Made by a program: the position numbers and the translations under genes. DNA of 64,000 bases from Limibacillus halophilus (GTDB lineage: Bacteria; Pseudomonadota; Alphaproteobacteria; Kiloniellales; CECT-8803), in contig NZ_JACHXA010000001.1 of assembly GCF_014191775.1 (NCBI RefSeq), forward strand, positions 372,001 through 436,000, read 5' to 3'. Below the pieces are notes generated by a model. The model made no database searches. It was not told where the DNA came from and was given only the letters and a program-made list of their open reading frames with translations. This document shows, in pieces, positions 1 through 64,000 of the stretch. Position 1 is the first letter of the stretch; each line of letters begins with the position of its first letter.

Positions 1-1748
1 CAACGAACCAGCCAGGCGACCGTTTCCGTCTCCTCTTCGTTCAAGCCCAGACGCGGACATAGTTTCAAGGCGACTTCGGCGCCTAACTCCGAATGGTCGC
101 CGGGGCGCCCCTTGGCGATGTCATGCAGCAGCACGGCGCAATAAAGAACGCGGCGCGAAAGGACTTTGTGGATCACTTCGCTGGCTATGGGCACCTCTTC
201 TTTCAGGTGGCCTTGCTCGACCGCATGTAGAATGCCGATCGCAAAGATCGTGTGCTCATCGACCGTGTAGTGGTGGTACATGTTGTACTGCATCTGGGCT
301 ACTACACGGCCGAAATCCGGAACGAAACGGCCGAACACGCCAGCCTCGTTGAGGCGCCTCAAGGTTGTTTCCGGACCTTTCTTGCTGGTCAGCATTTCCA
401 GGAACAGGCCGTTGGCCTCGGGATCCTTCCGCAGGTCCCGATCTATCAGTTTTAGGTTGCGCGTCACCCAGTGCAAAGTCTGCGGGTGGATATCCAGATC
501 ATGCTGTTGGGCGACGTGAAAGATGCGCAGCAGATTGCAAGGATCCTTGATGAAGGTCTCCGGGCCGGCCGCGCTCAATCGGTCGCCGTCGATGGTAAAA
601 CCGCCAACCGACCGGCGGCGGCCCAAGGGCAGCAAGCGGAATCGCGAGCGCCGATTGTGCTGGGCCTCGAGCGCTGCGCAGAAGATGCGCGTCAGGTCGC
701 CGACGTCCTTGGCCACCAAAAAGTAATGCTTCATCAAACGCTCGACCGCCTGGGTGCCGGCGTGCGCCACATAGCCCATGGCCTCCGCGATGATGGTCTG
801 AAAGTCGAAGGTCAGACGCTCTTCGGCGCGCCCGGTCTGGTAGTGAAGCTGGCAGCGCAATGTCCAGAGAAACTCTTGCGCTTTCTCAAAACTACGGACT
901 TCGGCGCGGGTGAAAACACCTTTGTCGATCAGGCTTGGAATCTCATCGACACGGTAGACATCCTTGGCAATCCAGAAAAGCGTGTGTAGGTCGCGCAACC
1001 CCCCTTTGCCGTCTTTGATGTTGGGTTCGAGAATATAGCGCGATGAACCGTGTTTCTTGTGGCGCTGATCGCGTTCGCCGAGCTTGGCTTCGATGAAGCG
1101 GGCTGGGTCCTTCCCCCGAATCTCGCCCTGATAGCGGGTCTTCAACTCCTTGTAGAGATCCTGGTCGCCCCATAGATAGCGCATTTCGAGAAGCGTTGTC
1201 CGGATGGTCAGATCGGCGCGCGCCTGGCGCAGGCTATCGTCGACCGATCGCGCTGCCTGCCCGACCTTCAGCCCCAAGTCCCACAAAAAGTACAGGAGTT
1301 CCTCGATTACCTGTTCGGTGCGCGCGGTCAGCTTGTAGGAATAGAGGAACAGCAAATCGATATCCGACCCAGGCGCAAGCTCGCCTCTGCCATAGCCGCC
1401 GGTAGCGATCAAAGCCAGGCGCTCGCCTGCCGAAGGGTTGGGGAGCGGATACAAGCGCTGCGTTACGTGGTCGTAAAGAAGCCGCAACAACTGATCGATC
1501 AAAAAGCAGTTTGCCCGGACGGTGGCGTGGCCGGTCTCGCCTTCTTCCAGGAAGCGTCGACGAACTTCACCGCGCCCCTGATCAAGGGACCCGCGCAGGA
1601 GGCTGAGGACCTGAGCGCGCGCTTCGCCTGCCGGCAGTCCGGATTCGTAAATCTCCTTGAGGCGTGTCTCGAGGACGGCGCGGTTAATGATAGCCCGCCG
1701 ACCTTTGACCTCTTTGAGCTGCGCGCTGTCAAGAAGGCTTACGTCCAT
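1..1748 (-). CDS. glnD: Bifunctional [protein-PII] uridylyltransferase/removing enzyme, 3' end outside window
   Basis: This is the sensor enzyme of nitrogen status: it uridylylates PII proteins when glutamine is low and de-uridylylates them when glutamine is high. About 582 N-terminal residues are present and the gene continues past the left edge. The nucleotidyltransferase motif GGYGRGELAPGSDIDLLF lies near residues 112-130. The HD hydrolase part is seen near the edge (LLHDIAKGRPGDHSE, around residue 535). The C-terminal ACT domains must lie outside. The start ATG at 1748 (MDVSLLDSAQ) has an AAGGGAG ribosome site just upstream. mutS is encoded just upstream on the same strand, a common alphaproteobacterial order. 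Identification is firm. Confidence 0.95.
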   Translation of the reverse strand, partial: MDVSLLDSAQLKEVKGRRAIINRAVLETRLKEIYESGLPAGEARAQVLSLLRGSLDQGRGEVRRRFLEEGETGHATVRANCFLIDQLLRLLYDHVTQRLYPLPNPSAGERLALIATGGYGRGELAPGSDIDLLFLYSYKLTARTEQVIEELLYFLWDLGLKVGQAARSVDDSLRQARADLTIRTTLLEMRYLWGDQDLYKELKTRYQGEIRGKDPARFIEAKLGERDQRHKKHGSSRYILEPNIKDGKGGLRDLHTLFWIAKDVYRVDEIPSLIDKGVFTRAEVRSFEKAQEFLWTLRCQLHYQTGRAEERLTFDFQTIIAEAMGYVAHAGTQAVERLMKHYFLVAKDVGDLTRIFCAALEAQHNRRSRFRLLPLGRRRSVGGFTIDGDRLSAAGPETFIKDPCNLLRIFHVAQQHDLDIHPQTLHWVTRNLKLIDRDLRKDPEANGLFLEMLTSKKGPETTLRRLNEAGVFGRFVPDFGRVVAQMQYNMYHHYTVDEHTIFAIGILHAVEQGHLKEEVPIASEVIHKVLSRRVLYCAVLLHDIAKGRPGDHSELGAEVALKLCPRLGLNEEETETVAWLVR

Positions 1749-1811
1749 TTGGTCTCCCTTACCGCAACCACTGGAGTGAGCAGCGGACCTGCCAGAATAA
1801 CACCCAAAGTC

Positions 1812-4493
1812 CTAGTCTTTCAAAAGGCTGCGCAACTCGTAAAGCAGTTCCAGAGCCTCGCGCGGCGTCAGGGCATCCGGATCGCAGGCGGCAAGCCGGG
1901 CTTCCAAATCTGATGGGCCGGACTCCGATACCGCCGGGCGAGGCGCCGCCTTGGCGGCGAAGAGCGGCAGGTCGTCGGCTAGTCGGGCCAGGTTCCCGGC
2001 CTGCTCCCCTTGTTCGAGCATCTTCAGGACCTCCTCCGCGCGGGCGATGACGGCGGGCGGCAAGCCCGCCAACTTGCCGACATGGATTCCATAGGACCGA
2101 TCGGCCGTGCCGGCCGTGACCTCGTGCAAGAAAACGACATCGCCCTCCCACTCTTTCACGCGCATGGAATGGCAAGACAAGGCGCTGAGCCGTGCGGTTA
2201 GCGCGGTCAGCTCGTGATAGTGGGTGGCAAAGAGCGCCCGGCAGCGGTTGACTTCGTGCAGATGCTCTACCGCCGCCCAGGCGATGGAAAGGCCGTCGAA
2301 TGTCGCGGTGCCGCGACCGATTTCGTCCAGGATGACCAGCGAACGCTCACTGGCCTGATTGAGGATGGCGGCGGTCTCGACCATCTCCACCATGAAGGTC
2401 GAGCGTCCGCGCGCCAGATCATCAGCGGCGCCTACGCGGCTAAACAGCCTGTCAACCAAGCCGAGTCTGCAGGAATCCGCGGGAACAAAGGAGCCGGTCT
2501 GAGCCATCAGGGCGATCAGAGCGTTCTGGCGCAGGAACGTGGATTTTCCCGCCATGTTGGGGCCGGTCACCAACCAGAGGCGACCGGCTTCGCCAAGATC
2601 GCAGTCATTGGCTACGAAGCGCCCGCCTTGGCTGCTGCGAAGCGCGGCTTCTACCACCGGATGGCGGCCGCCCTTGACGTCGAACACGCGCGACTCTTCG
2701 ATTTGCGGCCGACACCAGCTCTCCTGTATCGCGATCTCGGCCAGGCCGGCCGTGACATCCAGCTCGGCGAGGGCGGCCGCGGTCTCCGCCAGGGGATCGA
2801 GCCGTGCACGCACCTGTTCGGCCAACTCTTCAAAAAGCTCCAGCTCCAAGGCCAGGGCTTTGTCCCCGGCGCTGGCGATCTTTTGCTCCAGTTCGTTCAA
2901 CTCAACGGTCGTGTAACGCACTGCGCTGGCCAGGGTCTGGCGGTGAATGAAGCCGGACTCGGGATCGCTCGGCATTTTTTCTGCCTGGGCTGCCGACACC
3001 TCGATGTAATAACCCAGCACATTGTTGTGGCGAATCTTTAGGCTCGCGATGCCGGTTTTCTCGACGTAGCCGCTTTGCAATCCGGCGATCAGCCGCCGAC
3101 TTTCATCACGCAATCCGCGGAGTTCGTCGAGCTGAGGGGCGTACTGCGCCGCAATGAAACCGCCGTCTCGGGCCAGCAAGGGCAGGTCGGGCGCCAGGGC
3201 GCGCTCCAGACGATCAACCAATTCGTCCTGGCCGCCCAGCTTACGGGCCGCCGCGACGATAATCGCGGGCGCGGACCTCAGACGGCTGTCTGCGAGCAGG
3301 GCGCGTATGGCCTGACCCTGGTTGAGCGCATCCCTGACACCTGCCAAGTCCCGTGGCCCACCGCGTTGCAGGGATATGCGCGATAGGGCGCGCTCCAAAT
3401 CGGGGCAAGCCTTGAGCGCTTCCCGAAGATCTGCCCGCAAGCTTTCCTCGGTTGTCAAAAAATCGACAGCGTCCAGGCGGCTTTCGATGGCCGCGCTTTC
3501 GGCTAAAGGGGCCGCCAGCCGGCCAGCAAGAAGTCGGGCGCCGGCGCCTGTTACGGTCCGGTCTATTGTCGCCAGCAACGAGCCTTTTCGGCCGCCGCCC
3601 AGCGTTTCCGTCAACTCAAGGTTCCGCCGCGTCGCCGTATCGATCACCATACGGCTGCCTTTGAGGAACGGGCGAGGCGGCATCAGGCGAGGCAGACGAC
3701 CCTTCTGAGTCAGGGTTAGATAGTCGACTAAAGCGCCGCAAGCGGCGACTTCGGCGCGCCGGAAACTACCGAAAGCGTCCAGCGATCCGACGTCATAGAG
3801 TTTTTTGAGTCGCGCTTCGGCATTGGCGCTGTCGAAGCGAGGCGAGGGAAGCGGCACGAGGATATCACGCCAATCGGCCAGCTTTTCCGAAAGCTCCGGC
3901 TGTTCAAGCAGACGGTCAGGCAGCAAAACTTCCCGCGGCGCCACCCGCGCCAGCGACGAACCCAGATCGCCGGCGGCCAAGGCCTCGACTTCGAACGCGC
4001 CGGTCGAGATATCAAGCCAGGCGAAAGCCAGCTCGCCGCCGACCTGCGTGAGCGCCGCCAGATAGTGATTGGCGCGGGCTTCTAAAAGCGCATCCTCCGT
4101 GATTGTACCCGGCGTGATGATTCGGACCACGTCGCGGGCTACGACGGACTTGCTGCCGCGCTTCTTGGCTTCTGCCGGGTCTTCCATCTGCTCGCATACA
4201 GCAACGCGGAATCCCTGCCGAATCAGACGCGATAGGTAACTTTCATGAGAATGGACCGGTACGCCGCACATGGGAATCTCCTCGCCCAGGTGCTGGCCCC
4301 GCTTGGTCAGCGTGATGTCGAGCGCTTCGGCCGCAGCGACGGCATCATCGAAGAATAGCTCATAGAAATCGCCCATTCGGTAGAACAGGAGACAGTCCTG
4401 ATGAGATTCCTTTATGCTGAGATACTGCGCCATCATCGGCGTCATCGCGGAGGCGCTTGCGGTACTTTGCTTGCTCTTTGCGCTATCTGGCAC
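1812..4493 (-). CDS. mutS: DNA mismatch repair ATPase MutS
   Basis: MutS recognises base mismatches and small loops and recruits MutL. The 893-residue product has the usual domain order: an N-terminal mismatch-binding domain with [11 protein letters not shown] (phenylalanine-x-glutamate wedge region near residue 40), connector, lever and clamp, then the ABC-type ATPase with Walker [10 protein letters not shown] near residue 644 and Walker [11 protein letters not shown]. Length is normal for the family. The annotated start is GTG. A possible internal start is the ATG of MTPMMAQYL at residue 17, where many homologues begin, but neither has a convincing ribosome site. It is followed 63 bases later by glnD on the same strand and may be cotranscribed with it. 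Confidence 0.97.
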
Positions 4494-4647
4494 GGGGCAT
4501 GTCTCTGTCGTCTTGAGGTCGCGAGGCGAGACCCTAGCACATGGCAGCCCCCCGTCCTATGGGTCAACAACGTGGCTTGGCGAGTACGGCTTCGGGTCCT
4601 AGGATAGCGCCCCTAATCCATCGAAGACCAACGAGGAAACGACAGGC

Positions 4648-6936
4648 ATGTCAGAAGAAAAAAGTAAGACGCTTTACGAGGATGCTATCCGGTTTCATGC
4701 GCAAGGCCGCCCGGGAAAGCTCGAAATCACGGCGTCTAAGCCCCTGACAACACAGCGGGAACTGTCGCTTGCTTATTCGCCCGGCGTTGCCGCGCCTTGC
4801 TTGAAGATCCAGGAAGATCCCGGGAGCGCCTATGATCTCACCGCCAAGGGAAACCTTGTGGCGGTGGTGTCCAACGGTACGGCCGTGTTGGGTTTAGGCG
4901 ATCTAGGCGCGCTGGCCTCCAAGCCGGTAATGGAGGGAAAGGCGGTTCTTTTCAAGCGCTTTGCCGATATCGACGCCATCGATCTTTGCGTCGATACGCG
5001 TGATGTGGACGAGCTGATCAATTGCGTCCGGTTCCTGGGCCCATCCTTTGGCGGCATCAATCTTGAAGACATCAAAGCGCCGGAGTGTTTCATCATTGAA
5101 GAGCGCCTGAAGGAGCTGCTTGATATTCCTGTCTTCCATGATGATCAGCATGGGACGGCAATCATTGCCGCGGCCGGGCTCATCAACGCCTTGCACCTGA
5201 CCGATCGCGATATCAAGACAACCAAGATGGTCATCAACGGCGCCGGGTCGGCGGGAATCGCCTGCGCGGAGATCGTCAAGGCCATGGGCATTCCGGCGAA
5301 CAACGTCCTGCTTTGCGATACGCGCGGCGTCATTTATCACGGCCGCCAGGAAGGCATGAACCAATGGAAATCTGCTCATTCGGCGGAATCTGATCGGCGG
5401 AGCCTGGCCGAGGCGCTGGAGGGCGCGGACGTTTTCTTTGGCGTGTCGGCGAAAGGGGCCGTGACGCAGGATATGATCCGGTCGATGGCGGATCAGCCTA
5501 TCATTTTCCCGATGGCTAACCCGGATCCCGAAATTCTGCCGGAGGAAATCCTGGCGGTTCGCGAGGATGCGATTATTGCCACGGGCCGATCTGACTATCC
5601 GAACCAGATCAACAACGTGCTGGGCTTTCCCTATATTTTCCGGGGGGCGCTGGATGTTCGGGCGCGGACCATCAACATGGAGATGAAGATCGCCGCGGCG
5701 GAAGCCTTGGCGGCGCTCGCGCGCGAGGATGTGCCTGACGAGGTAGATGCCGCCTATTCCGGCCGCCGTTTGCGGTACGGGCGCGATTACATTATCCCCA
5801 CACCCTTCGATCCGCGTCTGATTGTGGCCATCCCGCGCGCAGTTGCACAGGCCGCCATCAAGACGGGCGTCGCCGGCAAGCCGCCCAAGCATATGCGCGA
5901 CTACGAGCGCCAACTTACCGCGCGTCTCGATCCCACGGCTGCGGCTCTACAGAAGATATTTGACCAGGTCCGCGACTATCCGCAGCGGGTCTGTTTTGCG
6001 GAGGGAGAGGAAGAGCGCGTCATTCGCGCCGCCATCGCCTTTCAGCAAGCCGGCTATGGGCATCCGGTGTTGATTGGCCGCGAACATCGCATTCGGGAGA
6101 CGATGAAGAGCATCGGCGTTTCGGCCGAACACCTGGAGATTCACAACGCCCGTTTGTCTGAAAACAATGAGCGCTATACCGATTACCTCTATGGACGGCA
6201 TCAGCGCGAAGGGCTGCTCTATCGTGATTGTCAGCGGATGGTGAACCAGGATCGCAACGTGTTTGGCGCTTGCATGCTGGCCAATGGCGAGGTCGATGCG
6301 TTGGTCACCGGGCTCACGCGGTCCTTCGGTATCTCCTTTCAGGATGTGCAGAAGGCCTTGGATCCGAAGCCCGGCAACATCGTGTTTGGACTGTCCATTG
6401 TTGTGCAGCGTGGGCGCACGGTCTTCATCGGGGACACCTCGGTGCATGAACTGCCGGAACCGCAAGAGCTTGCCGACATCGCAATTCAAAGCGCTCACCA
6501 GGCCCGCTTGCTCGGTCATGAACCCCGCGTTGCGTTCTTGTCCTTCTCCAACTTCGGCCAGCCGATGCGCGAGAAAGCCAAGCGCATCCGAGACACGGTG
6601 GCCTTACTGGACGCCAAGCGAGTCGACTTTGAGTACGACGGCGAGATGCAGGCGGATGTTGCGCTGGACTATCAGTTAATGCGCGACCTTTATCCTTTCT
6701 GTCGTCTGTCCGGCCCGGCCAACATTCTCATTATGCCGGCCCTGCACTCGGCGAACATTTCCGCCAAGCTGTTGTCGCGTCTGGGCGGCGGTTCGGTAAT
6801 CGGGCCGTTGCTGATTGGCATGAGCAAGCCAGTTCAGATCGTGCCGATGGGTTCAACCGTCCATGATCTGGTCACGGCTGCAGCGCTCGTGGCGCACGAT
6901 GCGTTGCAGGCTGATAGCCGGTTGCCCGGGGTTTGA
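4648..6936 (+). CDS. maeB: NADP-dependent malic enzyme with phosphotransacetylase-like C-terminal domain
   Basis: The enzyme oxidatively decarboxylates malate to pyruvate with NADP. The 762-residue protein is the long MaeB type. A malic N domain carries VFHDDQHGTAI near residue 163, followed by a Rossmann NAD(P) domain (VINGAGSAGIA). A phosphotransacetylase-like domain begins near residue 430. In this family the second domain is thought to be regulatory, binding acetyl-CoA, rather than catalytic. The start ATG is preceded by GAGGAAACGACAGGC. It is divergent from mutS across 154 bases that must hold both promoters. The stop codon lies in the loop of a long stem-loop. Confidence 0.95.
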   Translation: MSEEKSKTLYEDAIRFHAQGRPGKLEITASKPLTTQRELSLAYSPGVAAPCLKIQEDPGSAYDLTAKGNLVAVVSNGTAVLGLGDLGALASKPVMEGKAVLFKRFADIDAIDLCVDTRDVDELINCVRFLGPSFGGINLEDIKAPECFIIEERLKELLDIPVFHDDQHGTAIIAAAGLINALHLTDRDIKTTKMVINGAGSAGIACAEIVKAMGIPANNVLLCDTRGVIYHGRQEGMNQWKSAHSAESDRRSLAEALEGADVFFGVSAKGAVTQDMIRSMADQPIIFPMANPDPEILPEEILAVREDAIIATGRSDYPNQINNVLGFPYIFRGALDVRARTINMEMKIAAAEALAALAREDVPDEVDAAYSGRRLRYGRDYIIPTPFDPRLIVAIPRAVAQAAIKTGVAGKPPKHMRDYERQLTARLDPTAAALQKIFDQVRDYPQRVCFAEGEEERVIRAAIAFQQAGYGHPVLIGREHRIRETMKSIGVSAEHLEIHNARLSENNERYTDYLYGRHQREGLLYRDCQRMVNQDRNVFGACMLANGEVDALVTGLTRSFGISFQDVQKALDPKPGNIVFGLSIVVQRGRTVFIGDTSVHELPEPQELADIAIQSAHQARLLGHEPRVAFLSFSNFGQPMREKAKRIRDTVALLDAKRVDFEYDGEMQADVALDYQLMRDLYPFCRLSGPANILIMPALHSANISAKLLSRLGGGSVIGPLLIGMSKPVQIVPMGSTVHDLVTAAALVAHDALQADSRLPGV

Positions 6937-6951
6937 CCCCCGGCAACCGGC
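6917..6951 (+). terminator. Long stem-loop enclosing the maeB stop codon
   Basis: Two 15-base arms (6917-6931 and 6937-6951) pair with a single mismatch. The five-base loop contains the TGA stop of maeB. There is no downstream T run, so this is not a classical intrinsic terminator. It may act in 3'-end stability or as a two-way barrier, because the next gene converges from the other strand. Confidence 0.5.
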
Positions 6952-6971
6952 CGTTCGACAGAGCGTGGTGA

Positions 6972-7853
6972 TTAATTCGGTGCGGTGCCCTTTACGAGCA
7001 TGGTTTTGAGGGCATAGTCGCCCCCCTTGTTGACGATCAGGATACCGGAAAAAGGATCGCGGAAGCTGCGGTCTTCGACGGAAATCAGTTCCACATCGTC
7101 GAGGGCGGCGCGCATGCGGCCAGCCGGGTCTCTGGAGAGGGCTACCTTGAGCGGCTGATCATCCAGGAATCCGCCGGTGAAACTCGCTGTTTCCACAAGG
7201 CGAGAGGTTCCACGCGATGAGATAACGAACATTTCCAGGGTGCCGCCTTGGCCGTCGGCCGTTGGGGCGATGGTCAGGCGATAGCCTGCATTTCCGTCTT
7301 TCTGGAAGACACCAATTTCAAGTCCGCCCTCCGAGCCGCGCTCCAGCGGCCGCGCGGTCATCACTGTCTCCAGATGGAAGGCATTGGAGACGGCAAGGGT
7401 CGCGGAGGCGATGGCGGGGACCGTCGGATCGTCCGCGGGGGCGGCCTGCTGGCCGGTAAGCGCTTGGTTCAAGAGCCCGCCGATGATTTGCCCCACAACC
7501 TCGTTGTCCGATTGGGTCGGCTTGCTCAACTCAACACGGGACCTCAGGCCGCGCGACCAGTCCATCTGCATCTTGCCTTGGCGAATCTGCCAGGGTGCCT
7601 TCGGCGCGGCCTCGCGGCTGTCGAAGGAATGATCCAGGAGCACAACTGGCCAGGTTTCGCTGTAGCGGGAGATCAGCCCGCGCAGATCTTCGATAAACCA
7701 CGGGTCGGCCAGCTTCTCTCTTTCGGCTTTATCGACCAGACCTTGCAAGTCCTCAATCATGCTGTCGATCTGCGCCTCGTCGTTGGCGGCGCGGGCCGGG
7801 GTACTTACAGCAGTCATCAGGACTAAGGCAACGGCCAGAAGGAATGCGGGCAT
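6972..7853 (-). CDS. Secreted protein of unknown function
   Basis: I do not recognise this 293-residue protein. It has a clear signal peptide (MPAFLLAVALVLMTAVSTPARA, cleavage near residue 22), so it should be exported to the periplasm or beyond. After a helical stretch (residues 25-65), the rest alternates short strands, including KAPWQIRQGKMQMDW and LEIGVFQKDGNAGYRLTIAP. This pattern resembles a jelly-roll or concanavalin-like fold, which is an inference. No catalytic motif is visible. ATG at 7853 follows AAAGGAGC at good spacing. It is convergent with maeB and divergent from phoR, so it is probably a single-gene transcript. Confidence 0.75.
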   Translation of the reverse strand: MPAFLLAVALVLMTAVSTPARAANDEAQIDSMIEDLQGLVDKAEREKLADPWFIEDLRGLISRYSETWPVVLLDHSFDSREAAPKAPWQIRQGKMQMDWSRGLRSRVELSKPTQSDNEVVGQIIGGLLNQALTGQQAAPADDPTVPAIASATLAVSNAFHLETVMTARPLERGSEGGLEIGVFQKDGNAGYRLTIAPTADGQGGTLEMFVISSRGTSRLVETASFTGGFLDDQPLKVALSRDPAGRMRAALDDVELISVEDRSFRDPFSGILIVNKGGDYALKTMLVKGTAPN

Positions 7854-8023
7854 GGCGTTGCTCCTTTCTCGTTCATTGAGGCGTTTCTCTAGGTATCATC
7901 CCACAAAGTCCGTCCGGGCAGAAGGCCGAGCGGGCTTTCATTGAACTGTGATATTCTTCTGCTATCAATCGTCCCAAATCCGCTGCGGGCGGGATGGGTT
8001 TGCTTTGGATAGAGGGCGGAGGC

Positions 8024-9487
8024 ATGACTCCGACGCAAAAACAGCGACGGCAAAGGCTGTTGAGGCACTGGCTGGGTACGAGTGCAGTCTTCTCCGCGCC
8101 GTTTGTCCTGGCGTCTGCCGCCCTTGTCGTCGCGGGTTCGTTGGCACCTAGCTATGCGGCGGCGACCGCTTTGTTAGCTACCGGAGGCGTGGCGGCGCTT
8201 CTTTACCGTCACTTCAGGCATATTGCGGAATTGCAAGACTATGTGGAAGCACTCGGTGCAATGGGATTGCCTGAACGCGGCTCGCCTGGCCAACTTCCGC
8301 CGCCGCCTTCGGATCGCGGCGGGAAGCTCTTGGCGACGGGCCTGGCGGACGTAATTGTCGCCGCCAGCGTGGAGCGGCAAAAGCGCCGCGCTGAGCTGCA
8401 GGCAGCCCTGAACGGAAATCAGGCCATCCTGTCGAGCTTGCCTGATCCGCTTATCCTGCTGGATGAGGAGCGTCGTGTCGTTCGCATGAATCCGGCGGCC
8501 CAGGCGATCTTTGGCGAGCGTCTTCTAAACAGAGATATTTCCAGCCTGCTGCGGAATCCGACACTGACCAATGCAGTGGATCGGGTGTTGGCAGGTGGCG
8601 AGGAGCAGGTTGTTACCTTTCCGATCACCGGCAAGATTGATCGTCATATGATCGCGCGCGTGGTCCGCTTGAATGAAGCGAGCCTGGAGGGATCGGTCGT
8701 TTTGTTGACCCTTCATGATGTCACCGGCATCAAGCGAGCCGAGCGCATGCGAGCCGATTTTGTTGCCAATGCGAGCCACGAACTTCGTACACCATTGTCC
8801 AGTCTGATCGGCTTTCTGGAGACGCTGCGAGGCCCGGCGGCCGATGATGCGGAAGCTCGGGACCGATTTTTGGGGATCATGCATGATCAGGCGGTACGGA
8901 TGTCGCGCTTGGTTTCCGACCTTATGAGCTTGTCGCGGATCGAAATGGAAGAACATACCCAGCCGACGGCGGCTATCGAGGTTGGCGCCGTGCTCGACGG
9001 CATTGTCAATGGTTTGCAGATACGAGCCGGGGAGCGACAGATAACCGTCGAACGCACCTACTCACAGTTGCCTGCGGTTGTCGGGGATACCGAGGCATTG
9101 ACGCAGATATTCCAGAATCTGATAGAGAACGCCCTCAAGTATGGGCGCAAGGGCAGCCATGTGCGTATTGAAGCATGGCCCGTAAGCGACGGCACAACGC
9201 GCCGCGGTCGTCGTCTCGATCAACCGAGCCTAGCGATATCCGTAATCGATCAAGGTGAGGGCATTCCGCGAGAACATCTGCCGCGCTTGACGGAGCGATT
9301 CTACCGCGTAGACCCGGCCCGCTCTCGCGAACTGGGCGGCACCGGGCTAGGGCTGGCGATCGTCAAGCACTTGGTGAATCGCCACCGCGGTTTGTTGGAG
9401 ATAGAGAGCGAGTTGGGGAAGGGAAGCCGCTTTACGGTTTACCTGCCGCTTGCCGGTTCCAATCGAGGAAGTCAGGCGGCGGAATGA
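8024..9487 (+). CDS. phoR: Phosphate regulon sensor histidine kinase PhoR
   Basis: PhoR phosphorylates the response regulator PhoB when phosphate is scarce. The 487-residue product has two N-terminal membrane segments (about residues 15-60) and a PAS-like domain (SSLPDPLILLDEERRVVRMN). The dimerisation domain carries the phospho-accepting histidine near residue 252 in ANASHELRTPLSSLIGF. The ATPase domain carries FQNLIENALKYG, DQGEGIP and GGTGLGLAIVKHLV. The ATG at 8024 is chosen because AGAGGGCGGAGG precedes it; an in-frame ATG at 7994 would add ten residues. It lies 5' of pstSCAB-phoU-phoB, the common alphaproteobacterial order. Confidence 0.94.
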   Translation: MTPTQKQRRQRLLRHWLGTSAVFSAPFVLASAALVVAGSLAPSYAAATALLATGGVAALLYRHFRHIAELQDYVEALGAMGLPERGSPGQLPPPPSDRGGKLLATGLADVIVAASVERQKRRAELQAALNGNQAILSSLPDPLILLDEERRVVRMNPAAQAIFGERLLNRDISSLLRNPTLTNAVDRVLAGGEEQVVTFPITGKIDRHMIARVVRLNEASLEGSVVLLTLHDVTGIKRAERMRADFVANASHELRTPLSSLIGFLETLRGPAADDAEARDRFLGIMHDQAVRMSRLVSDLMSLSRIEMEEHTQPTAAIEVGAVLDGIVNGLQIRAGERQITVERTYSQLPAVVGDTEALTQIFQNLIENALKYGRKGSHVRIEAWPVSDGTTRRGRRLDQPSLAISVIDQGEGIPREHLPRLTERFYRVDPARSRELGGTGLGLAIVKHLVNRHRGLLEIESELGKGSRFTVYLPLAGSNRGSQAAE

Positions 9488-9540
9488 CTCGATGATACTT
9501 CTCTGCGGAAAAGCGCCGGGAAAGTCGCTTTTCTCAGGTC

Positions 9541-9569
9541 TTGTCACACAATTGTAACAGAAGTGTCGT
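9541..9569 (+). promoter_or_regulatory. Candidate Pho box with three PhoB half-sites
   Basis: Three 7-base elements, TTGTCAC (9541-9547), TTGTAAC (9552-9558) and GTGTCGT (9563-9569), are spaced by exactly 4 bases (ACAA, AGAA), giving an 11-base period. They match the CTGTCAT-N4-CTGTCAT pattern known for PhoB. They lie 113 bases before the pstS start, in the phoR-pstS gap. PhoB binding is inferred. Confidence 0.75.
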
Positions 9570-9681
9570 AAATACTTTGCAGGCAGTGGGTAGGGTCCGC
9601 TCACGTTCTCGATGGGTCGAGAGCGGTTGAATGAGAACCTCGTGGAAAGCACTTCCCACAGACATGCGGAGCAAACGCATT

Positions 9682-10713
9682 ATGAAAAAGACTGTAATCT
9701 TTTCGGCAGCAGCCGTAGCAGCCGTTCTGGTTGCGCAGGCCGCCGAGGCCCGTGATCGCATCCAGATCGTCGGCTCCTCCACCGTATTCCCCTACACTCA
9801 GGCCGTCGCTGAAGAGTTCGCCAACAAGACCGGAATGCAGGCCCCCGTGGTCGAGTCCACCGGTACCGGTGGCGGCATGAAGATCTTCTGCCAGGGCGTC
9901 GGCGAAGCGCACCCGGACATCACCGGCGCGTCGCGCGCCATGAAGCAGTCCGAATGGGAGCTTTGCAACAAGAACGGCGTCACCAGCGTCTCCGAGGCCC
10001 TGATCGGTTTCGATGGTCTGTCCATCGCCGTTTCCAGAGAAGGCGCAGAGATCGACGTTACCAAAGCTCAGCTCTTCCAGGCGCTGTCCGCGAAGGTCGA
10101 GATCGACGGCCAGATTGTGGACAACCCGTACCAGAAGTGGAGCGAAATCGACGCAAGCCTCCCCGACACGAAGATTCAGGTCTTCGGCCCGCCCCCGACG
10201 TCGGGTACCCGCGATGCTTTCGTCGAACTGGTTATGGAAGAAGGTTGTGAGACCTTTGCTGCCATTGATGCGCTGCCCAAGGACGAAAAGAAAGCCGTCT
10301 GCCAGCGTATGCGCCAGGACGGACCTTTCATCGAAGCCGGCGAGAACGATAACCTGATCGTTCAGCGCCTCGAAGCCGATCCGAATGCGTACGGTATCTT
10401 CGGCTATTCGTTCCTCTACGAGAACGAGGACCGGTTGCAGGGCATCAAGGTCGCGGGTGTTTCGCCGACGTTTGACACCATTGCCGATGGATCCTACGGC
10501 GTTTCCCGCCCGCTGTTCGTGTACATCAAGAATGCGCACCGCGGCGTGATCCCCGGCCTTGAGGAGTTCGTTGCCGAGTATATGAGCGACGCAGCGTTGG
10601 CCTCAGACGGTTACTTGAACGAGCGTGGCTTGGTCGCCCTTTCCGACGAGAAGCGTCAGGCGGTGCAGGAGCAAGTCATTGGCGCAATGGGCATGACCCG
10701 TTACACCAACTAA
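9682..10713 (+). CDS. pstS: Periplasmic phosphate-binding protein PstS
   Basis: This is the high-affinity phosphate receptor of the PstSCAB importer. The 343-residue protein starts at ATG 9682 (MKKTVIFSAAA) with a signal peptide ending near AEA at residue 22. An upstream ATG at 9664 is less likely because it would put charged residues before the signal. Phosphate-contact segments of the family are visible: IVGSSTVFPYTQ, ESTGTGGGMKIFC, ITGASRAM and PTSGTRDAF. A triple Pho box lies upstream. A strong stem-loop follows and separates it from pstC, as expected for a binding protein needed in excess over the membrane parts. Confidence 0.95.
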   Translation: MKKTVIFSAAAVAAVLVAQAAEARDRIQIVGSSTVFPYTQAVAEEFANKTGMQAPVVESTGTGGGMKIFCQGVGEAHPDITGASRAMKQSEWELCNKNGVTSVSEALIGFDGLSIAVSREGAEIDVTKAQLFQALSAKVEIDGQIVDNPYQKWSEIDASLPDTKIQVFGPPPTSGTRDAFVELVMEEGCETFAAIDALPKDEKKAVCQRMRQDGPFIEAGENDNLIVQRLEADPNAYGIFGYSFLYENEDRLQGIKVAGVSPTFDTIADGSYGVSRPLFVYIKNAHRGVIPGLEEFVAEYMSDAALASDGYLNERGLVALSDEKRQAVQEQVIGAMGMTRYTN

Positions 10714-10726
10714 TCAACCTGGGAAA

Positions 10727-10764
10727 CTCACGGTCGCCCCTAAAAGGCGGCCGTGAGCGTCTTT
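10727..10764 (+). terminator. Stem-loop / attenuator between pstS and pstC
   Basis: Arms at 10727-10738 and 10746-10757 pair over 12 bases with one wobble. The loop is 7 bases, followed by CGTCTTTTGC. It fits a partial terminator or mRNA-stabilising hairpin that would keep pstS transcripts more abundant than pstCAB. Confidence 0.65.
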
Positions 10765-10830
10765 TGCAAACGAACCCCGAACCAGCCTGCTCAAGCTTTC
10801 GAACAGGCATAAGGAAGCGACCCGTTCAAG

Positions 10831-12210
10831 ATGCTGTCGACCACCTTCATCTTGCTGATTGCGATCTCTCTGGCCAGCTTCATCCTTGGACGGTACCGCA
10901 TTGTCCGTCTGGCGGCCCAAGCCAACGCCGCCGCCCATTCCCTGCCTTCTTACCACGGTAGCTTCGTAGCGCTTTGGATTGGCGTACCCTGCCTGCTGTT
11001 CGTTCTGGTCTGGGCGGCGCTCGAGCCTGTTATCCTGGACGCCGCCCTGCTCGCTTCACTTCCGCCGGAGCAACTGCAAGGCTTGTTGCAGGGCGAGGAA
11101 AACCTCCTGCTGGCCGAGATACGCTCGGTTTCGCGTGGTCTGGTGTTTGGCGAGCCGGACCCCTTTGTGGTGGAAGCGGCAGCCCGGCTGAACGCGTGGA
11201 AAGCCGTTGCCTCCTGGTCGATGCTAGCGGCCTCTCTCGGCCTTGCTGCCGCCATCCTGTTCGTCAGCTACAGACGCATCGCCCTTCATTTCCGCGCGCG
11301 TCAGGCCGTGGAGAGAATATTATCCGGACTGATGGTAACCTGCTCAGTGTTGGCCATACTTGTGACCTTGGGCATCGTGTCGTCTTTGCTGTTCGAGGCT
11401 TTCCGATTCTTTGAACGCGTGCCGGTGAGCGAGTTCCTGTTCGGCCTCAATTGGGAACCGCAGATTCCCATCCGTGCCGATCAGGTTGCCGGATCGGGCG
11501 CTTTTGGCGCCATCCCGGTTTTCATGGGCACCTTGTTGATTGCCGCGATTGCAATGCTGGTGGCAACGCCGATCGGGCTTTTTGCGGCTATCTATCTGGC
11601 GGAGTACGCCAACAGCCGGGTCCGCGCGATCGTGAAACCGATCATGGAAATTCTGGCGGGCATACCGACGGTGGTTTACGGCTTTTTCGCCGTTCTGGTG
11701 GTGGCGCCGGCCTTACGCGAGGCTGGAAACTCCCTCGGGCTTGATGTCGCGCCGAACAGCGCCCTGGCGGCCGGATCGGTGATGGGCATCATGATTTTGC
11801 CATTCATTTCTTCGTTGTCTGATGACGCGTTAGCCGCAGTGCCGCGATCGCTCCGCGAGGGCTCCTACGCGATGGGCGCCACCAAAGCAGAGACGATCCG
11901 CAACGTGCTGCTGCCAGCAGCCCTACCGGGCATCGTCGGCGGTGTTCTGCTCGCGGTCTCACGCGCCATTGGCGAAACCATGATCGTGGTGATGGCGGCG
12001 GGCCTGATCGCCACTTTGACGGTTAACCCTGCCGATTCCGTAACGACGGTGACGGTGCAGATCGTCACATTGCTGATTGGCGATACCGAATTTGACAACC
12101 CGAAGACGCTGGCCGCTTTTGCGCTCGGATTGCTGCTTTTCGTCATCACGCTGTTCTTGAATGTGTTGGCGTTGAAGATCGTCCAGAAATACAGGGAAAA
12201 GTACGACTGA
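10831..12210 (+). CDS. pstC: Phosphate ABC transporter permease PstC
   Basis: This is one of the two inner-membrane subunits that form the phosphate channel. The 459-residue protein has an extra N-terminal membrane part (segments near residues 2-20, 45-65 and 130-150) before the binding-protein-dependent permease domain. That long form is common in Proteobacteria. The EAA-type cytoplasmic loop that docks on PstB is seen around YAMGATKAETIRNVLLPAALPGI. The start ATG has AAGGAAG upstream. The stop overlaps the pstA start by one base (TGATG), implying coupled translation. Confidence 0.93.
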   Translation: MLSTTFILLIAISLASFILGRYRIVRLAAQANAAAHSLPSYHGSFVALWIGVPCLLFVLVWAALEPVILDAALLASLPPEQLQGLLQGEENLLLAEIRSVSRGLVFGEPDPFVVEAAARLNAWKAVASWSMLAASLGLAAAILFVSYRRIALHFRARQAVERILSGLMVTCSVLAILVTLGIVSSLLFEAFRFFERVPVSEFLFGLNWEPQIPIRADQVAGSGAFGAIPVFMGTLLIAAIAMLVATPIGLFAAIYLAEYANSRVRAIVKPIMEILAGIPTVVYGFFAVLVVAPALREAGNSLGLDVAPNSALAAGSVMGIMILPFISSLSDDALAAVPRSLREGSYAMGATKAETIRNVLLPAALPGIVGGVLLAVSRAIGETMIVVMAAGLIATLTVNPADSVTTVTVQIVTLLIGDTEFDNPKTLAAFALGLLLFVITLFLNVLALKIVQKYREKYD

Positions 12211-13502
12211 TGGCCTCAATGCAATCACCCCAAACAGCGAAGTTCGATTGGTTTGGCAAGGCCCAGGAAGCCCGTCGCCGACGCCGTCACGCGGCGGATC
12301 GACGCTTGCAGTTCTATGGAATCGCGGCCATTGGCACGGCGATTTTGCTTCTGGGCGTTCTGCTGGTATCTCTGATGATGAATGGCTCGCCCGCCTTTAC
12401 TCAAAGCCACGTCACCTTCCAGGTGTTTGTCGACCCGGCAAAGGTCGAGGCCGAAGACCCGGGCTCAGGCGATTTCCGGGGTATTGTTCGTCGCGGCTTC
12501 GAGGGGTTGGTTTCCCAAGAACTCTCGCGTCGTGATGGCCGGGACTTTCACGACATGCTGAGTCGGGGCGCTCAGTACATGCTTCGCGATACGGTCGTGG
12601 AGAATCCGCGATTGATCGGCCAGACGATAACGGTCACCTACCCCTTTGCCGATCCGATGGATCAGCTCCACAAGGGTCTGATCGACCGCGATACACCGGA
12701 GAGCCAGCGCCGCGTCTCCGACAAGCAGATTGCCTGGTATGACGAGATGGCCGCTTCCGGCGCCATATCCAAGCCCTTCAACTGGGCGCTGTTCTTCAAT
12801 GCGGACAGTCGCTTCCCGGAACTGGCGGGGCTGGCGGGCGCCTTGGTGGGCTCCTTTTACGCGCTCATGGTTTGTTTTCTCATATCCTTTCCGGTTGGCG
12901 TGGCCGCCGCTGTCTATCTGGAGGAGTTTGCGCCTAGAAACCGGGCGACGGACTTGATTGAGGTGAACATCAACAACCTGGCCGCGGTGCCGTCCGTCGT
13001 CTTCGGGTTGCTCGGTCTTGCGGTGTTCTTGAATTTCTTCGGTTTGCCGCGCTCGTCGCCGCTGGTTGGTGGCATGGTTCTTTCGTTGATGACATTGCCG
13101 ACGATGATCATCGTGACCAGGGCGGCGCTCAAGGCGGTGCCTCCCTCGATCCGGGAGGCGGCGTTGGGTGTGGGTGCCTCGCGCCACCAGGTTGTCATGC
13201 ACCACGTATTGCCGCTTGCCATCCCGGGCATTCTGACCGGCACTATCATCGGTCTTGCGCAAGCTTTGGGTGAGACGGCGCCCCTGTTGTTGATCGGCAT
13301 GAATGCCTTCATCACCTCGGCACCGGGCGGCATCACCGAACCTGCGACCGCACTGCCAACGCAAGTGTTCATCTGGGCGGACAGCCCAGAGCGAGGCTTC
13401 GTTTCACGAACCTCTGCGGCGATCTTGGTGTTGATCGGATTTCTCATCGTAATGAATGGCGTGGCGGTGTTTCTACGTCAGCGTCTGGAACGAAAATGGT
13501 AG
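12210..13502 (+). CDS. pstA: Phosphate ABC transporter permease PstA
   Basis: This is the second membrane subunit of the phosphate importer, 430 residues. It has one N-terminal membrane segment (near residues 30-52), a long periplasmic insert (about residues 60-200), and then the permease domain with the loop [25 protein letters not shown]. The long N-terminal part is the form usual in this class. It overlaps pstC by one base and its stop lies just before pstB. DNA-level coupling and family placement make the assignment firm. Confidence 0.93.
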
Positions 13503-13513
13503 GAGAGCAACAG

Positions 13514-14359
13514 ATGGCCCAGCCGGAGCAGGTCGCCGAGATCGCGCAGGAAGAATTACCGGCTTCCAAAGGCGTTGGTGAAGCACCGCTTGCCAATCCC
13601 GCGAAGCCGAAGATGGTGACGCGGGACGTGAATGTTCACTATGGCGAGAAGCATGCGCTGCGCGGCGTCAATCTCGACATAAACGCCAACCAGGTGACTG
13701 CCCTGATCGGGCCGTCCGGCTGTGGCAAGTCCACCTATCTTCGCTGCTTGAACCGTATGAACGATGTGATCGACGGGTGTCGCGTGACGGGCGAACTGCA
13801 TCTGGACAACGAAGATATCTACGATCCCAGGTTGGACGTGGTACAGCTGCGCGCGCGCGTCGGTATGGTATTTCAGAAACCGAACCCTTTCCCGAAGTCG
13901 ATCTTCGACAATATCGCCTATGGACCGCGCATACATGGGATCGGACGCAACCGGACCGACGTCGAGGAGATTGTCGAATCCAGTCTGCGCAAGGCCGGGC
14001 TTTGGGAGGAAGTGAAGGATCGGCTTGATGGGCCGGGCACGGGTCTTTCCGGCGGCCAGCAGCAGCGCCTGTGTATCGCCCGGGCCATAGCGGTTAGCCC
14101 CGAGGTGATCCTGATGGACGAACCCTGTTCGGCTCTTGATCCCATAGCGACTGCGCGGATCGAGGAGTTGATCGACGACCTGCGCCGCAACTTTACAATC
14201 GTCATAGTCACACATTCGATGCAACAGGCCGCGCGCGTGTCGCAGCGCACGGCGTTTTTCCATCTGGGCGAGTTAGTCGAGGAAGGTGACACCGACGCTG
14301 TGTTTACCGTTCCGAAGGACAAACGCACTCAAGGATACATCACGGGCCGGTTTGGCTGA
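13514..14359 (+). CDS. pstB: Phosphate ABC transporter ATPase PstB
   Basis: PstB powers phosphate import. The 281-residue product shows Walker A (GPSGCGKST), the PstB-typical CLNRMND, signature [14 protein letters not shown] and Walker B ([13 protein letters not shown]). I choose ATG 13514 because AGGAG sits 8 bases before it; an upstream in-frame ATG at 13496 overlaps the pstA stop and lacks a site. The N-terminal 30 residues before the ABC core are longer than in E. coli and low in complexity. It lies between pstA and phoU in one operon. Confidence 0.95.
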
Positions 14360-14407
14360 TCAAAGATAGACTTGGTAGGGCCGAACCAGCAGAGGCGGGA
14401 GAAGAAC

Positions 14408-15166
14408 ATGGGAACGGGCAACGAGCACAAGGATCATATCGTCAGGTCTTTCGACGAGCAGTTGGATCTGCTGACGCAGTCGATCGTGCGGATGGGCGGG
14501 ATAGCCGAAAGCCAGCTTTCGCTATCGATTCAGGCGCTGGTGAGGCGTGACTCCGACCTGGCCGGGAAAGTGGTCGCAAACGACGCCGAACTGGACAGAC
14601 TGGAGCACCAGGTCGACGAAATGGTGGTCCGGCTGCTGGCGCTTCGCCAGCCAATGGCTATCGACCTTCGCGATGTAATCTCCGCCCTGAAAATTTCCTC
14701 CGACGCGGAACGGATCGGCGACTACATCCGGAATATCGCCAAACGCACACTGGCGCTCAACCAACTGCCGCCAATCAAACCGCTGTACGCGATCCCGCGT
14801 ATGGCGCAGCTTGTCGAAACCTCCATCAAGGATGTGTTCGATGCCTATGTGGAACGCGATGTCGAGCGCGCGGCGGAGGTGTGGCGACGGGACGAAGAAG
14901 TGGACGAGATGTACACCAGCCTGTTCCGCGAACTTCTCACCTACATGATGGAAGACCCTCGCTCAATCACGACCTGTACACACCTGCTGTTCATCGCCAA
15001 GAATATCGAACGTATCGGCGATCATGCGACTAACATCGCCGAGGTCGTGACTTTTCTGGTGACAGGCAAGCATCTGACCGAAGGGCGCCCCAAAGGCGAT
15101 ACCACGAGCTACACTGTATTCACGCAAGACAGCCAGGAGGCGGAGGGTGGGAACCACGATGCTTGA
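14408..15166 (+). CDS. phoU: Phosphate signalling protein PhoU
   Basis: PhoU links the Pst transporter to PhoR and represses the Pho response when phosphate is plentiful. The 252-residue protein is all helical with two PhoU repeats. The family's metal-binding style motifs are present: DLRDVISALKISSDAERIGDYIRNIAKR in the first repeat and TCTHLLFIAKNIERIGDHATNIAE in the second. ATG 14408 follows GGCGGGAGAAGAAC and is preferred to an upstream in-frame TTG at 14372. It overlaps the phoB start by 8 bases. Confidence 0.95.
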   Translation: MGTGNEHKDHIVRSFDEQLDLLTQSIVRMGGIAESQLSLSIQALVRRDSDLAGKVVANDAELDRLEHQVDEMVVRLLALRQPMAIDLRDVISALKISSDAERIGDYIRNIAKRTLALNQLPPIKPLYAIPRMAQLVETSIKDVFDAYVERDVERAAEVWRRDEEVDEMYTSLFRELLTYMMEDPRSITTCTHLLFIAKNIERIGDHATNIAEVVTFLVTGKHLTEGRPKGDTTSYTVFTQDSQEAEGGNHDA

Positions 15167-15902
15167 ACGGAACGCTTCGCAGGCCGTCAAACCGCTGGTG
15201 CTCATCGTTGAGGACGAAGACGCCTTGGTGACATTGCTGCGCTACAACCTGGAGCGCGAGGGATACCGAACGGCGGCGGCCCGTGACGGTGAAGAAGCCT
15301 TGGTTATGGTCAAGGAGGAAACGCCGGATATCATTCTGCTCGACTGGATGTTGCCCCTGACATCGGGCATCGAAGTGTGCCGCCAACTCCGTCGCAGGCC
15401 GGATACCAAAGATGTGCCCGTGGTGATGCTGACGGCGCGTGGCGAAGAGGGCGACAAGGTTCGCGGGCTCAACAGCGGCGCGGACGATTATATTACCAAA
15501 CCGTTCTCCCCTGCGGAGCTGGTCGCCCGATTGCGGGCGGTCATGCGTCGGGCGCAGCCGGCCTTGGCGGCGGATACTCTTGAGTTCGAAGACATGATCA
15601 TGGATCTCGTTGCGCATAGGGTCCGGCGTGGAAGCCGCAACGTTCATCTCGGCCCGACCGAGTATCGGCTCTTGCGCCATCTGTTGCAGCACCCGGGGCG
15701 CGTATTTAGCCGGGAGCAGCTTCTCGATGCCGTTTGGGGACACGATGTCTACGTTGAGCCGCGTACGGTGGATGTGCACATCAGGCGTTTGCGCAAGGCA
15801 TTGAACGAGGGCGACGAGGCCGATTTGATCCGCACGGTCAGGGCGGCGGGCTATGCTCTCGACAAGCCCATGACAGACGGTGACGCGATAGCCATGAAAT
15901 AG
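15159..15902 (+). CDS. phoB: Phosphate regulon response regulator PhoB
   Basis: PhoB is the DNA-binding response regulator that activates Pho-box promoters once phosphorylated by PhoR. The 247-residue protein has a receiver domain with acidic pocket EDED, the phospho-acceptor aspartate near residue 62 (LLDWMLP) and the conserved lysine in ITKPFSP. A winged-helix OmpR-type DNA-binding domain follows (LGPTEYRLLRHLL, VDVHIRRLRKAL). The ATG at 15159 follows GGAGGCGGAGGG; a GTG at 15147 is possible. Its target is probably the triple Pho box before pstS. Confidence 0.95.
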   Translation: MLERNASQAVKPLVLIVEDEDALVTLLRYNLEREGYRTAAARDGEEALVMVKEETPDIILLDWMLPLTSGIEVCRQLRRRPDTKDVPVVMLTARGEEGDKVRGLNSGADDYITKPFSPAELVARLRAVMRRAQPALAADTLEFEDMIMDLVAHRVRRGSRNVHLGPTEYRLLRHLLQHPGRVFSREQLLDAVWGHDVYVEPRTVDVHIRRLRKALNEGDEADLIRTVRAAGYALDKPMTDGDAIAMK

Positions 15903-15963
15903 CCGCTTGATTTAGCGGACCTCGCGCCCAAATCGTTAGGGTCTTTATTTGGGAGCGAACGCC

Positions 15964-16677
15964 GTGAGATCCGTTATGGAAGAATCAAAGGTAATTCAGT
16001 TGGAAGGCGTTCGTTTGACCCTGTCGGCGGCCTCCGGCCCGGTGGAGATATTGCGCGGGCTCGACCTCGAAATCGAGGCCGGCGAAACGGTGAGCATCGT
16101 GGGGCCGTCCGGGTCCGGCAAGTCCTCCATGATGATGTTGATCGCTGGGCTGGAGCGGGCAACTGCGGGCCGAGTTCAAATCGATGGAACCGATTTGACG
16201 AATCTCAATGAAGACGCGCTCGCGCGCTTTCGCCGTGATCGTATCGGCATCGTTTTCCAGGATTTTCACCTGATTCCAACGATGAACGCCCTGGAGAATG
16301 TCGCGGTGCCCCTCGAGTTCGCGGCAGCACCTGACCCTTTTGCGCGCGCAGCCGAGGTATTGGAGCAAGTTGGGCTCGGTCAGCGCCTTACACATTTCCC
16401 CTGGCAGCTTTCCGGCGGTGAGCAGCAGCGTGTAGCTCTGGCGCGCGCGTTTGCCTCAGGCCCGCGACTGCTGTTGGCCGACGAGCCAACAGGCAATCTG
16501 GACGGCGAGACGGGGCGTCAGGTGATAGAGCTGCTTTTCACTTTGCAACGCGAGCAAGGCACGACTCTTTTGTTGATCACGCACGATCCTGCCCTCGCCG
16601 CGCGCTGTGATCGCCAAGTACGAATCCTGGACGGCCGCATCGAAGCGGACAGCCGTCTGTCGGCGGCGGCTCAGTAA
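15964..16677 (+). CDS. ABC transporter ATP-binding protein, YbbA/LolD-like
   Basis: This is the ATPase partner of the large FtsX-type permease encoded 5 bases downstream. The pair resembles E. coli YbbA-YbbP and, more distantly, LolCDE and MacB, which work mechanically on the periplasmic side instead of moving small solutes. Walker A is [10 protein letters not shown], the signature [14 protein letters not shown] and Walker [17 protein letters not shown] at 15964 is chosen because GGGAG lies 8 bases before it; an ATG follows at 15976. The substrate cannot be told from sequence. Confidence 0.88.
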
Positions 16678-16682
16678 ATTTC

Positions 16683-19265
16683 TTGTCCAGCATCACAAAG
16701 AACGAGCAAACCTTGTCGCTTCTAGGAAGCCTAGCCCAGCCTTTCAGACTGGCACGCCGCGAATTACGTGGTGGCCTGAAGGGATTCCGGATTTTTATAG
16801 CCTGCCTGGCGCTGGGAGTAGCGACGATCGCAGGGGTCGGGTCGTTGTCCGAGGCGATGCTTTCATCGCTTCGCACGGACGGGCGCGCACTCCTGGGCGG
16901 CGACGTTGAGGTTCGATTGATCCATCGTGAGGCCAGCGCGGCAGAGGAGTCCTGGTTCCGTGCCAGCAGCAAGCGCCTCTCGCGTACAGCCGACCTGCGC
17001 ACCATGGCGCGCAGCGGTCTGCAACCGGATGGCACGACGCAGGGGCGACAGCGGTTGGTCGAGTTGAAAGCGGTTGATGAGACCTACCCGCTGTATGGCG
17101 CGTTCAAAAGCGACCCGCAATCAGACCTGCCGGACCTTCTGGCCTATCGAGACGGCCGCTGGGGTGCGCTCGTCGATACCGCTCTGTTGGTGGCGCTGGA
17201 AATAGAGGCCGGCGATGCCTTGCGAATCGGTAACGTCGACTATGAGGTTCGCGGTACGGTCAAGCGCGAGCCTGACCGTGCGGCGCGCGCCTTTACCCTG
17301 GGGCCGCGGGTGCTTGTGGGGTTGGCCAGCCTCGAAGGAAGTGGGTTGCTGCAGCCGGGGAGCCTCGCCTACCACCACTATCGTCTTGAGCCGCGCGATG
17401 GATTGACGCCGGAGCAATGGATAGATGCGACGAAGGAGCGTTTTCCCGAGGCAGGGTGGCGGATCGTCGACGTAGCAGGTGGTGCGCCTGGGATGGAGCG
17501 TTTCGTCGAACGTGTCACCCTTTTTATGACTCTGGTTGGGCTGACGGCATTGCTGGTTGGGGGCGTCGGAGTCGCCAACGCCGTGCGCAGCTACCTGGGT
17601 GAGAAGCGCAAGGTGATTGCCACCTTGAAGGCGCTCGGCGCCTCGGCCCGTCAGATCTTTTTGACATACCTTCTGCAGATTCTTGCCATCGCCGGACTTG
17701 GCATAGCCATAGGGCTCGCCATCGGCGCAGCCGTACCTTTGGCGGTCGGTCCTCTCTTGGCCGACCGGCTTAACCTTTCAAGCTTGGGCGGCCTTTATCC
17801 GCAGCCCTTACTGCTTGCCGCCCTGTTTGGGCTGTTGGTGACCCTGTCCTTCTCTCTTTGGCCCCTTGGGCGTGCTCAAGCCGAACGGGCAGCCGGGCTT
17901 TTCAGGGAGCAGGGCAGCAGCGAGCGCCGTCTGCCGGCCCCATGGGTTGTGATCGTTACGCTGATGGCCGCGGCAGCACTTGCCGGTCTTGCAATCATCA
18001 CCTCAACGGACCGCCTGTTCGCGGCGGGGTTTGTAGCCGGATCGGTCGGCAGCCTTTTGGTGTTCCGTCTCGCGGCTGCGGGTGTCATGGCTGCGGCGCG
18101 CGCTTTGCCACGCTTTCGTACTGTTGAATTGCGGCTTGCGGTTGCCAGTCTGCACCGCCCAGGCGCTTCGACGGCCAGCGTGGTCGTGTCCTTAGGGTTG
18201 GGCCTGACGGTGCTGGTTGCCATCGCATTGATCGAAGGCAACCTTTCTCGTCAAGTGACGGAGCGCATTCCAGAGGAGGCGCCGGGCTTCTACTTTATCG
18301 ATATACAGCCCGAACAGGCGATGGCCTTCGAGGAAACCGTGCGCAGCGTGCCGGGAGTGGAGCGTATGCAGCGTGTCCCGATGTTGAGAGGCCGCATTAC
18401 CGCAGTAAACAGGGTGCCACCGGACCAGCTGGACCTGCCATCGGATGTCGCCTGGGTTTTCCAAGGTGATCGCGGACTGACTTGGTCACGGGAAATGCCG
18501 CCGGATTCACCGTTGGTCCTGGGTGAATGGTGGACTCCTGACTACAACGGCCCACCCCTGGTTTCACTGGACCACGATGTCGTGGAGGCGTTGGGCCTCG
18601 TGCTTGGTGACACCCTTACGGTCAATATCCTGGGGCGTAATGTCGAGGTAGAGATCGCCAACAGCAGGGAGATCGACTGGCAGGATCTGCAGATCGATTT
18701 CGTCATGGTGTTCTCGCCGGGCCTGCTCGAGAGCGCACCACAGAGTCAGATCGCGACGGTTACTTTGGACCCGGACCAGGAAGACTACTTGGAAAGGCTG
18801 GTCGTCAACCGCTTCCCTAATGTATCGGCTATCCGGGTCAAGGAAGCGCTGGCGCAGGCGGCGGAGTTCTTCGGCAAGGTCGCCGTGGCCATACGGGCGA
18901 CGGCGGGCTTGACGCTCCTTTCGGGCGTGCTGGTACTAGCGGGGGCTTTCGCGGCGGGTCACCGGCGCCGCGTTTATGATTCCGTTGTTCTGAAGGTGTT
19001 GGGTGCGACCCGCCGGCGTGTAGCGACCAGTTTTTTGTTGCAGTACGGGTTGTTGGGGCTGATTACGGCGGCCATTGCCGCGGCCATTGGTTCCTTGGCC
19101 GGATATGTCGTGGTGACGCAGGTCATGAAAGCGGAATTTATCTTTCTGCCGATGGCCGTCTTCCCGACGGCACTATTGGCTGCGGCTTTGACCTTGGGGA
19201 TCGGTTTCGTCGGCACTTGGCGGGCCCTTTCGATCAAACCGGCACCGCTATTGCGCAACGAATAA
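16683..19265 (+). CDS. Large FtsX-family ABC transporter permease, YbbP-like
   Basis: The 860-residue membrane protein has the architecture of YbbP. An N-terminal membrane segment (near residues 38-58) is followed by a periplasmic MacB-type domain, a first FtsX block of three helices (around residues 280-400), further central helices, a second periplasmic domain, and a C-terminal FtsX block (around 740-850). It pairs with the ATPase gene immediately upstream. The only reasonable start is TTG at 16683, as no ATG occurs until well inside the first helix, so the N-terminus is uncertain. Function in envelope maintenance or export is inferred from the family. Confidence 0.85.
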   Translation: MSSITKNEQTLSLLGSLAQPFRLARRELRGGLKGFRIFIACLALGVATIAGVGSLSEAMLSSLRTDGRALLGGDVEVRLIHREASAAEESWFRASSKRLSRTADLRTMARSGLQPDGTTQGRQRLVELKAVDETYPLYGAFKSDPQSDLPDLLAYRDGRWGALVDTALLVALEIEAGDALRIGNVDYEVRGTVKREPDRAARAFTLGPRVLVGLASLEGSGLLQPGSLAYHHYRLEPRDGLTPEQWIDATKERFPEAGWRIVDVAGGAPGMERFVERVTLFMTLVGLTALLVGGVGVANAVRSYLGEKRKVIATLKALGASARQIFLTYLLQILAIAGLGIAIGLAIGAAVPLAVGPLLADRLNLSSLGGLYPQPLLLAALFGLLVTLSFSLWPLGRAQAERAAGLFREQGSSERRLPAPWVVIVTLMAAAALAGLAIITSTDRLFAAGFVAGSVGSLLVFRLAAAGVMAAARALPRFRTVELRLAVASLHRPGASTASVVVSLGLGLTVLVAIALIEGNLSRQVTERIPEEAPGFYFIDIQPEQAMAFEETVRSVPGVERMQRVPMLRGRITAVNRVPPDQLDLPSDVAWVFQGDRGLTWSREMPPDSPLVLGEWWTPDYNGPPLVSLDHDVVEALGLVLGDTLTVNILGRNVEVEIANSREIDWQDLQIDFVMVFSPGLLESAPQSQIATVTLDPDQEDYLERLVVNRFPNVSAIRVKEALAQAAEFFGKVAVAIRATAGLTLLSGVLVLAGAFAAGHRRRVYDSVVLKVLGATRRRVATSFLLQYGLLGLITAAIAAAIGSLAGYVVVTQVMKAEFIFLPMAVFPTALLAAALTLGIGFVGTWRALSIKPAPLLRNE

Positions 19266-19357
19266 CTGGAAATGCCGCGGGATATTATGGAAATTACGCA
19301 ACAGGAGTGCGAGAATCTATTGAACGGACGACGGCTTTGACCAATATTTAGGCTCAA

Positions 19358-19410
19358 TCGGTGATGTCACCGAAGGGTTAACGGCATCTGCGGTTAAGCA
19401 GGTGGTATGC
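19358..19410 (+). promoter_or_regulatory. Structured 5' leader of the BI-1 gene
   Basis: Two stem-loops lie directly before the ribosome site: TCGGTGA-TG-TCACCGA (19358-19373) and a second with arms GCATCTGC and GCAG...ATGC around a GGTTAA loop (19384-19410). Rfam describes a ybhL leader motif before BI-1-type genes in alphaproteobacteria. I cannot confirm that this is it. Confidence 0.35.
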
Positions 19411-19428
19411 AGCAGGAGGAAGAATTAG

Positions 19429-20157
19429 ATGCTCGGTCCGAATTCTCAAACCATTTCACGCGGCAGAGCCCAAGCCGCGGGGATTGATGCCGGGCTGCGC
19501 AGCTACATGCTGCGGGTCTACAACTATATGTCGCTTGGCGTGGCCTTTACCGGCGCCATTGCCATGATCGTCGCCATGAACCCGCAGTTTGTAATGGCGC
19601 TGGCAAGCGGCGGCATCTGGATTCTGTTTATCGGTGTCATTGGCCTGGGCTGGTTTGCGCCCCGAATCATGATGAGCAAGTCGGTTGGCGCGGCACAGGT
19701 CTGCTTCTGGGCCTATGCCGGCCTCTGGGGTTTGCTGCTGGGACCCACCTTCTTCGCCTATGCGCAGGTGGACCCGATGCTGTTGGTTCGCGCCTTCTTC
19801 ATTACCGCGGCGGCCTTTGCCGGGTTGAGTCTCGTTGGCTACACAACGAAGAAAAACTTGGCGCCGATGGGGGCCTTTCTCTCAATGGCGACCATCGGTA
19901 TCCTGATCGCCCTTTTGGTGAACATCTTCTTCGTGCAGTCCGTAGGCTTCGAGTTGTTCCTCTCGGTCGTGGTCGTGCTGGTGTTCTCCGCCCTTACGGC
20001 CTATGAGACACAGATGATCAAGAACATGTACCTGCAGGCAGATGGCCATGACGTGACGATGAAGAAAGCCATCTTCGGCGCGTTCATGCTCTATGGCAGC
20101 TTCATCACGCTCTTCATCTGGATTCTCAATATCCTGGGCATGATGCGCGGCGAGTAA
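19429..20157 (+). CDS. Bax inhibitor-1 / YccA family membrane protein
   Basis: This is a 242-residue inner-membrane protein of the BI-1 (TMBIM) family, called YbhL or YccA in enterobacteria. Seven hydrophobic segments can be counted from residue 28 on. The conserved C-terminal half reads LTAYETQMIKNMY and then FGAFMLYGSFITLFIWIL. Members have been linked to calcium or proton leak and to control of the FtsH protease, but the role in this group is not settled. ATG 19429 follows CAGGAGGAAGAATTAG. A structured leader precedes the gene and an intrinsic terminator follows it. Confidence 0.9.
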   Translation: MLGPNSQTISRGRAQAAGIDAGLRSYMLRVYNYMSLGVAFTGAIAMIVAMNPQFVMALASGGIWILFIGVIGLGWFAPRIMMSKSVGAAQVCFWAYAGLWGLLLGPTFFAYAQVDPMLLVRAFFITAAAFAGLSLVGYTTKKNLAPMGAFLSMATIGILIALLVNIFFVQSVGFELFLSVVVVLVFSALTAYETQMIKNMYLQADGHDVTMKKAIFGAFMLYGSFITLFIWILNILGMMRGE

Positions 20158-20190
20158 CAACTGGCGGCAAAATTTGCTGACGGTAAAAGG

Positions 20191-20221
20191 AAAGGCCCGG
20201 CGGATTCCGTCGGGCCTTTTT
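20191..20221 (+). terminator. Intrinsic terminator of the BI-1 gene
   Basis: AAAGGCCCG (20191-20199) pairs with CGGGCCTTT (20211-20219), followed by TT. It starts 33 bases after the BI-1 stop codon. Confidence 0.85.
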
Positions 20222-20347
20222 GCTGACCAAGCCGAAGCGGCGCTAGAGACACAAAAGGACATTAAAAGACACTTAAACGACTTTTTAGTCTTTACCCTTA
20301 CAGCCCATAGTCCGGCAAAGGCACCGCCGACCGGACGAGGGGGTGTT

Positions 20348-21388
20348 ATGGGAAAGAGCTTTCCGACTTTGGGCATTCTGGGGGTTGGCGTACTCTTGAT
20401 TGCGGCGGCTCTCGCGCCGAACGCTGTTTACGCACAGGCGTCGGATGTTGTGTGCGGCGGCTGCGTTCATGGCAGCGATATCGCTAACGGAACCATTGGT
20501 CCCGGCAAGCTGATTCCGGGTTCGATCAACGCCGCGACCGTGGCCAACAACTCCATCGGCCCCAACAAACTGATTCCGGGTTCGATAAATGCCACGACCA
20601 TCGCCAACGGCTCAGTCGGCGCAAACAAACTGATTCCGGGTTCGATCAACGCCTCGGTTATCGCAAACGGCGCCGTTACGGCTGCCAAGTTTGCGCCTGG
20701 AGCAGTGGCGTCGGCCTTGCTGAAGTCCACTTGGATCGTTAGTCCGGTTGGTACCCAAGCGCAAAACTGCACGCAGCTACAGAGTGTGCTCAGCGCCGCG
20801 TCCGGTTTTGCTACGTCTCAAACGCCTCAAGCTCTTTGGGTCGAACCGGGCGTCTATGATTGCGGCTCCGGTGGGATTTCAATTCCCGGCAATATCTCCA
20901 TACGCGGGGAAAGCTCAACGAACACGACGATCCTGGGGCTGGTGAACAGGGTTGCCGGCCCAAACGTTCAATTGACGGACCTGGCTTTCAGAAGCGACGG
21001 TGCTTCCAGCACCCCTGTTCTAGTAAACCAGGGGGTCGCGAACCTCGTGCTGGATAGTGTGTTCATCAGAACAAGCGGTAGTAATTCTGTTGGTATCTTC
21101 TTGAGTGGCGGCAACAGCGGCATTGTCGTGCGGGATTCAACCATCGATATTCGGGGTGATTCGAATGCGACGGCGATCTTCTCGTCGAGCGGCGGTTCGC
21201 AGGTTCTGGTTCATTCCGTGTCGCTATTCGGCATCGCAGCCGCGCTGGACCTTTGGACCAATGATTTCGTGGCGGTCTTTGCCAGCGGGATTTCGGGGCC
21301 GATCCTGACGCAGGCCTCGACGACGGCGCGCTGCATCGGCAGCCTTAGTCTGGCGACGCTCAATCAAATGGGAACATCTTGTATCTAG
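20348..21388 (+). CDS. Exported repeat protein with predicted beta-helix domain
   Basis: I do not know the function of this 346-residue protein. A signal peptide (residues 1-31, ending VYAQA) is followed by a short CGGC segment. Then comes a 20-residue repeat, roughly IANGSIGPNKLIPGSINATT, in three full copies and a fourth partial one. Such xxNGSIG.xKL repeats occur in trimeric fibres of phage tails and surface proteins. From about residue 160 the protein has regular strand-turn units (for example NVQLTDLAF, NLVLDSVFI, GIVVRDSTI) typical of right-handed parallel beta-helices. ATG 20348 follows GAGGGGG. The stop overlaps the stop of the convergent SDR gene. A surface or secreted fibre is the best inference. 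Confidence 0.8.
   Translation: MGKSFPTLGILGVGVLLIAAALAPNAVYAQASDVVCGGCVHGSDIANGTIGPGKLIPGSINAATVANNSIGPNKLIPGSINATTIANGSVGANKLIPGSINASVIANGAVTAAKFAPGAVASALLKSTWIVSPVGTQAQNCTQLQSVLSAASGFATSQTPQALWVEPGVYDCGSGGISIPGNISIRGESSTNTTILGLVNRVAGPNVQLTDLAFRSDGASSTPVLVNQGVANLVLDSVFIRTSGSNSVGIFLSGGNSGIVVRDSTIDIRGDSNATAIFSSSGGSQVLVHSVSLFGIAAALDLWTNDFVAVFASGISGPILTQASTTARCIGSLSLATLNQMGTSCI
20474..20701 (+). repeat. 60-base in-frame tandem repeat (3 full copies plus part)
   Basis: Units start near 20474, 20534, 20594 and 20654, each 60 bases and each encoding 20 residues. The best-kept core is CTGATTCCGGGTTCGAT. Third-position differences between units show selection for the protein repeat instead of a very recent DNA duplication. 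Confidence 0.9.
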
Positions 21389-22143
21389 ACGCAACGTCCG
21401 CCATCGACCTCAAGAAGGACGCCGGTCAAAAACTCTGCCTCGTCCGAGGCAAGGTATAGTGCGGCGTTAGCGATATCGAGCGGTCGCGACATACGGCCCA
21501 ATGGTATCGTGGCGGTGAACTTTGCGCGGTTCTCGGGTGTGTCCGGCAATCCCATGAACGTTTCCAGAAGGCCGGTTTCGCCGATCACCGGGCAGATAGC
21601 GTTGACGCGGATCTTTTCCGGCGCAAGCTCAACCGCCATGGATTTCGTCAGAATGTTCGCCGCGCCCTTGGATCCGTTATACCAGGTTAGGCCCGGTCGC
21701 GGGCGCAGCCCGGCGGTGGAGGTGGTGTTGATAATCACGCCGCCGCCGCCCAAGCGGAACGCCGGAACAGCGGCCAGTGTTGCTAGGTAGATCGCCTTCA
21801 CGTTGACCGCATAGGTGCGGTCGAAATCCGCCTCTGTGACCTCCATCAAGGGCTGATTTCTGTGACTGAATCCAGCGTTGTTCACCAGAATATCCAAGCG
21901 TCCGAAGCGATCCAGGGCCGTCTGAATCATCGTTTCGACATCATCGCGACTTGTAACATCAGCCCGTTGGAACGCCGCCCGCCCTCCCAATTGAGAGAGA
22001 TTTTGTGCGACCGCCTCGCCGCGGGTTGCGTTCAGGTCCGCAACCACGACCGCGGCGCCTTCCTCGGCGAAACGCTTGGCGATTCCCTCGCCAAATCCAG
22101 AGGCTGCACCGGTAATGACGGCGACTTTTTCTTCAAGACGCAT
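21385..22143 (-). CDS. Short-chain dehydrogenase/reductase
   Basis: This is a classical SDR of 252 residues using NAD(H) or NADP(H). The cofactor motif TGAASGFGEG is at residues 11-20, NNAG near residue 90, catalytic serine in INTTSTAG near 140 and YNGSK (Tyr-x3-Lys) near 155. An acidic residue after the second strand (VVVADLNA) suggests NAD over NADP. The substrate cannot be read from the sequence; many close relatives are annotated as FabG-like or glucose dehydrogenase-like. It is convergent with the beta-helix gene, sharing stop-codon bases. Confidence 0.88.
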   Translation of the reverse strand: MRLEEKVAVITGAASGFGEGIAKRFAEEGAAVVVADLNATRGEAVAQNLSQLGGRAAFQRADVTSRDDVETMIQTALDRFGRLDILVNNAGFSHRNQPLMEVTEADFDRTYAVNVKAIYLATLAAVPAFRLGGGGVIINTTSTAGLRPRPGLTWYNGSKGAANILTKSMAVELAPEKIRVNAICPVIGETGLLETFMGLPDTPENRAKFTATIPLGRMSRPLDIANAALYLASDEAEFLTGVLLEVDGGRCV

Positions 22144-22284
22144 GCGAAATCTTCCTACTTTCTATGGAATGGAACCGACCAAGGTCCTGAACACCTACCC
22201 AATGCCAAGGCTGCAAACATTGTATGATCACGGGGAGGGGTTAGTGTCGATGAACCGAGACCCATGGTTCCGTCGAGCAGAAAC

Positions 22285-22716
22285 CTAGCGGCAGTGCGCG
22301 GGCAACGGGACGCGGTCACGCATAGACTGTTGCTCCATCGCCTTGTAGGCCCCTCCCGACTGCGCTGTGCAGTCAAGCGCTGCGCCGGCTTTGACCGCCA
22401 CGGCGGAAAGATCCTGATCCCCAAGCGTGCAGTGGGCTATCTCTCGCCCTTGTGCGCCGGTTTGTCCCGTCAGGCTGCAGCGGACCGACTCACCGGCCAG
22501 GACAGCCGCCAGTTTTGTTTGCGCCGTATGGCCGTACAGCACACCTGGCTCGGGCGCGTAGATCCCGGCGAGTTGAATATCGAACCCGGCGGCCTGCAGA
22601 CTATCGCCGCTGGTTACGCGCAAGACGCCACCTTCCAAATAAACGGGCTGGGACGCTGCCGGCAGGGCTGTCAACGCCATGATCATTGCACCAAGGGCAA
22701 TAAGTGATTTATGCAT
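22285..22716 (-). CDS. Secreted staphylococcal-nuclease-like protein, probably inactive
   Basis: This 143-residue protein has a signal peptide (MHKSLIALGAMIMALTALPAASQ) and then a thermonuclease-like pattern: VLRVTSGDSLQAAGFDIQLAGIYAPEPG, AAVLAGESVRC, QGREIAHC and a terminal Tyr-Glu helix. In active nucleases the first block reads D-G-D-T with an arginine in IRLxGIDAPE. Here they are S-G-D-S and a glutamine, so catalytic activity is doubtful. ATG 22716 has GAGGAG at 5-base spacing; upstream in-frame starts are not used because they precede the signal peptide. The assignment to the fold is by eye. Confidence 0.65.
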   Translation of the reverse strand: MHKSLIALGAMIMALTALPAASQPVYLEGGVLRVTSGDSLQAAGFDIQLAGIYAPEPGVLYGHTAQTKLAAVLAGESVRCSLTGQTGAQGREIAHCTLGDQDLSAVAVKAGAALDCTAQSGGAYKAMEQQSMRDRVPLPAHCR

Positions 22717-22745
22717 GGGAACTCCTCGGATCAGTTCGTGTAGGC

Positions 22746-23237
22746 TTAGGTTTCCACGGCCCCACCGCCGTCGGCACGCTCCCCTCCCCGCGCCCTTTTC
22801 TCCGCTGCTATCTGTGCGGTGATAGCGGCCAGAACCTCTTCCGACCATAAGGTAACGACCTCAGGCTCCTTCATGACCTTCAAGCTGCCGTTCCAGAAGT
22901 TGCCGTCTGGCAAGATGATGAATCCGCGGCTGTAGCTGCGCCGTTTCTCGCCGGATGCGCTATATAGGTAGAAGCTATCCAGCTCTTTCGAGTGGGGGCC
23001 TGCGAGCAAGGGAAGCACCCCGGTCTTGGCATCCATACGCCAGGCGATCACTGGCACCATCCCAACAATTGATCGCCAGGATTCCTTGATCCATTCACGT
23101 AAATCCACAGGGTGCGGCGGTTCTGAAAGATCACCTTGAGCAGCCAAGATCTCTTCGCGAATCTGCTTGAAGGCCGTCGGAAAATGAACGGCGGTCATGT
23201 AGGTGCCGGGGGCTGCGGGAGTTACGGATTCGTCCAT
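22746..23237 (-). CDS. Hypothetical protein, 163 residues
   Basis: I do not recognise this protein. It lacks a signal peptide or membrane segment and so is probably cytoplasmic. Visible features are a central WRSIVGMVPVIAWRMDAKTGVLPL segment followed by a strand-rich part (SKELDSFYLYSASGEKRRSYSRGFIILPDGNFW). The C-terminus is charged and glycine/alanine-rich. ATG 23237 follows GAGAGGATCC; an ATG four codons upstream is also in frame. It lies between the nuclease-like and HbpS-like genes on the same strand, but gaps of 29 and over 100 bases make cotranscription uncertain. Confidence 0.6.
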   Translation of the reverse strand: MDESVTPAAPGTYMTAVHFPTAFKQIREEILAAQGDLSEPPHPVDLREWIKESWRSIVGMVPVIAWRMDAKTGVLPLLAGPHSKELDSFYLYSASGEKRRSYSRGFIILPDGNFWNGSLKVMKEPEVVTLWSEEVLAAITAQIAAEKRARGGERADGGGAVET

Positions 23238-23358
23238 GGATCCTCTCATCTCCTGTCTTTTACGACAATTTACTTGGATGCGGTAGTCTGAAGGGCGGCT
23301 GCTTCTAAACCGACCAACCAACCACCGCCCCGGGCGGCCGCAGTGCTTGGTGGAGCTA

Positions 23359-23790
23359 TCAGCCCGGATCTGCGGTAAACCCGACCGATTCTATTGCGGC
23401 GACAGCGCAAATTTCATCATTGTCCGACGTGTCGCCCGTCACACCCACCGCACCGATAATCTCACCGGCCGAATCCTTGATCAGAACGCCGCCGGGAACC
23501 GGGACGACCGCACCGTTCGCTAGGCCGTTCAGCGCTTGCACGAAGTAAGCCTGCTCTTGGGCCCGCTTGAAAAGTCCGCGCGAGCCCATGCCGACAGCTA
23601 GCGCGCCGTAAGCCTTTCCATTGGCGATCTGGTAGCGAAGATTGCTGGCGCCGTCCTGGCGCTCGAAGGCCTTCAAATGACCACCCGCATCCAGCACAAC
23701 GACGGAAAGCGGCTTCAATTTCAGCGCGGCGCCTTTCTCGAAGGCAACAGCAATGATTTGACGGCATTGATCAAGCGTAAGCGATGGCAT
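23359..23790 (-). CDS. GlcG/HbpS family (DUF336) protein
   Basis: This 143-residue protein belongs to the GlcG/HbpS family. Members include a Streptomyces extracellular haem-binding protein and proteins encoded near glycolate or diol oxidation genes. The family pattern is clear: LDAGGHLKAFERQDGAS, KAYGALAVGMGSR, VVPVPGGVLIKDSAGEIIGAVGVTGDTSDNDE. No signal peptide is seen. ATG 23790 follows GGAG at 9 bases; the upstream in-frame extension has no support. A precise role cannot be assigned. Confidence 0.82.
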   Translation of the reverse strand: MPSLTLDQCRQIIAVAFEKGAALKLKPLSVVVLDAGGHLKAFERQDGASNLRYQIANGKAYGALAVGMGSRGLFKRAQEQAYFVQALNGLANGAVVPVPGGVLIKDSAGEIIGAVGVTGDTSDNDEICAVAAIESVGFTADPG

Positions 23791-24014
23791 GGTGAATATC
23801 TCCAGGTGTCGAGTTCTGATAGGCAAGCCGGGCGTTCAAGAACAACCTGGCGTCCAGTGATGCCAAGGCAGAATGCCGGGCCGGTGGAGATATGTCCATC
23901 CGGGCGGCCCTTGTTTTTTGCGTCCAATCACCAAGGAAAATGCTCGAAGAAATCATTAACCGGATTAGATATAATATCAGATGCGGGCAACGACCTGTCG
24001 TAAGGAGAACCGAG

Positions 24015-24470
24015 ATGACGAAGCGCAACATATTCATGCCACGAGTAACGGCACCCCTGGCGGTTTCCGCATTACTCGTTCTGGCCGCCTGCGGTAGCTC
24101 AACGGAAGACCGCACGCTTAGCGGCGCGGGTATCGGCGCTGCTGCCGGTACCGCTGTGGGCGCGGTAACCGGCCTCAGCTTGCTCGAGGGAGCCGCGATC
24201 GGCGCGGTGGTCGGGGGCGCCACGGGGGCGCTTACCGATGAATCCGACGTTAATCTCGGCAAGCCGATTTGGAGGGACGGGGCGCAGAGCTCCATGGTCC
24301 GCGACACGCAGATCGGATTGAACCGCTTGGGTTACGACGCGGGACCGGCGGATGGCGTTATGGGGCCGCGGACCCGGCAGGCGATCAATACCTTCCAAGC
24401 CAACAATGGCTTGCCGGTGGATGGCCGACCCTCCCAATCGTTGCTGGATGAGATCAACCGCCAAAGTTGA
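24015..24470 (+). CDS. Lipoprotein with glycine zipper and peptidoglycan-binding domain
   Basis: This 151-residue lipoprotein has a lipobox LVLAAC with the modified cysteine near residue 24. A glycine-zipper segment follows (GAGIGAAAGTAVGAV and GAAIGAVVGGATGAL, residues 36-78). The C-terminal domain is the PG_binding_1 type (VRDTQIGLNRLGYDAGPADGVMGPRTRQAI, about residues 92-145). It would tether the outer or inner membrane to the cell wall. ATG 24015 has AAGGAG 7 bases upstream. It is divergent from the HbpS-like gene, with the AT-rich promoter region at about 23935-24000. Confidence 0.85.
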   Translation: MTKRNIFMPRVTAPLAVSALLVLAACGSSTEDRTLSGAGIGAAAGTAVGAVTGLSLLEGAAIGAVVGGATGALTDESDVNLGKPIWRDGAQSSMVRDTQIGLNRLGYDAGPADGVMGPRTRQAINTFQANNGLPVDGRPSQSLLDEINRQS

Positions 24471-24596
24471 GGCCCAAAGAGGGTGAAGGCGCCGCTAGGC
24501 GCGGGGCTTGACCGCTGCGGCGTGACTCTGGCTCGTAAGGGGGAATGTTTCTGCTAGACTGACCTTTTGACAACAGAGTGTCAGGGAGGCGGAGAC

Positions 24597-24977
24597 GTGA
24601 AATTTTCCATCAGTCACGCTAAGGACGGCGGTTTTGAAGGCAGCGGACTGCGCGGCTTCTTTGAATATCGGGACCTTGGGATCAAAGCGGCCACCGACGG
24701 CCGTGTGGGCGCACATGTGATACGCGCAGTTCCTGGGAAGCACGCCAGCGGCGAAGCGCACTTCCATGGGCTGGATTTCCAGATGGTTTACGTTTTGAAG
24801 GGCTGGGTGAAGTTCTGGTACGAGGGTGTGGGCGAGGTAATGCTCGAACCGGGCTCTTGCGTTCATCAGCCGCCCGGTATTCATCACCGTGAAGTGGCGC
24901 ACTCTGATGATCTGGAGCTTATCGAGATCACCCTCCCCGCCGAGTTCGACACGCGAGAGCTTGACGCCGCGCCCTAG
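24597..24977 (+). CDS. Single-domain cupin protein
   Basis: This 126-residue protein is one cupin barrel. Motif 1 is G-x5-HxH-like (GEAHFHGLDFQMVYVLKG) and motif 2 is PGSCVHQPPGIHHREV, with histidines suited to bind a metal. Cupins of this size may be enzymes or small-molecule sensors, and no substrate is evident. The start is GTG at 24597, preceded by GGGAGGCGGAGAC. A frame-compatible TTG upstream is less likely. The tRNA-Thr gene follows on the opposite strand. Confidence 0.82.
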   Translation: MKFSISHAKDGGFEGSGLRGFFEYRDLGIKAATDGRVGAHVIRAVPGKHASGEAHFHGLDFQMVYVLKGWVKFWYEGVGEVMLEPGSCVHQPPGIHHREVAHSDDLELIEITLPAEFDTRELDAAP

Positions 24978-25010
24978 ACCCCGAAAGGCGGTGTGAATTT
25001 CAAGAAGGGA

Positions 25011-25086
25011 TGGTGCCGCCAGGGTGACTCGAACACCCGACCTACGCATTACGAATGCGCCGCTCTACCAGCTGAGCTATGGCGGC
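25011..25086 (-). tRNA. tRNA-Thr (anticodon CGU)
   Basis: The minus strand folds into a complete 76-base cloverleaf. It has acceptor GCCGCCA/TGGCGGC, D arm GCTC...GAGC, anticodon stem GCGCA/TGCGT with loop TTCGTAA (anticodon CGT in DNA), T arm GGGTG/CACCC with TTCGAGT, and an encoded CCA end. It reads ACG threonine codons. Confidence 0.97.
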
Positions 25087-25144
25087 CTACCAACCGACGG
25101 GGCTTCTTCTAATCTAGGGCGCGCTGTACGTCAATCGTGGGCTG

Positions 25145-26572
25145 TTATCCGGCGGAGCGGCCCGCTGCCAGTGGTAGCACGGGCTTGGCTGTCGAGTTCC
25201 GTCGCGTGGTACCGGTTTCCCCCTCGCCACTCTCATCCACGGCCTCGTCGTCGCTCTCAAGGGGTTGTAAAAGGCTACCACCCACAAAAGCAGGCGCGCG
25301 CCAATCAAGGCTGTCGATACTGCCGCAAGCCCGGCAATGGGCGCCCCAGTCCGATGTGGCGGCGCCGCAGTTAGAGCAGACCCACGTGGGGTCGGCCGCA
25401 GCCCCCGAGGCGCGCTGAAACCACTGCCGCGCGGCAGCGCTGTTTCCATGCTCTGCCTCTTCAAGTTCTGCCATGAGGCGGCATACGCTTTCGATCGTCT
25501 CTAGCTGGGCGGCCTTTTCCAGATGCCGGCGGGCCTCGCCCCAGAGTTCGGCGTCCAAGGCGGCCCGTGCGGCCGACATATGGCTCACGATGTGGTCCGG
25601 TTGACCGGACATTAGCTTTTCCAAGCGCCGAACGCGAGCCAGGGGTGCTTCGCCCGGGGCAAGATCGAAGAAGGGCTCCAACAAGCTGGGATGCGGGGCC
25701 AAAGTCCAAGATTTCTTCAGTAAACGCTGCGCCTTTCTCTTGCTATCCAAAGCAACCCAGGCCTGCGCCAACAAGGCGGCGGCAGGCGTCAGTGTCGGCG
25801 CCAGGCGGTTGGCTTCGCGTAGCTTTGCCGCCGCCTCGTCGTTCTTGCCGGCAGCCAGAAGCGTTCGGCCTTCCTCTGTGAGCAGGACCGCGCGCCGCCT
25901 TTTCCACTCTGCGTGGCTCAGGGCGTTGCTGCTCTTCACAAGCGCCAGTGCTTCCGCCGCGCCTTCAAGCCTTCCATGGCGCAATTCCAGATCGAAAAGC
26001 GTCTGCGCAACCCAGGGCGTTTCCGGGCGAAGGTCTCGTGCCTGACGGGTATAGCGCAACGCCTTGTCCTCATCGCCTGCCTTCAAGGCTTGATTGACCA
26101 AACCGCGAAGGCCGAGAAAGGCAGTTTCCTCCCGCTCAAGCATGGCTAAGAAATAGCGCTCGGCGGCAGCTTCATCCCCGTTCAATTGCGCAGCTTGCGC
26201 TGAGAGCAGCAGCGTCAAGGGGGGCTCATCCAACAAACGATTGGCGCGGGTTGCCAGCTTCCGGGCCTCCTCGGGGTCACCGGCGGCGACCGCCACCATG
26301 CCCTGTGTCAGTGCCAAATATCCACGCTCGCGCCTGCCGTCGCGCAAGCCCTGACGAATGGATCCCGGTGCCCGTCGGAGTGTTGCCAGGAATCGATACA
26401 GCAGGGTCCCGGCTATCATCAGCAGGAATACTGCGAGCAAAAGAACACCTACGGAGGAATCGATTCTGTAGCCCAACCATTCCACGGACACCCGTCCAGG
26501 CCGCTCGACAAGCCAGATCGCCGCTGCGATGACAATCGCCAGCTTTATGAAGAAGAAGAGTATCGCGCGCAT
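25145..26572 (-). CDS. hemY: HemY-type TPR membrane protein
   Basis: This is the inner-membrane protein named HemY in proteobacterial haem operons. It is a TPR protein and is not the protoporphyrinogen oxidase of the same name. Two N-terminal helices (residues 3-22 and 40-62) enclose VERPGRVSVEWLGYRID. A long series of TPR-like helices follows (about residues 90-400). A C-terminal CSNCGA...CRACGS zinc-ribbon-like segment lies near residues 400-422, an uncommon addition. ATG 26572 has AGGAGAGG at 6 bases. It overlaps neither neighbour and follows the mitofilin-like gene by 14 bases. Confidence 0.88.
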   Translation of the reverse strand: MRAILFFFIKLAIVIAAAIWLVERPGRVSVEWLGYRIDSSVGVLLLAVFLLMIAGTLLYRFLATLRRAPGSIRQGLRDGRRERGYLALTQGMVAVAAGDPEEARKLATRANRLLDEPPLTLLLSAQAAQLNGDEAAAERYFLAMLEREETAFLGLRGLVNQALKAGDEDKALRYTRQARDLRPETPWVAQTLFDLELRHGRLEGAAEALALVKSSNALSHAEWKRRRAVLLTEEGRTLLAAGKNDEAAAKLREANRLAPTLTPAAALLAQAWVALDSKRKAQRLLKKSWTLAPHPSLLEPFFDLAPGEAPLARVRRLEKLMSGQPDHIVSHMSAARAALDAELWGEARRHLEKAAQLETIESVCRLMAELEEAEHGNSAAARQWFQRASGAAADPTWVCSNCGAATSDWGAHCRACGSIDSLDWRAPAFVGGSLLQPLESDDEAVDESGEGETGTTRRNSTAKPVLPLAAGRSAG

Positions 26573-26586
26573 GGCTGGCCTCTCCT

Positions 26587-27960
26587 TCAATTATTTGCTG
26601 GTGCCGAGGACAGCTCGGCTAGGAACACTTCAGTCGCTGCGGCAAGCCGCATCTCGGCTTCCAGGCGCCGTTTTGCCTCTTCCAGCCAGGGCAGCGCTGC
26701 CTCCGCCGACAAACCCTCCAATCCTTCGATTTGGGTCACTGCGCCGGCAAGATTGCCGCCCTCCAGCGCCTTTTCGGCGCGCGCGACCCGCGCCGCCGTG
26801 CCATCGCCTGTCGCCTCGGCAGATAGCGGCCGGACCGTCACCACCCGCGCCAGACGACGCTTGATGCCAGCCAGCAGGCCATCGCTTTCGCCTTCGCCCG
26901 CCGCCGCTGCGACGATGGCTTGGGACGTGTCTTCAAAAGACCTCTGTAGAGTTACAATACGGGGCACGCCGGTTACCGCAAAGGGCTCCAAGGCGGCTAG
27001 CTCCAGCGAGACAGCCGGACGGTTGCTTGCCGCAGCGCTGCGGGCGCTGTCCAGTAGCGATTTGAACGCGTCACCTAGCAGGATTGCTTCGCGCAGACGG
27101 CCGAGTGACAGCGTCAAAATCAGATCGTCGGTCGAAACCGGTCGGACGACCTGATGGCTCTCGATGCGGTCAAGCCGCGCGGAAACCTTGGAAAGCTCGA
27201 CCTGCAGGCGTTCGGCAAGGCGGGCATCCAGGGCCTGTAGATTTGATTCGCTAACACCGCCGCTGCTTTCCGCGAGTGCGCGCGCAGCTTCTTCCCGCGC
27301 TGCATTGGCCGCAGCCTTTGCTACGCCGACTTCAGCCTCCAGCTTGGCGAGGTCCGTCGCCAGCGACGGTAGGGCCTCAAGTTTGCTGATTCGGGCCTCG
27401 AATCGGTCCAAGGACCGGTCATTGCCAACGGAACCATCGATCGCTGGCAGCCACAAACCGCGCGCCATTACCGTGATGCCGACGATCACCAACACGGCTA
27501 GAGCGCCCAGCACAAAGGCGGAAAAGGAAAAGCCGTTTCCGTGGGGAGCGCTCGGCTTCGTGCCGGCAGCCGCGGCCTCAGGTCTTTCCGCGATGTTATC
27601 GGCAACGTCTGCCTCAGCGATTGCTGCCGCCTCATCGTCCGCGCCGGTCCAGGCGACCGACGCTGTGTCGGAACTGCCAGCATAGCTTGACGCTTTGGCA
27701 TCGCTTTCCGCCGGTCCCGCGGAGTCAGCCGCGGGCGGATGGGCGCTTGCGGTTAAAACCTCAGGGGCAAGGGAAATGCCTTCCTCGGCAACGATTTTGC
27801 GAATCAATTCATGCCTGGCCTCGGGAATCGCCAGACGTTCCTTCCAGCCCTGGACAGTGCTTGCGGCGACGCCAAGCTTCTGCGCCATCGGACGAATGCC
27901 GCCGAAGGCCTCTATAACTTCCAAAGCCGCCGCCGTCTTGCCGCTGTCCTTATGGTCCAT
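26587..27960 (-). CDS. Mitofilin/Mic60-like membrane protein with N-terminal helix-turn-helix
   Basis: The 457-residue product has one membrane segment near residues 150-172 (FVLGALAVLVIVGITVMA), then a long coiled coil (about 185-270) and a C-terminal helical domain. That is the architecture of alphaproteobacterial COG4223 proteins, relatives of mitochondrial Mic60. Residues 18-60 instead resemble a Cro/YdaS-type helix-turn-helix (IRPMAQKLGVAASTVQGWKERLAIP), an unexpected addition to an envelope protein. It lies between hemD and hemY, the usual position in this class. ATG 27960 is chosen, with GAGGGG 9 bases upstream; a GTG two codons earlier is possible. Confidence 0.82.
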   Translation of the reverse strand: MDHKDSGKTAAALEVIEAFGGIRPMAQKLGVAASTVQGWKERLAIPEARHELIRKIVAEEGISLAPEVLTASAHPPAADSAGPAESDAKASSYAGSSDTASVAWTGADDEAAAIAEADVADNIAERPEAAAAGTKPSAPHGNGFSFSAFVLGALAVLVIVGITVMARGLWLPAIDGSVGNDRSLDRFEARISKLEALPSLATDLAKLEAEVGVAKAAANAAREEAARALAESSGGVSESNLQALDARLAERLQVELSKVSARLDRIESHQVVRPVSTDDLILTLSLGRLREAILLGDAFKSLLDSARSAAASNRPAVSLELAALEPFAVTGVPRIVTLQRSFEDTSQAIVAAAAGEGESDGLLAGIKRRLARVVTVRPLSAEATGDGTAARVARAEKALEGGNLAGAVTQIEGLEGLSAEAALPWLEEAKRRLEAEMRLAAATEVFLAELSSAPANN

Positions 27961-28004
27961 GGCCACTTGCCCCTCGTACCGTTAATCCTTGGTGCTTCTG
28001 AATT

Positions 28005-28721
28005 TCACCTGGGTTCTAGCGTGTTCAGCAAGTCCAGGAGTGAATCGCGACTGGGATGAGGCGCCGTCAGAATCTCCGCCCAAGCCAGCGCTCTCGCTGC
28101 TTGCGCAATTGCGTCGCTCAGGCAAAGCGCGACAAGCCCTGTACAGGTCTCCGCCAAGCCGTCCCGTTCAGCTAAGCATACAAAGCTCAAGGCCGTACGG
28201 GGAGAGAAAAATAATACCGCCTCTAATTGGCGAGATTCCAGGGCCGCACGTACGTACGGCGGAAAGGCGTGCGCCATATGAGCTTCGTAGAGAGCCACGG
28301 AGGTAGCCGCAAAGCCCTTTTCACGCAACGCTGCGGCTAGATCGAACGCCCGGTGCTTGCCACAAGCATGCAGAATCCGAGCGGTTTCCGGCCGCAGCGT
28401 TCTTTGAAGCTGCGCATAGAGGGTTGCCGCATCGCCGTTCGCGCTGAAAACGCGCTTGAAACCATAGGCTTGCGCCATGGCGGCGGTGGCGTCACCAACG
28501 GTATGGACCGGGAGGTCGCGTGCCGTGGCGCAGCGTTCGGCAAACATTCGCACGCCGTTGACGCTGGTGAAAACCAGGTCTGTGACGCCAGACAGGTCAA
28601 TCGGCGTATCCAAAGGACCGATCTCCAGGAGCGGCGCAACCAGAACCTCGTGACCTTTGGCTTCGAGGCTGGCTGCCAGCGCCGCGCTGTCCGGCTGCGG
28701 CCGGGTCACGAGAATTCGCAT
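28005..28721 (-). CDS. hemD: Uroporphyrinogen-III synthase
   Basis: HemD closes the linear tetrapyrrole made by HemC and inverts ring D to give uroporphyrinogen III. The 238-residue protein starts MRILVTRPQPDSAALAASL and shows the two-lobed pattern of the family, with LVFTSVNGVRMFAE, AVGDATAAMAQAYGFK and FFSPRTALSFV. The family is poorly conserved, so placement rests on these motifs and on position directly after hemC (4 bases). The start ATG 28721 has no strong ribosome site, which suggests translational coupling to hemC. Confidence 0.88.
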   Translation of the reverse strand: MRILVTRPQPDSAALAASLEAKGHEVLVAPLLEIGPLDTPIDLSGVTDLVFTSVNGVRMFAERCATARDLPVHTVGDATAAMAQAYGFKRVFSANGDAATLYAQLQRTLRPETARILHACGKHRAFDLAAALREKGFAATSVALYEAHMAHAFPPYVRAALESRQLEAVLFFSPRTALSFVCLAERDGLAETCTGLVALCLSDAIAQAARALAWAEILTAPHPSRDSLLDLLNTLEPR

Positions 28722-28725
28722 GGCT

Positions 28726-29664
28726 TTAGAACCCAAGCTGACTGAAGAACTCTTCCGGTGCCTTGGACCGCAAGATGTGACCGGCCTCCTCGCCAATCTC
28801 TCGCGCCTGTGTCATTTCGCCAAACAGTTCACACTGTATGACCTGGGTGCCGTCAAGCAAGGCGATCAAAGCGCGCAGGCGTAATCGATTGTCCTCTGTA
28901 CGTTCAGCAAGGCCGGCTATGGGCGTATGGCAAGAGCCGTCCAGAACCTCTAAACAGGCCCGTTCGGCGGTAACCATTGTTGCGCTCTCGACATCGTTCA
29001 GGGGCGCTATGATATCCCGCGTACGATTGTCGCCCGCACGCACCTCCAAACCTATGGCGCCCTGGCCCACCGCCGGCAGCATTTCCTCGCAAGTCAGAAT
29101 CGGTGGCAATTCCATGCCCAGTCGGATCAAACCAGCGGCCGCCAGTAGCGTTGCGTCGACCTCTCCGGCATGCATTTTCCGCAACCGGGTTTCGACGTTT
29201 CCGCGCAGTGGTGCAATGGTTAGATCAGGCCGGGCTGCGAGGACCTGCGATTGACGTCTGAGACTGGCCGTGCCGACGACCGCGCCCGCTTTCAGATCGG
29301 CAAGAGATTTTTCTCCATTGCGGGCAAAGAACACATCCCTTGGATCCTCTCGCGGCAGGATCGTCGGAATCACCAGTCCATCAGGTAGCACCGTTGGCAT
29401 ATCTTTCATGCAGTGAACCGCCATATCAATGGTGCCATCGAGGAGCGCCTCCTCGATCTCCTTGGTGAAGAGCCCTTTGCCGCCAATTTCAGCCAACAGG
29501 CGATCTTGGACCCGGTCGCCGGTTGTCCTGACGACCACGATCTCCGTGCGGCCCTCCTCACCCCAGACCGGATTCAGCTCGGTCAAACGCCGCCGTACCT
29601 CCTCGGCTTGAACCAGAGCCAGCGGCGAGCCGCGGGTGCCAATTTTCAATGTTCCTTCACTCAT
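28726..29664 (-). CDS. hemC: Porphobilinogen deaminase (hydroxymethylbilane synthase)
   Basis: HemC joins four porphobilinogen units into hydroxymethylbilane. The 312-residue protein has the signature KIGTRGSPLALVQAEEV at the N-terminus, the catalytic-aspartate region GTIDMAVHCMKDMP, and LDGSCHTPIAG, which carries the cysteine that holds the dipyrromethane cofactor. ATG 29664 gives the usual length; the upstream extension has no family support. It is divergent from tsaD with 82 bases between the start codons. Confidence 0.96.
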   Translation of the reverse strand: MSEGTLKIGTRGSPLALVQAEEVRRRLTELNPVWGEEGRTEIVVVRTTGDRVQDRLLAEIGGKGLFTKEIEEALLDGTIDMAVHCMKDMPTVLPDGLVIPTILPREDPRDVFFARNGEKSLADLKAGAVVGTASLRRQSQVLAARPDLTIAPLRGNVETRLRKMHAGEVDATLLAAAGLIRLGMELPPILTCEEMLPAVGQGAIGLEVRAGDNRTRDIIAPLNDVESATMVTAERACLEVLDGSCHTPIAGLAERTEDNRLRLRALIALLDGTQVIQCELFGEMTQAREIGEEAGHILRSKAPEEFFSQLGF

Positions 29665-29746
29665 GGAGGTAGCTTTAAGAGCAACGAGGATGATCTGCAA
29701 GCGGTGAAGGCTTGGACCCGAGCGCAACAGCCCCTATCTTTGCCCG

Positions 29747-30784
29747 ATGAGAGTTCTGGGACTGGAAACAAGTTGCGACGAGACCGCGGCCGCCATAGTG
29801 GATGACGGACGCAGAATTCTGTCCAATCGCGTACTATCACAATTGGCTGAACACCGGCCTTACGGCGGCGTGGTGCCGGAGATTGCCGCTCGTAGTCATC
29901 TGGATCACCTCGATCGTTTGATTGCCGAAGCGTTGGACGAGGCGGGGATGCGGCTAGAGGAGTTGGATGGTATCGCCGCAACCGCAGGGCCGGGACTGAT
30001 CGGCGGCGTGTTTGTCGGCGTCCTGACCGCCAAAGCTATCGCTGCGGCCCGGCGCCTGCCGTTCCTGGCCGTGAATCATCTCGAGGGGCATGCATTGACT
30101 GTCCGGCTGACGGACGGCATCGCGTTTCCGTATCTTCTTTTGCTGATCTCCGGTGGGCACTGCCAGTTGCTGGCGGTCGAGGGTGTTGGAAAGTATCGCC
30201 GCTATGGCTCGACAATTGACGATGCGGTCGGCGAGGCCTTCGACAAGACGGCAAAGATGCTTGGGCTTGGTTATCCAGGAGGGCCGGCGGTCGAGCGCGC
30301 GGCGGCGGGTGGCAAGGCGGGCTGCTTCACTTTGCCGCGCCCGATGAAAGGCCGACCGGAGCTTGATTTCTCGTTTTCAGGCTTGAAAACGGCGCTGCGT
30401 CAGCAAGCGGAATCATTGAACCTGGAAGACGCGCAGGCGGTCAGCGACCTGGCCGCGGAGTTTCAGCAGGCCGTTGCGGAAGTGTTGTCCGACCGGGTGA
30501 CCGGAGCATTGCGGCGTTTTGCTCGGGAAACCGGACAGCCAGGCCCGCTGGTCGTGGCTGGCGGCGTGGCCTCCAACCTGACCTTGCGCAGCGCTCTGGA
30601 GGAAACCGCGGCTGCGGCCGGCTCCGGGTTTCATGCGCCGCCGCCGGCGCTTTGCACAGATAACGGCGCCATGATTGCTTGGGCCGGGTTGGAGCGCTTA
30701 CAGCTTGGGCTGGTCGATCCTTTGGATTTTGCGCCGCGGCCGCGCTGGCCCCTGGATGATCCAACCCTTGCCCGGGACGCCTGA
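29747..30784 (+). CDS. tsaD: tRNA threonylcarbamoyladenosine (t6A37) transferase subunit TsaD
   Basis: TsaD transfers the threonylcarbamoyl group to A37 of ANN-reading tRNAs. The 345-residue protein begins [18 protein letters not shown]. It has the iron-binding histidine motif NHLEGH near residues 109-114 and the ASKHA-fold nucleotide segments LISGGH and VAGGVASN. Length is normal. The next gene begins one base after its stop codon. Divergence from hemC is the standard arrangement in this class. Confidence 0.96.
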
Positions 30785-30785
30785 A

Positions 30786-31352
30786 ATGCGCCTGACTCGA
30801 GAACAAACGAACTTGGCGGTCGCCTTGCTCGGCGGTAGCGTCAGCGGCTTGCTGGGAGTGCGGATCGGCGACCCGCTTGAGCGAATCTTCGGCAACGGCG
30901 GCTTTCCCGGCGACAACTGGCTCGCGCTGCTGTATCCGCAGTTTTGGGTCCTGTCGCTGATCTTTGCAGGTGTCGGATATTGGATTCTCCATCGGCTTTG
31001 GCCCTACGCGGGACGCCGGTTACTTTTGATCTTTCCCAGCAGCGTATTGAGCTATTGGGTGGCCTACATTGTGGCGCTCGAGATTGGCGGCGTATCTGAG
31101 TCCCTGGCTGCAGGCGGTGCAATTGCCGGCGCGCTGGGCGCGATTATCACCCTGGGTCCGTTTTTCTGTTCGGTGAGATTGCCGCATCTTGCCAAACGGT
31201 TGGGCCTCGCGGCCCTTGCAGGTGCCGTCGCCGGGACTGCGGTCGAGCTGATCCCGGTATTCGAATTGACGGGCCTTTATGCTGTCCACGTCCTGTGGCA
31301 GTCATCGGTGCTCGCTAGCTTGATGGCTTGGCCGGAGCAGCGCGCATCATGA
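30786..31352 (+). CDS. Small multi-pass membrane protein
   Basis: I do not recognise a family for this 188-residue protein. Four or five hydrophobic segments are visible: near residues 10-25 (glycine-rich LLGGSVSGLLGVRIG), 48-70 (FWVLSLIFAGVGYWILHRLW), 78-95, 100-130 and 150-170. No enzyme motif is seen. It sits in a tight operon: the start is one base after the tsaD stop and its own stop overlaps the gpsA start (ATGA). This may be a conserved passenger of the tsaD-gpsA operon. Confidence 0.72.
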   Translation: MRLTREQTNLAVALLGGSVSGLLGVRIGDPLERIFGNGGFPGDNWLALLYPQFWVLSLIFAGVGYWILHRLWPYAGRRLLLIFPSSVLSYWVAYIVALEIGGVSESLAAGGAIAGALGAIITLGPFFCSVRLPHLAKRLGLAALAGAVAGTAVELIPVFELTGLYAVHVLWQSSVLASLMAWPEQRAS

Positions 31353-32317
31353 CGACAATCGGCATCGTGGGGGCAGGGGCCTGGGGTACGGCGTTGGCGC
31401 AGGTGGCGGCAGCGGCTGGAAACAACACGCGATTGTGGGGTCGCGATCAAGAACTGATCGATACGATGATCCAAGCCGGGCAGAATGTGCGCTATCTGCC
31501 GGATGTACCGCTGTTGCCTGAGATTGCGCCAACCGCCCTTATGACCGATCTCGCCGACTGCGATCTGCTGGTAATCGTCGTCCCAGCGCAAGCCACCCGC
31601 GCCATTCTTGCGGCGTTGCGGCCCGTCATCCGCAATAACGCCGCCTTGTTGCTTGCTGCAAAAGGGGTTGAGCAAAAGACCCTCGCGCTGATGAGCGAGG
31701 TCGCGGCCCAAGAGCTGCCCGGACACAGCTGTGCGGTGTTATCGGGTCCAACCTTTGCTGGTGAAGTCGCACGGGGGCTGCCGACCGCAGTGACCTTGGC
31801 TTCCGCGACACTGACGAGGGCCGAAGCACTGGCAGCGCAGCTTGGTACGCGGAGCTTTCGCCCCTACGCGAGCGACGATCCGATCGGGGCGGAAATCGGC
31901 GGCGCGGTCAAAAACGTGCTGGCTATCGCCTGTGGTATTGTCGAAGGGCTGGGACTGGGGGAGAATGCGCGCAGCGCGTTGATCACGCGGGGCTTGGCGG
32001 AAGTAACCCGTCTTGCTGTCGCGAAAGGAGGCCGCCCTGCAACCCTGATGGGTTTGAGCGGATTGGGCGACATCACGCTTTCCTGTAACTCCCGACAGTC
32101 CCGCAACTTCAGCCTGGGATACTGTGTGGCTAGCGGTGAGAGCCGGTCATCGCTGCTTACGGAGGGGTACTATTCAGCGCCTGCGGTCCTTGGGTTGGCC
32201 AAGTCGTTAAACGTTGAGATGCCGATCTGCGAAGCCGTTCATGCAGTCCTTCACGACGGGGCTGCGTTAGCGCCGCAGATAGAGCGCCTGCTCTCGCGTC
32301 CGTTACGCAACGAATAG
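31349..32317 (+). CDS. gpsA: NAD(P)H-dependent glycerol-3-phosphate dehydrogenase
   Basis: GpsA reduces dihydroxyacetone phosphate to sn-glycerol 3-phosphate, the head-group precursor of phospholipids. The 322-residue protein has the Rossmann motif GIVGAGAWGTALAQ at the N-terminus and the family segments VLSGPTFAGEVARGLPTAVTLAS and EIGGAVKNVLAIACGIVEGLGLGENARSAL with the catalytic lysine. ATG 31349 overlaps the upstream stop (ATGA), indicating coupled translation. No clear terminator follows. Confidence 0.96.
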   Translation: MTTIGIVGAGAWGTALAQVAAAAGNNTRLWGRDQELIDTMIQAGQNVRYLPDVPLLPEIAPTALMTDLADCDLLVIVVPAQATRAILAALRPVIRNNAALLLAAKGVEQKTLALMSEVAAQELPGHSCAVLSGPTFAGEVARGLPTAVTLASATLTRAEALAAQLGTRSFRPYASDDPIGAEIGGAVKNVLAIACGIVEGLGLGENARSALITRGLAEVTRLAVAKGGRPATLMGLSGLGDITLSCNSRQSRNFSLGYCVASGESRSSLLTEGYYSAPAVLGLAKSLNVEMPICEAVHAVLHDGAALAPQIERLLSRPLRNE

Positions 32318-32350
32318 GGACCGACAGGACGTTGCTTTTTGTCGCCGGTT

Positions 32351-33100
32351 TCAGTCCTCCTGGGCGAAAGCCAGGTAATCGCGGCTCAGATCGCGCACCG
32401 CCACATTGTAAAGTTCCTCACCCGCTTCAACTGAAGCCAGAGCAGGATTCGAACCAATTCGGCCATCGGCGAAACGGCGGCGGTAATCATCGGCGTCGTA
32501 AATCGGGCCGTTGGGTGCAATTTCCGGCGTCATGGCGACCTTCTTTACGAAGTCTGGATAAGCGAAGTAAGTAAGCGAGACTTCCGAACAGGTGGCGTGG
32601 CTTCCCTCTGCCGCGCCAAAACGGCGCTTGGAAACCTCCGCCACACCCTCTGCGTCCCACCAGTTGCGGAGCTTGCAGCGCAGCGCCGGCCGATTGTGTC
32701 CCGCCGTTCCCAGGCTGCTTTCGGCATAGATTTCAGAGAAAGCAGCCGTGACCGTGGCGATGTTGCCGCCGTGGCCGTTTAAGAAGTAGATGCGGTCGAA
32801 CCCGTGGCGCGCAAGGGAGTTGACCTGATCCTGCACGACCGCCATCAAGGTCGAAGGCCGGAGGGTTATGGATCCGGCAAACCCCAGATGATGCTGAGCC
32901 ATGCCGACGGAGATCGTGGGGGCGACGAGAGCCCCTGTAGTCTCACCGATCCCCTGCGCCAAAACCTGCGGGCAAAGCGCATCTGTGCCAATGAAGCCAT
33001 TGGGGCCGTGCTGCTCGGTCGAACCGATGGGGATGATGATGGCGGAAGAACGCTTGAGGTAGCTTTCAACTTCCTGCCAGGTCGCTGTTTGTAGCTGCAT
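32351..33100 (-). CDS. Creatininase-family amidohydrolase
   Basis: This 249-residue protein is of the creatininase/MftE/FAPy-deformylase family, zinc enzymes that hydrolyse cyclic amides or formamides. Metal ligands appear in IPIGSTEQHGPNGFIGTD (Glu, His, Asp), FLNGHGGN and AAEGSHATCSE. The exact substrate varies across the family and cannot be assigned. The MFS transporter gene lies 24 bases upstream on the same strand, so uptake and hydrolysis of one substrate by the pair is plausible but unproven. Confidence 0.87.
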   Translation of the reverse strand: MQLQTATWQEVESYLKRSSAIIIPIGSTEQHGPNGFIGTDALCPQVLAQGIGETTGALVAPTISVGMAQHHLGFAGSITLRPSTLMAVVQDQVNSLARHGFDRIYFLNGHGGNIATVTAAFSEIYAESSLGTAGHNRPALRCKLRNWWDAEGVAEVSKRRFGAAEGSHATCSEVSLTYFAYPDFVKKVAMTPEIAPNGPIYDADDYRRRFADGRIGSNPALASVEAGEELYNVAVRDLSRDYLAFAQED

Positions 33101-33124
33101 GATTGGGTCCGAGTCCTTCAGTAG

Positions 33125-34363
33125 TTACCGCCGGCCGCCGGCCATGCGGTGTGAATCCCGATGCAAACGCAGGCGCCACATGGCCACGACACCGAGGAAG
33201 GGTCCAATGGCCAGCGGCATGAAGGCGTAGTGCCATCCCAAAGAGTCGACCCACACCGGCATCAGATGAATCGTGACCAAGGTCAGTGTGAAGCCAACCG
33301 CTGTCTGCAAGGTCAGCATTGTGCCTACCAGAAAGCGGTTCGACAACTCCGCGACGGCGGCTGAGAATTGCGCTGAATCGGCCACGATGGAAATACCCCA
33401 AACGATGCAGAGCGGCACCAGCAACCAGGGGGACGCGCCGAACAGCAGGCCGACTGTCAAAGCACAAGCGCCGCTTACTGTCATGGCAGCCATAGTCAGG
33501 GCCGTCCGGCCGATGCGATCGGCAAGATAGCCACCCGCCAGACAGCCAACGGCTCCGGCGCCAATGGTGGCGAAGGTTGCGAGCTTGGCGGCGGTCGCGC
33601 TGTCGTCCCCCACGTTGCCATTCCCTGCGCCCCACAGTTCGAAGGACGCCGAAAGGAAGACACCGATCCAAGCCCACATGGCATAGAGTTCCCACATATG
33701 TCCCAGATATCCGAAATTCGTCAGCCTCAGCGGCTTGATTCGCCAGGCCCAAAGCATGTTGTCCGGTCGAAATCGGGGTGCGGCGGTGACATTCGGGCCC
33801 ATCGTGAAAAAGTGTATAGAGACGGCCGCCGCAACCGCCGACATCGATGCGGTACCCAACGTAAAGCGCCAGTCCAGCCCGCCCATCGCGTTGAAAAGGT
33901 GTGGCGCCGCCGAACCTAGCGTCAAGGCGCCAACCAAAAGGCCGACCAGCAGTCCCATATCGCCTTTGGCCCAAGAAGCGGCCATCTTCATGCCGACGGG
34001 GTAAACACCGGCCATGGCGGCGCCCGTGATGAACCGGAAGAGCGGCACGATGGGCGAGGTGGGTTCGACCAGCAGCAATCCGGCATTGGCCAGCGCGGCT
34101 GTGATTGCCGCGCCGGAGAAGAAGCGGCGAGCGTCTAGGCGATCAGCCAGGCCGAAGAAGGCGCTGGCCAGGCTTCCGCAAACAAACCCCACCTGCACGG
34201 CTGAGGTGAAGAGGGATTGCTGGAAGGGACTTAGATCGTACTGGGCCGTCAGTACGGGCAGAACGGCAGAGGCGGAGAACCATAGAGCCATTGCGGCAAC
34301 CTCCGACAGTGCCAGCAACAATAGCGCAGGCCATTTCGTTCCGATCAGGAAACCTCTCCTCAA
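33125..34363 (-). CDS. Major facilitator superfamily transporter
   Basis: This 412-residue protein has twelve hydrophobic segments and MFS features such as GFVCGSLASAFFGLADRLDARRFF in the loop after helix 2. The substrate is unknown; by context it may feed the creatininase-family enzyme encoded next. The start is not clear. The listed one is TTG, and GAGGAGAGG, which would be a ribosome site, lies inside the first codons and points to a start a few codons later (CTG or TTG), with no in-frame ATG nearby. Confidence 0.85.
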   Translation of the reverse strand: MRRGFLIGTKWPALLLLALSEVAAMALWFSASAVLPVLTAQYDLSPFQQSLFTSAVQVGFVCGSLASAFFGLADRLDARRFFSGAAITAALANAGLLLVEPTSPIVPLFRFITGAAMAGVYPVGMKMAASWAKGDMGLLVGLLVGALTLGSAAPHLFNAMGGLDWRFTLGTASMSAVAAAVSIHFFTMGPNVTAAPRFRPDNMLWAWRIKPLRLTNFGYLGHMWELYAMWAWIGVFLSASFELWGAGNGNVGDDSATAAKLATFATIGAGAVGCLAGGYLADRIGRTALTMAAMTVSGACALTVGLLFGASPWLLVPLCIVWGISIVADSAQFSAAVAELSNRFLVGTMLTLQTAVGFTLTLVTIHLMPVWVDSLGWHYAFMPLAIGPFLGVVAMWRLRLHRDSHRMAGGRR

Positions 34364-34601
34364 ATGTCCGCTCTTCGCCTGGTCTTTACCCGATTGGGAG
34401 CCGGCGAAAAACCCTGTTCGAGCGGACGCTGTCCCTCACCCGGTTGATTCCCTACAGCTTTTGGTTATCACTTGAGGCGCTAGCTTGCATCATGCCTGCG
34501 CACTGGGTTTCTCACAAAAGCGCGATGATTTTTCCCAGGCCGTGTGTGTTGCAGGCATCAGAGGGGCGAATTTGGGGGCGATCGAAGGGAAGGAAGACAG
34601 T

Positions 34602-35015
34602 ATGGCCTATTGGCTGATCAAATCGGAACCGGGCGCTTGGTCGTGGGACGATCAGGTGCGTGACGGTACAACGCACTGGAACGGTGTGCGTAACTACCAG
34701 GCGTCGAACAATCTCAAGGCCATGAAGATCGGCGATCTGTGTTTCTTTTATCACTCCGTAAACGAGAAGCGGATCGTCGGAATTGTCGAGGTGGTGAAGG
34801 AATACTACCCTGATGACAGCGATCCTTCCGGCCGTTTCGGAATGGTCGACGTCAAGATGGTGGAGCCGATTGCCAACCCCGTGACGCTGGCGCAAATCAA
34901 AGCGACCGAAGCGCTGGCTGACATGCCCCTTATCCGACAGTCCCGATTGTCCGTCATGCCGGTCACGAAGGCGCAGTGGGAATTGATCCTAAAGATGGGC
35001 AGCAAGAAGGCTTGA
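34602..35015 (+). CDS. EVE-domain protein
   Basis: This 137-residue protein is a single EVE domain, a PUA-like fold related to YTH domains that reads modified bases in DNA or RNA. It begins MAYWLIKSEPGAWSWDDQV, with HWNGVRNYQASNNLKAMKIGDLCFFYHS typical of the family. ATG 34602 follows AAGGAAG. Seven bases separate it from the small Rieske gene, so they may be cotranscribed. The ligand in bacteria outside defence islands is not established. Confidence 0.88.
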   Translation: MAYWLIKSEPGAWSWDDQVRDGTTHWNGVRNYQASNNLKAMKIGDLCFFYHSVNEKRIVGIVEVVKEYYPDDSDPSGRFGMVDVKMVEPIANPVTLAQIKATEALADMPLIRQSRLSVMPVTKAQWELILKMGSKKA

Positions 35016-35022
35016 TCCAGGA

Positions 35023-35391
35023 ATGGTTTCGCCACGCTATCTTTGCCATCGGCACGACATTGAGGACGGTGAAGCCAAGGGGTTCACCTTCGGTAGCGGC
35101 GATTCGAGGTGGGAGATATTCGTGGTTCGCGAGGGCGAAGCGCTTTTCGGGTATGTGAATTCCTGCCCGCATATCGGGACGCCGTTGGATTGGGTGCCCG
35201 ACCAGTTCATGAGCGCGGACGGCTCCTACATACTCTGTGCGACCCATGGCGCACTGTTCGAGGTGGAGACAGGCCATTGTATTTCCGGCCCCTGCGCCGG
35301 TTCGAATCTGAAGCCCGTTGCGTTGCGTGTCGATGATGAAGGGGCGGTCCACCTTAGCGCGCCCGATCCTGCAGATTCCGAAGCGCATTGA
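35023..35391 (+). CDS. Small Rieske [2Fe-2S] protein
   Basis: This 122-residue protein is a stand-alone Rieske domain. The two cluster motifs are CPHIGTPL and CATHGALFEVETG, giving two cysteine and two histidine ligands. Stand-alone Rieske proteins often act as ferredoxins for oxygenases. It might serve the orphan Rieske oxygenase encoded 17 kb away, but nothing in the sequence proves that. ATG 35023 has AGGA almost touching it, so initiation may depend on the upstream EVE gene. Confidence 0.87.
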   Translation: MVSPRYLCHRHDIEDGEAKGFTFGSGDSRWEIFVVREGEALFGYVNSCPHIGTPLDWVPDQFMSADGSYILCATHGALFEVETGHCISGPCAGSNLKPVALRVDDEGAVHLSAPDPADSEAH

Positions 35392-35545
35392 CGCAGGATG
35401 CGGGCGCCTCCTTGTCTCGTGAGACATTTCCCGTTTTAATCGCCAAAGAATGAAACGGGCTGCGGCGCCTTTGGCGTTCCTTAAGATCCCCGATGGTCTC
35501 TCGGGGTTGGGCGACGGCAGCAGAAAACCAGACGAGGAAACGATC

Positions 35546-37489
35546 ATGAGTGAGGTCAAGACCTATCCGGTGTCAACCAACGCAAGTCAGCGCGCCTGGA
35601 TCGACGAATCCAAATATTTCGAGATGTACGAAAAGTCGATCAAGAACCCAGACGCCTTTTGGGGCGAACAAGGCAAGCAATTGGATTGGATCAAGCCGTA
35701 CACCAAGGTCAAGAACGCGAGCTTCGAGCCAGACAATGTGTCGATCAAGTGGTTTGAGGACGGCACACTCAACGCCTCATACAACTGTCTCGACCGTCAT
35801 TTGGCTGAGCGTGGCGATCAGACAGCGATTATCTGGGAAGGCGACGATCCCGGCGAAGACAAGAAGATCACCTATCGTGAGCTTCACGAGATGGTTTGCC
35901 GACTGGCCGGGGGGTTGAAATCACTGGGTGCCAAGAAAGGCGATCGCATTACCATCTACATGCCGATGATTCCCGAGGCTGCTGCAGCAATGCTGGCCTG
36001 TGCGCGGATCGGTGCAATTCATTCGGTGGTTTTTGGTGGTTTTTCGCCGGATTCGCTGGCCAATCGTATTCAGGACTGCGACTCCAATATTTTGATCACC
36101 GCCGACGAAGGATTGCGTGGTGGCCGCAAGGTGCCGCTGAAGAAGAATGCGGATGCGGCAATGGCCAATTGTCCGTCGATCAAGCACTGCGTCGTCGTCA
36201 AGCGGACCGGCGGCGACATAGGCTGGCAGAGCGGGCGGGACGTCTGGCACCACGAACTTTGTGCTCAGGCGTCGCCGGATACGCCCGCCGCGGAAATGAG
36301 CGCCGAGGACCCTCTGTTCATTCTCTATACCTCCGGTTCCACCGGTAAGCCCAAGGGTGTGTTGCACACCACGGGCGGGTATCTGCTGTTCAGCGCCATG
36401 ACCCACAAGTACGTGTTCGATTATCACGACGGTGACATTTATTGGTGCACCGCAGACGTGGGTTGGGTGACGGGGCACAGCTACATCGTTTATGGACCGC
36501 TGGCCAACGGGGCGGTCACACTGATGTTCGAAGGCGTCCCAAATTACCCGGACGCCTCTCGTTTCTGGCAGGTTTGCGACAAGCACAAGGTCAATATTTT
36601 TTACACCGCGCCGACGGCGATCCGAGCCTTGATGCGCGAAGGCGAGGAACCGGTGAAATCCACTGATCGCTCCTCACTCCGGTTGCTGGGGTCGGTCGGT
36701 GAACCTATCAACCCAGAGGCCTGGAAGTGGTACCACGAGGTTGTCGGAGACGAGCGCTGCCCAATTGTTGATACTTGGTGGCAGACCGAAACCGGTGGCA
36801 TTCTCATCACGCCCCTGCCTGGCGCAACGCCCCTGAAGCCCGGTTCGGCGACCCGGCCGTTCTTCGGGGTGCAGCCTCAGATCGTCGATGCCGATGGCAA
36901 GCCTCTCGAAGGCGCTTGCGAGGGCAATCTATGCATGACTACCTCTTGGCCGGGGCAGATGCGGACGGTCTTCGGCGATCATGAACGCTTCGTACAGACC
37001 TATTTTTCCACCTATCCTGGGCGCTATTTTACAGGGGATGGATGCCGACGGGACGAGGACGGCTACTACTGGATTACCGGGCGCGTGGACGATGTAATCA
37101 ATGTCTCGGGCCACCGGATGGGAACCGCCGAGGTCGAGAGTTCGCTCGTTGCCCACCCGAAGGTTTCCGAGGCGGCGGTCGTTGGATATCCGCACGATAT
37201 CAAAGGACAGGGTATCTACGCCTATGTCACGCTGCTCGTGGGCGAAGAGCCGACGGAGGAGCTTCGTAAGGAGCTCGTTCAGTGGGTACGCAAGGATATC
37301 GGCCCGATCGCCAGCCCGGACCTGATTCAGTGGGCGCCAGGGTTGCCGAAAACCCGCTCCGGCAAGATCATGCGCAGGATTCTGCGCAAGATCGCTGAGA
37401 ACGATGCTTCAAACCTCGGTGATACCTCGACGCTGGCGGACCCGAGCGTGGTTGCGGATCTGGTTGAGAATCGCATGAACCAAGGCTGA
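35546..37489 (+). CDS. acsA: Acetyl-CoA synthetase (AMP-forming)
   Basis: The enzyme activates acetate to acetyl-CoA through acetyl-AMP. The 647-residue length and motifs are typical: [19 protein letters not shown] (ATP binding), [28 protein letters not shown] (hinge), and the C-terminal [13 protein letters not shown] with the lysine that is reversibly acetylated in this family. ATG 35546 follows GAGGAAACGATC; the upstream in-frame extension is not supported. An intrinsic terminator follows. Confidence 0.96.
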
Positions 37490-37541
37490 GTACGCTCCGC
37501 AGCAAGCGACCTGCGCAGGCGCTGCTGTTACGGAACCCACA

Positions 37542-37570
37542 GGCGGCGGGATCGAGTCCCGCCGCCTTTT
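37542..37570 (+). terminator. Intrinsic terminator of acsA
   Basis: Arms GGCGGCGGGA (37542-37551) and TCCCGCCGCC (37557-37566) pair perfectly around TCGAG and are followed by TTTT. Confidence 0.9.
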
Positions 37571-37609
37571 CCTTTGGGAAAACCTGCGGGCTCTGTTGCG
37601 TCAATATAT

Positions 37610-37668
37610 ATGCAATTGCAATTATATTGACGCCGAGGCACTCCCTCGTTATATTACATGCAAATGCA
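37610..37668 (+). promoter_or_regulatory. Sigma70-like promoter framed by two near-palindromic operators, before doxX-family gene
   Basis: A -35 box TTGACG (37627-37632) and a -10 box TATATT (37650-37655) are 17 bases apart, each 5 of 6 to consensus. ATGCAATTGCA (37610-37620) lies before the -35 box and ATGCAAATGCA (37658-37668) covers the expected transcription start. The site pair would suit a repressor dimer; no regulator gene is adjacent. Confidence 0.6.
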
Positions 37669-37687
37669 TCTAATGGAGGATGAGACA

Positions 37688-38131
37688 ATGCCCCTCGATA
37701 AAAAGTTAGGACCTCATGCGGTGTTGCTGTTACGCGTCTCCCTGGGGATCATGTTCCTCGCCCATTCGGTGATCCTTAAGCTGATCGTCTTCACGTTGCC
37801 TGGAACCGCACAGTTTTTTACCTCTATCGGCCTGCCCGGCGCGCTGGCCTATCTCGTGTTCGCGATGGAGGTCGTGGGCGGTGTCATGCTGATCCTAGGC
37901 ATACAGGCGCGGTGGGTGGCGCTGGCTCTGACGCCAATCCTTGTGGGGGCCACTTGGGTTCACATCGGCAATGGCTGGGTGTTCACGGCGCAAAACGGCG
38001 GATGGGAATACCCGCTGTACCTTGTCGTGCTGTCGGTCAGTCAGTTCCTCTTGGGGGATGGTAGCTGTGCCTTGAAGCCATCGTTTCGCCTTTCGGAGGC
38101 AGGTGTCGCCGCGGAGCGGGTTGAGGCTTAG
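37688..38131 (+). CDS. DoxX family membrane protein
   Basis: This 147-residue protein has four hydrophobic helices (near residues 10-30, 50-72, 75-95 and 107-127). The DoxX pattern is visible: LLLRVSLGIMFLAHSV, FTSIGLPGALAYLVFAMEVVGGVMLILG and YPLYLVVLSVSQFLLGDG. Members are found beside oxidoreductases and in oxidative-stress membrane complexes, and the biochemical role is unsettled. ATG 37688 has GGAGG 9 bases upstream. An ATG at 37658 lies at the predicted transcription start and is rejected. Confidence 0.87.
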   Translation: MPLDKKLGPHAVLLLRVSLGIMFLAHSVILKLIVFTLPGTAQFFTSIGLPGALAYLVFAMEVVGGVMLILGIQARWVALALTPILVGATWVHIGNGWVFTAQNGGWEYPLYLVVLSVSQFLLGDGSCALKPSFRLSEAGVAAERVEA

Positions 38132-38249
38132 GAGATACGCCGAACGACAATTGTCGGGGGCCAAGCAGTGGGATCGCGAGAGGTTCAACTCATAAAAACA
38201 GAGCGAGCGACCTCACGCGATACCGTGTTTGTGGTGATGTCGGCGGCGA

Positions 38250-38849
38250 TCACGGATCCGCGGTCGGCACGCCGCAGCTTTGGCACTTGAGACGCCCTGG
38301 AAAAGGCTTATTTTTGCCGGTGCCTGCGTTGGCTTGGCCGACCTGCGACGGCTCCATCGCTAAAAGCACCCGACCGGCACCGTCCAGCAACTCCAACCGC
38401 CCATCCACACGCCGCAAGTCCCGCATTTTCCCGAGTGCAGCGAGAAATTCTTTCTCGGACGTGCCCTCCCTGGCGAAGCAGGCCATCCGCGTGGTGGCGA
38501 GCGGAGCGGCAGTCAACATCCCGTCATGCGTCCTTCGAAGCTTTCCCGTAACGCGATTGCACCCCGTCCAGCCGTGAATAGCGCCTTCGGTATCAAGTTG
38601 CAGCCATGGCTCTTCATTGGCTGCAGTCTCTCCTTGGGCGCTGTTGGCGTTTGGCTGAACGGCCATGCGCCAAGCGCCGAGAAAGGGTTCAAAAGGATCA
38701 CCACCCGCAAGCGCATTTGATGCGATATTGCCGGAGAGTACGGCAACCAACGGCAGGGCGAGCATCAAGCGGCATCCATGTGAAGCGGAGCGGAGGGCAA
38801 AGAGCAGTTGCAGGCTTCGTGACGCTGCGGTGATCCATGTTGGCGGCAT
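38250..38849 (-). CDS. Exported META-domain protein
   Basis: This 199-residue protein has a hydrophobic export segment (LMLALPLVAVLSGNIASNALAG, residues 29-50) after a longer than usual N-region. A META domain (HslJ-like) follows, with GCNRVTGKL, TAAPLATTRMAC and EKEFLAALGKM. META proteins are envelope or secreted proteins linked to stress or motility, with no known catalysis. A C-terminal KCQSCGVP segment carries a CxxC pair. ATG 38849 follows GGAAGGTAGGG; an internal ATG at 38765 would leave a conventional signal peptide. Confidence 0.72.
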   Translation of the reverse strand: MPPTWITAASRSLQLLFALRSASHGCRLMLALPLVAVLSGNIASNALAGGDPFEPFLGAWRMAVQPNANSAQGETAANEEPWLQLDTEGAIHGWTGCNRVTGKLRRTHDGMLTAAPLATTRMACFAREGTSEKEFLAALGKMRDLRRVDGRLELLDGAGRVLLAMEPSQVGQANAGTGKNKPFPGRLKCQSCGVPTADP

Positions 38850-38890
38850 CAACCCTACCTTCCCCGAGTTCGTGAACCACAGGCTCTATA

Positions 38891-38909
38891 ATTGAACAAA
38901 CATTCAGCC
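38891..38909. promoter_or_regulatory. Candidate TetR-type operator before the BetI-like regulator
   Basis: ATTGAACAAACATTCAGCC contains arms TGAA and TTCA around a 6-base centre. The first 11 bases recur exactly at 53926-53936. Position in the divergent promoter gap suits autoregulation. Confidence 0.45.
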
Positions 38910-39061
38910 AAAAATTTTCTTTGATCCCTTCGGCCTTTATCGCATGATGATAGATGAATGCCTGAGGCGGTGAAAGTCGCTATGGTGCCGTGTTTTCCTG
39001 TTCCAGATATGATCTCGGCGTGTTCTGGGGCCAGGAACCAGAGGAGGAATCAACGCTCAGT

Positions 39062-39766
39062 ATGCATCAGAGAAACGCGGGCACAGCGCCGACCAGACGG
39101 GCCGAACGCAAGGAGGCGACGCGGCAACAGTTGATCGCTGCGACGATCGATTGCATAGCGGCCAGCGGTTTTGCGGAAACGACGCTTTCAAAGGTGTCCG
39201 AGCGCGCTAAGGTCTCCCGCGGCCTGGTCAACTTTCACTTCGAAAGCAAGGATCAGCTGCTGATCGAAACGCTGCGGCATCTCACTCAGGAATACCTGAC
39301 CTTCTGGCGAAGGGCCGTCGAGAAACCGGAGTACAGCCCGGCCCAGCGTTTGGTGGCTTTGATCCAGGCGGATTTTCATCCTCAGGTCTGTAATCGCAAA
39401 AAAATCGCTGTTTGGTATGCCTTTTGGGGTGAGGCGAAATCGAGGCCCATTTACATGGCAATCAGCGCCAAGGCTGACGGCGCTTTCGCGCAAATGTTGG
39501 AGAGCCTTTGTACGCAGATCGTCTTGGAAGGTAAGTATGATGTTGATCCGGACCTCGCCGCCAGGGGATTGCGGTCGCTGATTGACGGACAGTGGCTAGA
39601 GCTTCTGCTGTCTCCGGCAAGTTTTGACCGCGAGCGTTCGAAGCGCTTGTGTCGCCTTTTCGCCCATCAACTCTTCCCGAAGCATATCGATCGGCCAAGT
39701 GCTGAACCCGGTGCGACCTCCACTGATGATGACAGCGACCGCTTGCAGACAGAGGGCGATGGATGA
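39062..39766 (+). CDS. TetR-family transcriptional regulator, BetI-like
   Basis: This 234-residue regulator has an N-terminal TetR helix-turn-helix (RKEATRQQLIAATIDCIAASGFAETTLSKVSERAKVSRGLVNFHF, residues about 16-62) and a C-terminal domain like that of BetI, the choline-responsive repressor. Its stop overlaps the start of the first permease gene (ATGA), so it is encoded in the transporter operon and probably senses the imported amine. ATG 39062 is 15 bases from GAGGAGG, a long spacing, but no other in-frame start is seen. Confidence 0.87.
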   Translation: MHQRNAGTAPTRRAERKEATRQQLIAATIDCIAASGFAETTLSKVSERAKVSRGLVNFHFESKDQLLIETLRHLTQEYLTFWRRAVEKPEYSPAQRLVALIQADFHPQVCNRKKIAVWYAFWGEAKSRPIYMAISAKADGAFAQMLESLCTQIVLEGKYDVDPDLAARGLRSLIDGQWLELLLSPASFDRERSKRLCRLFAHQLFPKHIDRPSAEPGATSTDDDSDRLQTEGDG

Positions 39767-40692
39767 GCGATGTTGCGATGACAAAGCCCGGTCACGGAAC
39801 GCCAAGCGGCCTTCGTCGGCGTTTGAGCCGTTTCTACCGAGCAAGCCAGGCGCTGCGTGGTTTGACCTTGGCTTCACCGGCCCTCTTCGTCGTCGTAACA
39901 CTCCTGGCCATGCCTATCGCGCTGCTGGTCCTTTACAGCTTCTGGACTCAGAACTACGTCGATATCGATACCAATCTGACGACGGCAAACTACGAGAAGA
40001 TTGCTTCCAGAACGATCTATCTGAAGGTTTTTCTGCGTTCGGTGGGAATTTCGGGACTGGTGACGCTGCTCACCGTCCTGTTAGCCTATCCGTTAGCCTA
40101 CTATGTTGCCTTCGATGTGAAGCGCCGCAAGGTTATCTGGCTGATTCTCATAACCCTGCCTTTTTGGACCAGCTATTTGCTCAGGGTTTTCGCCTGGAAA
40201 ATTATCCTGGGTTATGACGGGGTCATTAATTCCGGCCTCGCCTGGCTTGGTGTCATACGAGAACCGCTTGAGTTTTTGCTCTACAACCCGACGGCGGTCA
40301 TCATCACTCTGGCGCACGCCTGGGCTGCCTTCGCCATCCTGCCCATCTACGTATCCCTTGAAAAGATCGACCGTTCTTACCTGGAAGCGGCAACAGACCT
40401 CGGTGATGGTCCGGTTGCCCGGTTCTGGCGCATCACCTTTCCGTTGTCGTTGCCCGGTGTGATTGCCGCCTCGATCGTTATCTTCATACCGACAGTCGGC
40501 GACTATGTGACCCCGACATTGGTGGGCGGTCCGAGCGGGTTGATGATCGCCAATCTGATTCAGACACAGTTTAGCAAGGCCAACGACTGGCCCTTGGGCG
40601 CAGCTTTGGCGGTTGCCTCGATGGTGACCGTGACCTTGATAGCCTGCGCCTTCGTATTGATTGCCAAGAAGCTGACGGAGCGCATCGGATGA
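39763..40692 (+). CDS. ABC transporter permease, PotB-like
   Basis: This 309-residue inner-membrane permease is of the spermidine/putrescine type. Six hydrophobic segments and the cytoplasmic docking loop YLEAATDLGDGPVARFWRITFPLSLPGV are visible. It forms a heterodimer with the next gene product. The start overlaps the regulator stop and its stop overlaps the next start by four bases (ATGA), so all four transporter genes are translationally coupled. The context suggests that the substrate is an amine or betaine and not necessarily a polyamine. Confidence 0.9.
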   Translation: MSDVAMTKPGHGTPSGLRRRLSRFYRASQALRGLTLASPALFVVVTLLAMPIALLVLYSFWTQNYVDIDTNLTTANYEKIASRTIYLKVFLRSVGISGLVTLLTVLLAYPLAYYVAFDVKRRKVIWLILITLPFWTSYLLRVFAWKIILGYDGVINSGLAWLGVIREPLEFLLYNPTAVIITLAHAWAAFAILPIYVSLEKIDRSYLEAATDLGDGPVARFWRITFPLSLPGVIAASIVIFIPTVGDYVTPTLVGGPSGLMIANLIQTQFSKANDWPLGAALAVASMVTVTLIACAFVLIAKKLTERIG

Positions 40693-41507
40693 GTGTCACG
40701 ACTTTCGAGAAAGCAGGACGGCGTTGGCGTGGCGGTTATGCCTTTTTCTATCTGGGCTTTCTCTATGTCCCGGTGCTGTTTCTGCCGCTCTTTTCGTTGA
40801 ACGACTCCATTTACATAGCCCTGCCGCTTAAGGACCTGACGTTCAAGTGGTACGCAACGCTTTGGACGAATGAACAGATGCATGCAGCGCTTGGGAACTC
40901 ATTGAAGGTCGCCGTTACCGCTGCCGTGCTTTCGACGGCCCTGGCCATGTTCGCGGCCCGCGCATTCACCCGCTACAGTTTTCGAGGCCAGCGGCCGGTT
41001 CTGGGCTTGGTCATGCTGCCAATGGTCATGCCGGAGATTATCGTCGGGGTTTCACTGCTGGTGCTGTTTTCGCAGGTCGGGATCGGGCTGGGCCTGCATT
41101 CGGTGGCGGTGGGTCACACGCTCATCTGCCTGCCTTTTGCGGTTGCCGTATTGATGTCCCGGCTCGAAGGGTTCGACAAAAGCTTGGAAGAAGCCTCCCA
41201 GGACTTGGGTGAGACCGGTTGGATGACTTTCTGGCGGGTAACCTTCCCCCTGGTCATGCCCGGTATCGTCGCCAGCCTGCTTTTGACCTTCACGATATCT
41301 TTCGATGAATTCATCATAGCCTTCTTCCTTTCTTCAACCGAAGGCACCTTGCCAGTGTTCATCTGGAGCCAGCTTCGCTTCCCGAATAAGCTGCCGGGTA
41401 CTCTGGCGCTAGGCGCCTTGATCCTCCTCTCCTCATTCTTTGTCGTGGCGCTTGCGGAGTGGGTGCGCCGTCGCGGCAGTGGCATCGGAGGCCAGACACC
41501 CCTATGA
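40689..41507 (+). CDS. ABC transporter permease, PotC-like
   Basis: This is the second permease subunit, 272 residues. Six membrane segments are visible, with the docking loop SLEEASQDLGETGWMTFWRVTFPLVMPGI near residues 160-190. It overlaps the genes on both sides by four bases. Transport direction is import, by family. Confidence 0.9.
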   Translation: MSVTTFEKAGRRWRGGYAFFYLGFLYVPVLFLPLFSLNDSIYIALPLKDLTFKWYATLWTNEQMHAALGNSLKVAVTAAVLSTALAMFAARAFTRYSFRGQRPVLGLVMLPMVMPEIIVGVSLLVLFSQVGIGLGLHSVAVGHTLICLPFAVAVLMSRLEGFDKSLEEASQDLGETGWMTFWRVTFPLVMPGIVASLLLTFTISFDEFIIAFFLSSTEGTLPVFIWSQLRFPNKLPGTLALGALILLSSFFVVALAEWVRRRGSGIGGQTPL

Positions 41508-42631
41508 CAAATCAAACCAGCGACATCACGCGCTTCATCGACATCCAACAAGTCACCAAGAACTTCAGTGCGGTCCGCGCCGTGGACAACGTCGACTTAA
41601 CCATTCGTCGCGGCGAGTTCTTTTCGCTGTTGGGGCCGTCCGGCTGCGGCAAGACGACTTTGCTGCGCATGCTGGCAGGATTCGAAGCGCCCAGTGAAGG
41701 TGAAATCTATATCGACCAACAACCGATGTCGGCGGTTCCGCCACATCTGCGTCCCACGAATATGGTGTTTCAAAGCTACGCCATATTCCCGCATCTGAAC
41801 GTGGGGCAGAACATAGCTTATGGCCTTCGCAAGTTGCGCCTGCCTGCCTCGGATGTCCAAAAGCAGGTTGAGGAGATGCTGGCGCTTATCAAGCTTCCCG
41901 GCTACGCCGAGCGGCGCGCAGACCAGCTTTCCGGTGGGCAGCGGCAGCGGGTAGCTCTGGCGCGCGCGCTGATTCGCCAGCCCAAGGTTCTGCTGCTCGA
42001 TGAACCGCTCGGTGCCCTGGACAAGAAACTGCGCGAACAGATGCAGCTTGAGTTGCGAGAGTTACAGGAGCGGCTAGGCATCACCTTTGTGTTTGTAACC
42101 CACGATCAGGAAGAGGCCCTGACCATGTCGGACCGCATCGCGGTCATGCACGCGGGCAAAATCCTCCAGGTTGCCGACCCGCACGGACTCTACGAACGAC
42201 CCAATTGCGCACGCGTCGCGGCGTTCATAGGCTCGATGAACTTCGCGCCGGCCGAAGTGCGCGGCCTGGAGGGCGACCGGCTGGCGGTTCAGGCCGCGGG
42301 ATTCGGGGCGGTGAACGCTTCGGCCAATGGCCACGCCTGGAATGCTGGCGACAGAATCATGGTGGCCGTGCGTCCGGAGAAACTTGGTCTGACCACCGAG
42401 CGGCCCGAACGCCAGGGCCTGCATTCGGTCAACGGCAAGGTCGCCGCGGCGGCCTACCTTGGCGACCGCAGCCACTACTACGTCAAGCTTGAGGGCGTCG
42501 ACAGTCCCCTGGCGGTCTCTGCGCAGAATGCCGACCGTAGCGTCGAGGGATGGCTCGAAGCCGGCGTCGATGTCTGGGTCACCTGGTCAGATAACGCATT
42601 GGTGGTCTTGCCCGCCGATCAGGACGGGTGA
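41504..42631 (+). CDS. ABC transporter ATP-binding protein, PotA-like
   Basis: This 375-residue ATPase energises the importer. Walker A is GPSGCGKTT (near residue 45), the signature [15 protein letters not shown] and Walker [18 protein letters not shown] domain follows from about residue 280. Length and layout match PotA. ATG 41504 overlaps the PotC-like stop; an upstream in-frame start inside the permease gene is rejected. A two-way terminator lies between this gene and the convergent binding-protein gene. Confidence 0.92.
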
Positions 42632-42656
42632 GCCGGAGCAGTCTCTGCCCTTGGAA

Positions 42657-42690
42657 AAAGGGCCCGACTAGAAGCCGGGCCCTTTCCTCT
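42657..42690. terminator. Bidirectional intrinsic terminator
   Basis: AAAGGGCCCG (42657-42666) pairs with CGGGCCCTTT (42676-42685). An A run precedes and T-rich sequence follows, so it can end both the potBCA-like transcript and the convergent binding-protein transcript. Confidence 0.85.
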
Positions 42691-42711
42691 TTCGATCAGC
42701 TCTGAACAGGA

Positions 42712-43827
42712 TCAACCGCCCAGCTTAACCGTCTCGAAGATTTCAATCATCTTCTCGCGCTTCTCCGGCACGATCTCACCCTGGAACCGAGTTCCCTTGA
42801 GGAACTTCGTCAGGTCGTCGGTTAGACCAAGCTCCTTGGCCAGATCGGATTCGGAGATCTTGTAGGATTGCGCGTTCGCGTGGCCGTAACCCCATTCATC
42901 GATCAAGACCTTGCCGACGTTCGGGTCCAGCGTGGCATTGAGGTATTCGTAGGCAAGATTCTCGTCACCTGGCCCATCGGCGTTCAGCACGAAACCGCAC
43001 ATCCAGGTCGAGAGGCCTTCCGTCGGGAACATGAACTTGACCGGCACCTCTTCCCAGCGCAGTGAGATGTAGCTGTCCGTCCAGGCCCAGGCCGCGAGAA
43101 TTTCACCAGCGGCGATGGACTGTTGCAATGCCGTCGGGTCGCCCCAGTAGAAGCGGATATTCTTATGTAGCTCGCGCAGCACTTCGGCGCACTTCTGCAT
43201 CTCGTCGTCGCTGAGATCCATGTGGCTTTCGTAGCCCAGGATACCGGCCGCGATGACGAAGGCCTCGTCAACCGAATCGAAGATCGAAACGCGGCCGCGC
43301 AAGGCTGGATCGAGCAAGAGATTGTAGCTCTGCGCTGCGTTAGGCAACTCGTCGTCTCGGTAGATGATGGTGGAATTTCCCCAATCGAAGGGCATCATCC
43401 AAATCTTGCCGTCATGCTGGATGCCCTTGGCCCCCAGCATATCCGAGGGAATCTCGTTCCAACGGGGTACGCGGCTCGTATCAATGGGCTTCAAGAGCCC
43501 GGAATCCCGCCAGCGCGCTACCGAAAGGGTGCAGGGATGAGACATGTCGACCTTGAAGCCAGCGCGCAGCTTCTGGTAGGCCTCCTCTTCCTCGGCAAAG
43601 ATCGCATAGTTGGGCGGCTCGCCGTGCTTATCGACGAACTCTTGGCAGAGCGTCGGATCGTCGTAGCCGGACCATTCAAAGACCGTCAGGTTCGGTGCGG
43701 CGAAAGCGCGCCGCGCGGTTGGCGATGTCGCGACCAGCGTCGCTCCGGCAGCGGCCATGACCTTGCCGAATTCGCGCCGGTTCAAGCCCGCCTTCATCAG
43801 CGCCTGTTGGATGTTTCTCCGTTTCAT
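42712..43827 (-). CDS. Periplasmic solute-binding protein, PotD/PotF-like
   Basis: This 371-residue protein is the receptor of the PotABC-like importer. The N-terminus carries LNRREFGKVMAAAGATLVA, a twin-arginine-like signal, with cleavage near AFA at residue 45. The mature part starts LTVFEWSGYDDPTLCQEFV, with the spermidine-binding-protein pattern MPFDWGNSTIIYRDDEL and WAWTDSYISLRWEEVPVKF. Aromatic residues there could cage an ammonium group, which is inference. ATG 43827 has AAGGAGG at ideal spacing. It is convergent to the potA-like gene instead of in line with it. Confidence 0.88.
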   Translation of the reverse strand: MKRRNIQQALMKAGLNRREFGKVMAAAGATLVATSPTARRAFAAPNLTVFEWSGYDDPTLCQEFVDKHGEPPNYAIFAEEEEAYQKLRAGFKVDMSHPCTLSVARWRDSGLLKPIDTSRVPRWNEIPSDMLGAKGIQHDGKIWMMPFDWGNSTIIYRDDELPNAAQSYNLLLDPALRGRVSIFDSVDEAFVIAAGILGYESHMDLSDDEMQKCAEVLRELHKNIRFYWGDPTALQQSIAAGEILAAWAWTDSYISLRWEEVPVKFMFPTEGLSTWMCGFVLNADGPGDENLAYEYLNATLDPNVGKVLIDEWGYGHANAQSYKISESDLAKELGLTDDLTKFLKGTRFQGEIVPEKREKMIEIFETVKLGG

Positions 43828-43989
43828 CGAAGCCTCCTTCCCTTGCCGCCTATGTGTTGGGTTTGCTGATCTGCTGCTCTTGCCTTTTGTCGGCGGCCCA
43901 TGATGGCAAAAGCTTCCCATAAAGTTGTTTCGTTGTCCAATCGTTCAGTGAAAGGGACGCAATTGGCAGCGCCCGTCGGCTCTTCGTCC

Positions 43990-45192
43990 TTACCCAACTA
44001 GCGCACCCGCACCCCGCTTTGCCAACTGTCCGGCGATAATGATGCGCTGGATTTCACTTGTGCCTTCCCAGATGCGATCGACCCGCAATTCACGGTAAAA
44101 CCGCTCGGCGACGTTCTCGCGCATGTAGCCGCGACCGCCGAATATCTGTACAGCCCTGTCGGCGACCCGGTTTGCCATTTCCGAAGCATAGAGCTTGGCC
44201 ATCGAGCATTGCGCGTGCAGCAACTTCACGTCTTCTCCTGCGTCATGGGCCTCTGCCAGACGATAGGTCATGAGGCGCGCCGCCCAAAGCTCCGTTACGC
44301 TGTCCGCCAGCATGGCCTGGATCAACTGATTTTCGATGACCGGCCGACCGAACGCCTTTCGCTCTTTGGCAAAGCTGCTGGCCTCGTCGATCAGGCGCTC
44401 GGCAGCGCCGCAGCAGCGAGCGGCGATCATGAGACGCTCGTAGCGGAACCAGTCATGCGTGAAGTTCATGCCCTGGCCTTCCCGCCCAATCAGATTCTCG
44501 GCGGGTACCTTCACCGAATTGAAGGCGACCACCGGATGATGGTGGCTATAGGTGTGGCTGTAGGCCGGCGTGCGCAGCACATCGACGCCCTGTGAGTCCT
44601 TGTCGATGAAAAACAATGCGTGGGCGCCATCGTTTGGTCCGCCGTCGATCTTGGCCTGCACAATCAGATGGTCGGCGTGATTGAAACTTGTTACGTGCCA
44701 CTTCTCGCCGTCGATAAAATAGCCGCCGCTGCTCGGTCGCGCCGTTGTACGTATAGCGTCGACATCCGACCCTGCTTCGGCCTCGGTAATCGCATAGCAT
44801 TCGCTACGGTCGCCGCGGATTGTCGGCTCCACCCAGGTTTTCATCTGCTTGGGGGTCGCGGCCTCAACGATACAGCGGGCGGGCGTGGTGACGATCCATC
44901 CCAGGCCGTTGGTCACACGCCCAATCTGCTCGGATACCACTGCCTGTTCGAGGAAGCTCAGCCCGCCGCCGCCCAGATCGCGCGGAATGTTCATTGCCCG
45001 CAAGCCGAGATCGCTGACTTGCCGTTCCAACCGGGCCTGGACGCCGGGCGGAAACTCACCTTCGTGCATCTCCGCATAGATTTCGTGCGGGATCAGCTCC
45101 TGATCCACGAACGTGCGAACGCTCTTCTGTTGCTTTCGGACCGATGCGGGCAAGGGGTATGCCAAGGGCCTTGTCTCCTCAATAATCCACAT
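43990..45192 (-). CDS. Acyl-CoA dehydrogenase family protein
   Basis: This is a 400-residue flavoprotein of the acyl-CoA dehydrogenase family. Family segments are CYAITEAEAGSDVDAIRTTA (FAD and substrate contacts) and, near the C-terminus, FYRELRVDRIWEGTSEIQR with the catalytic glutamate in WEGT. No acyl-CoA ligase or CoA transferase is adjacent, so the substrate's thioester source is unclear. Relatives also act on carnitinyl- or betainyl-type CoA esters or as nitroalkane oxidases. The listed ATG has no ribosome site; TTGAGGAG inside the gene would suit a TTG start at 45165. Confidence 0.9.
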   Translation of the reverse strand: MWIIEETRPLAYPLPASVRKQQKSVRTFVDQELIPHEIYAEMHEGEFPPGVQARLERQVSDLGLRAMNIPRDLGGGGLSFLEQAVVSEQIGRVTNGLGWIVTTPARCIVEAATPKQMKTWVEPTIRGDRSECYAITEAEAGSDVDAIRTTARPSSGGYFIDGEKWHVTSFNHADHLIVQAKIDGGPNDGAHALFFIDKDSQGVDVLRTPAYSHTYSHHHPVVAFNSVKVPAENLIGREGQGMNFTHDWFRYERLMIAARCCGAAERLIDEASSFAKERKAFGRPVIENQLIQAMLADSVTELWAARLMTYRLAEAHDAGEDVKLLHAQCSMAKLYASEMANRVADRAVQIFGGRGYMRENVAERFYRELRVDRIWEGTSEIQRIIIAGQLAKRGAGALVG

Positions 45193-45252
45193 TTGAATAT
45201 TATGAGCAAATTACGATTAGCACAATGAAATAACTACATTTTAACAAAAGTC

Positions 45253-45270
45253 ATTGAATGAAGGGTCAAT
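45253..45270. promoter_or_regulatory. Possible operator in divergent dehydrogenase/oxidoreductase promoter region
   Basis: ATTGAATGAAGGGTCAAT has arms ATTGA/TCAAT and resembles the ATTGAACAAAC element found at two other promoters of the locus. It lies in the 185-base AT-rich divergent gap, which also holds both promoters. Confidence 0.3.
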
Positions 45271-45377
45271 CAGCGACTGGACAGTATGGGTGAGTTGCCC
45301 TACAAATGGTGGGATGTCGGAGCCACGGGGGTGCGGTGCTGTTAAGGTGCCGTCCCCTAGTCTGAGGGACGTCGCGC

Positions 45378-46970
45378 ATGAAGCAATGGGACGCCATCGT
45401 CGTTGGGGCCGGTCACAATGGTCTTACGGCTGCGGCTTATCTGGCGCGTGCCGGATTGTCGGTTCTAGTGCTTGAACGCCGGGATATTGTCGGCGGCGCA
45501 GCGGTTAGTGAGGAACGCCACGAAGGATTCCTCTATTCATCCTGCTCTTATGTTTGCAGCCTTCTACGGGCAGAGATCATGCGCGATCTTGAGCTTTCGC
45601 GTTTCGGCTTGCGTATCATTCCCTATGAAAACTCAACAACACTCGGCCGGGATGGCCGCTATGTCGGTTTCTATGCGGACCACGACCGCACGCGGCGCTC
45701 CCTGGCACGACTTTCGCCGCGCGACGCGGAGGCATACGAAACCTTTAACCGGGATATTTACCGACAGTGCCGCCTGATCCGCCCTTTGCTGCTGAAGACA
45801 CCGCCCGACCCGACGTCCATGAAGCCGCGCGATCTCAGGAGACTGCTTGATCTAGGCAGGGCGTTTGGGCAGCTGGGCGAAGATGGCATCTACCAAGCCA
45901 TGCAATTCTGGACCATGAGTTGCGGCGATTTTTTGGACCGCTACTTCGAGTCCGATCTGCTGAAGGGGAGCCTGGCCGGAAACTCCATCATCGGTACCGC
46001 GCTCGGCCCCTATTCGCCCGGCAGTGCCTATGTGTTGCTGCACCACGTGATGGGAGAGTTGGACGGCCATGTTGGGGCCTGGGGCTTTGCGGTCGGTGGA
46101 ATGGGCGCCATCAGCCAGGCGCTCGCCGCCGCCGCCGGGAGTCACGGCGCGGAGATCCGGACAGGAGCGGAAGTCGATCAATTCTTGATCCGTGACGGCG
46201 AGGTTCAAGGCGTGGTCCTTGCCAATGGTGAGGAGATTCGCGCGCGCCACGTTGTCTCAAATCTCGACTTCAAGCGAACCTTCCTGAAGTTGGTGCCTGA
46301 AAAGGAGTTGGCACCCGATTTCCTGGAGGGCGTTCGTAACTTCAAGATAAGGGGTTCCAGCGGCAAGCTGAACATAGCGCTCGACCGGCTGCCCGACTTT
46401 CCGGCGCTGCGCGACGAACCGACCCTCAAGCGCGGTGGCATCATGATCAGCGAGTCCATGGAGTACATGGAACGCGGATACGACGACTGGAAGCGCGGCG
46501 CCTGGTCGAAGAAGCCCTTCCTCGATATCGTTTTGCCTTCCACGCTCGATCCGACCATGGCGCCTCCCGATCAACATTATATGAGCGTCTTCGTGCAGTA
46601 CGTTCCGGCCAAGCTTGCCGATGGCGACTGGACGCCGGAAAAGCGCGATGCTTTTGGCGAGACGGTGCTGTCCACGATCGAGGCCCATTGTCCCGGCATT
46701 CGGGAAAGCATTCTCGATTGTTGGGTGCGCACGCCCTGGGATCTGGAGAATGAGGTCGGCTTGACCGAAGGTAACATCTTTCAGGGCGAACTGACGCTTG
46801 ACCAACTGCTCTTTAACCGGCCGCTGCCGGGTTATGCGCAATACCGAGGGCCGCTGCGCGGTCTTTATATGTGCGGCTCCAGTACGCACCCGGGCGGCGG
46901 TGTCATGGGCGCGCCGGGCGCCAATGCCGCGAGGGAAGTCCTGGTCGATATTGGCCGGAGGGTCGTCTGA
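45378..46970 (+). CDS. FAD-dependent oxidoreductase, PYROXD2/CrtI-like (first of pair)
   Basis: This 530-residue flavoprotein is of the phytoene-desaturase-like amine-oxidase clan. The N-terminal dinucleotide motif is VVGAGHNGLTAAAYLARAG, followed by LERRDIVGGAAVSEE. The C-terminal FAD motif is YMCGSSTHPGGGVMGAPGANAARE. Such proteins oxidise C-C or C-N bonds. The absence of carotenoid genes and the amine-locus context favour an amine substrate. Its stop overlaps the start of a second protein of the same family and exactly the same length (TGATG), so the two are coupled. Confidence 0.88.
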   Translation: MKQWDAIVVGAGHNGLTAAAYLARAGLSVLVLERRDIVGGAAVSEERHEGFLYSSCSYVCSLLRAEIMRDLELSRFGLRIIPYENSTTLGRDGRYVGFYADHDRTRRSLARLSPRDAEAYETFNRDIYRQCRLIRPLLLKTPPDPTSMKPRDLRRLLDLGRAFGQLGEDGIYQAMQFWTMSCGDFLDRYFESDLLKGSLAGNSIIGTALGPYSPGSAYVLLHHVMGELDGHVGAWGFAVGGMGAISQALAAAAGSHGAEIRTGAEVDQFLIRDGEVQGVVLANGEEIRARHVVSNLDFKRTFLKLVPEKELAPDFLEGVRNFKIRGSSGKLNIALDRLPDFPALRDEPTLKRGGIMISESMEYMERGYDDWKRGAWSKKPFLDIVLPSTLDPTMAPPDQHYMSVFVQYVPAKLADGDWTPEKRDAFGETVLSTIEAHCPGIRESILDCWVRTPWDLENEVGLTEGNIFQGELTLDQLLFNRPLPGYAQYRGPLRGLYMCGSSTHPGGGVMGAPGANAAREVLVDIGRRVV

Positions 46971-48562
46971 TGGCGCAATACGACGCAATAATCATCGGTG
47001 GCGGCATCAACGGGCTCGTGACCACGGGATTGCTTCAGAAGGCTGGCCTGTCAACGCTTTTGCTGGAGGCGGGCGGTGGTTTTGGCGGGTTAGCCGCACA
47101 GGTTGATGCGGAAGGACAACCGCAGGCGCCCAGCCTGGCGCAGAGCGGTATGATTTCGCCCTCGGTTTTCCGGAGTCTGAATCTAAGCAGCCAGGGCCTG
47201 AGCGTTCAGCCTGAACGGCTGGATCAGGAATTTCATCATCCAGGCTATGACAGCTTCAGGCTCTTTGCCGGGGACGCGGACCAGCAGCAGGCTGTCATGA
47301 GTCGGTTCAGCCCCAGGGACGCGGACAGGTTGCCGGTCTTCAGAGCGCGGCTTACGCGCTTGGCGTCGGCTCTGAAACCCTTTCTGGAGCGGACGCCGCC
47401 GCGCTTGGCCGAAATGGTGCTCGCGGATCGCCTGGAGCTTTTGCGCTTGGGGGTTTCCCTGAAGCGCCTTGGCCGGGCCGATCTTCGCGATTTTCTGCGG
47501 ATCATAGCCATGAATGAGGCAGACTTGCTCGAAGAAGTCTTTGAATCAGAGGCCGCGCAAAGCCTGTTCGCCTTCGATGGCGTCTTGGGAAATCTCTTCG
47601 GTCCCCGTTCACCCAACACGGTCTTCACGCTCCTTTACCGTTGGGCGACGGCCTTTGATGGCGCAAGCGGTTCGCCTGTGCGGCCGCTTGGCGGCGCACA
47701 CGCCTTGGTTGGCGCGCTGGTGCGCCAGGCGCGCAGCTTGGGAGCCGTTCTGAGGTCCGAAGCCGAAGTCGAGCGCGTGTTGCTTGTCGATGATCGTGCT
47801 GCCGCGGTTCGTCTGACAAGTGGCGAAGAAGTCGGCGCGCCGCTGATCCTATCGAGCCTGCACCCCGGCCGCTCCTGCCTAGATCTTTTGGGTGTCGAGC
47901 ATATGGACGCCGATTGGGTCCGCAATCTGCAGCACGCCCGCGGGCGTGGGGTCAATGCGGCGTTGACTCTTTCGCTTGCCGGCCTGCCCGAGACCGAGGG
48001 AAGCGCTGCTGGATGGCTGCGCCGCCGCTTTGTGTTTGCCGGCGGTATCCGAGCACTGGAGGCGGCTCACGACAGCGCAAAGTATGGCGAGCTGCCTGAT
48101 GATCCGCCTTTCGAAGCGAGCGTATCCACAGGCGAGAAACCCGGGACGTTCCGCATGCAGGTGACGGCGCAGTACTGCCCGGAGAACCTCAAGGTATCCA
48201 GTTGGCAGCAAGAGGGAGAGAAACTTCAGAGATCGATCCTCCGGCGCCTGGAGGAGGCCTATCCAGGCTTCAATGCCTGTGTCGAAGGCGTCAGGATGCA
48301 GACCCCGTCGGATTTGGCTGCGTCCTACGGTTTACCCGGCGGTCACTGGCATCATCTCGAACTGGGGCTCGATCAGATCTATCTTCTGCGACCCCTGCCC
48401 GGTTGGGGTCAGTACAGCACGCCAGTCGAAGGGTTTTTTCTCTGCGGGGCCGGTTGCCATCCAGGCGGCGGATTGCAAGGCGCCGCTGGCGCCAACGCAG
48501 CCCATCGGGCGCTACTGCACCACAAGGCCCGGAACAAGACACTACGCGCAAAAGGAGGTTGA
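46970..48562 (+). CDS. FAD-dependent oxidoreductase, PYROXD2/CrtI-like (second of pair)
   Basis: This is the second 530-residue member of the pair. It has the FAD motif IIGGGINGLVTTGLLQKAG and C-terminal FLCGAGCHPGGGLQGAAGANAAH, so cofactor binding should be kept. The region after the first motif differs from its partner (GGFGGLAAQVDAEGQPQAP), where most relatives have VGGAAVSEE-like sequence. The two could form a heteromer with divided roles. The GcvT-like gene starts 1 base after its stop. Function is inferred from neighbours only. Confidence 0.86.
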   Translation: MAQYDAIIIGGGINGLVTTGLLQKAGLSTLLLEAGGGFGGLAAQVDAEGQPQAPSLAQSGMISPSVFRSLNLSSQGLSVQPERLDQEFHHPGYDSFRLFAGDADQQQAVMSRFSPRDADRLPVFRARLTRLASALKPFLERTPPRLAEMVLADRLELLRLGVSLKRLGRADLRDFLRIIAMNEADLLEEVFESEAAQSLFAFDGVLGNLFGPRSPNTVFTLLYRWATAFDGASGSPVRPLGGAHALVGALVRQARSLGAVLRSEAEVERVLLVDDRAAAVRLTSGEEVGAPLILSSLHPGRSCLDLLGVEHMDADWVRNLQHARGRGVNAALTLSLAGLPETEGSAAGWLRRRFVFAGGIRALEAAHDSAKYGELPDDPPFEASVSTGEKPGTFRMQVTAQYCPENLKVSSWQQEGEKLQRSILRRLEEAYPGFNACVEGVRMQTPSDLAASYGLPGGHWHHLELGLDQIYLLRPLPGWGQYSTPVEGFFLCGAGCHPGGGLQGAAGANAAHRALLHHKARNKTLRAKGG

Positions 48563-48563
48563 T

Positions 48564-49721
48564 GTGGAACCGCCAGTTCTCAAGCGGACACCCTTCCACG
48601 CGCGTATCGCGCCACTCAATCTCCTCAATGCCTGGGAACCCTGGCAAGGCTGGACGACGGCCAGCGTGCTCTATTCGGAGCAGGACGAGTATTTTGGTAT
48701 CCGGACCGGCGCCTCGCTCTATGACGTATCACCGATGATCAAGTATCGGCTGACCGGACGTGATGCGGCCCGGGTCGTTGATCGCATCATGACGCGTGAC
48801 ATATCCAAGCTGATGCCGGGTCGGGCGGCATACAGTCCTTGGTGCGACGGCAAGGGCCGGGTGATCGAGGAAGGTACGATTTTCCGCCTGGGAGAAAATG
48901 ATTTCCGGATCAATTGCGCCGAACATCTGCTGACATGGTTCGAGGCGTCGGCTTGGGGTTTTGACTGTCAGGTGCGCGACGAAAGCGACGAGATCGCGGG
49001 ATTGGCCCTGCAAGGGCCTCTTTCGCGCGCGCTCTTGCAAGACCTGGGTTTGGAAGGCGCCGCAAGTCTTCCTTACCTCGGGTTAGAGCGCTTCGACTTT
49101 GGCAGCCATGGAATCTTGGTCAGCCGGACCGGGTTTACCGGAGATTTGGGATATGAACTCTGGGTGGCGCCGGAAGATGCCCTCGCCCTTTGGGATCGCA
49201 TCATGGAGATGAGGCACCGCCGCTACATTCGGGTTATAGGCGCAAGGGCCTTGAATACGGCCCGTATCGAAGCTGGCCATATTCAGGTTCGTGCGGAGTA
49301 CGTACCCGCACATCTTGCTGTACGTGAGTCGCAGATGCGCAGCCCCTATGGGCTGGGTTTGGGTTGGGCGGTGCACCTGGAAAAACCGCATTTCAACGGC
49401 CGTCGTGCGCTGATCAAGGAACGGGCAAAGGGCGGTCCACCCAAACGCTTGGTTGGGATCGATATCCAGGGCCGCAAACCCGCAGACGGCGCTTACTTGT
49501 ATGATGGGAAAAGAGAAGTCGGTCAGGTTACCTCCGCCACCTGGTCGCCGGTTCTCAAACGCAACATCGCGTTGGCAACGGTCGATGCCGCTTTTGCAAC
49601 CCCGGGCACGATGTTGAGCGCTGAGATTTACTACGTGAAAGAGATTACCCAGGCGAAGGTGGAAGCATCGGTAAGGGTCGTGGATCACAGATTCTATCAG
49701 CCGGATCACCGACGGCTTTGA
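48564..49721 (+). CDS. GcvT-like aminomethyltransferase family protein
   Basis: This 385-residue protein has the GcvT fold: an N-terminal folate-binding domain and a C-terminal barrel. Segments are YDVSPMIKYRLTGRDAARVVDRIMTRD, LALQGPLSR, ILVSRTGFTGDLGYELWV and a final SATWSPVLKRNIALATVD. Relatives pass C1 units from glycine, sarcosine, dimethylglycine or dimethylsulfoniopropionate to tetrahydrofolate. Here it would accept methyl or methylene groups released by the neighbouring oxidoreductases. The start is GTG 48564, with AAGGAGG at 5 bases. Confidence 0.9.
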   Translation: MEPPVLKRTPFHARIAPLNLLNAWEPWQGWTTASVLYSEQDEYFGIRTGASLYDVSPMIKYRLTGRDAARVVDRIMTRDISKLMPGRAAYSPWCDGKGRVIEEGTIFRLGENDFRINCAEHLLTWFEASAWGFDCQVRDESDEIAGLALQGPLSRALLQDLGLEGAASLPYLGLERFDFGSHGILVSRTGFTGDLGYELWVAPEDALALWDRIMEMRHRRYIRVIGARALNTARIEAGHIQVRAEYVPAHLAVRESQMRSPYGLGLGWAVHLEKPHFNGRRALIKERAKGGPPKRLVGIDIQGRKPADGAYLYDGKREVGQVTSATWSPVLKRNIALATVDAAFATPGTMLSAEIYYVKEITQAKVEASVRVVDHRFYQPDHRRL

Positions 49722-49774
49722 TTGGGCGTGTTTGGAGGTCGTCTTTGCAACGTAAGTCTTAAGTCAGGAACACC

Positions 49775-51826
49775 ATGACCCGCGACCCTCGTTACGATGT
49801 GCTTTTTGAGCCGGTTCGGATCGGGCCCTTGACGGCGCGCAATCGCTTCTACCAAGTGCCACACTGTTCAGGTATGGGAAGGGCTTGGCCTCAAGCATTG
49901 GCAGCTATGCGGGCCATGAAGGCCGCGGGCGGCTGGGCCGTGGTGAATACCGAATACTGTTCCATCCATCCCTCATCGGACGACACGCCCTACCCTTACG
50001 CCAGTCTTTGGGATGCGGGCGATGTGCGGGCCAATGCGCGGATGACCGAGGCCGTTCATGATCAAGGAGCGCTGGCCGGCGTAGAGCTGTGGCATGGCGG
50101 AAACTATGTGGGGAATCTCGCAAGCCGCGAGCCGCCTATCGATATTATGAGTCTGCCTTCCCGTACCGATCCGGTGCAGAGCCGGGTTCTTTACAAGGAC
50201 GATATACGCGCTCTGCGGCGCTGGCACAGCGACGCCGCCAAACGCGCCGTCGAGGCTGGATTCGACCTTGTTTACGTCTATGCGACCCACGCCTACTTGC
50301 TTGATCACTTTCTTTCACCGGTGAGCAATCAAAGAACGGATGAGTACGGGGGCTCCCTGGAGAACCGCGTGCGCATCCTCCGCGAATTGCTCATTGAAAC
50401 CCGTGAGGCCATCGGCCCGGACCGTGCCTTGGCGGTGCGCTTCACGGCGGCGAATCTGGGAGGAAAAGGCGCCCCGACCGAAGAGCTGCGCGAGATGCTG
50501 TCGATCCTTGGGCCACTAGCAGATATCTGGGATTTGGTGGTGGATGACTACACGCTGGAGATGGGTAGCTCCCGGTTCGTCGAGGAAGGTGCGCAAGAAT
50601 CATACTTGGCGGGCCTGCGTCAGTTGCTCGGCAAGCCCGTGGTCGGCGTGGGTCGCTTCACCTCGCCGGACACCATGGTCGGCATGGTAAAACGCGGCGT
50701 CCTGGATTTCATCGGCGCGGCGCGCCCCTCGATCGCCGACCCTTTCTTGCCGCGCAAGATCGAGGAAGGTCGGTTAGAGGAGATTCGCGAGTGTATTGGC
50801 TGCAACATCTGTTATGCCTCGAACTCGCGCGGCAACCCCATTCGGTGCACGCAGAATCCGACGATGGGCGAAGAGTGGCGAAGTGGCTGGCACCCTGAAC
50901 AGATTGAACCCGCCGGCTCCAAGGATTCCATTCTGGTCGTCGGGGCGGGGCCCGCCGGGCTGGAGGCCGCCGTCGCCTTGGCGCGTCGCGGTTATGCGGT
51001 GACCTTGGCCGAAGCTTCCGACACCCTTGGCGGGCGGGTTACCCGCGAAAGCCGCTTGCCGGGCCTCGCGGCCTGGGGACGGGTACGCGATCATCGTTTG
51101 GAACTGATGAAGGGGCTGCCGAACCTGCAAGTCTATCCGGCGAGCCGCATGAGTGCGGCGGATGTGCTTGGATTTGGCGCGCCGGTGGTGGCACTGGCCA
51201 CGGGGGCGGCGTGGCGACGTGACGGCATCGGCCGACTGCACCGTGCGCCGCAGCCTGGGTTCGACTCGGCGGCCGTTTTGACGCCGGACGACCTGATGTC
51301 ACCTGAGGTCCCCGACCTGCCACCCGGTCCTGTCGTCATCTATGACGATGACCGCTATTACATGGCGGCGGTGTTGGCCGAGAAGCTCGCTCTTGGAGGG
51401 CGGGCGGTAACGCTTGTGACAACGGGTGGGACGGCTGCCGCCTGGGCCTATTTCACCGAGGAGCTGGATCGGACCAACGCGCGTTTGTTATCGCTAGGCG
51501 TGACGCTTCGCACCAGCAGCGCCGTTGTGTCCTTCGATGGCGCGGGTGCGGAGGTGTCTTGTCTCTTCTCCGATCGTCGAGAAGTATTGGCCGCTGTCGG
51601 GCTTGTGACGGTAACGGCACGCAGCCCGGAGGATTTACTCTATCGGCAGCTTATCCAGAACCCGGCGGCGTTGCGGGACTCGGGGATCAGGTTGCTGCAG
51701 CGGGTCGGTGATTGTCTGGCGCCGGCGCTGATCGCCCATGCGGTACATGCGGGGCATAGGTTCGCCCGGGAACTCGATGCATCCAAGCCCTGGGACGCCG
51801 CAAGACGTGAGCTAGCCGCCCCATGA
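49775..51826 (+). CDS. Trimethylamine dehydrogenase/DgcA-like iron-sulfur flavoprotein
   Basis: The 683-residue protein aligns closely by eye with bacterial trimethylamine dehydrogenase. An FMN barrel starts RYDVLFEPVRIGPLTARNRFYQVPHC, with Cys30 matching the residue that binds FMN covalently. Tyr60, Tyr169 and His172 also match known active-site positions. A [4Fe-4S] motif is at C340, C343, C346 and C358, followed by an ADP/FAD-binding domain (VVGAGPAGLEAAVALARRG). The two tryptophans of the trimethylammonium bowl are not seen, so the substrate probably differs, perhaps dimethylglycine or another N-methyl amine, as for DgcA of Pseudomonas. Confidence 0.9.
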   Translation: MTRDPRYDVLFEPVRIGPLTARNRFYQVPHCSGMGRAWPQALAAMRAMKAAGGWAVVNTEYCSIHPSSDDTPYPYASLWDAGDVRANARMTEAVHDQGALAGVELWHGGNYVGNLASREPPIDIMSLPSRTDPVQSRVLYKDDIRALRRWHSDAAKRAVEAGFDLVYVYATHAYLLDHFLSPVSNQRTDEYGGSLENRVRILRELLIETREAIGPDRALAVRFTAANLGGKGAPTEELREMLSILGPLADIWDLVVDDYTLEMGSSRFVEEGAQESYLAGLRQLLGKPVVGVGRFTSPDTMVGMVKRGVLDFIGAARPSIADPFLPRKIEEGRLEEIRECIGCNICYASNSRGNPIRCTQNPTMGEEWRSGWHPEQIEPAGSKDSILVVGAGPAGLEAAVALARRGYAVTLAEASDTLGGRVTRESRLPGLAAWGRVRDHRLELMKGLPNLQVYPASRMSAADVLGFGAPVVALATGAAWRRDGIGRLHRAPQPGFDSAAVLTPDDLMSPEVPDLPPGPVVIYDDDRYYMAAVLAEKLALGGRAVTLVTTGGTAAAWAYFTEELDRTNARLLSLGVTLRTSSAVVSFDGAGAEVSCLFSDRREVLAAVGLVTVTARSPEDLLYRQLIQNPAALRDSGIRLLQRVGDCLAPALIAHAVHAGHRFARELDASKPWDAARRELAAP

Positions 51827-51859
51827 AACGGGTGGAAATCGGATCAAAGGGAGAAAACC

Positions 51860-52645
51860 ATGAGTGGTCAGCATGAGGAAGAGTACAGCGATAGCCTGAT
51901 CGATTTCCTGGAGGTGGTTTGGGGCGAAGGCTACCTCTCTCCGGGCGGTGGCGAGGAGGTCTCGCGGATTCTGGAAGGCCTGTCTCTTGCTGGTCGGCGT
52001 GTGCTGGATATCGGATGCGGTTCGGGAGGAATCGCGATGGAGTTGGTAACTCGCTATGCGGCGGGGGCTGTCGTCGGGATTGATGTGGAAGCCGGCGTTC
52101 TCAAACGCGCAGAGACACGCATTGCCGCCGCTGGCCTTGCCGACCGCATCACATTGCGCAAGGTGGCGCCTGGACCGCTCCCATTCAAAGAGACGGCTTT
52201 CGATATCGTTTTCAGCAAAGACTCGATGATCCATATACCAGACAAGGAGGCCCTTTTTGCCGACGTCTTCCGGGTCCTCAAGCCCGGCGGTTGGTTTGTT
52301 GCCAGCGACTGGCTCATCAGTCACGACGGCGAACCATCGGACGACATGAAAGCCTACGTAGCACTGGAGGGCTTGAGTTTTGGCATGGCCTCTCCGCAGC
52401 GCTATGCCAAAGCGCTCGAAAGCGCCGGGTTTGTCGAGGTTGCGCTCAGCAATCGGAATGCCTGGTACCGATCGGTGGCGGAGCGCGAGCTATCCGCCAT
52501 CGCCGGGGAGCTTTACGGACCGGCCTGCGAGGCGGCGGGCCGGGAAACGGTCGATCACAACATTCGAACCTGGGAATCGATGCTGAAAGTCCTGCGCAGC
52601 GGCGAACATTGCCCGCACCACCTGCGCGCTAGGAAACCAGCCTAG
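51860..52645 (+). CDS. SAM-dependent methyltransferase, phosphoethanolamine-methyltransferase-like
   Basis: This is a 261-residue class I methyltransferase with SAM motif VLDIGCGSGGIAMEL. The flanking GYLSPGGGEEVSR and VFSKDSMIHIPDKEALFADVFRVLKPGGW strongly resemble phosphoethanolamine N-methyltransferases, where the tyrosine of YLS and the Asp and His of the second segment contact the substrate. Whether the substrate here is phosphoethanolamine or another amine cannot be decided. It lies 33 bases after the TMADH-like gene, an odd place for a methylating enzyme within a demethylating locus. Confidence 0.86.
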   Translation: MSGQHEEEYSDSLIDFLEVVWGEGYLSPGGGEEVSRILEGLSLAGRRVLDIGCGSGGIAMELVTRYAAGAVVGIDVEAGVLKRAETRIAAAGLADRITLRKVAPGPLPFKETAFDIVFSKDSMIHIPDKEALFADVFRVLKPGGWFVASDWLISHDGEPSDDMKAYVALEGLSFGMASPQRYAKALESAGFVEVALSNRNAWYRSVAERELSAIAGELYGPACEAAGRETVDHNIRTWESMLKVLRSGEHCPHHLRARKPA

Positions 52646-52667
52646 CCAGGGACGGAGAACCAGCCAT

Positions 52668-53882
52668 TCAGTCCTGATAGTGCTCGCGGTCCAGCTTTGC
52701 AAGTTCGCCGGGGGCCGGAGGCTCCGGCAATCGGGAACCAGGAACGGCTTCATGTATCAAGTCATGGAAATGCCGAACCGAGGTTTCGTATTCCGACAGG
52801 GGGCCGAGTTCGTATCCGTGACTTCCCAAGCCTTGCTGCACGCGGTGACAAAGCTGAAAATCCTCCGCGGCGACCTGACCGTTTATTCGGCCATTGAGGT
52901 AACGAAGCGCGCGCATCTCCCGGCGGCTATCGGCGTGGCCGTAAACCAAGGTTCGGACTTTCGAACGCTTCGGGCCGAGCGGAAGGATCTGGAAGAAATC
53001 CACACAGTCCGGATAGACGTCGATTCCGAGATTGGGCGGCATGGAAAAGAACATCCAACGTTTGGCGCGCTCGCCGGACAGGTGTGACAAGGCTTTGCCT
53101 GATAGCGCCTGATAGTGACGTTCGCTCCAGTTGGATGAGGGCCGATCTTTCATCCGCGATATCGAATAGGCCACACCGTGGGCGTTCGCTTCGCCCAACA
53201 GGTCATTGTCCAGCATACGGTGATATCCGGGGTGGCCAATTGGAATGTGGTAGTTTTCAAGATTGTTGTCGATTGCGACCTTCCAGTTGACCTCCCAAAT
53301 ATCTTCCCAGCTTTCCTCCAGCCGTTCCATGCTGGGAATGTCGTAGGGCGCCAGCAATTTGGCGAAGTCACCCCATATGTCGGCGACGCTGGGCCCACCT
53401 TCGGGATCATCGGCGGCGGCGACACGCACGAAGATGAAGCCGTGCAGTACCTCAAGGTCGACCTGACGCAAGCCGTGATCTTCTTTCACAAGCCCAGGGA
53501 AGCTGGCCTCGGACGGCACTGCCGCGAGGCGGCCGTCGAGGCGATAGTTCCAGCCATGATAAGGGCAGATGATCCGCTTTTTGCAGCGGCCTTCTCCCTC
53601 CAGCAGCTTGGAGGCGCGGTGCCGGCAAACGTTCTGGAACGCACGCAAGGCGCCGGTCTCATCGCGTACGATCAGAATGCTGTCGCGCATTAGTTGCAGG
53701 GTGAAATAGCTGCCGGGGGCGGCCACGTCGGAAACGTGACAGGCAATCTGCCAGGACGGTAGGAGCACGCGCTGGTACTCAAGCTCCAGCATCTCGGCGT
53801 TGCCATAGGTCCAGGCAGGCAGCCCGGCCCTCAGCGGCGTATCGTTTTCCGCTTCCGGCTTAAGCTCCTCATCGTATGACAT
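52668..53882 (-). CDS. Rieske oxygenase alpha subunit, choline monooxygenase/GbcA-like
   Basis: This 404-residue ring-hydroxylase-type oxygenase has a Rieske cluster with C86-x-H88 and C106-x2-H109. Its mononuclear iron site is in DNNLENYHIPIGHPGYH (His212, His217, with Glu209 at the position of the bridging acid). The glutamate instead of aspartate and the overall pattern match enzymes acting on quaternary amines (choline, glycine betaine, carnitine, stachydrine) better than aromatic dioxygenases. No reductase gene is adjacent. The divergent promoter region carries palindrome CAAACGTTTG and an ATTGAACAAAC element. Confidence 0.88.
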   Translation of the reverse strand: MSYDEELKPEAENDTPLRAGLPAWTYGNAEMLELEYQRVLLPSWQIACHVSDVAAPGSYFTLQLMRDSILIVRDETGALRAFQNVCRHRASKLLEGEGRCKKRIICPYHGWNYRLDGRLAAVPSEASFPGLVKEDHGLRQVDLEVLHGFIFVRVAAADDPEGGPSVADIWGDFAKLLAPYDIPSMERLEESWEDIWEVNWKVAIDNNLENYHIPIGHPGYHRMLDNDLLGEANAHGVAYSISRMKDRPSSNWSERHYQALSGKALSHLSGERAKRWMFFSMPPNLGIDVYPDCVDFFQILPLGPKRSKVRTLVYGHADSRREMRALRYLNGRINGQVAAEDFQLCHRVQQGLGSHGYELGPLSEYETSVRHFHDLIHEAVPGSRLPEPPAPGELAKLDREHYQD

Positions 53883-53890
53883 AGCGCCCT

Positions 53891-53940
53891 CAAACGTTTG
53901 TAAGGTTTATGATTAAATGAAGTTTATTGAACAAACGTAT
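53891..53940. promoter_or_regulatory. Divergent operator region between Rieske oxygenase and GFA genes
   Basis: A perfect 10-base palindrome CAAACGTTTG (53891-53900) lies just upstream of the Rieske start. ATTGAACAAAC (53926-53936), identical to that before the TetR gene, follows 25 bases later in an AT-rich stretch. Regulation by the BetI-like protein is inferred. Confidence 0.45.
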
Positions 53941-54049
53941 AGCGAAATTATGTGATTTTGTCAAGTGAAGTGCCGACTTCCATCTGTCGTCGAATGATAC
54001 GACAGGAATAGACTGACGCAATGATTCGGGAATGGGAAGGATTGAATCG

Positions 54050-54451
54050 ATGTTGCTCAAGGGAGGCTGCCTTTGCGGCGATCTGCGCTACAGCATTGAA
54101 ACTGCGGGAGGGGTCGCGGATTACTGTCACTGTGTTTACTGCCGACGAGCAAGTGGGGCGCCAGTGGTTGCCTGGCTGCAGGTTCCGCCCGCGCAATTCA
54201 CACTGCTTTCTGGCAATGTACGGCACTTCACCGCAGCGCCAGGAAGTCACCGTCACTTCTGCGCAAGGTGCGGCGCTCAGGTCTATATGTCGGACGACGA
54301 GGGTCGGTCGATCGGCATCGCCATTGCCGGTTTGGATGATCCGGAGCAGGTGTCGCCCTCGGCCCACGGGTTTGCGGCGCGGAAACTGAATTGGTTGACA
54401 TTAGTGGACGACTTGCCGCGGTACCCTGGCCCACCGCCGCATGACGAATAG
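54050..54451 (+). CDS. GFA family (glutathione-dependent formaldehyde-activating-like) protein
   Basis: This 133-residue zinc protein of the GFA fold has the expected cysteine motifs: GGCLCGDLRY (C7, C9), CHCVYCRR and CARCG. The founding member was proposed to bind glutathione and formaldehyde, though a catalytic role is debated. Formaldehyde detoxification would suit a locus with several N-demethylating enzymes. ATG 54050 has GGAAGG at about 9 bases; an in-frame ATG at 54032 is also possible. It is divergent from the Rieske gene. Confidence 0.87.
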   Translation: MLLKGGCLCGDLRYSIETAGGVADYCHCVYCRRASGAPVVAWLQVPPAQFTLLSGNVRHFTAAPGSHRHFCARCGAQVYMSDDEGRSIGIAIAGLDDPEQVSPSAHGFAARKLNWLTLVDDLPRYPGPPPHDE

Positions 54452-54578
54452 CCGAGAGACAGACCTGAAAATTTGGAACTCCGCTAAATCCGGTCGACCT
54501 CACAATCAAACAGGCCTGGCCGGCATTGTATTGCGGGGCCAAGTGCGACTCATCCGGACAGTGTAAAGCCAAACACAA

Positions 54579-54621
54579 TGGTTCTATTTTACAACGACAA
54601 AAAACGTATTGATTAGAACCA
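54579..54621 (+). promoter_or_regulatory. Inverted repeat before the candidate small RNA
   Basis: TGGTTCTA (54579-54586) and TAGAACCA (54614-54621) form a perfect 8-base inverted repeat with a 27-base AT-rich centre. It could be a regulator operator or part of a promoter. Confidence 0.4.
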
Positions 54622-54644
54622 AATTATATGCATAGTACTAACCG

Positions 54645-54868
54645 ACGAGACAACGAGACGGCACACGGGGGACGACCAAGACGGAATTAAAAACTGAGAA
54701 TGCCGTGCCAACTTCCGATGTTTGGGCAAAACAGAAAAGTCGCCGTAATCCATACATTGGTAGGTTGGGCCTTGGGGGGTCAGGTGGCATATCTCGTGAG
54801 AAGATCGGTCAACGATCCTGATGTATGCTCGACGTTCAAGCCCTGGCTTCTCGGCCGGGGCTTTTTTT
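54645..54868 (+). ncRNA. Candidate small RNA in 415-base gene-free gap
   Basis: The gap 54452-54866 has no convincing gene. Downstream of the inverted repeat there are small hairpins, such as GATCG-GTCAA-CGATC (54803-54817), and the stretch ends in an intrinsic terminator with no upstream open reading frame to serve. A short structured transcript of about 220 bases is the simplest reading. Its 5' end is a guess, as no strong -35/-10 pair was found. Confidence 0.35.
54838..54868 (+). terminator. Plus-strand intrinsic terminator
   Basis: AAGCCCTGGC (54838-54847) pairs with GCCGGGGCTT (54854-54863) with one mismatch-like wobble, followed by a run of seven T including the stem end. It faces away from the GFA gene and overlaps the end of the minus-strand MocR gene. 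Confidence 0.75.
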
Positions 54869-56387
54869 ACGCTCTCGTCGCGATCAGCTTTCGGATCACC
54901 TGTTCAAGTTCCTTAAGGTAAGTTGTGATTTTTTCTGCCGGTACCGCTGTGTACCCAAGAACCAATCCCTGCTTTCTACGTGCTTCCAGGTAGTGTTTGG
55001 AAACCGCGGTTACGGTAATTCCGGCGGAAGCGCAGGCTTTTTCGATCTCGCCATCGCTGACTTTGGCGGCAACCCCATTTGTCAGGTAACAGCAAATCTC
55101 GCTACCGGGCTGACTGGGTACCGGCTCGAGCAGGTCGTCGAGGTGCTGCCCCAACCCCTCAACCATCGCCGTATGTCGTTCGGCGAGATGAGTCCGCACG
55201 CGCCGGAGGTGTGCTGCGAAATGGCCTTGATCGAGGAAGCGCGAGAACGCCGGCTGAATCAGTGTCGATATCGAGTAGTCAGCCCCGGCGCGCGCGCGCT
55301 CGAAAGAGTCTACGAGATCCTCCGGTACAACGACGTAGCCCATTTTTATATCCGGCAGGCAGGTCCTCGAGAAACTCCCGATGCGCAGGACCCGGTCGTA
55401 GCCACCCCGACTCCTAGTATCCAGACGCAGCAGAGAATCGTCCGGTTGGTGGCCCGATCCGCGCACTTCGGGTATTCCGTCCTCGATGATCCAAGCGCCG
55501 GTCTCGGCGGCCCAGCCCAAAAGCTTGAGCTTCCGGCTCAATGAAAGATTGACGCCAAGCGGAAAGTGATTGGAAGGGTTTACCACCGCGAGGCGGGCAT
55601 CTGGCGCCAACCCTATGCCGTGCTCGACCATCAAACCTTCATCGTCAACCGGCACCGGGACCATGACCATATCCGCGGCCAGCAGCGGCTCTCGCAGATG
55701 CCGTGGCCCAGGGTCCTCAACCCAGATGCTGTCGCCGGGATCCGCAAGCATACGGGCTATGAGATCGACGGCCTGAACGGACAGGCCGGTCATTATGATC
55801 TGCTGAGGCAAGCGTCGAATGCCTTGGGTCTTATGGAGGTGGTCTGCGATGGCCTCGCGAAGCGGCCAGTATCCACTTGGGCTAGTACTCTCTAGGAGCG
55901 CACCGCCGAGTTCCTGCTGTGTGCTCATCACAAGACGTGCCCAGACATCGAAAGGGAAAAGGGAGCCATCCGCCAAACCCGGGATGAATGCAGGTTTGCG
56001 CGGGCCTTTGAACGGCGGCGTGAAGCGAGACAAACGCTCTCCTCGGTCGGAAAGGAAACGCTTGCGCTGCGAATGCTTCGGAGCTTGATCTCGCCGCATC
56101 TCCAACACGGACGTCGGCAAAACCTTGGACACATAGGTGCCAGACCCAACACGGCTTTCAATGAATCCGGCTTCTATGAGGAGTTGGAAAGCGCCAATCA
56201 CCGTATTTCGTGAACATTGCAGATCGTCGGCGAGATTGCGGGTAGGCGGCAGCTTCGTTCCAGGTGCGAGATTGCCTTGTAAAATAAGGTCACGCAGACT
56301 GTTGCTGAGGATTTGGTAGTGCGGCAGTTCTTCGTCATGGCGAAGGGCATCGCGCAGGTCCTCAATCCAAATCCATGCTCCACTCAT
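54867..56387 (-). CDS. MocR-type regulator (GntR HTH plus aminotransferase-like domain) with altered PLP site
   Basis: The 506-residue protein has a GntR winged helix (LRDLILQGNLAPGTKLPPTRNLADDLQCSRNTVIGAFQLL, about residues 25-75), a linker, and a fold-type I aminotransferase-like domain. In typical members (GabR, PdxR) the pyridoxal-phosphate lysine sits in TFSKxLxPxLRxGY. Here the segment is SFSRTCLPDIKMGY, with arginine 341 in place of lysine. The usual EDDYDSEF segment is EDGIPEVR, losing the tyrosine at residue 305. Binding of the cofactor as a Schiff base is therefore unlikely. ATG 56387 is chosen over an upstream TTG. Confidence 0.88.
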   Translation of the reverse strand: MSGAWIWIEDLRDALRHDEELPHYQILSNSLRDLILQGNLAPGTKLPPTRNLADDLQCSRNTVIGAFQLLIEAGFIESRVGSGTYVSKVLPTSVLEMRRDQAPKHSQRKRFLSDRGERLSRFTPPFKGPRKPAFIPGLADGSLFPFDVWARLVMSTQQELGGALLESTSPSGYWPLREAIADHLHKTQGIRRLPQQIIMTGLSVQAVDLIARMLADPGDSIWVEDPGPRHLREPLLAADMVMVPVPVDDEGLMVEHGIGLAPDARLAVVNPSNHFPLGVNLSLSRKLKLLGWAAETGAWIIEDGIPEVRGSGHQPDDSLLRLDTRSRGGYDRVLRIGSFSRTCLPDIKMGYVVVPEDLVDSFERARAGADYSISTLIQPAFSRFLDQGHFAAHLRRVRTHLAERHTAMVEGLGQHLDDLLEPVPSQPGSEICCYLTNGVAAKVSDGEIEKACASAGITVTAVSKHYLEARRKQGLVLGYTAVPAEKITTYLKELEQVIRKLIATRA

Positions 56388-56485
56388 TCTATGTTTCTCA
56401 TTCCTGCCGCGGTCATTCACCCAAGTAGGGCCGATCAATGGGCACCATTAAATTGGACCCACAACTTATAATACATAGAGTGAGG

Positions 56486-56507
56486 CCTTGTAACCAATTT
56501 TACAGGG
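56486..56507. promoter_or_regulatory. Palindrome upstream of the MocR gene
   Basis: CCTTGTAA (56486-56493) and TTACAGGG (56500-56507) form arms matching at 7 of 8 bases around CCAATT. It lies about 100 bases upstream of the MocR start and 26 bases after the end of mtgA, so an autoregulatory operator is possible. No T run follows, so a terminator is unlikely. Confidence 0.4.
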
Positions 56508-56532
56508 TTGATTGAAGCCTTTGGTTGTCGGC

Positions 56533-57222
56533 TCAATCGTGCAAGCAAGCGTCCAATCGGTCCCGCTCGACAATGGCCATCCGCTGTCGGTAGGTCGCGG
56601 CGCGATTGAGCACGTTCTTGCTGGGGTTGCTGGCCGACCAGTTGAGCGGCGACGGCAGGACCGCGGCGAGTTGGGCAGCCTGCTGGCGGCTCAGGTCGGC
56701 GGCGCTACGGGAAAAGTGATGGCGTGCCGCCGCCTCAGCACCATAAATTCCCGGCCCCCATTCCGCGTTGTTCAGGTACAACTCCAGGATACGGGATTTG
56801 CTCCAGGCCGCTTCGACCAGGAGTGTGAAGTAAGCCTCAAGTCCCTTGCGCAACCAGCTTCGACCGGGCCAAAGGTACAGGTTCTTGGCGGTCTGCATCG
56901 TAAGCGTGCTAGCACCCTTCAGGCGCCCGCCGGATTGATTGTTATCCCAGGCCCTTTCTATTGCCTGCCAATCGAATCCGCTGTGCAGACAAAATCGGCT
57001 GTCTTCTGCGCCGATCACGGCCCGAACCAGGTGTGGTGATATCTGGCTAAGCGCTACCCTGTCACGATGGGGCGGATGGCCCTCGACCCAGCGGATCACC
57101 ATCAAGGGTGTGCCGGGCGGATCGACAATGCGATAAAGCCCTACCCAGAGCAGCGAGACGACGAAACAAAGAAGGGCGCCACGAAGCAGGAATCGTGCGG
57201 AGCGTTTGAAGAGTCGCTTCAT
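56533..57222 (-). CDS. mtgA: Monofunctional peptidoglycan glycosyltransferase
   Basis: MtgA polymerises lipid II into glycan strands in the periplasm. The 229-residue protein has one N-terminal membrane anchor (residues 12-30) and the GT51 motifs: catalytic glutamate in GAEDSRF (E73), GRLKGASTLTMQTAKNLYL, and RKGLEAYFTLLVEAAWSKSRILELYLN with the second glutamate. No transpeptidase domain follows, as expected for the monofunctional type. ATG 57222 gives the normal length. Confidence 0.95.
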   Translation of the reverse strand: MKRLFKRSARFLLRGALLCFVVSLLWVGLYRIVDPPGTPLMVIRWVEGHPPHRDRVALSQISPHLVRAVIGAEDSRFCLHSGFDWQAIERAWDNNQSGGRLKGASTLTMQTAKNLYLWPGRSWLRKGLEAYFTLLVEAAWSKSRILELYLNNAEWGPGIYGAEAAARHHFSRSAADLSRQQAAQLAAVLPSPLNWSASNPSKNVLNRAATYRQRMAIVERDRLDACLHD

Positions 57223-57279
57223 GGTTCGGAGTTATCGCCTATAGCCGTCATTGGGCAAGCATAGGCAGGCGCGCGCGTT

Positions 57280-57318
57280 AAAGAAAGAACGCCGACCCGC
57301 GGTTCTCGCGGATCGGCG
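57280..57318 (-). terminator. Intrinsic terminator of the peroxiredoxin gene
   Basis: On the minus strand a 12-base stem with one wobble (arms 57307-57318 and 57290-57301, 5-base loop) is followed by a T-rich tail TTCTTTCTTT. It begins 37 bases after the peroxiredoxin stop. Confidence 0.85.
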
Positions 57319-57354
57319 CTCAAAACAAAACCGTTGCCTCGTTACACCCTGAGA

Positions 57355-57888
57355 TCAGGCTGCGAGCTTTTCGAGATTCTCCAGCAGATTCTCCGGTGAG
57401 GACTCGCCGTACGGATCGGTCTCACAGTTGTCGGAGAAGCCAGGCTCTTCGTACCAGGATTCGATCTTGCCGTCGTTGACAATGGCCGCATAACGCCAGG
57501 AGCGCATGCCGAAGCCCAAGTTGTCCTTGCAAACCAACATCCCCATCTTGCGGGTGAACTCGCCCGAGCCGTCGGGAATCAGCTTCACGTTCGTCAGTCC
57601 CTGCTGCTTACCCCACGCGTTCATCACGAAGGCATCGTTGACAGAGATACAATAAATATCCTCAATCCCCTTCTCCTTGAAGGTCTCGGCCAGCTTTTCG
57701 AAGTTGGGAAGCTGGTACGTCGAGCAAGTCGGCGTGAAGGCGCCAGGCAGCGAGAACATCACGACGCGCTTGCCTTTGAAGAAATCGTCGCTGGTTACGT
57801 CCTGCCAGCGGTAGGGGTTCGGGCCTTCAATAGACTCGTCGCGGACACGGGTCTTGAAGGTTACCTGGGGAACGGTGCGGCCAATCAT
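57355..57888 (-). CDS. Peroxiredoxin, Prx5/AhpE-like
   Basis: This 177-residue thiol peroxidase reduces hydrogen peroxide and organic peroxides. The peroxidatic cysteine is C55 in SLPGAFTPTCSTYQLP, with the conserved Pro, Thr and a later Arg in GMRSWRYAAIV. The type matches eukaryotic Prx5 and bacterial PrxGrx proteins, but no glutaredoxin domain is fused. Further cysteines (YCISV, LVCKDN, DNCETD) could resolve the sulfenic acid. ATG 57888 follows AGGAG. An AT-rich 187-base promoter gap lies upstream, where I see no clear operator. Confidence 0.92.
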   Translation of the reverse strand: MIGRTVPQVTFKTRVRDESIEGPNPYRWQDVTSDDFFKGKRVVMFSLPGAFTPTCSTYQLPNFEKLAETFKEKGIEDIYCISVNDAFVMNAWGKQQGLTNVKLIPDGSGEFTRKMGMLVCKDNLGFGMRSWRYAAIVNDGKIESWYEEPGFSDNCETDPYGESSPENLLENLEKLAA

Positions 57889-58075
57889 TTGCGTCTTCTC
57901 CTTGCTATGTCAGACAGTCGATGCAGTGCAGCATGCGAATTAGAATGATTATGAAATAGTGGTTTCAAGATTGAATTTCAACAGAAAATGATTTCAAATT
58001 TTGGAGAATCGCAGCAGGAAAGTTGCGCTGCGTCAAAGAATCGTTGTTAGGGGGCCGGAACGCCAGGGTTCCCGG

Positions 58076-59512
58076 CTATCCGGCGAGCCCAGCAAAATCG
58101 ACGAGAGGACGCCGGGTTTCAATACTGTTTGCCAGAACGTCCTCAAGCGCCAGGGCGATTTCCAGCAGGCGTTGGTCACCATGTCGCTTCCCAATCAACT
58201 GCAATCCGAAGGGAAGGCCTTGGGAGTCATGGCCGCAGGGCAGGGATATCACCGGGTGAGCGGTCATGGTTATACCGAAGGCCAATCCAAGCCATGACAC
58301 GTAGTTCTGCAAGGTCTGCCCATCGATCTCTGTCGGCGCGTTCTGGGTCTTGTCGAAGGGCTGAACGGCGGCGACAGGGGTAATCAACAGGTCACAATCG
58401 TCCATGAAGCGAATGAAGCGCCGGTAGTGATCGCTATGGGCCGCTTCCGCCCGTGCAATCTGCTCGGCGTCGAAGGTCAGCCCCAGTTCGACATTCGAGG
58501 TGACATTCGGCCCCACCTTGGCTGCATGGTTCCGAACGCGATCCAGGTGAGCGGCAATGAATCGAACGGCACGCAATACCTGAAATGTTTCGTCGGCTCC
58601 CTGCATGGGAGGGTCGCGTTCCTCCAGGCTCGCGAAACACCCCTCCAATGCCGCGATCCTGGTTCCGAACAAGGCTCGGACATTGTTGGAGACCGGGGCA
58701 AAACCGAGATCCGTGCTGAATCGAACCTTCAGCCCGCGCAGGTTCGCAGGCTTCAGTTCTGCGATTCCGGTTCCACTGTCGGCAGGGCGGCTGAAGGGAT
58801 CGAGATGGTTGTTGCCGGCAATCGCTTGGAGGAAAAGGTGCAAATCCCGGACGTTGCGCGCCATCGGCCCCTCGACCGCCAAGGGTGAAAATGCAAGCAC
58901 GCTATCTGTGGTTGGGACCAAACCCGGCGTCGGCCGCATGCCGACCACGCCGCAAAACGCGGCAGGCGTGCGCAGGGAACCAGCCAGGTCTGATCCGCTC
59001 GCCAAGGGCACCATCGATGCAGCGAGAGCTACGGCCGAGCCGCCGGAAGAGCCGCCGCAGGTCAAGGAGGTGTTGAAGGGATTGCCGGTCGCGCCGAACA
59101 CGCGATTCCAGGTGTTTGCACCTGCGCCAAACTCCGGAGTATTGGTTTTTACCGCGATAATCCCACCGTTCGCACGGATGCTTGTGACGAGCGTATCGTC
59201 GCGGACCGGAATATGGTCAGCGAACAGCTCGGAACCCCAAGTCGTGCGCAGGCCTTTGGTTTCGTTCAGGTCCTTTATGCCAATCGGGAGGCCGTGGAGA
59301 GGGCCCAGAGGATCGCCGCGCACCACCTTTGCTTCCGCCTCCTTGGCAGCCTTGCGGCCAGCGTCCTCGTCGAGCGTAACAACGGCGTTAAGTGCGGTGT
59401 TGGTGGTCTTGATCCTTGCTACGCAAGCGTTCCATAAATCGACAGGTGAGATCGCCTTCTTGGCAATGCTCGTTTGCAGCTCAAGGGCGGTGAGGTCGCA
59501 AAGGTCCGACAT
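58076..59512 (-). CDS. Amidase signature-family hydrolase
   Basis: This 478-residue amidase has the catalytic triad Lys80 (LPIGIKDL), Ser155 (CGGSSGGSA, cis-serine) and Ser179 (GSDLAGSLRTPA, nucleophile), with spacings as in the family. It is cytoplasmic, with no signal peptide. It is not GatA by context, since gatB/gatC are absent. The substrate is unknown; relatives cleave aliphatic or aryl amides. ATG 59512 is the natural start. It is divergent from the GreA/B-family gene. Confidence 0.92.
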   Translation of the reverse strand: MSDLCDLTALELQTSIAKKAISPVDLWNACVARIKTTNTALNAVVTLDEDAGRKAAKEAEAKVVRGDPLGPLHGLPIGIKDLNETKGLRTTWGSELFADHIPVRDDTLVTSIRANGGIIAVKTNTPEFGAGANTWNRVFGATGNPFNTSLTCGGSSGGSAVALAASMVPLASGSDLAGSLRTPAAFCGVVGMRPTPGLVPTTDSVLAFSPLAVEGPMARNVRDLHLFLQAIAGNNHLDPFSRPADSGTGIAELKPANLRGLKVRFSTDLGFAPVSNNVRALFGTRIAALEGCFASLEERDPPMQGADETFQVLRAVRFIAAHLDRVRNHAAKVGPNVTSNVELGLTFDAEQIARAEAAHSDHYRRFIRFMDDCDLLITPVAAVQPFDKTQNAPTEIDGQTLQNYVSWLGLAFGITMTAHPVISLPCGHDSQGLPFGLQLIGKRHGDQRLLEIALALEDVLANSIETRRPLVDFAGLAG

Positions 59513-59644
59513 GATTTGGCGTAGGCTCCAGCCAGAGTTTTATTCCCAACCATAGATAACTCCGAGGGTTTGCCGCAAGCGATGCCCTTGTCACCGACCC
59601 CCAAAAGGCGCGAGACTCTTACCGGTAGAAGAAAGGACAGGCAG

Positions 59645-60148
59645 ATGAGTCGGGCATTCGTGAAGGAAGACGATGGATCGCAGGGTGAGCAACTCCCCGA
59701 TCTACCGCAAAGCCCTCATCCGAATTACGTGACGGCATCCGGGCTGCGCAAGCTGCAGGCTGCTCTTGATCAGGCGGCGGACGAACTGGCCGCATTGCGC
59801 GCTCGCAAAGATGAGATCGATAGCCAAATACTGCTGGCCACAACCGAGCGCCGCCTGCATTACCTCGAAGAGAGAATCAAACGTGCCATCAGAATCGATC
59901 ATGCGGACCAAACGGATGATGAGATTGCTTTTGGTGCATTGGTGACCGTTGCCGACGACCAGGGCCAAGAGCATGCCTATCGCATCGTCGGCGAGGACGA
60001 AGCCGATCCGGAAGCCGGCCTTATTTCCTATGTGTCTCCTCTCGCCCAGGCGCTGTTAGGCGCTGGCGCCGGTGATCTTGTGATCTGGAAGAAGCCCAGC
60101 GGGGATGTTGAACTGGAGGTTCTGTCGTTCGTCTATCCTGCCGATTAG
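59645..60148 (+). CDS. GreA/GreB-family protein with atypical coiled coil
   Basis: This 167-residue protein has an N-terminal coiled coil (about residues 33-85) and a C-terminal FKBP-like Gre domain (FGALVTVADDQGQEHAYRIVGEDEADPEAGLISYVSPLAQALLGAGAGD). That domain binds the RNA polymerase secondary channel in Gre factors. The acidic tip motif of true GreA/GreB, of the form GDxxENAEY, is not seen; the turn reads RARKDEIDSQIL instead. Transcript cleavage activity is therefore uncertain and the protein may compete with GreA instead. ATG 59645 follows AAGGACAGGCAG. Confidence 0.85.
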   Translation: MSRAFVKEDDGSQGEQLPDLPQSPHPNYVTASGLRKLQAALDQAADELAALRARKDEIDSQILLATTERRLHYLEERIKRAIRIDHADQTDDEIAFGALVTVADDQGQEHAYRIVGEDEADPEAGLISYVSPLAQALLGAGAGDLVIWKKPSGDVELEVLSFVYPAD

Positions 60149-60161
60149 CGGGGTGTGGCGG

Positions 60162-60407
60162 CTATCCGCCTGCCATTTTGCCGAACAAGAAAACTTCACT
60201 GTCCGGCGGGATCGCCTGATACCAGGCGTCCCGGTAAAGCTGCCCGTCTATGGAAACCGCGACGCCGCGCTCCAAAACGGGCAGTAAGGCCGGATCGGCT
60301 TCTCCCAGGCGATCGAGCAACTGACGGATGTTGGTGGCCTCAAGCGCGAATTCGCTGCGCCCGCCCGCGGCTGCTTTCAGACTTCCTTGCAGCACCACCT
60401 TGATCAT
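60162..60407 (-). CDS. MoaD/ThiS-like ubiquitin-fold protein
   Basis: This 81-residue protein has a beta-grasp pattern (IKVVLQGSLKAAAGG, NIRQLLDRLGEADPALLP, GVAVSIDGQLYRDAWYQAIPPDSEVFLF) and ends in Gly-Gly, the hallmark of MoaD/ThiS sulfur carriers that are adenylated and thiocarboxylated at the C-terminus. It is encoded 39 bases after the molybdenum-binding subunit gene on the same strand, so a role in supplying molybdopterin or the terminal sulfur of this hydroxylase is plausible. A partner E1-like enzyme is not in the window. Confidence 0.78.
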   Translation of the reverse strand: MIKVVLQGSLKAAAGGRSEFALEATNIRQLLDRLGEADPALLPVLERGVAVSIDGQLYRDAWYQAIPPDSEVFLFGKMAGG

Positions 60408-60446
60408 CTCAACCGGTCCTTTTGCGTCGCTGGTCCAAGCGCGCGC

Positions 60447-62690
60447 TTACCGCTCCTCCAAGGCTACGAGGATGCGAGGCGGCGACATTGGTAACTCCGT
60501 CAGACGCACGCCCGCTGCTGCGGAGACGGCATTCGCAACCGCAGCCAACGGCGGCACAATACTTGTTTCGCCGACCCCACGGACGCCGTAAGGATGGCCG
60601 GGGTTCGGCACTTCCACGATCACGGTATCTATCATGGGCAGGTCCGAGGCCACCGGGATGCGATAATCCAGGAACCCTGCGTTTTGAAGCACGCCGTCCT
60701 CGCCGTAGATGTAGCATTCGTTCAGAACCCAGCCGATACCCTGTACGGCGCCGCCCTGGAATTGGCCCTCCACGTAGGCGCGGTGAACGGCCTTTCCAGC
60801 ATCTTGAACCACGGTGTAGCGTGTGATCTGGGTGCGTCCGGTTTCCGGATCGACCTCGGCGTCGACGATGTGCGTGGCGAAGCTGGGTCCTGCAGTCTCG
60901 ATGTTAACCTCATGGTGCCCGGCGATCGGGCCGCCGGTGTTCCCGGCAACCTTGGCGATATCCGCCAGGGATAACGGCTCGAACTCACCCGCATTCGCTC
61001 CGGCGGGCTTGGCATAACCCTCTTCCCAGATGACGGCGTCGGCGGGAATGCCCCACATCTTTGCCGCCCTTTCACAGAGCACCTTGATGGCGTTGCGTGC
61101 TGCGGCAATGGTGGCAAGCCCGCTGGCGAAAGTCACGCGGCTGCCATCCGTCACATCGTTGTAACCAAGCGACGAGGTATCGGCGATGATCGTGCGCACA
61201 CTCTCATAAGGAATACCCAATTCCTCGGCCGCCATAAGGCACATCGAGGCCCGTGACCCGCCGATGTCGGGCGTGCCGACCGACAGCGTCACCGTGCCGT
61301 CGATGTTGACGTTCAAGCTGGTGCAGGTCTGACCACCGAAGTTGAACCAAAAGCCGCTGGCCACGCCGCGGCCCTGGTTCGGTCCCAAAGGTGCGGAATA
61401 GTGCGGATGCGCTTTCGCGGCCTCCAGCGTTTCGATCAGACCGATTGGCCCAAAGACCGGCCCGTAAGAAGACCGGCTACCCTCCTTCACCGCGTTCTTC
61501 AAACGCAGCTCGATCGGGTCGATATTCAGTTTTTCGGCTAATTCGGCGATGACGCTTTCAACCGCGAAGGCTGACATTGGCGCGCCTGGCGCACGGTAGG
61601 CGGCCGCTTTTGGCCGATTGGTCACGACCTCAAAGCCAATGCAGCGAACATGCTCCAGTTCATAACAGGCAAAAGCTGTCATGGCCCCCATCTCCACCGG
61701 GGAGCCGGGGAAAGCGCCGCCCTGATACCGCAAAACCGCATCGGCGGCGGTAATGCGCCCATCCTTAGTGGCGCCAATCTTGATGTCGATACTGCTTGAA
61801 GCGGTGGGGCCGGAGGCCACAAAAACCTCCTCGCGAGGCATCACGATCTTCACGGGGCGGTTTGCCTTGCGCGATAGCGCCAAGGCCGTCGGTTCGATGA
61901 AAACCGTGGTCTTGCCGCCGAAGCCGCCACCAATCTCGGAAGCAGTGACGCGCAGCTTGGAGACATCCATGCCCAGCAGTTGGGCACAGGTGTCGCGCAC
62001 CATGAAATGACCCTGAGTGCAGCACCACAGTTCGCCCTGGCCGTCCGGTCCGGCGCTTGCCAGACAGGCGTGCGGTTCAATGTAGCCCTGGTGTGTTGCC
62101 TCGGTGCGGAAGCTGTGTTCGATGATCACATCGGCGGCGGCGAAGCCTTTTTCCACGTCCCCATGGCCGATCTCGATCCGCTTGACCACGTTGGAAGGTT
62201 TCGTCGGCTTCTCCGCCAGCCCCTCGGTGAATATCTTTTCGTTCAGGACCGGCGCGTCCGGCTTCATAGCCTCGTCCACGTCGGTGACATGCGGCAGAAC
62301 CTCGTAATCCACCACGATGAGTTTCGCCGCCTTACGCGCAATCGATGGACTGGTGGCCGCAACGGCAGCAACGGCATGGCCCTGATAGAGCGCTTTCTCA
62401 CTGGCCATGACATTTTCCAGGATATCGCCGATGTCGCCGTCCAGACCGGTCGCAAAGTCGGCCCGGGTCACCACAGCCTTTACGCCCGGTAACGCCTCGG
62501 CCTTGCTGGTATCGATCGAGCGGATGCGGGCATGGGCATGGGGGCTGCGGACGATTCGGCCCCAAAGCATGCCGGAGGCCGTGGCGTCGGCGCCGAAGCG
62601 GGCACGTCCTGTGACCTTGTCCAGACCGTCGGGCCGCAGCGGGCTGGTGCCGACGGATTTGAATACGCGATTATTGTTGTCCAAGGGCAT
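60447..62690 (-). CDS. Molybdenum hydroxylase large subunit (xanthine dehydrogenase family)
   Basis: This is the catalytic molybdopterin-binding subunit, 747 residues, of the xanthine dehydrogenase/aldehyde oxidase family. Mo-cofactor segments GGGFGGKTTVFIEP and AYRAPGAPMSAFAVES and the catalytic glutamate E708 in GVGETSIVPP are present. The AYRxxGR/CSFR loop of true CO dehydrogenase is not, so CO is unlikely as substrate. Such enzymes hydroxylate N-heterocycles, aldehydes or purines with water as oxygen donor. It is followed by a MoaD-like gene and preceded by the FeS subunit gene at 3 bases. Confidence 0.92.
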   Translation of the reverse strand: MPLDNNNRVFKSVGTSPLRPDGLDKVTGRARFGADATASGMLWGRIVRSPHAHARIRSIDTSKAEALPGVKAVVTRADFATGLDGDIGDILENVMASEKALYQGHAVAAVAATSPSIARKAAKLIVVDYEVLPHVTDVDEAMKPDAPVLNEKIFTEGLAEKPTKPSNVVKRIEIGHGDVEKGFAAADVIIEHSFRTEATHQGYIEPHACLASAGPDGQGELWCCTQGHFMVRDTCAQLLGMDVSKLRVTASEIGGGFGGKTTVFIEPTALALSRKANRPVKIVMPREEVFVASGPTASSSIDIKIGATKDGRITAADAVLRYQGGAFPGSPVEMGAMTAFACYELEHVRCIGFEVVTNRPKAAAYRAPGAPMSAFAVESVIAELAEKLNIDPIELRLKNAVKEGSRSSYGPVFGPIGLIETLEAAKAHPHYSAPLGPNQGRGVASGFWFNFGGQTCTSLNVNIDGTVTLSVGTPDIGGSRASMCLMAAEELGIPYESVRTIIADTSSLGYNDVTDGSRVTFASGLATIAAARNAIKVLCERAAKMWGIPADAVIWEEGYAKPAGANAGEFEPLSLADIAKVAGNTGGPIAGHHEVNIETAGPSFATHIVDAEVDPETGRTQITRYTVVQDAGKAVHRAYVEGQFQGGAVQGIGWVLNECYIYGEDGVLQNAGFLDYRIPVASDLPMIDTVIVEVPNPGHPYGVRGVGETSIVPPLAAVANAVSAAAGVRLTELPMSPPRILVALEER

Positions 62691-62693
62691 GGC

Positions 62694-63170
62694 TCAGGCT
62701 CCCCTCATCTCGGCGGCGGTGTCGAGAACCGCACGGATAATCTTGTCATAACCGGTGCAGCGGCAAAGGTTGCCGGCAAGCCAGTAACGGACCTCGGTCT
62801 CCGTGGGGTCCGGATTGCGTTCCAGCAATGACTTCGCCGCAACAAGGATGCCCGGCGTACAGATGCCGCATTGCAAGGCAGCATGCTCCAGGAATTTGCT
62901 CTGCAGCGGATGCAGGGTATCGCCGTCGGCGACACCCTCGATGGTGCCGATCTCGCGCCCGTTCACCTCCGCTCCCAAGACCAAGCACGAACAAACCAGG
63001 CGTCCGTCCAGCGTCACGCTGCAGGCGCCGCAGTCGCCGGTGCCACAGCCTTCTTTGCTGCCGGTCAGGTTGAGGCGGTTGCGCAGAACATCGAGCAAGG
63101 TCTCGTCCGGCTCGCAGAGAAACTCCACCACGTCGCCATTGATTGTTGTAGAGACAGTCATCTGCTTCAT
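62694..63170 (-). CDS. Molybdenum hydroxylase [2Fe-2S] subunit
   Basis: This 158-residue small subunit carries two [2Fe-2S] clusters. The plant-type motif is GCGTGDCGACSV with a fourth cysteine in RLVCSCL, and the second is LQCGICTPG with AGNLCRCTGYDKI. It passes electrons from the molybdenum centre to the FAD subunit. Its start overlaps the FAD-subunit stop at 63170 by one base. The length is normal for the separate-subunit type. Confidence 0.94.
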   Translation of the reverse strand: MKQMTVSTTINGDVVEFLCEPDETLLDVLRNRLNLTGSKEGCGTGDCGACSVTLDGRLVCSCLVLGAEVNGREIGTIEGVADGDTLHPLQSKFLEHAALQCGICTPGILVAAKSLLERNPDPTETEVRYWLAGNLCRCTGYDKIIRAVLDTAAEMRGA

Positions 63171-64000
63171 TACTTTGCCCTCGCGCGTTCGTAAGCTATC
63201 AGTGCGGCGCGGCGCGTCAGAACGCCCGCGACTTTGATCCGAAATTCTTTGGTGCCGCGCTTGTCATCAATTGGCCTACAGGCTGCAGAGGCCGCTTTCG
63301 CAAGCTTTTCCAACGCGGCCGCTTCCAGGCTCGTGCCAATGATGGCCGCTGCGGCTTCCTCGACCAACAAGACCTGTGCGGCGACCGCGCCCAACGCAAC
63401 ACGCGCAGATGCGACCCGCCCGTCATCATCCAACGAAAGGCTGACGCCTGAACCCACAACGGCGATATCCATCTCCGTGCGTGGAATGAACCTCAAGTAG
63501 GCATCGCCTGAATGCGGGGGACGGCCAGGCAAGAACAGCGATGTCACAAACTCGCCCTTCTTCAGCGATGTCTTACCGGGCCCGGTGGGCACCTCTTCCA
63601 CAGGAACATCGCGTTCACCCTCGGGCCCTGCGATCCGCGCAAGGGCGCCAGCGGCAATCAGCGCGGGAACGCTGTCGGCAGCTGGCGAGGCATTGCAAAG
63701 GTTGCCGGACATGGTGGCGCGCCCCTGAACCTGGGTCGAGCCGATCAGGCCGGCGGCCTCCACGACCCCCGGCCAGAGCGCAATCAGGCCTGCGTGCTCA
63801 TTTAACTCCGCGCCGCTGACCGCCGCACCGATCCGGTAGCCACCATTTTCCTTGCGAATGTCGTGCATTCCGTCGATGCGCTTCAGATCGACAATGAGGT
63901 CGGGTTCGAAGCGTCCTGACCGGAGTTGCACCAGAAGATCGGTGCCCCCAGCCAATACACGGGCCATACCCGCTTCGGCCGCCAAGAGTTTGACGGCTCC
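63170..64000 (-). CDS. Molybdenum hydroxylase FAD-binding subunit, 5' end outside window
   Basis: 277 residues are present, and the open frame continues through the right edge (GAVKLLAAEAGMARVLAGGTDLL), so roughly the first 20 residues are missing. FAD contacts AGGTDLLVQLRSG and TMSGNLCNASPAADSVPALIA are typical of the medium subunit. It takes electrons from the FeS subunit. Gene order FAD-FeS-Mo-MoaD on one strand forms a single operon, whose promoter lies outside the window. Confidence 0.92.
   Translation of the reverse strand, partial: GAVKLLAAEAGMARVLAGGTDLLVQLRSGRFEPDLIVDLKRIDGMHDIRKENGGYRIGAAVSGAELNEHAGLIALWPGVVEAAGLIGSTQVQGRATMSGNLCNASPAADSVPALIAAGALARIAGPEGERDVPVEEVPTGPGKTSLKKGEFVTSLFLPGRPPHSGDAYLRFIPRTEMDIAVVGSGVSLSLDDDGRVASARVALGAVAAQVLLVEEAAAAIIGTSLEAAALEKLAKAASAACRPIDDKRGTKEFRIKVAGVLTRRAALIAYERARAK

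Follow-up and report, generated by a model that had tools for sequence, protein, structure and literature searches.

The stretch of DNA analysed here, referred to as the window (64,000 nucleotides from Limibacillus halophilus), carries a gene for a flavoprotein resembling trimethylamine dehydrogenase (TMADH) and histamine dehydrogenase (HDH). It is surrounded by genes for a Pot-type ABC importer, a regulator, two CrtO-like FAD proteins, a GcvT-like protein, a methyltransferase and a Rieske oxygenase subunit (Table 1). The open reading frame of the TMADH-like protein starts with ATG, encodes 683 amino acids and has exact bounds. The frame of the second CrtO-like protein is listed from position 46871, and the ATG assigned to it overlaps the stop codon of the first.

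Table 1 Features of the gene cluster in the window
Feature	Position	Strand	Remarks
TetR regulator, BetI-type C-terminal domain	38990..39766	+	
PotB-like permease	39763..40692	+	named from its place beside PotC and PotA; 37-66% matches in related clusters
PotC-like permease	40689..41507	+	
PotA-like ABC ATPase	41459..42631	+	start uncertain; overlaps PotC reading frame
PotD-like periplasmic binding protein	42712..43920	-	altered ligand site
Acyl-CoA dehydrogenase family protein	43990..45192	-	possible cluster member
CrtO1, first CrtO-like FAD protein	45378..46970	+	
CrtO2, second CrtO/phytoene-desaturase-like FAD protein	46970..48562	+	start inferred
GcvT-like aminomethyltransferase, stand-alone	48564..49721	+	GTG start inferred; reading frame listed from 48273
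TMADH/HDH-family flavoprotein	49775..51826	+	Oxidored_FMN barrel, [4Fe-4S] cysteines, nucleotide-binding domains
SAM-dependent methyltransferase	51860..52645	+	
Rieske oxygenase alpha subunit	52668..53882	-	

Several of the neighbouring proteins could be placed more closely. The TetR regulator scores 115.5 bits against one BetI model (cut-off 118) and 115.9 bits against another (cut-off 201.3). Relatives of two further genes recur in comparable surroundings, as a 72% match of the methyltransferase adjoins a TMADH-like gene in locus L008 and a 56% match of the acyl-CoA dehydrogenase adjoins TetR and PotB genes in L155 only. The stand-alone GcvT-like protein finds its best solved match in residues 404-757 of trimethylamine N-oxide (TMAO) demethylase (9q59), but in contrast to that C-terminal part it is encoded by its own gene beside flavoproteins. 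Among solved structures, the Rieske protein matches carnitine monooxygenase CntA best, with the ring-hydroxylating dioxygenase 3vca, which we take to be the stachydrine demethylase Stc2, in second place; against the GbcA model it reaches 150 bits, far below the cut-off of 670. Both CntA and Stc2 belong to the Rieske group whose substrates are quaternary ammonium compounds (PMC10952381). The genome furthermore contains a single gene pair for electron-transfer flavoprotein (ETF). It also has six genes of the MttB family, which give the organism further probable routes for demethylating methylated amines. The GC content of the cluster (0.58-0.63, compared to 0.60 for the window) gives no sign of an origin as foreign DNA.

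Family membership and cofactor binding

The TMADH-like protein is a full-length member of the TMADH/HDH family, as judged from its sequence and its predicted structure. Domain searches return PF00724 together with nucleotide-binding domains, and phmmer E values of 3.8e-210 against HDH 6de6 and 1.5e-161 against TMADH 1djn are far beyond chance. By sequence, the nearest solved relatives are the HDHs from Rhizobium sp. (6de6) and Nocardioides simplex (3k30), the 6-hydroxypseudooxynicotine (6-HPON) amine oxidase HisD (6l6j) and TMADH. Identity over aligned columns amounts to 50.5% with each HDH, 47.2% with 6l6j and 45.8% with TMADH, where 568 columns could be compared. An AlphaFold2 model, calculated with an input of 45 sequences from the window and related loci, has a mean pLDDT of 92.2. 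The superposition on TMADH that the original prediction had proposed as a check was carried out as a fold alignment and gave, for 2tmd, Z 56.3 and an rmsd of 1.7 A over 678 residues. HDH 3k30 aligns equally well (Z 56.4; rmsd 1.7 A over 675 residues), and 1djq, 6de6 and 6l6j (Z 55.8, 55.5 and 55.4) are effectively level with these two; the identities in the structural alignments are 49% (HDH), 46% (6l6j) and 42% (TMADH).

Residues that serve the cofactors in this family are kept. With numbering from Met1, the cysteine for attachment of FMN (6-S-cysteinyl FMN) is present in the sequence as Cys31, and the four [4Fe-4S] cysteines are Cys340, Cys343, Cys346 and Cys358. Within the Tyr-His-Asp triad, Tyr169 and His172 are retained and Glu262 takes the place of the aspartate, that is, an acid but a different residue. 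The original prediction had placed Cys30, Tyr60, Tyr169 and His172 at the same numbers as in TMADH; all four residues are indeed there, but a shared numbering for all of them is impossible, as the first two are Cys31 and Tyr61. TMADH Trp105 likewise shifts to Trp106, while Tyr169, His172, Tyr174 and Arg222 keep both residue and number. The fold, the cofactor cysteines and the Tyr/His pair are common to HDH as well. HisD (6l6j) shares the fold but has Ala at the position of the FMN cysteine, Glu at 60 and Trp at 264. TMADH Tyr442, part of the contact with ETF, is replaced by Arg436, as it is by Arg in HDH, in 6l6j and in 89 of the 90 rows outside the clade described below, and ETF docking may hence differ from that of TMADH.

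Substrate pocket

In TMADH, the trimethylammonium group is held in a bowl formed by Tyr60, Trp264 and Trp355. This set is incomplete in the TMADH-like protein: Tyr61 is present, Tyr259 stands in for Trp264, and Trp355 falls into a gap. As originally described, the segment bearing Trp264 lacks three residues relative to TMADH and contains TLEMGSSRF, and the sequence around the missing Trp355 reads ASNSRGNP. Neither feature sets the protein apart, since the three-residue insertion (261-263) and Trp355 of TMADH are absent from 117 of 119 homologues (the window protein included), the solved HDHs and 6l6j. Only L115 and L116 share TMADH's own loop, and both cluster with TMADH in two phylogenetic trees. 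The short 264 segment and the lost Trp355 are thus near-universal among the relatives examined and TMADH is the exception, so that absence of Trp355 should not be read as a special mark.

Likewise, the proposal that the bowl is lacking finds no support: the alignment pairs Trp264 and Asp267 with the aromatic Tyr259 and the acid Glu262, and aromatic residues occupy two of the three bowl positions. Aromatics at these positions in an alignment were what the original prediction had itself named as grounds for refuting it. The clade adds Tyr347 to these and keeps Trp105 and Tyr174 of TMADH. The bowl therefore looks rebuilt rather than absent, given the near-invariant aromatics Tyr61, Trp106, Tyr174, Tyr259 and Tyr347 of the clade. 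Together these residues suggest that a remodelled cage holds a methylated nitrogen, and this cage may close over the flavin. The broader expectation of conserved cofactor and catalytic residues beside a changed substrate site agrees with the alignment, and the enzyme probably acts on something other than trimethylamine.

The clade itself was delimited by two trees. A fast maximum-likelihood analysis with 123 rows places the protein within a set of 29 rows (SH-aLRT 99), nested in one of 33 rows (99). A mixture-model tree of 67 rows, for which more close relatives and an outgroup were added, returns a core of 26 rows with a support of 98 and a wider set of 29 rows with a support of 82. Residues were counted in the 119 rows that had 550 or more aligned residues, the core of 29 including the window protein; a 367-residue piece in L011 as well as L072 and L088 were left out, and identical row pairs (L017/L090 and L039/L099) were kept, one identical pair lying inside the core. 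In the core, Tyr347 is invariant (29/29), Tyr61, Trp106, Tyr259 and Glu262 each occur in 28 rows and Tyr174 in 27. Typical of the other 90 rows are Glu or Gln at 61 (position 60 of TMADH; 81/90), Trp259 (84/90), Asp262 (83/90), Val or Ile at 347 (83/90) and Glu75 (77/90). Accordingly, among the groups compared here, the bowl is better preserved in the clade than in HDH or the bulk of the other relatives. Two clade members outside the counts depart from Tyr at position 61, with Trp in L072 and Phe in L120, and L088, likewise outside the counts, belongs to the Glu60 type. Positions 73, 75 and 111 are variable within the clade (Arg111 in 15 of 29), which probably means that it spans more than one substrate.

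Distribution of the gene cluster

Two counts were made of how often the neighbouring genes recur. The first starts from the TMADH-like gene and covers 80 of 589 related stretches, namely those that matched best, comprising 29 loci of the wider clade and 51 others, with the clade member L072 (a 3 kb locus) counted among the latter; ten features were tested, and a neighbour had to reach at least 45% identity to count as PotA-like. Within these best 80, the wider clade is associated with the Pot-type ABC importer and the BetI-like TetR regulator and not with Rieske genes. PotA-like genes lie nearby in 16/29 clade loci versus 2/51 others (p 2.5e-7) and the TetR gene in 11/29 versus 0/51 (p 3.3e-6), while the PotB/C-like (15/29 versus 3/51) and PotD-like genes (9/29 versus 1/51) follow the same trend. 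Restricting the comparison to loci of at least 12 kb leaves 14/25 versus 2/39 for PotA and 10/25 versus 0/39 for TetR. In the same 80 stretches, neither Rieske genes (5/29 versus 6/51, p 0.52) nor the GntE-like aminotransferase (1/29 versus 2/51, p 1) are enriched, and the differences for CrtO (3/29 versus 0/51, p 0.044), GcvT (5/29 versus 2/51, p 0.092) and the methyltransferase (2/29 versus 0/51, p 0.13) are weak. All p values are only a guide, because the clade has one ancestor, making the counts non-independent, and contig ends cut many loci.

The second count, done by hand, starts from CrtO1 relatives of at least 50% identity. From 30 loci, 18 distinct ones remained after removal of 11 short copies of longer loci or of the window and after merging L017 and L157, which represent the same place; L158, L159 and L163 belong to one genus and L160 and L161 to another, and all were found through TMADH-like or CrtO1 matches, making this a non-random sample. 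Wherever the stretch reaches far enough, a second CrtO gene (16/16) and a GcvT-like gene (14/14) are present. The 18 loci further contain TetR (13), Pot-type genes (10), a class III aminotransferase of either of two kinds (10), Rieske (6), a TMADH-like gene of clade type (6, with L120 assigned by residues only and not by tree) and methyltransferase genes (4). The two CrtO genes and GcvT thus form a fixed triad with the TMADH-like gene as a frequent partner, and with this gene in only six of the 18 loci the triad can evidently do without it. In Shinella (L152), the triad is accompanied by an 'NADH:flavin oxidoreductase' of 28% identity, which was rejected as a clade member.

The fullest gene sets were found in L008, L157, L190 and on a plasmid of Parasedimentitalea marina, where a single 20 kb stretch unites every type of cluster gene apart from the methyltransferase and the acyl-CoA dehydrogenase. 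Seven plasmid records carry CrtO1 at an identity of 57% or more, and four of them were examined. In L188, from the same family as the window's genome, CrtO1 (79%), CrtO2, GcvT (71%) and the TMADH-like gene (73%) follow the window's order, with a gene of ATP-grasp CoA-ligase type between the last two.

Binding protein and proposed pathway

Compared to E. coli PotD, at positions presumed to be its ligand-site residues, the window's PotD-like protein keeps Trp34, Tyr37, Trp229, Trp255, Tyr293 and Glu171, whereas Glu36 is replaced by Gly, Asp168 by Ser and Asp257 by Cys. The same losses (Gly36, Cys257, no Asp168) recur in all 14 other PotD-like proteins matched at 30% identity or more. One of these, in L020, adjoins a relative of the Glu60 type, the protein of L015 has Tyr34 and Phe229, and a more distant PotD-like protein in L157 keeps Asp257 and has Asp36. 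With acids lost and aromatics kept, a singly charged methylated ligand would fit better than a polyamine.

Taken as a whole, the cluster looks made for import of a quaternary amine and removal of its methyl groups one by one. We consider it slightly better than an even chance that the TMADH-like protein is a flavin-dependent N-demethylase which removes a single methyl group from a tertiary (dimethyl) amine within the catabolism of an imported quaternary amine. The Pot-type importer would take up the quaternary amine and the Rieske oxygenase would strip the first methyl group, leaving the second to the TMADH-like enzyme, which would convert the tertiary into a secondary amine and could pass electrons from FMN via the [4Fe-4S] cluster to ETF. 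The third methyl group might then be removed by the CrtO pair together with GcvT, the latter loading the one-carbon unit onto tetrahydrofolate, and a class III aminotransferase, where present, may remove the freed amine. Enzyme classes and residues in this scheme derive from sequence, and we infer the order of the steps, the electron acceptor and the substrate; the methyltransferase takes no step in the scheme. More tentatively, and with a likelihood we put below even, the locus might represent an aerobic system, so far undescribed, that strips a quaternary amine of all its methyl groups step by step. It would lead from a Pot importer with an aromatic, acid-poor site through a Rieske oxygenase, a tyrosine-caged TMADH-like enzyme and a two-subunit CrtO-like demethylase with separate GcvT to transamination, and would occur on plasmids as well as in two or more orders of Alphaproteobacteria. 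No description of such a cluster was found in the titles and abstract openings of the open-licence literature searched, which is weak evidence of absence. Catabolism of homarine was also considered, and the same kind of titles and abstract openings named no homarine-degradation genes. A possible link between CrtO1 and human PYROXD2 was dropped, as the literature search had no bearing on it.

Among described systems, a functional counterpart is the glycine betaine route, in which a GbcAB Rieske step is followed by DgcAB and SoxBDAG (PMC12093977). By inference, the two systems would share a Rieske reaction, then a step of NADH:flavin-oxidoreductase type and then a third demethylation, but the third step here would fall to the CrtO pair and a separate GcvT.

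Alternative functions

Membership in this family alone does not mean N-demethylation, since HDH and 6l6j are named for other amines. A deaminating amine dehydrogenase like HDH, which would remove no N-methyl group, is nevertheless unlikely. In its favour, the two HDHs are the best solved sequence matches, and the 6-HPON amine oxidase is also close. The locus, however, encodes a GcvT-like protein, and this class deals with one-carbon units; in addition, the clade is without the Glu75 found in most other rows. Moreover, the residues of the HDH pocket differ. Among those proposed for the histamine site in the HDH study PMC10180351 (Gln65, Ile74, Phe77, Glu79, Asn115, Tyr181, Trp267 and Asp358), the first four correspond to Tyr61, Asp70, Tyr73 and Tyr75 and the residues Asn115, Trp267 and Asp358 to Tyr111, Tyr259 and Asn350. 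Only Tyr181 is retained, as Tyr174. The exchanges Gln65 to Tyr61 and Glu79 to Tyr75 in particular argue against a histamine-type site as outlined there (PMC10180351). Distinctly unlikely, too, is a working trimethylamine or dimethylamine dehydrogenase whose bowl would consist of Tyr61, Trp106, Tyr259 and Tyr347. Such an enzyme would account for the aromatics at two of three bowl positions and for Tyr61, Asp70, Trp106 and Tyr174, which are common to TMADH and missing in most other relatives. Yet Trp355 and the 261-263 insertion are absent, and the clade stands separate from TMADH in both trees; besides, if the substrate were free trimethylamine, there would be no obvious call for neighbours such as the importer, its binding protein and the Rieske oxygenase.

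Methylated polyamines or diamines make very improbable substrates, although the importer is of Pot type. Agmatinase-type and glutamine-synthetase-type genes adjoin a relative in L065, 31% agmatinase-type matches lie near clade members in L193 and L194, and class III aminotransferases of the PRK07036 family occur in L065, L120, L151 and L152, all of which would suit polyamine metabolism. Against it stands the binding protein, which, like the 14 others matched, lacks three of the four presumed polyamine-binding acids. Least credible is an equivalent of DgcA, the dimethylglycine dehydrogenase, a kinship that the original prediction had asked to be examined by phylogeny. DgcA is likewise described as having an NADH:flavin oxidoreductase domain and acting after a Rieske enzyme, and DUF3483 is the domain reported for its partner DgcB (PMC12093977). 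Seven proteins at five DUF3483 (DgcB-type) loci, however, are only 27-31% identical to the TMADH-like protein, and the three of them placed in the tree form a long separate branch. The window's genome has no match to DUF3483 and none above the cut-off for the GbcA family, with four Rieske proteins scoring well below, and identity with DgcA was rejected on grounds of low identity, remote branching and missing DUF3483. Two Pseudomonas loci, L055 and L056, were also dropped as sources of DgcA; transport genes of HisJ/HisQ/HisM type adjoin L056.

Returning to the favoured N-demethylase, the cluster around the TMADH-like enzyme offers a binding protein, an oxygenase and flavoproteins, enough parts for direct tests of substrates. 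Methylated amines are reported to make up an important share of the dissolved organic nitrogen in the sea (PMC13390433). Annotations of TMADH-like proteins often say no more than 'FAD-dependent oxidoreductase' or 'NAD(P)-binding protein', and Tyr61, Trp106, Tyr174, Tyr259, Glu262 and Tyr347 provide a sequence mark by which members of the clade can be told apart.

The CrtO-CrtO-GcvT triad and neighbouring genes

Two CrtO-like flavoproteins and a stand-alone GcvT-like protein are encoded as a conserved triad in the window, and plasmids from Rhizobium, Shinella, Fuscovulum and Parasedimentitalea carry the same triad. It may be a THF-linked secondary-amine demethylase of a new type. In an alignment of the GcvT-like proteins from the clusters, the window protein carries Glu at the position of T-protein Asp96. 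Glu is likewise present in the GcvT-like proteins of two related loci (L188 and L158), while all nine other aligned clusters have Asp. The family of the PotD-like binding protein retains most of the aromatic ligand residues of PotD and is without its Glu36, Asp168 and Asp257. Molybdenum hydroxylase genes of the xanthine dehydrogenase/CO dehydrogenase type are also located in the window, and on a Rhizobium SL42 plasmid (L151) a gene set resembling a rhizopine locus lies beside the cluster.

Coordinates of the features discussed
Feature	Location	Coordinates
CrtO-CrtO-GcvT triad	window	45378-49721 (+)
GcvT-like protein	window	48564-49721 (+)
PotD-like protein	window	42712-43920 (-)
Molybdenum hydroxylase genes	window	60447-63985
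Flavin-oxidoreductase homologues (L002, L003)	own genome, contig C3	350637-354261
MttB-family gene (L183)	own genome, contig C3	354313-355806
Desaturase/MocE-type ferredoxin/oxidoreductase/inositol dehydrogenase set	L151	4239-8751

MttB-family genes and TMADH-like paralogues

Six MttB-superfamily genes are present at six places in the window's own 3.5 Mb genome, which suggests that the organism is a specialist in methylated amines. One MttB-family gene adjoins two further flavin-oxidoreductase homologues, one of which contains an in-frame TAA. Among related loci, the TMADH-like gene is adjoined by a divergently oriented MttB-family gene in L019 and L063 and lies a few genes from one in L078, the Pfam search behind the family assignment covering L063. 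At eight loci (L009, L015, L024, L025, L037, L057, L065 and L190), the Tyr60-type gene adjoins one or two more TMADH-like paralogues, most of which belong to the Glu60 type. Two family members (L107 and L110) display an altered catalytic pair, with Tyr169 replaced by Asp and His172 by Phe.
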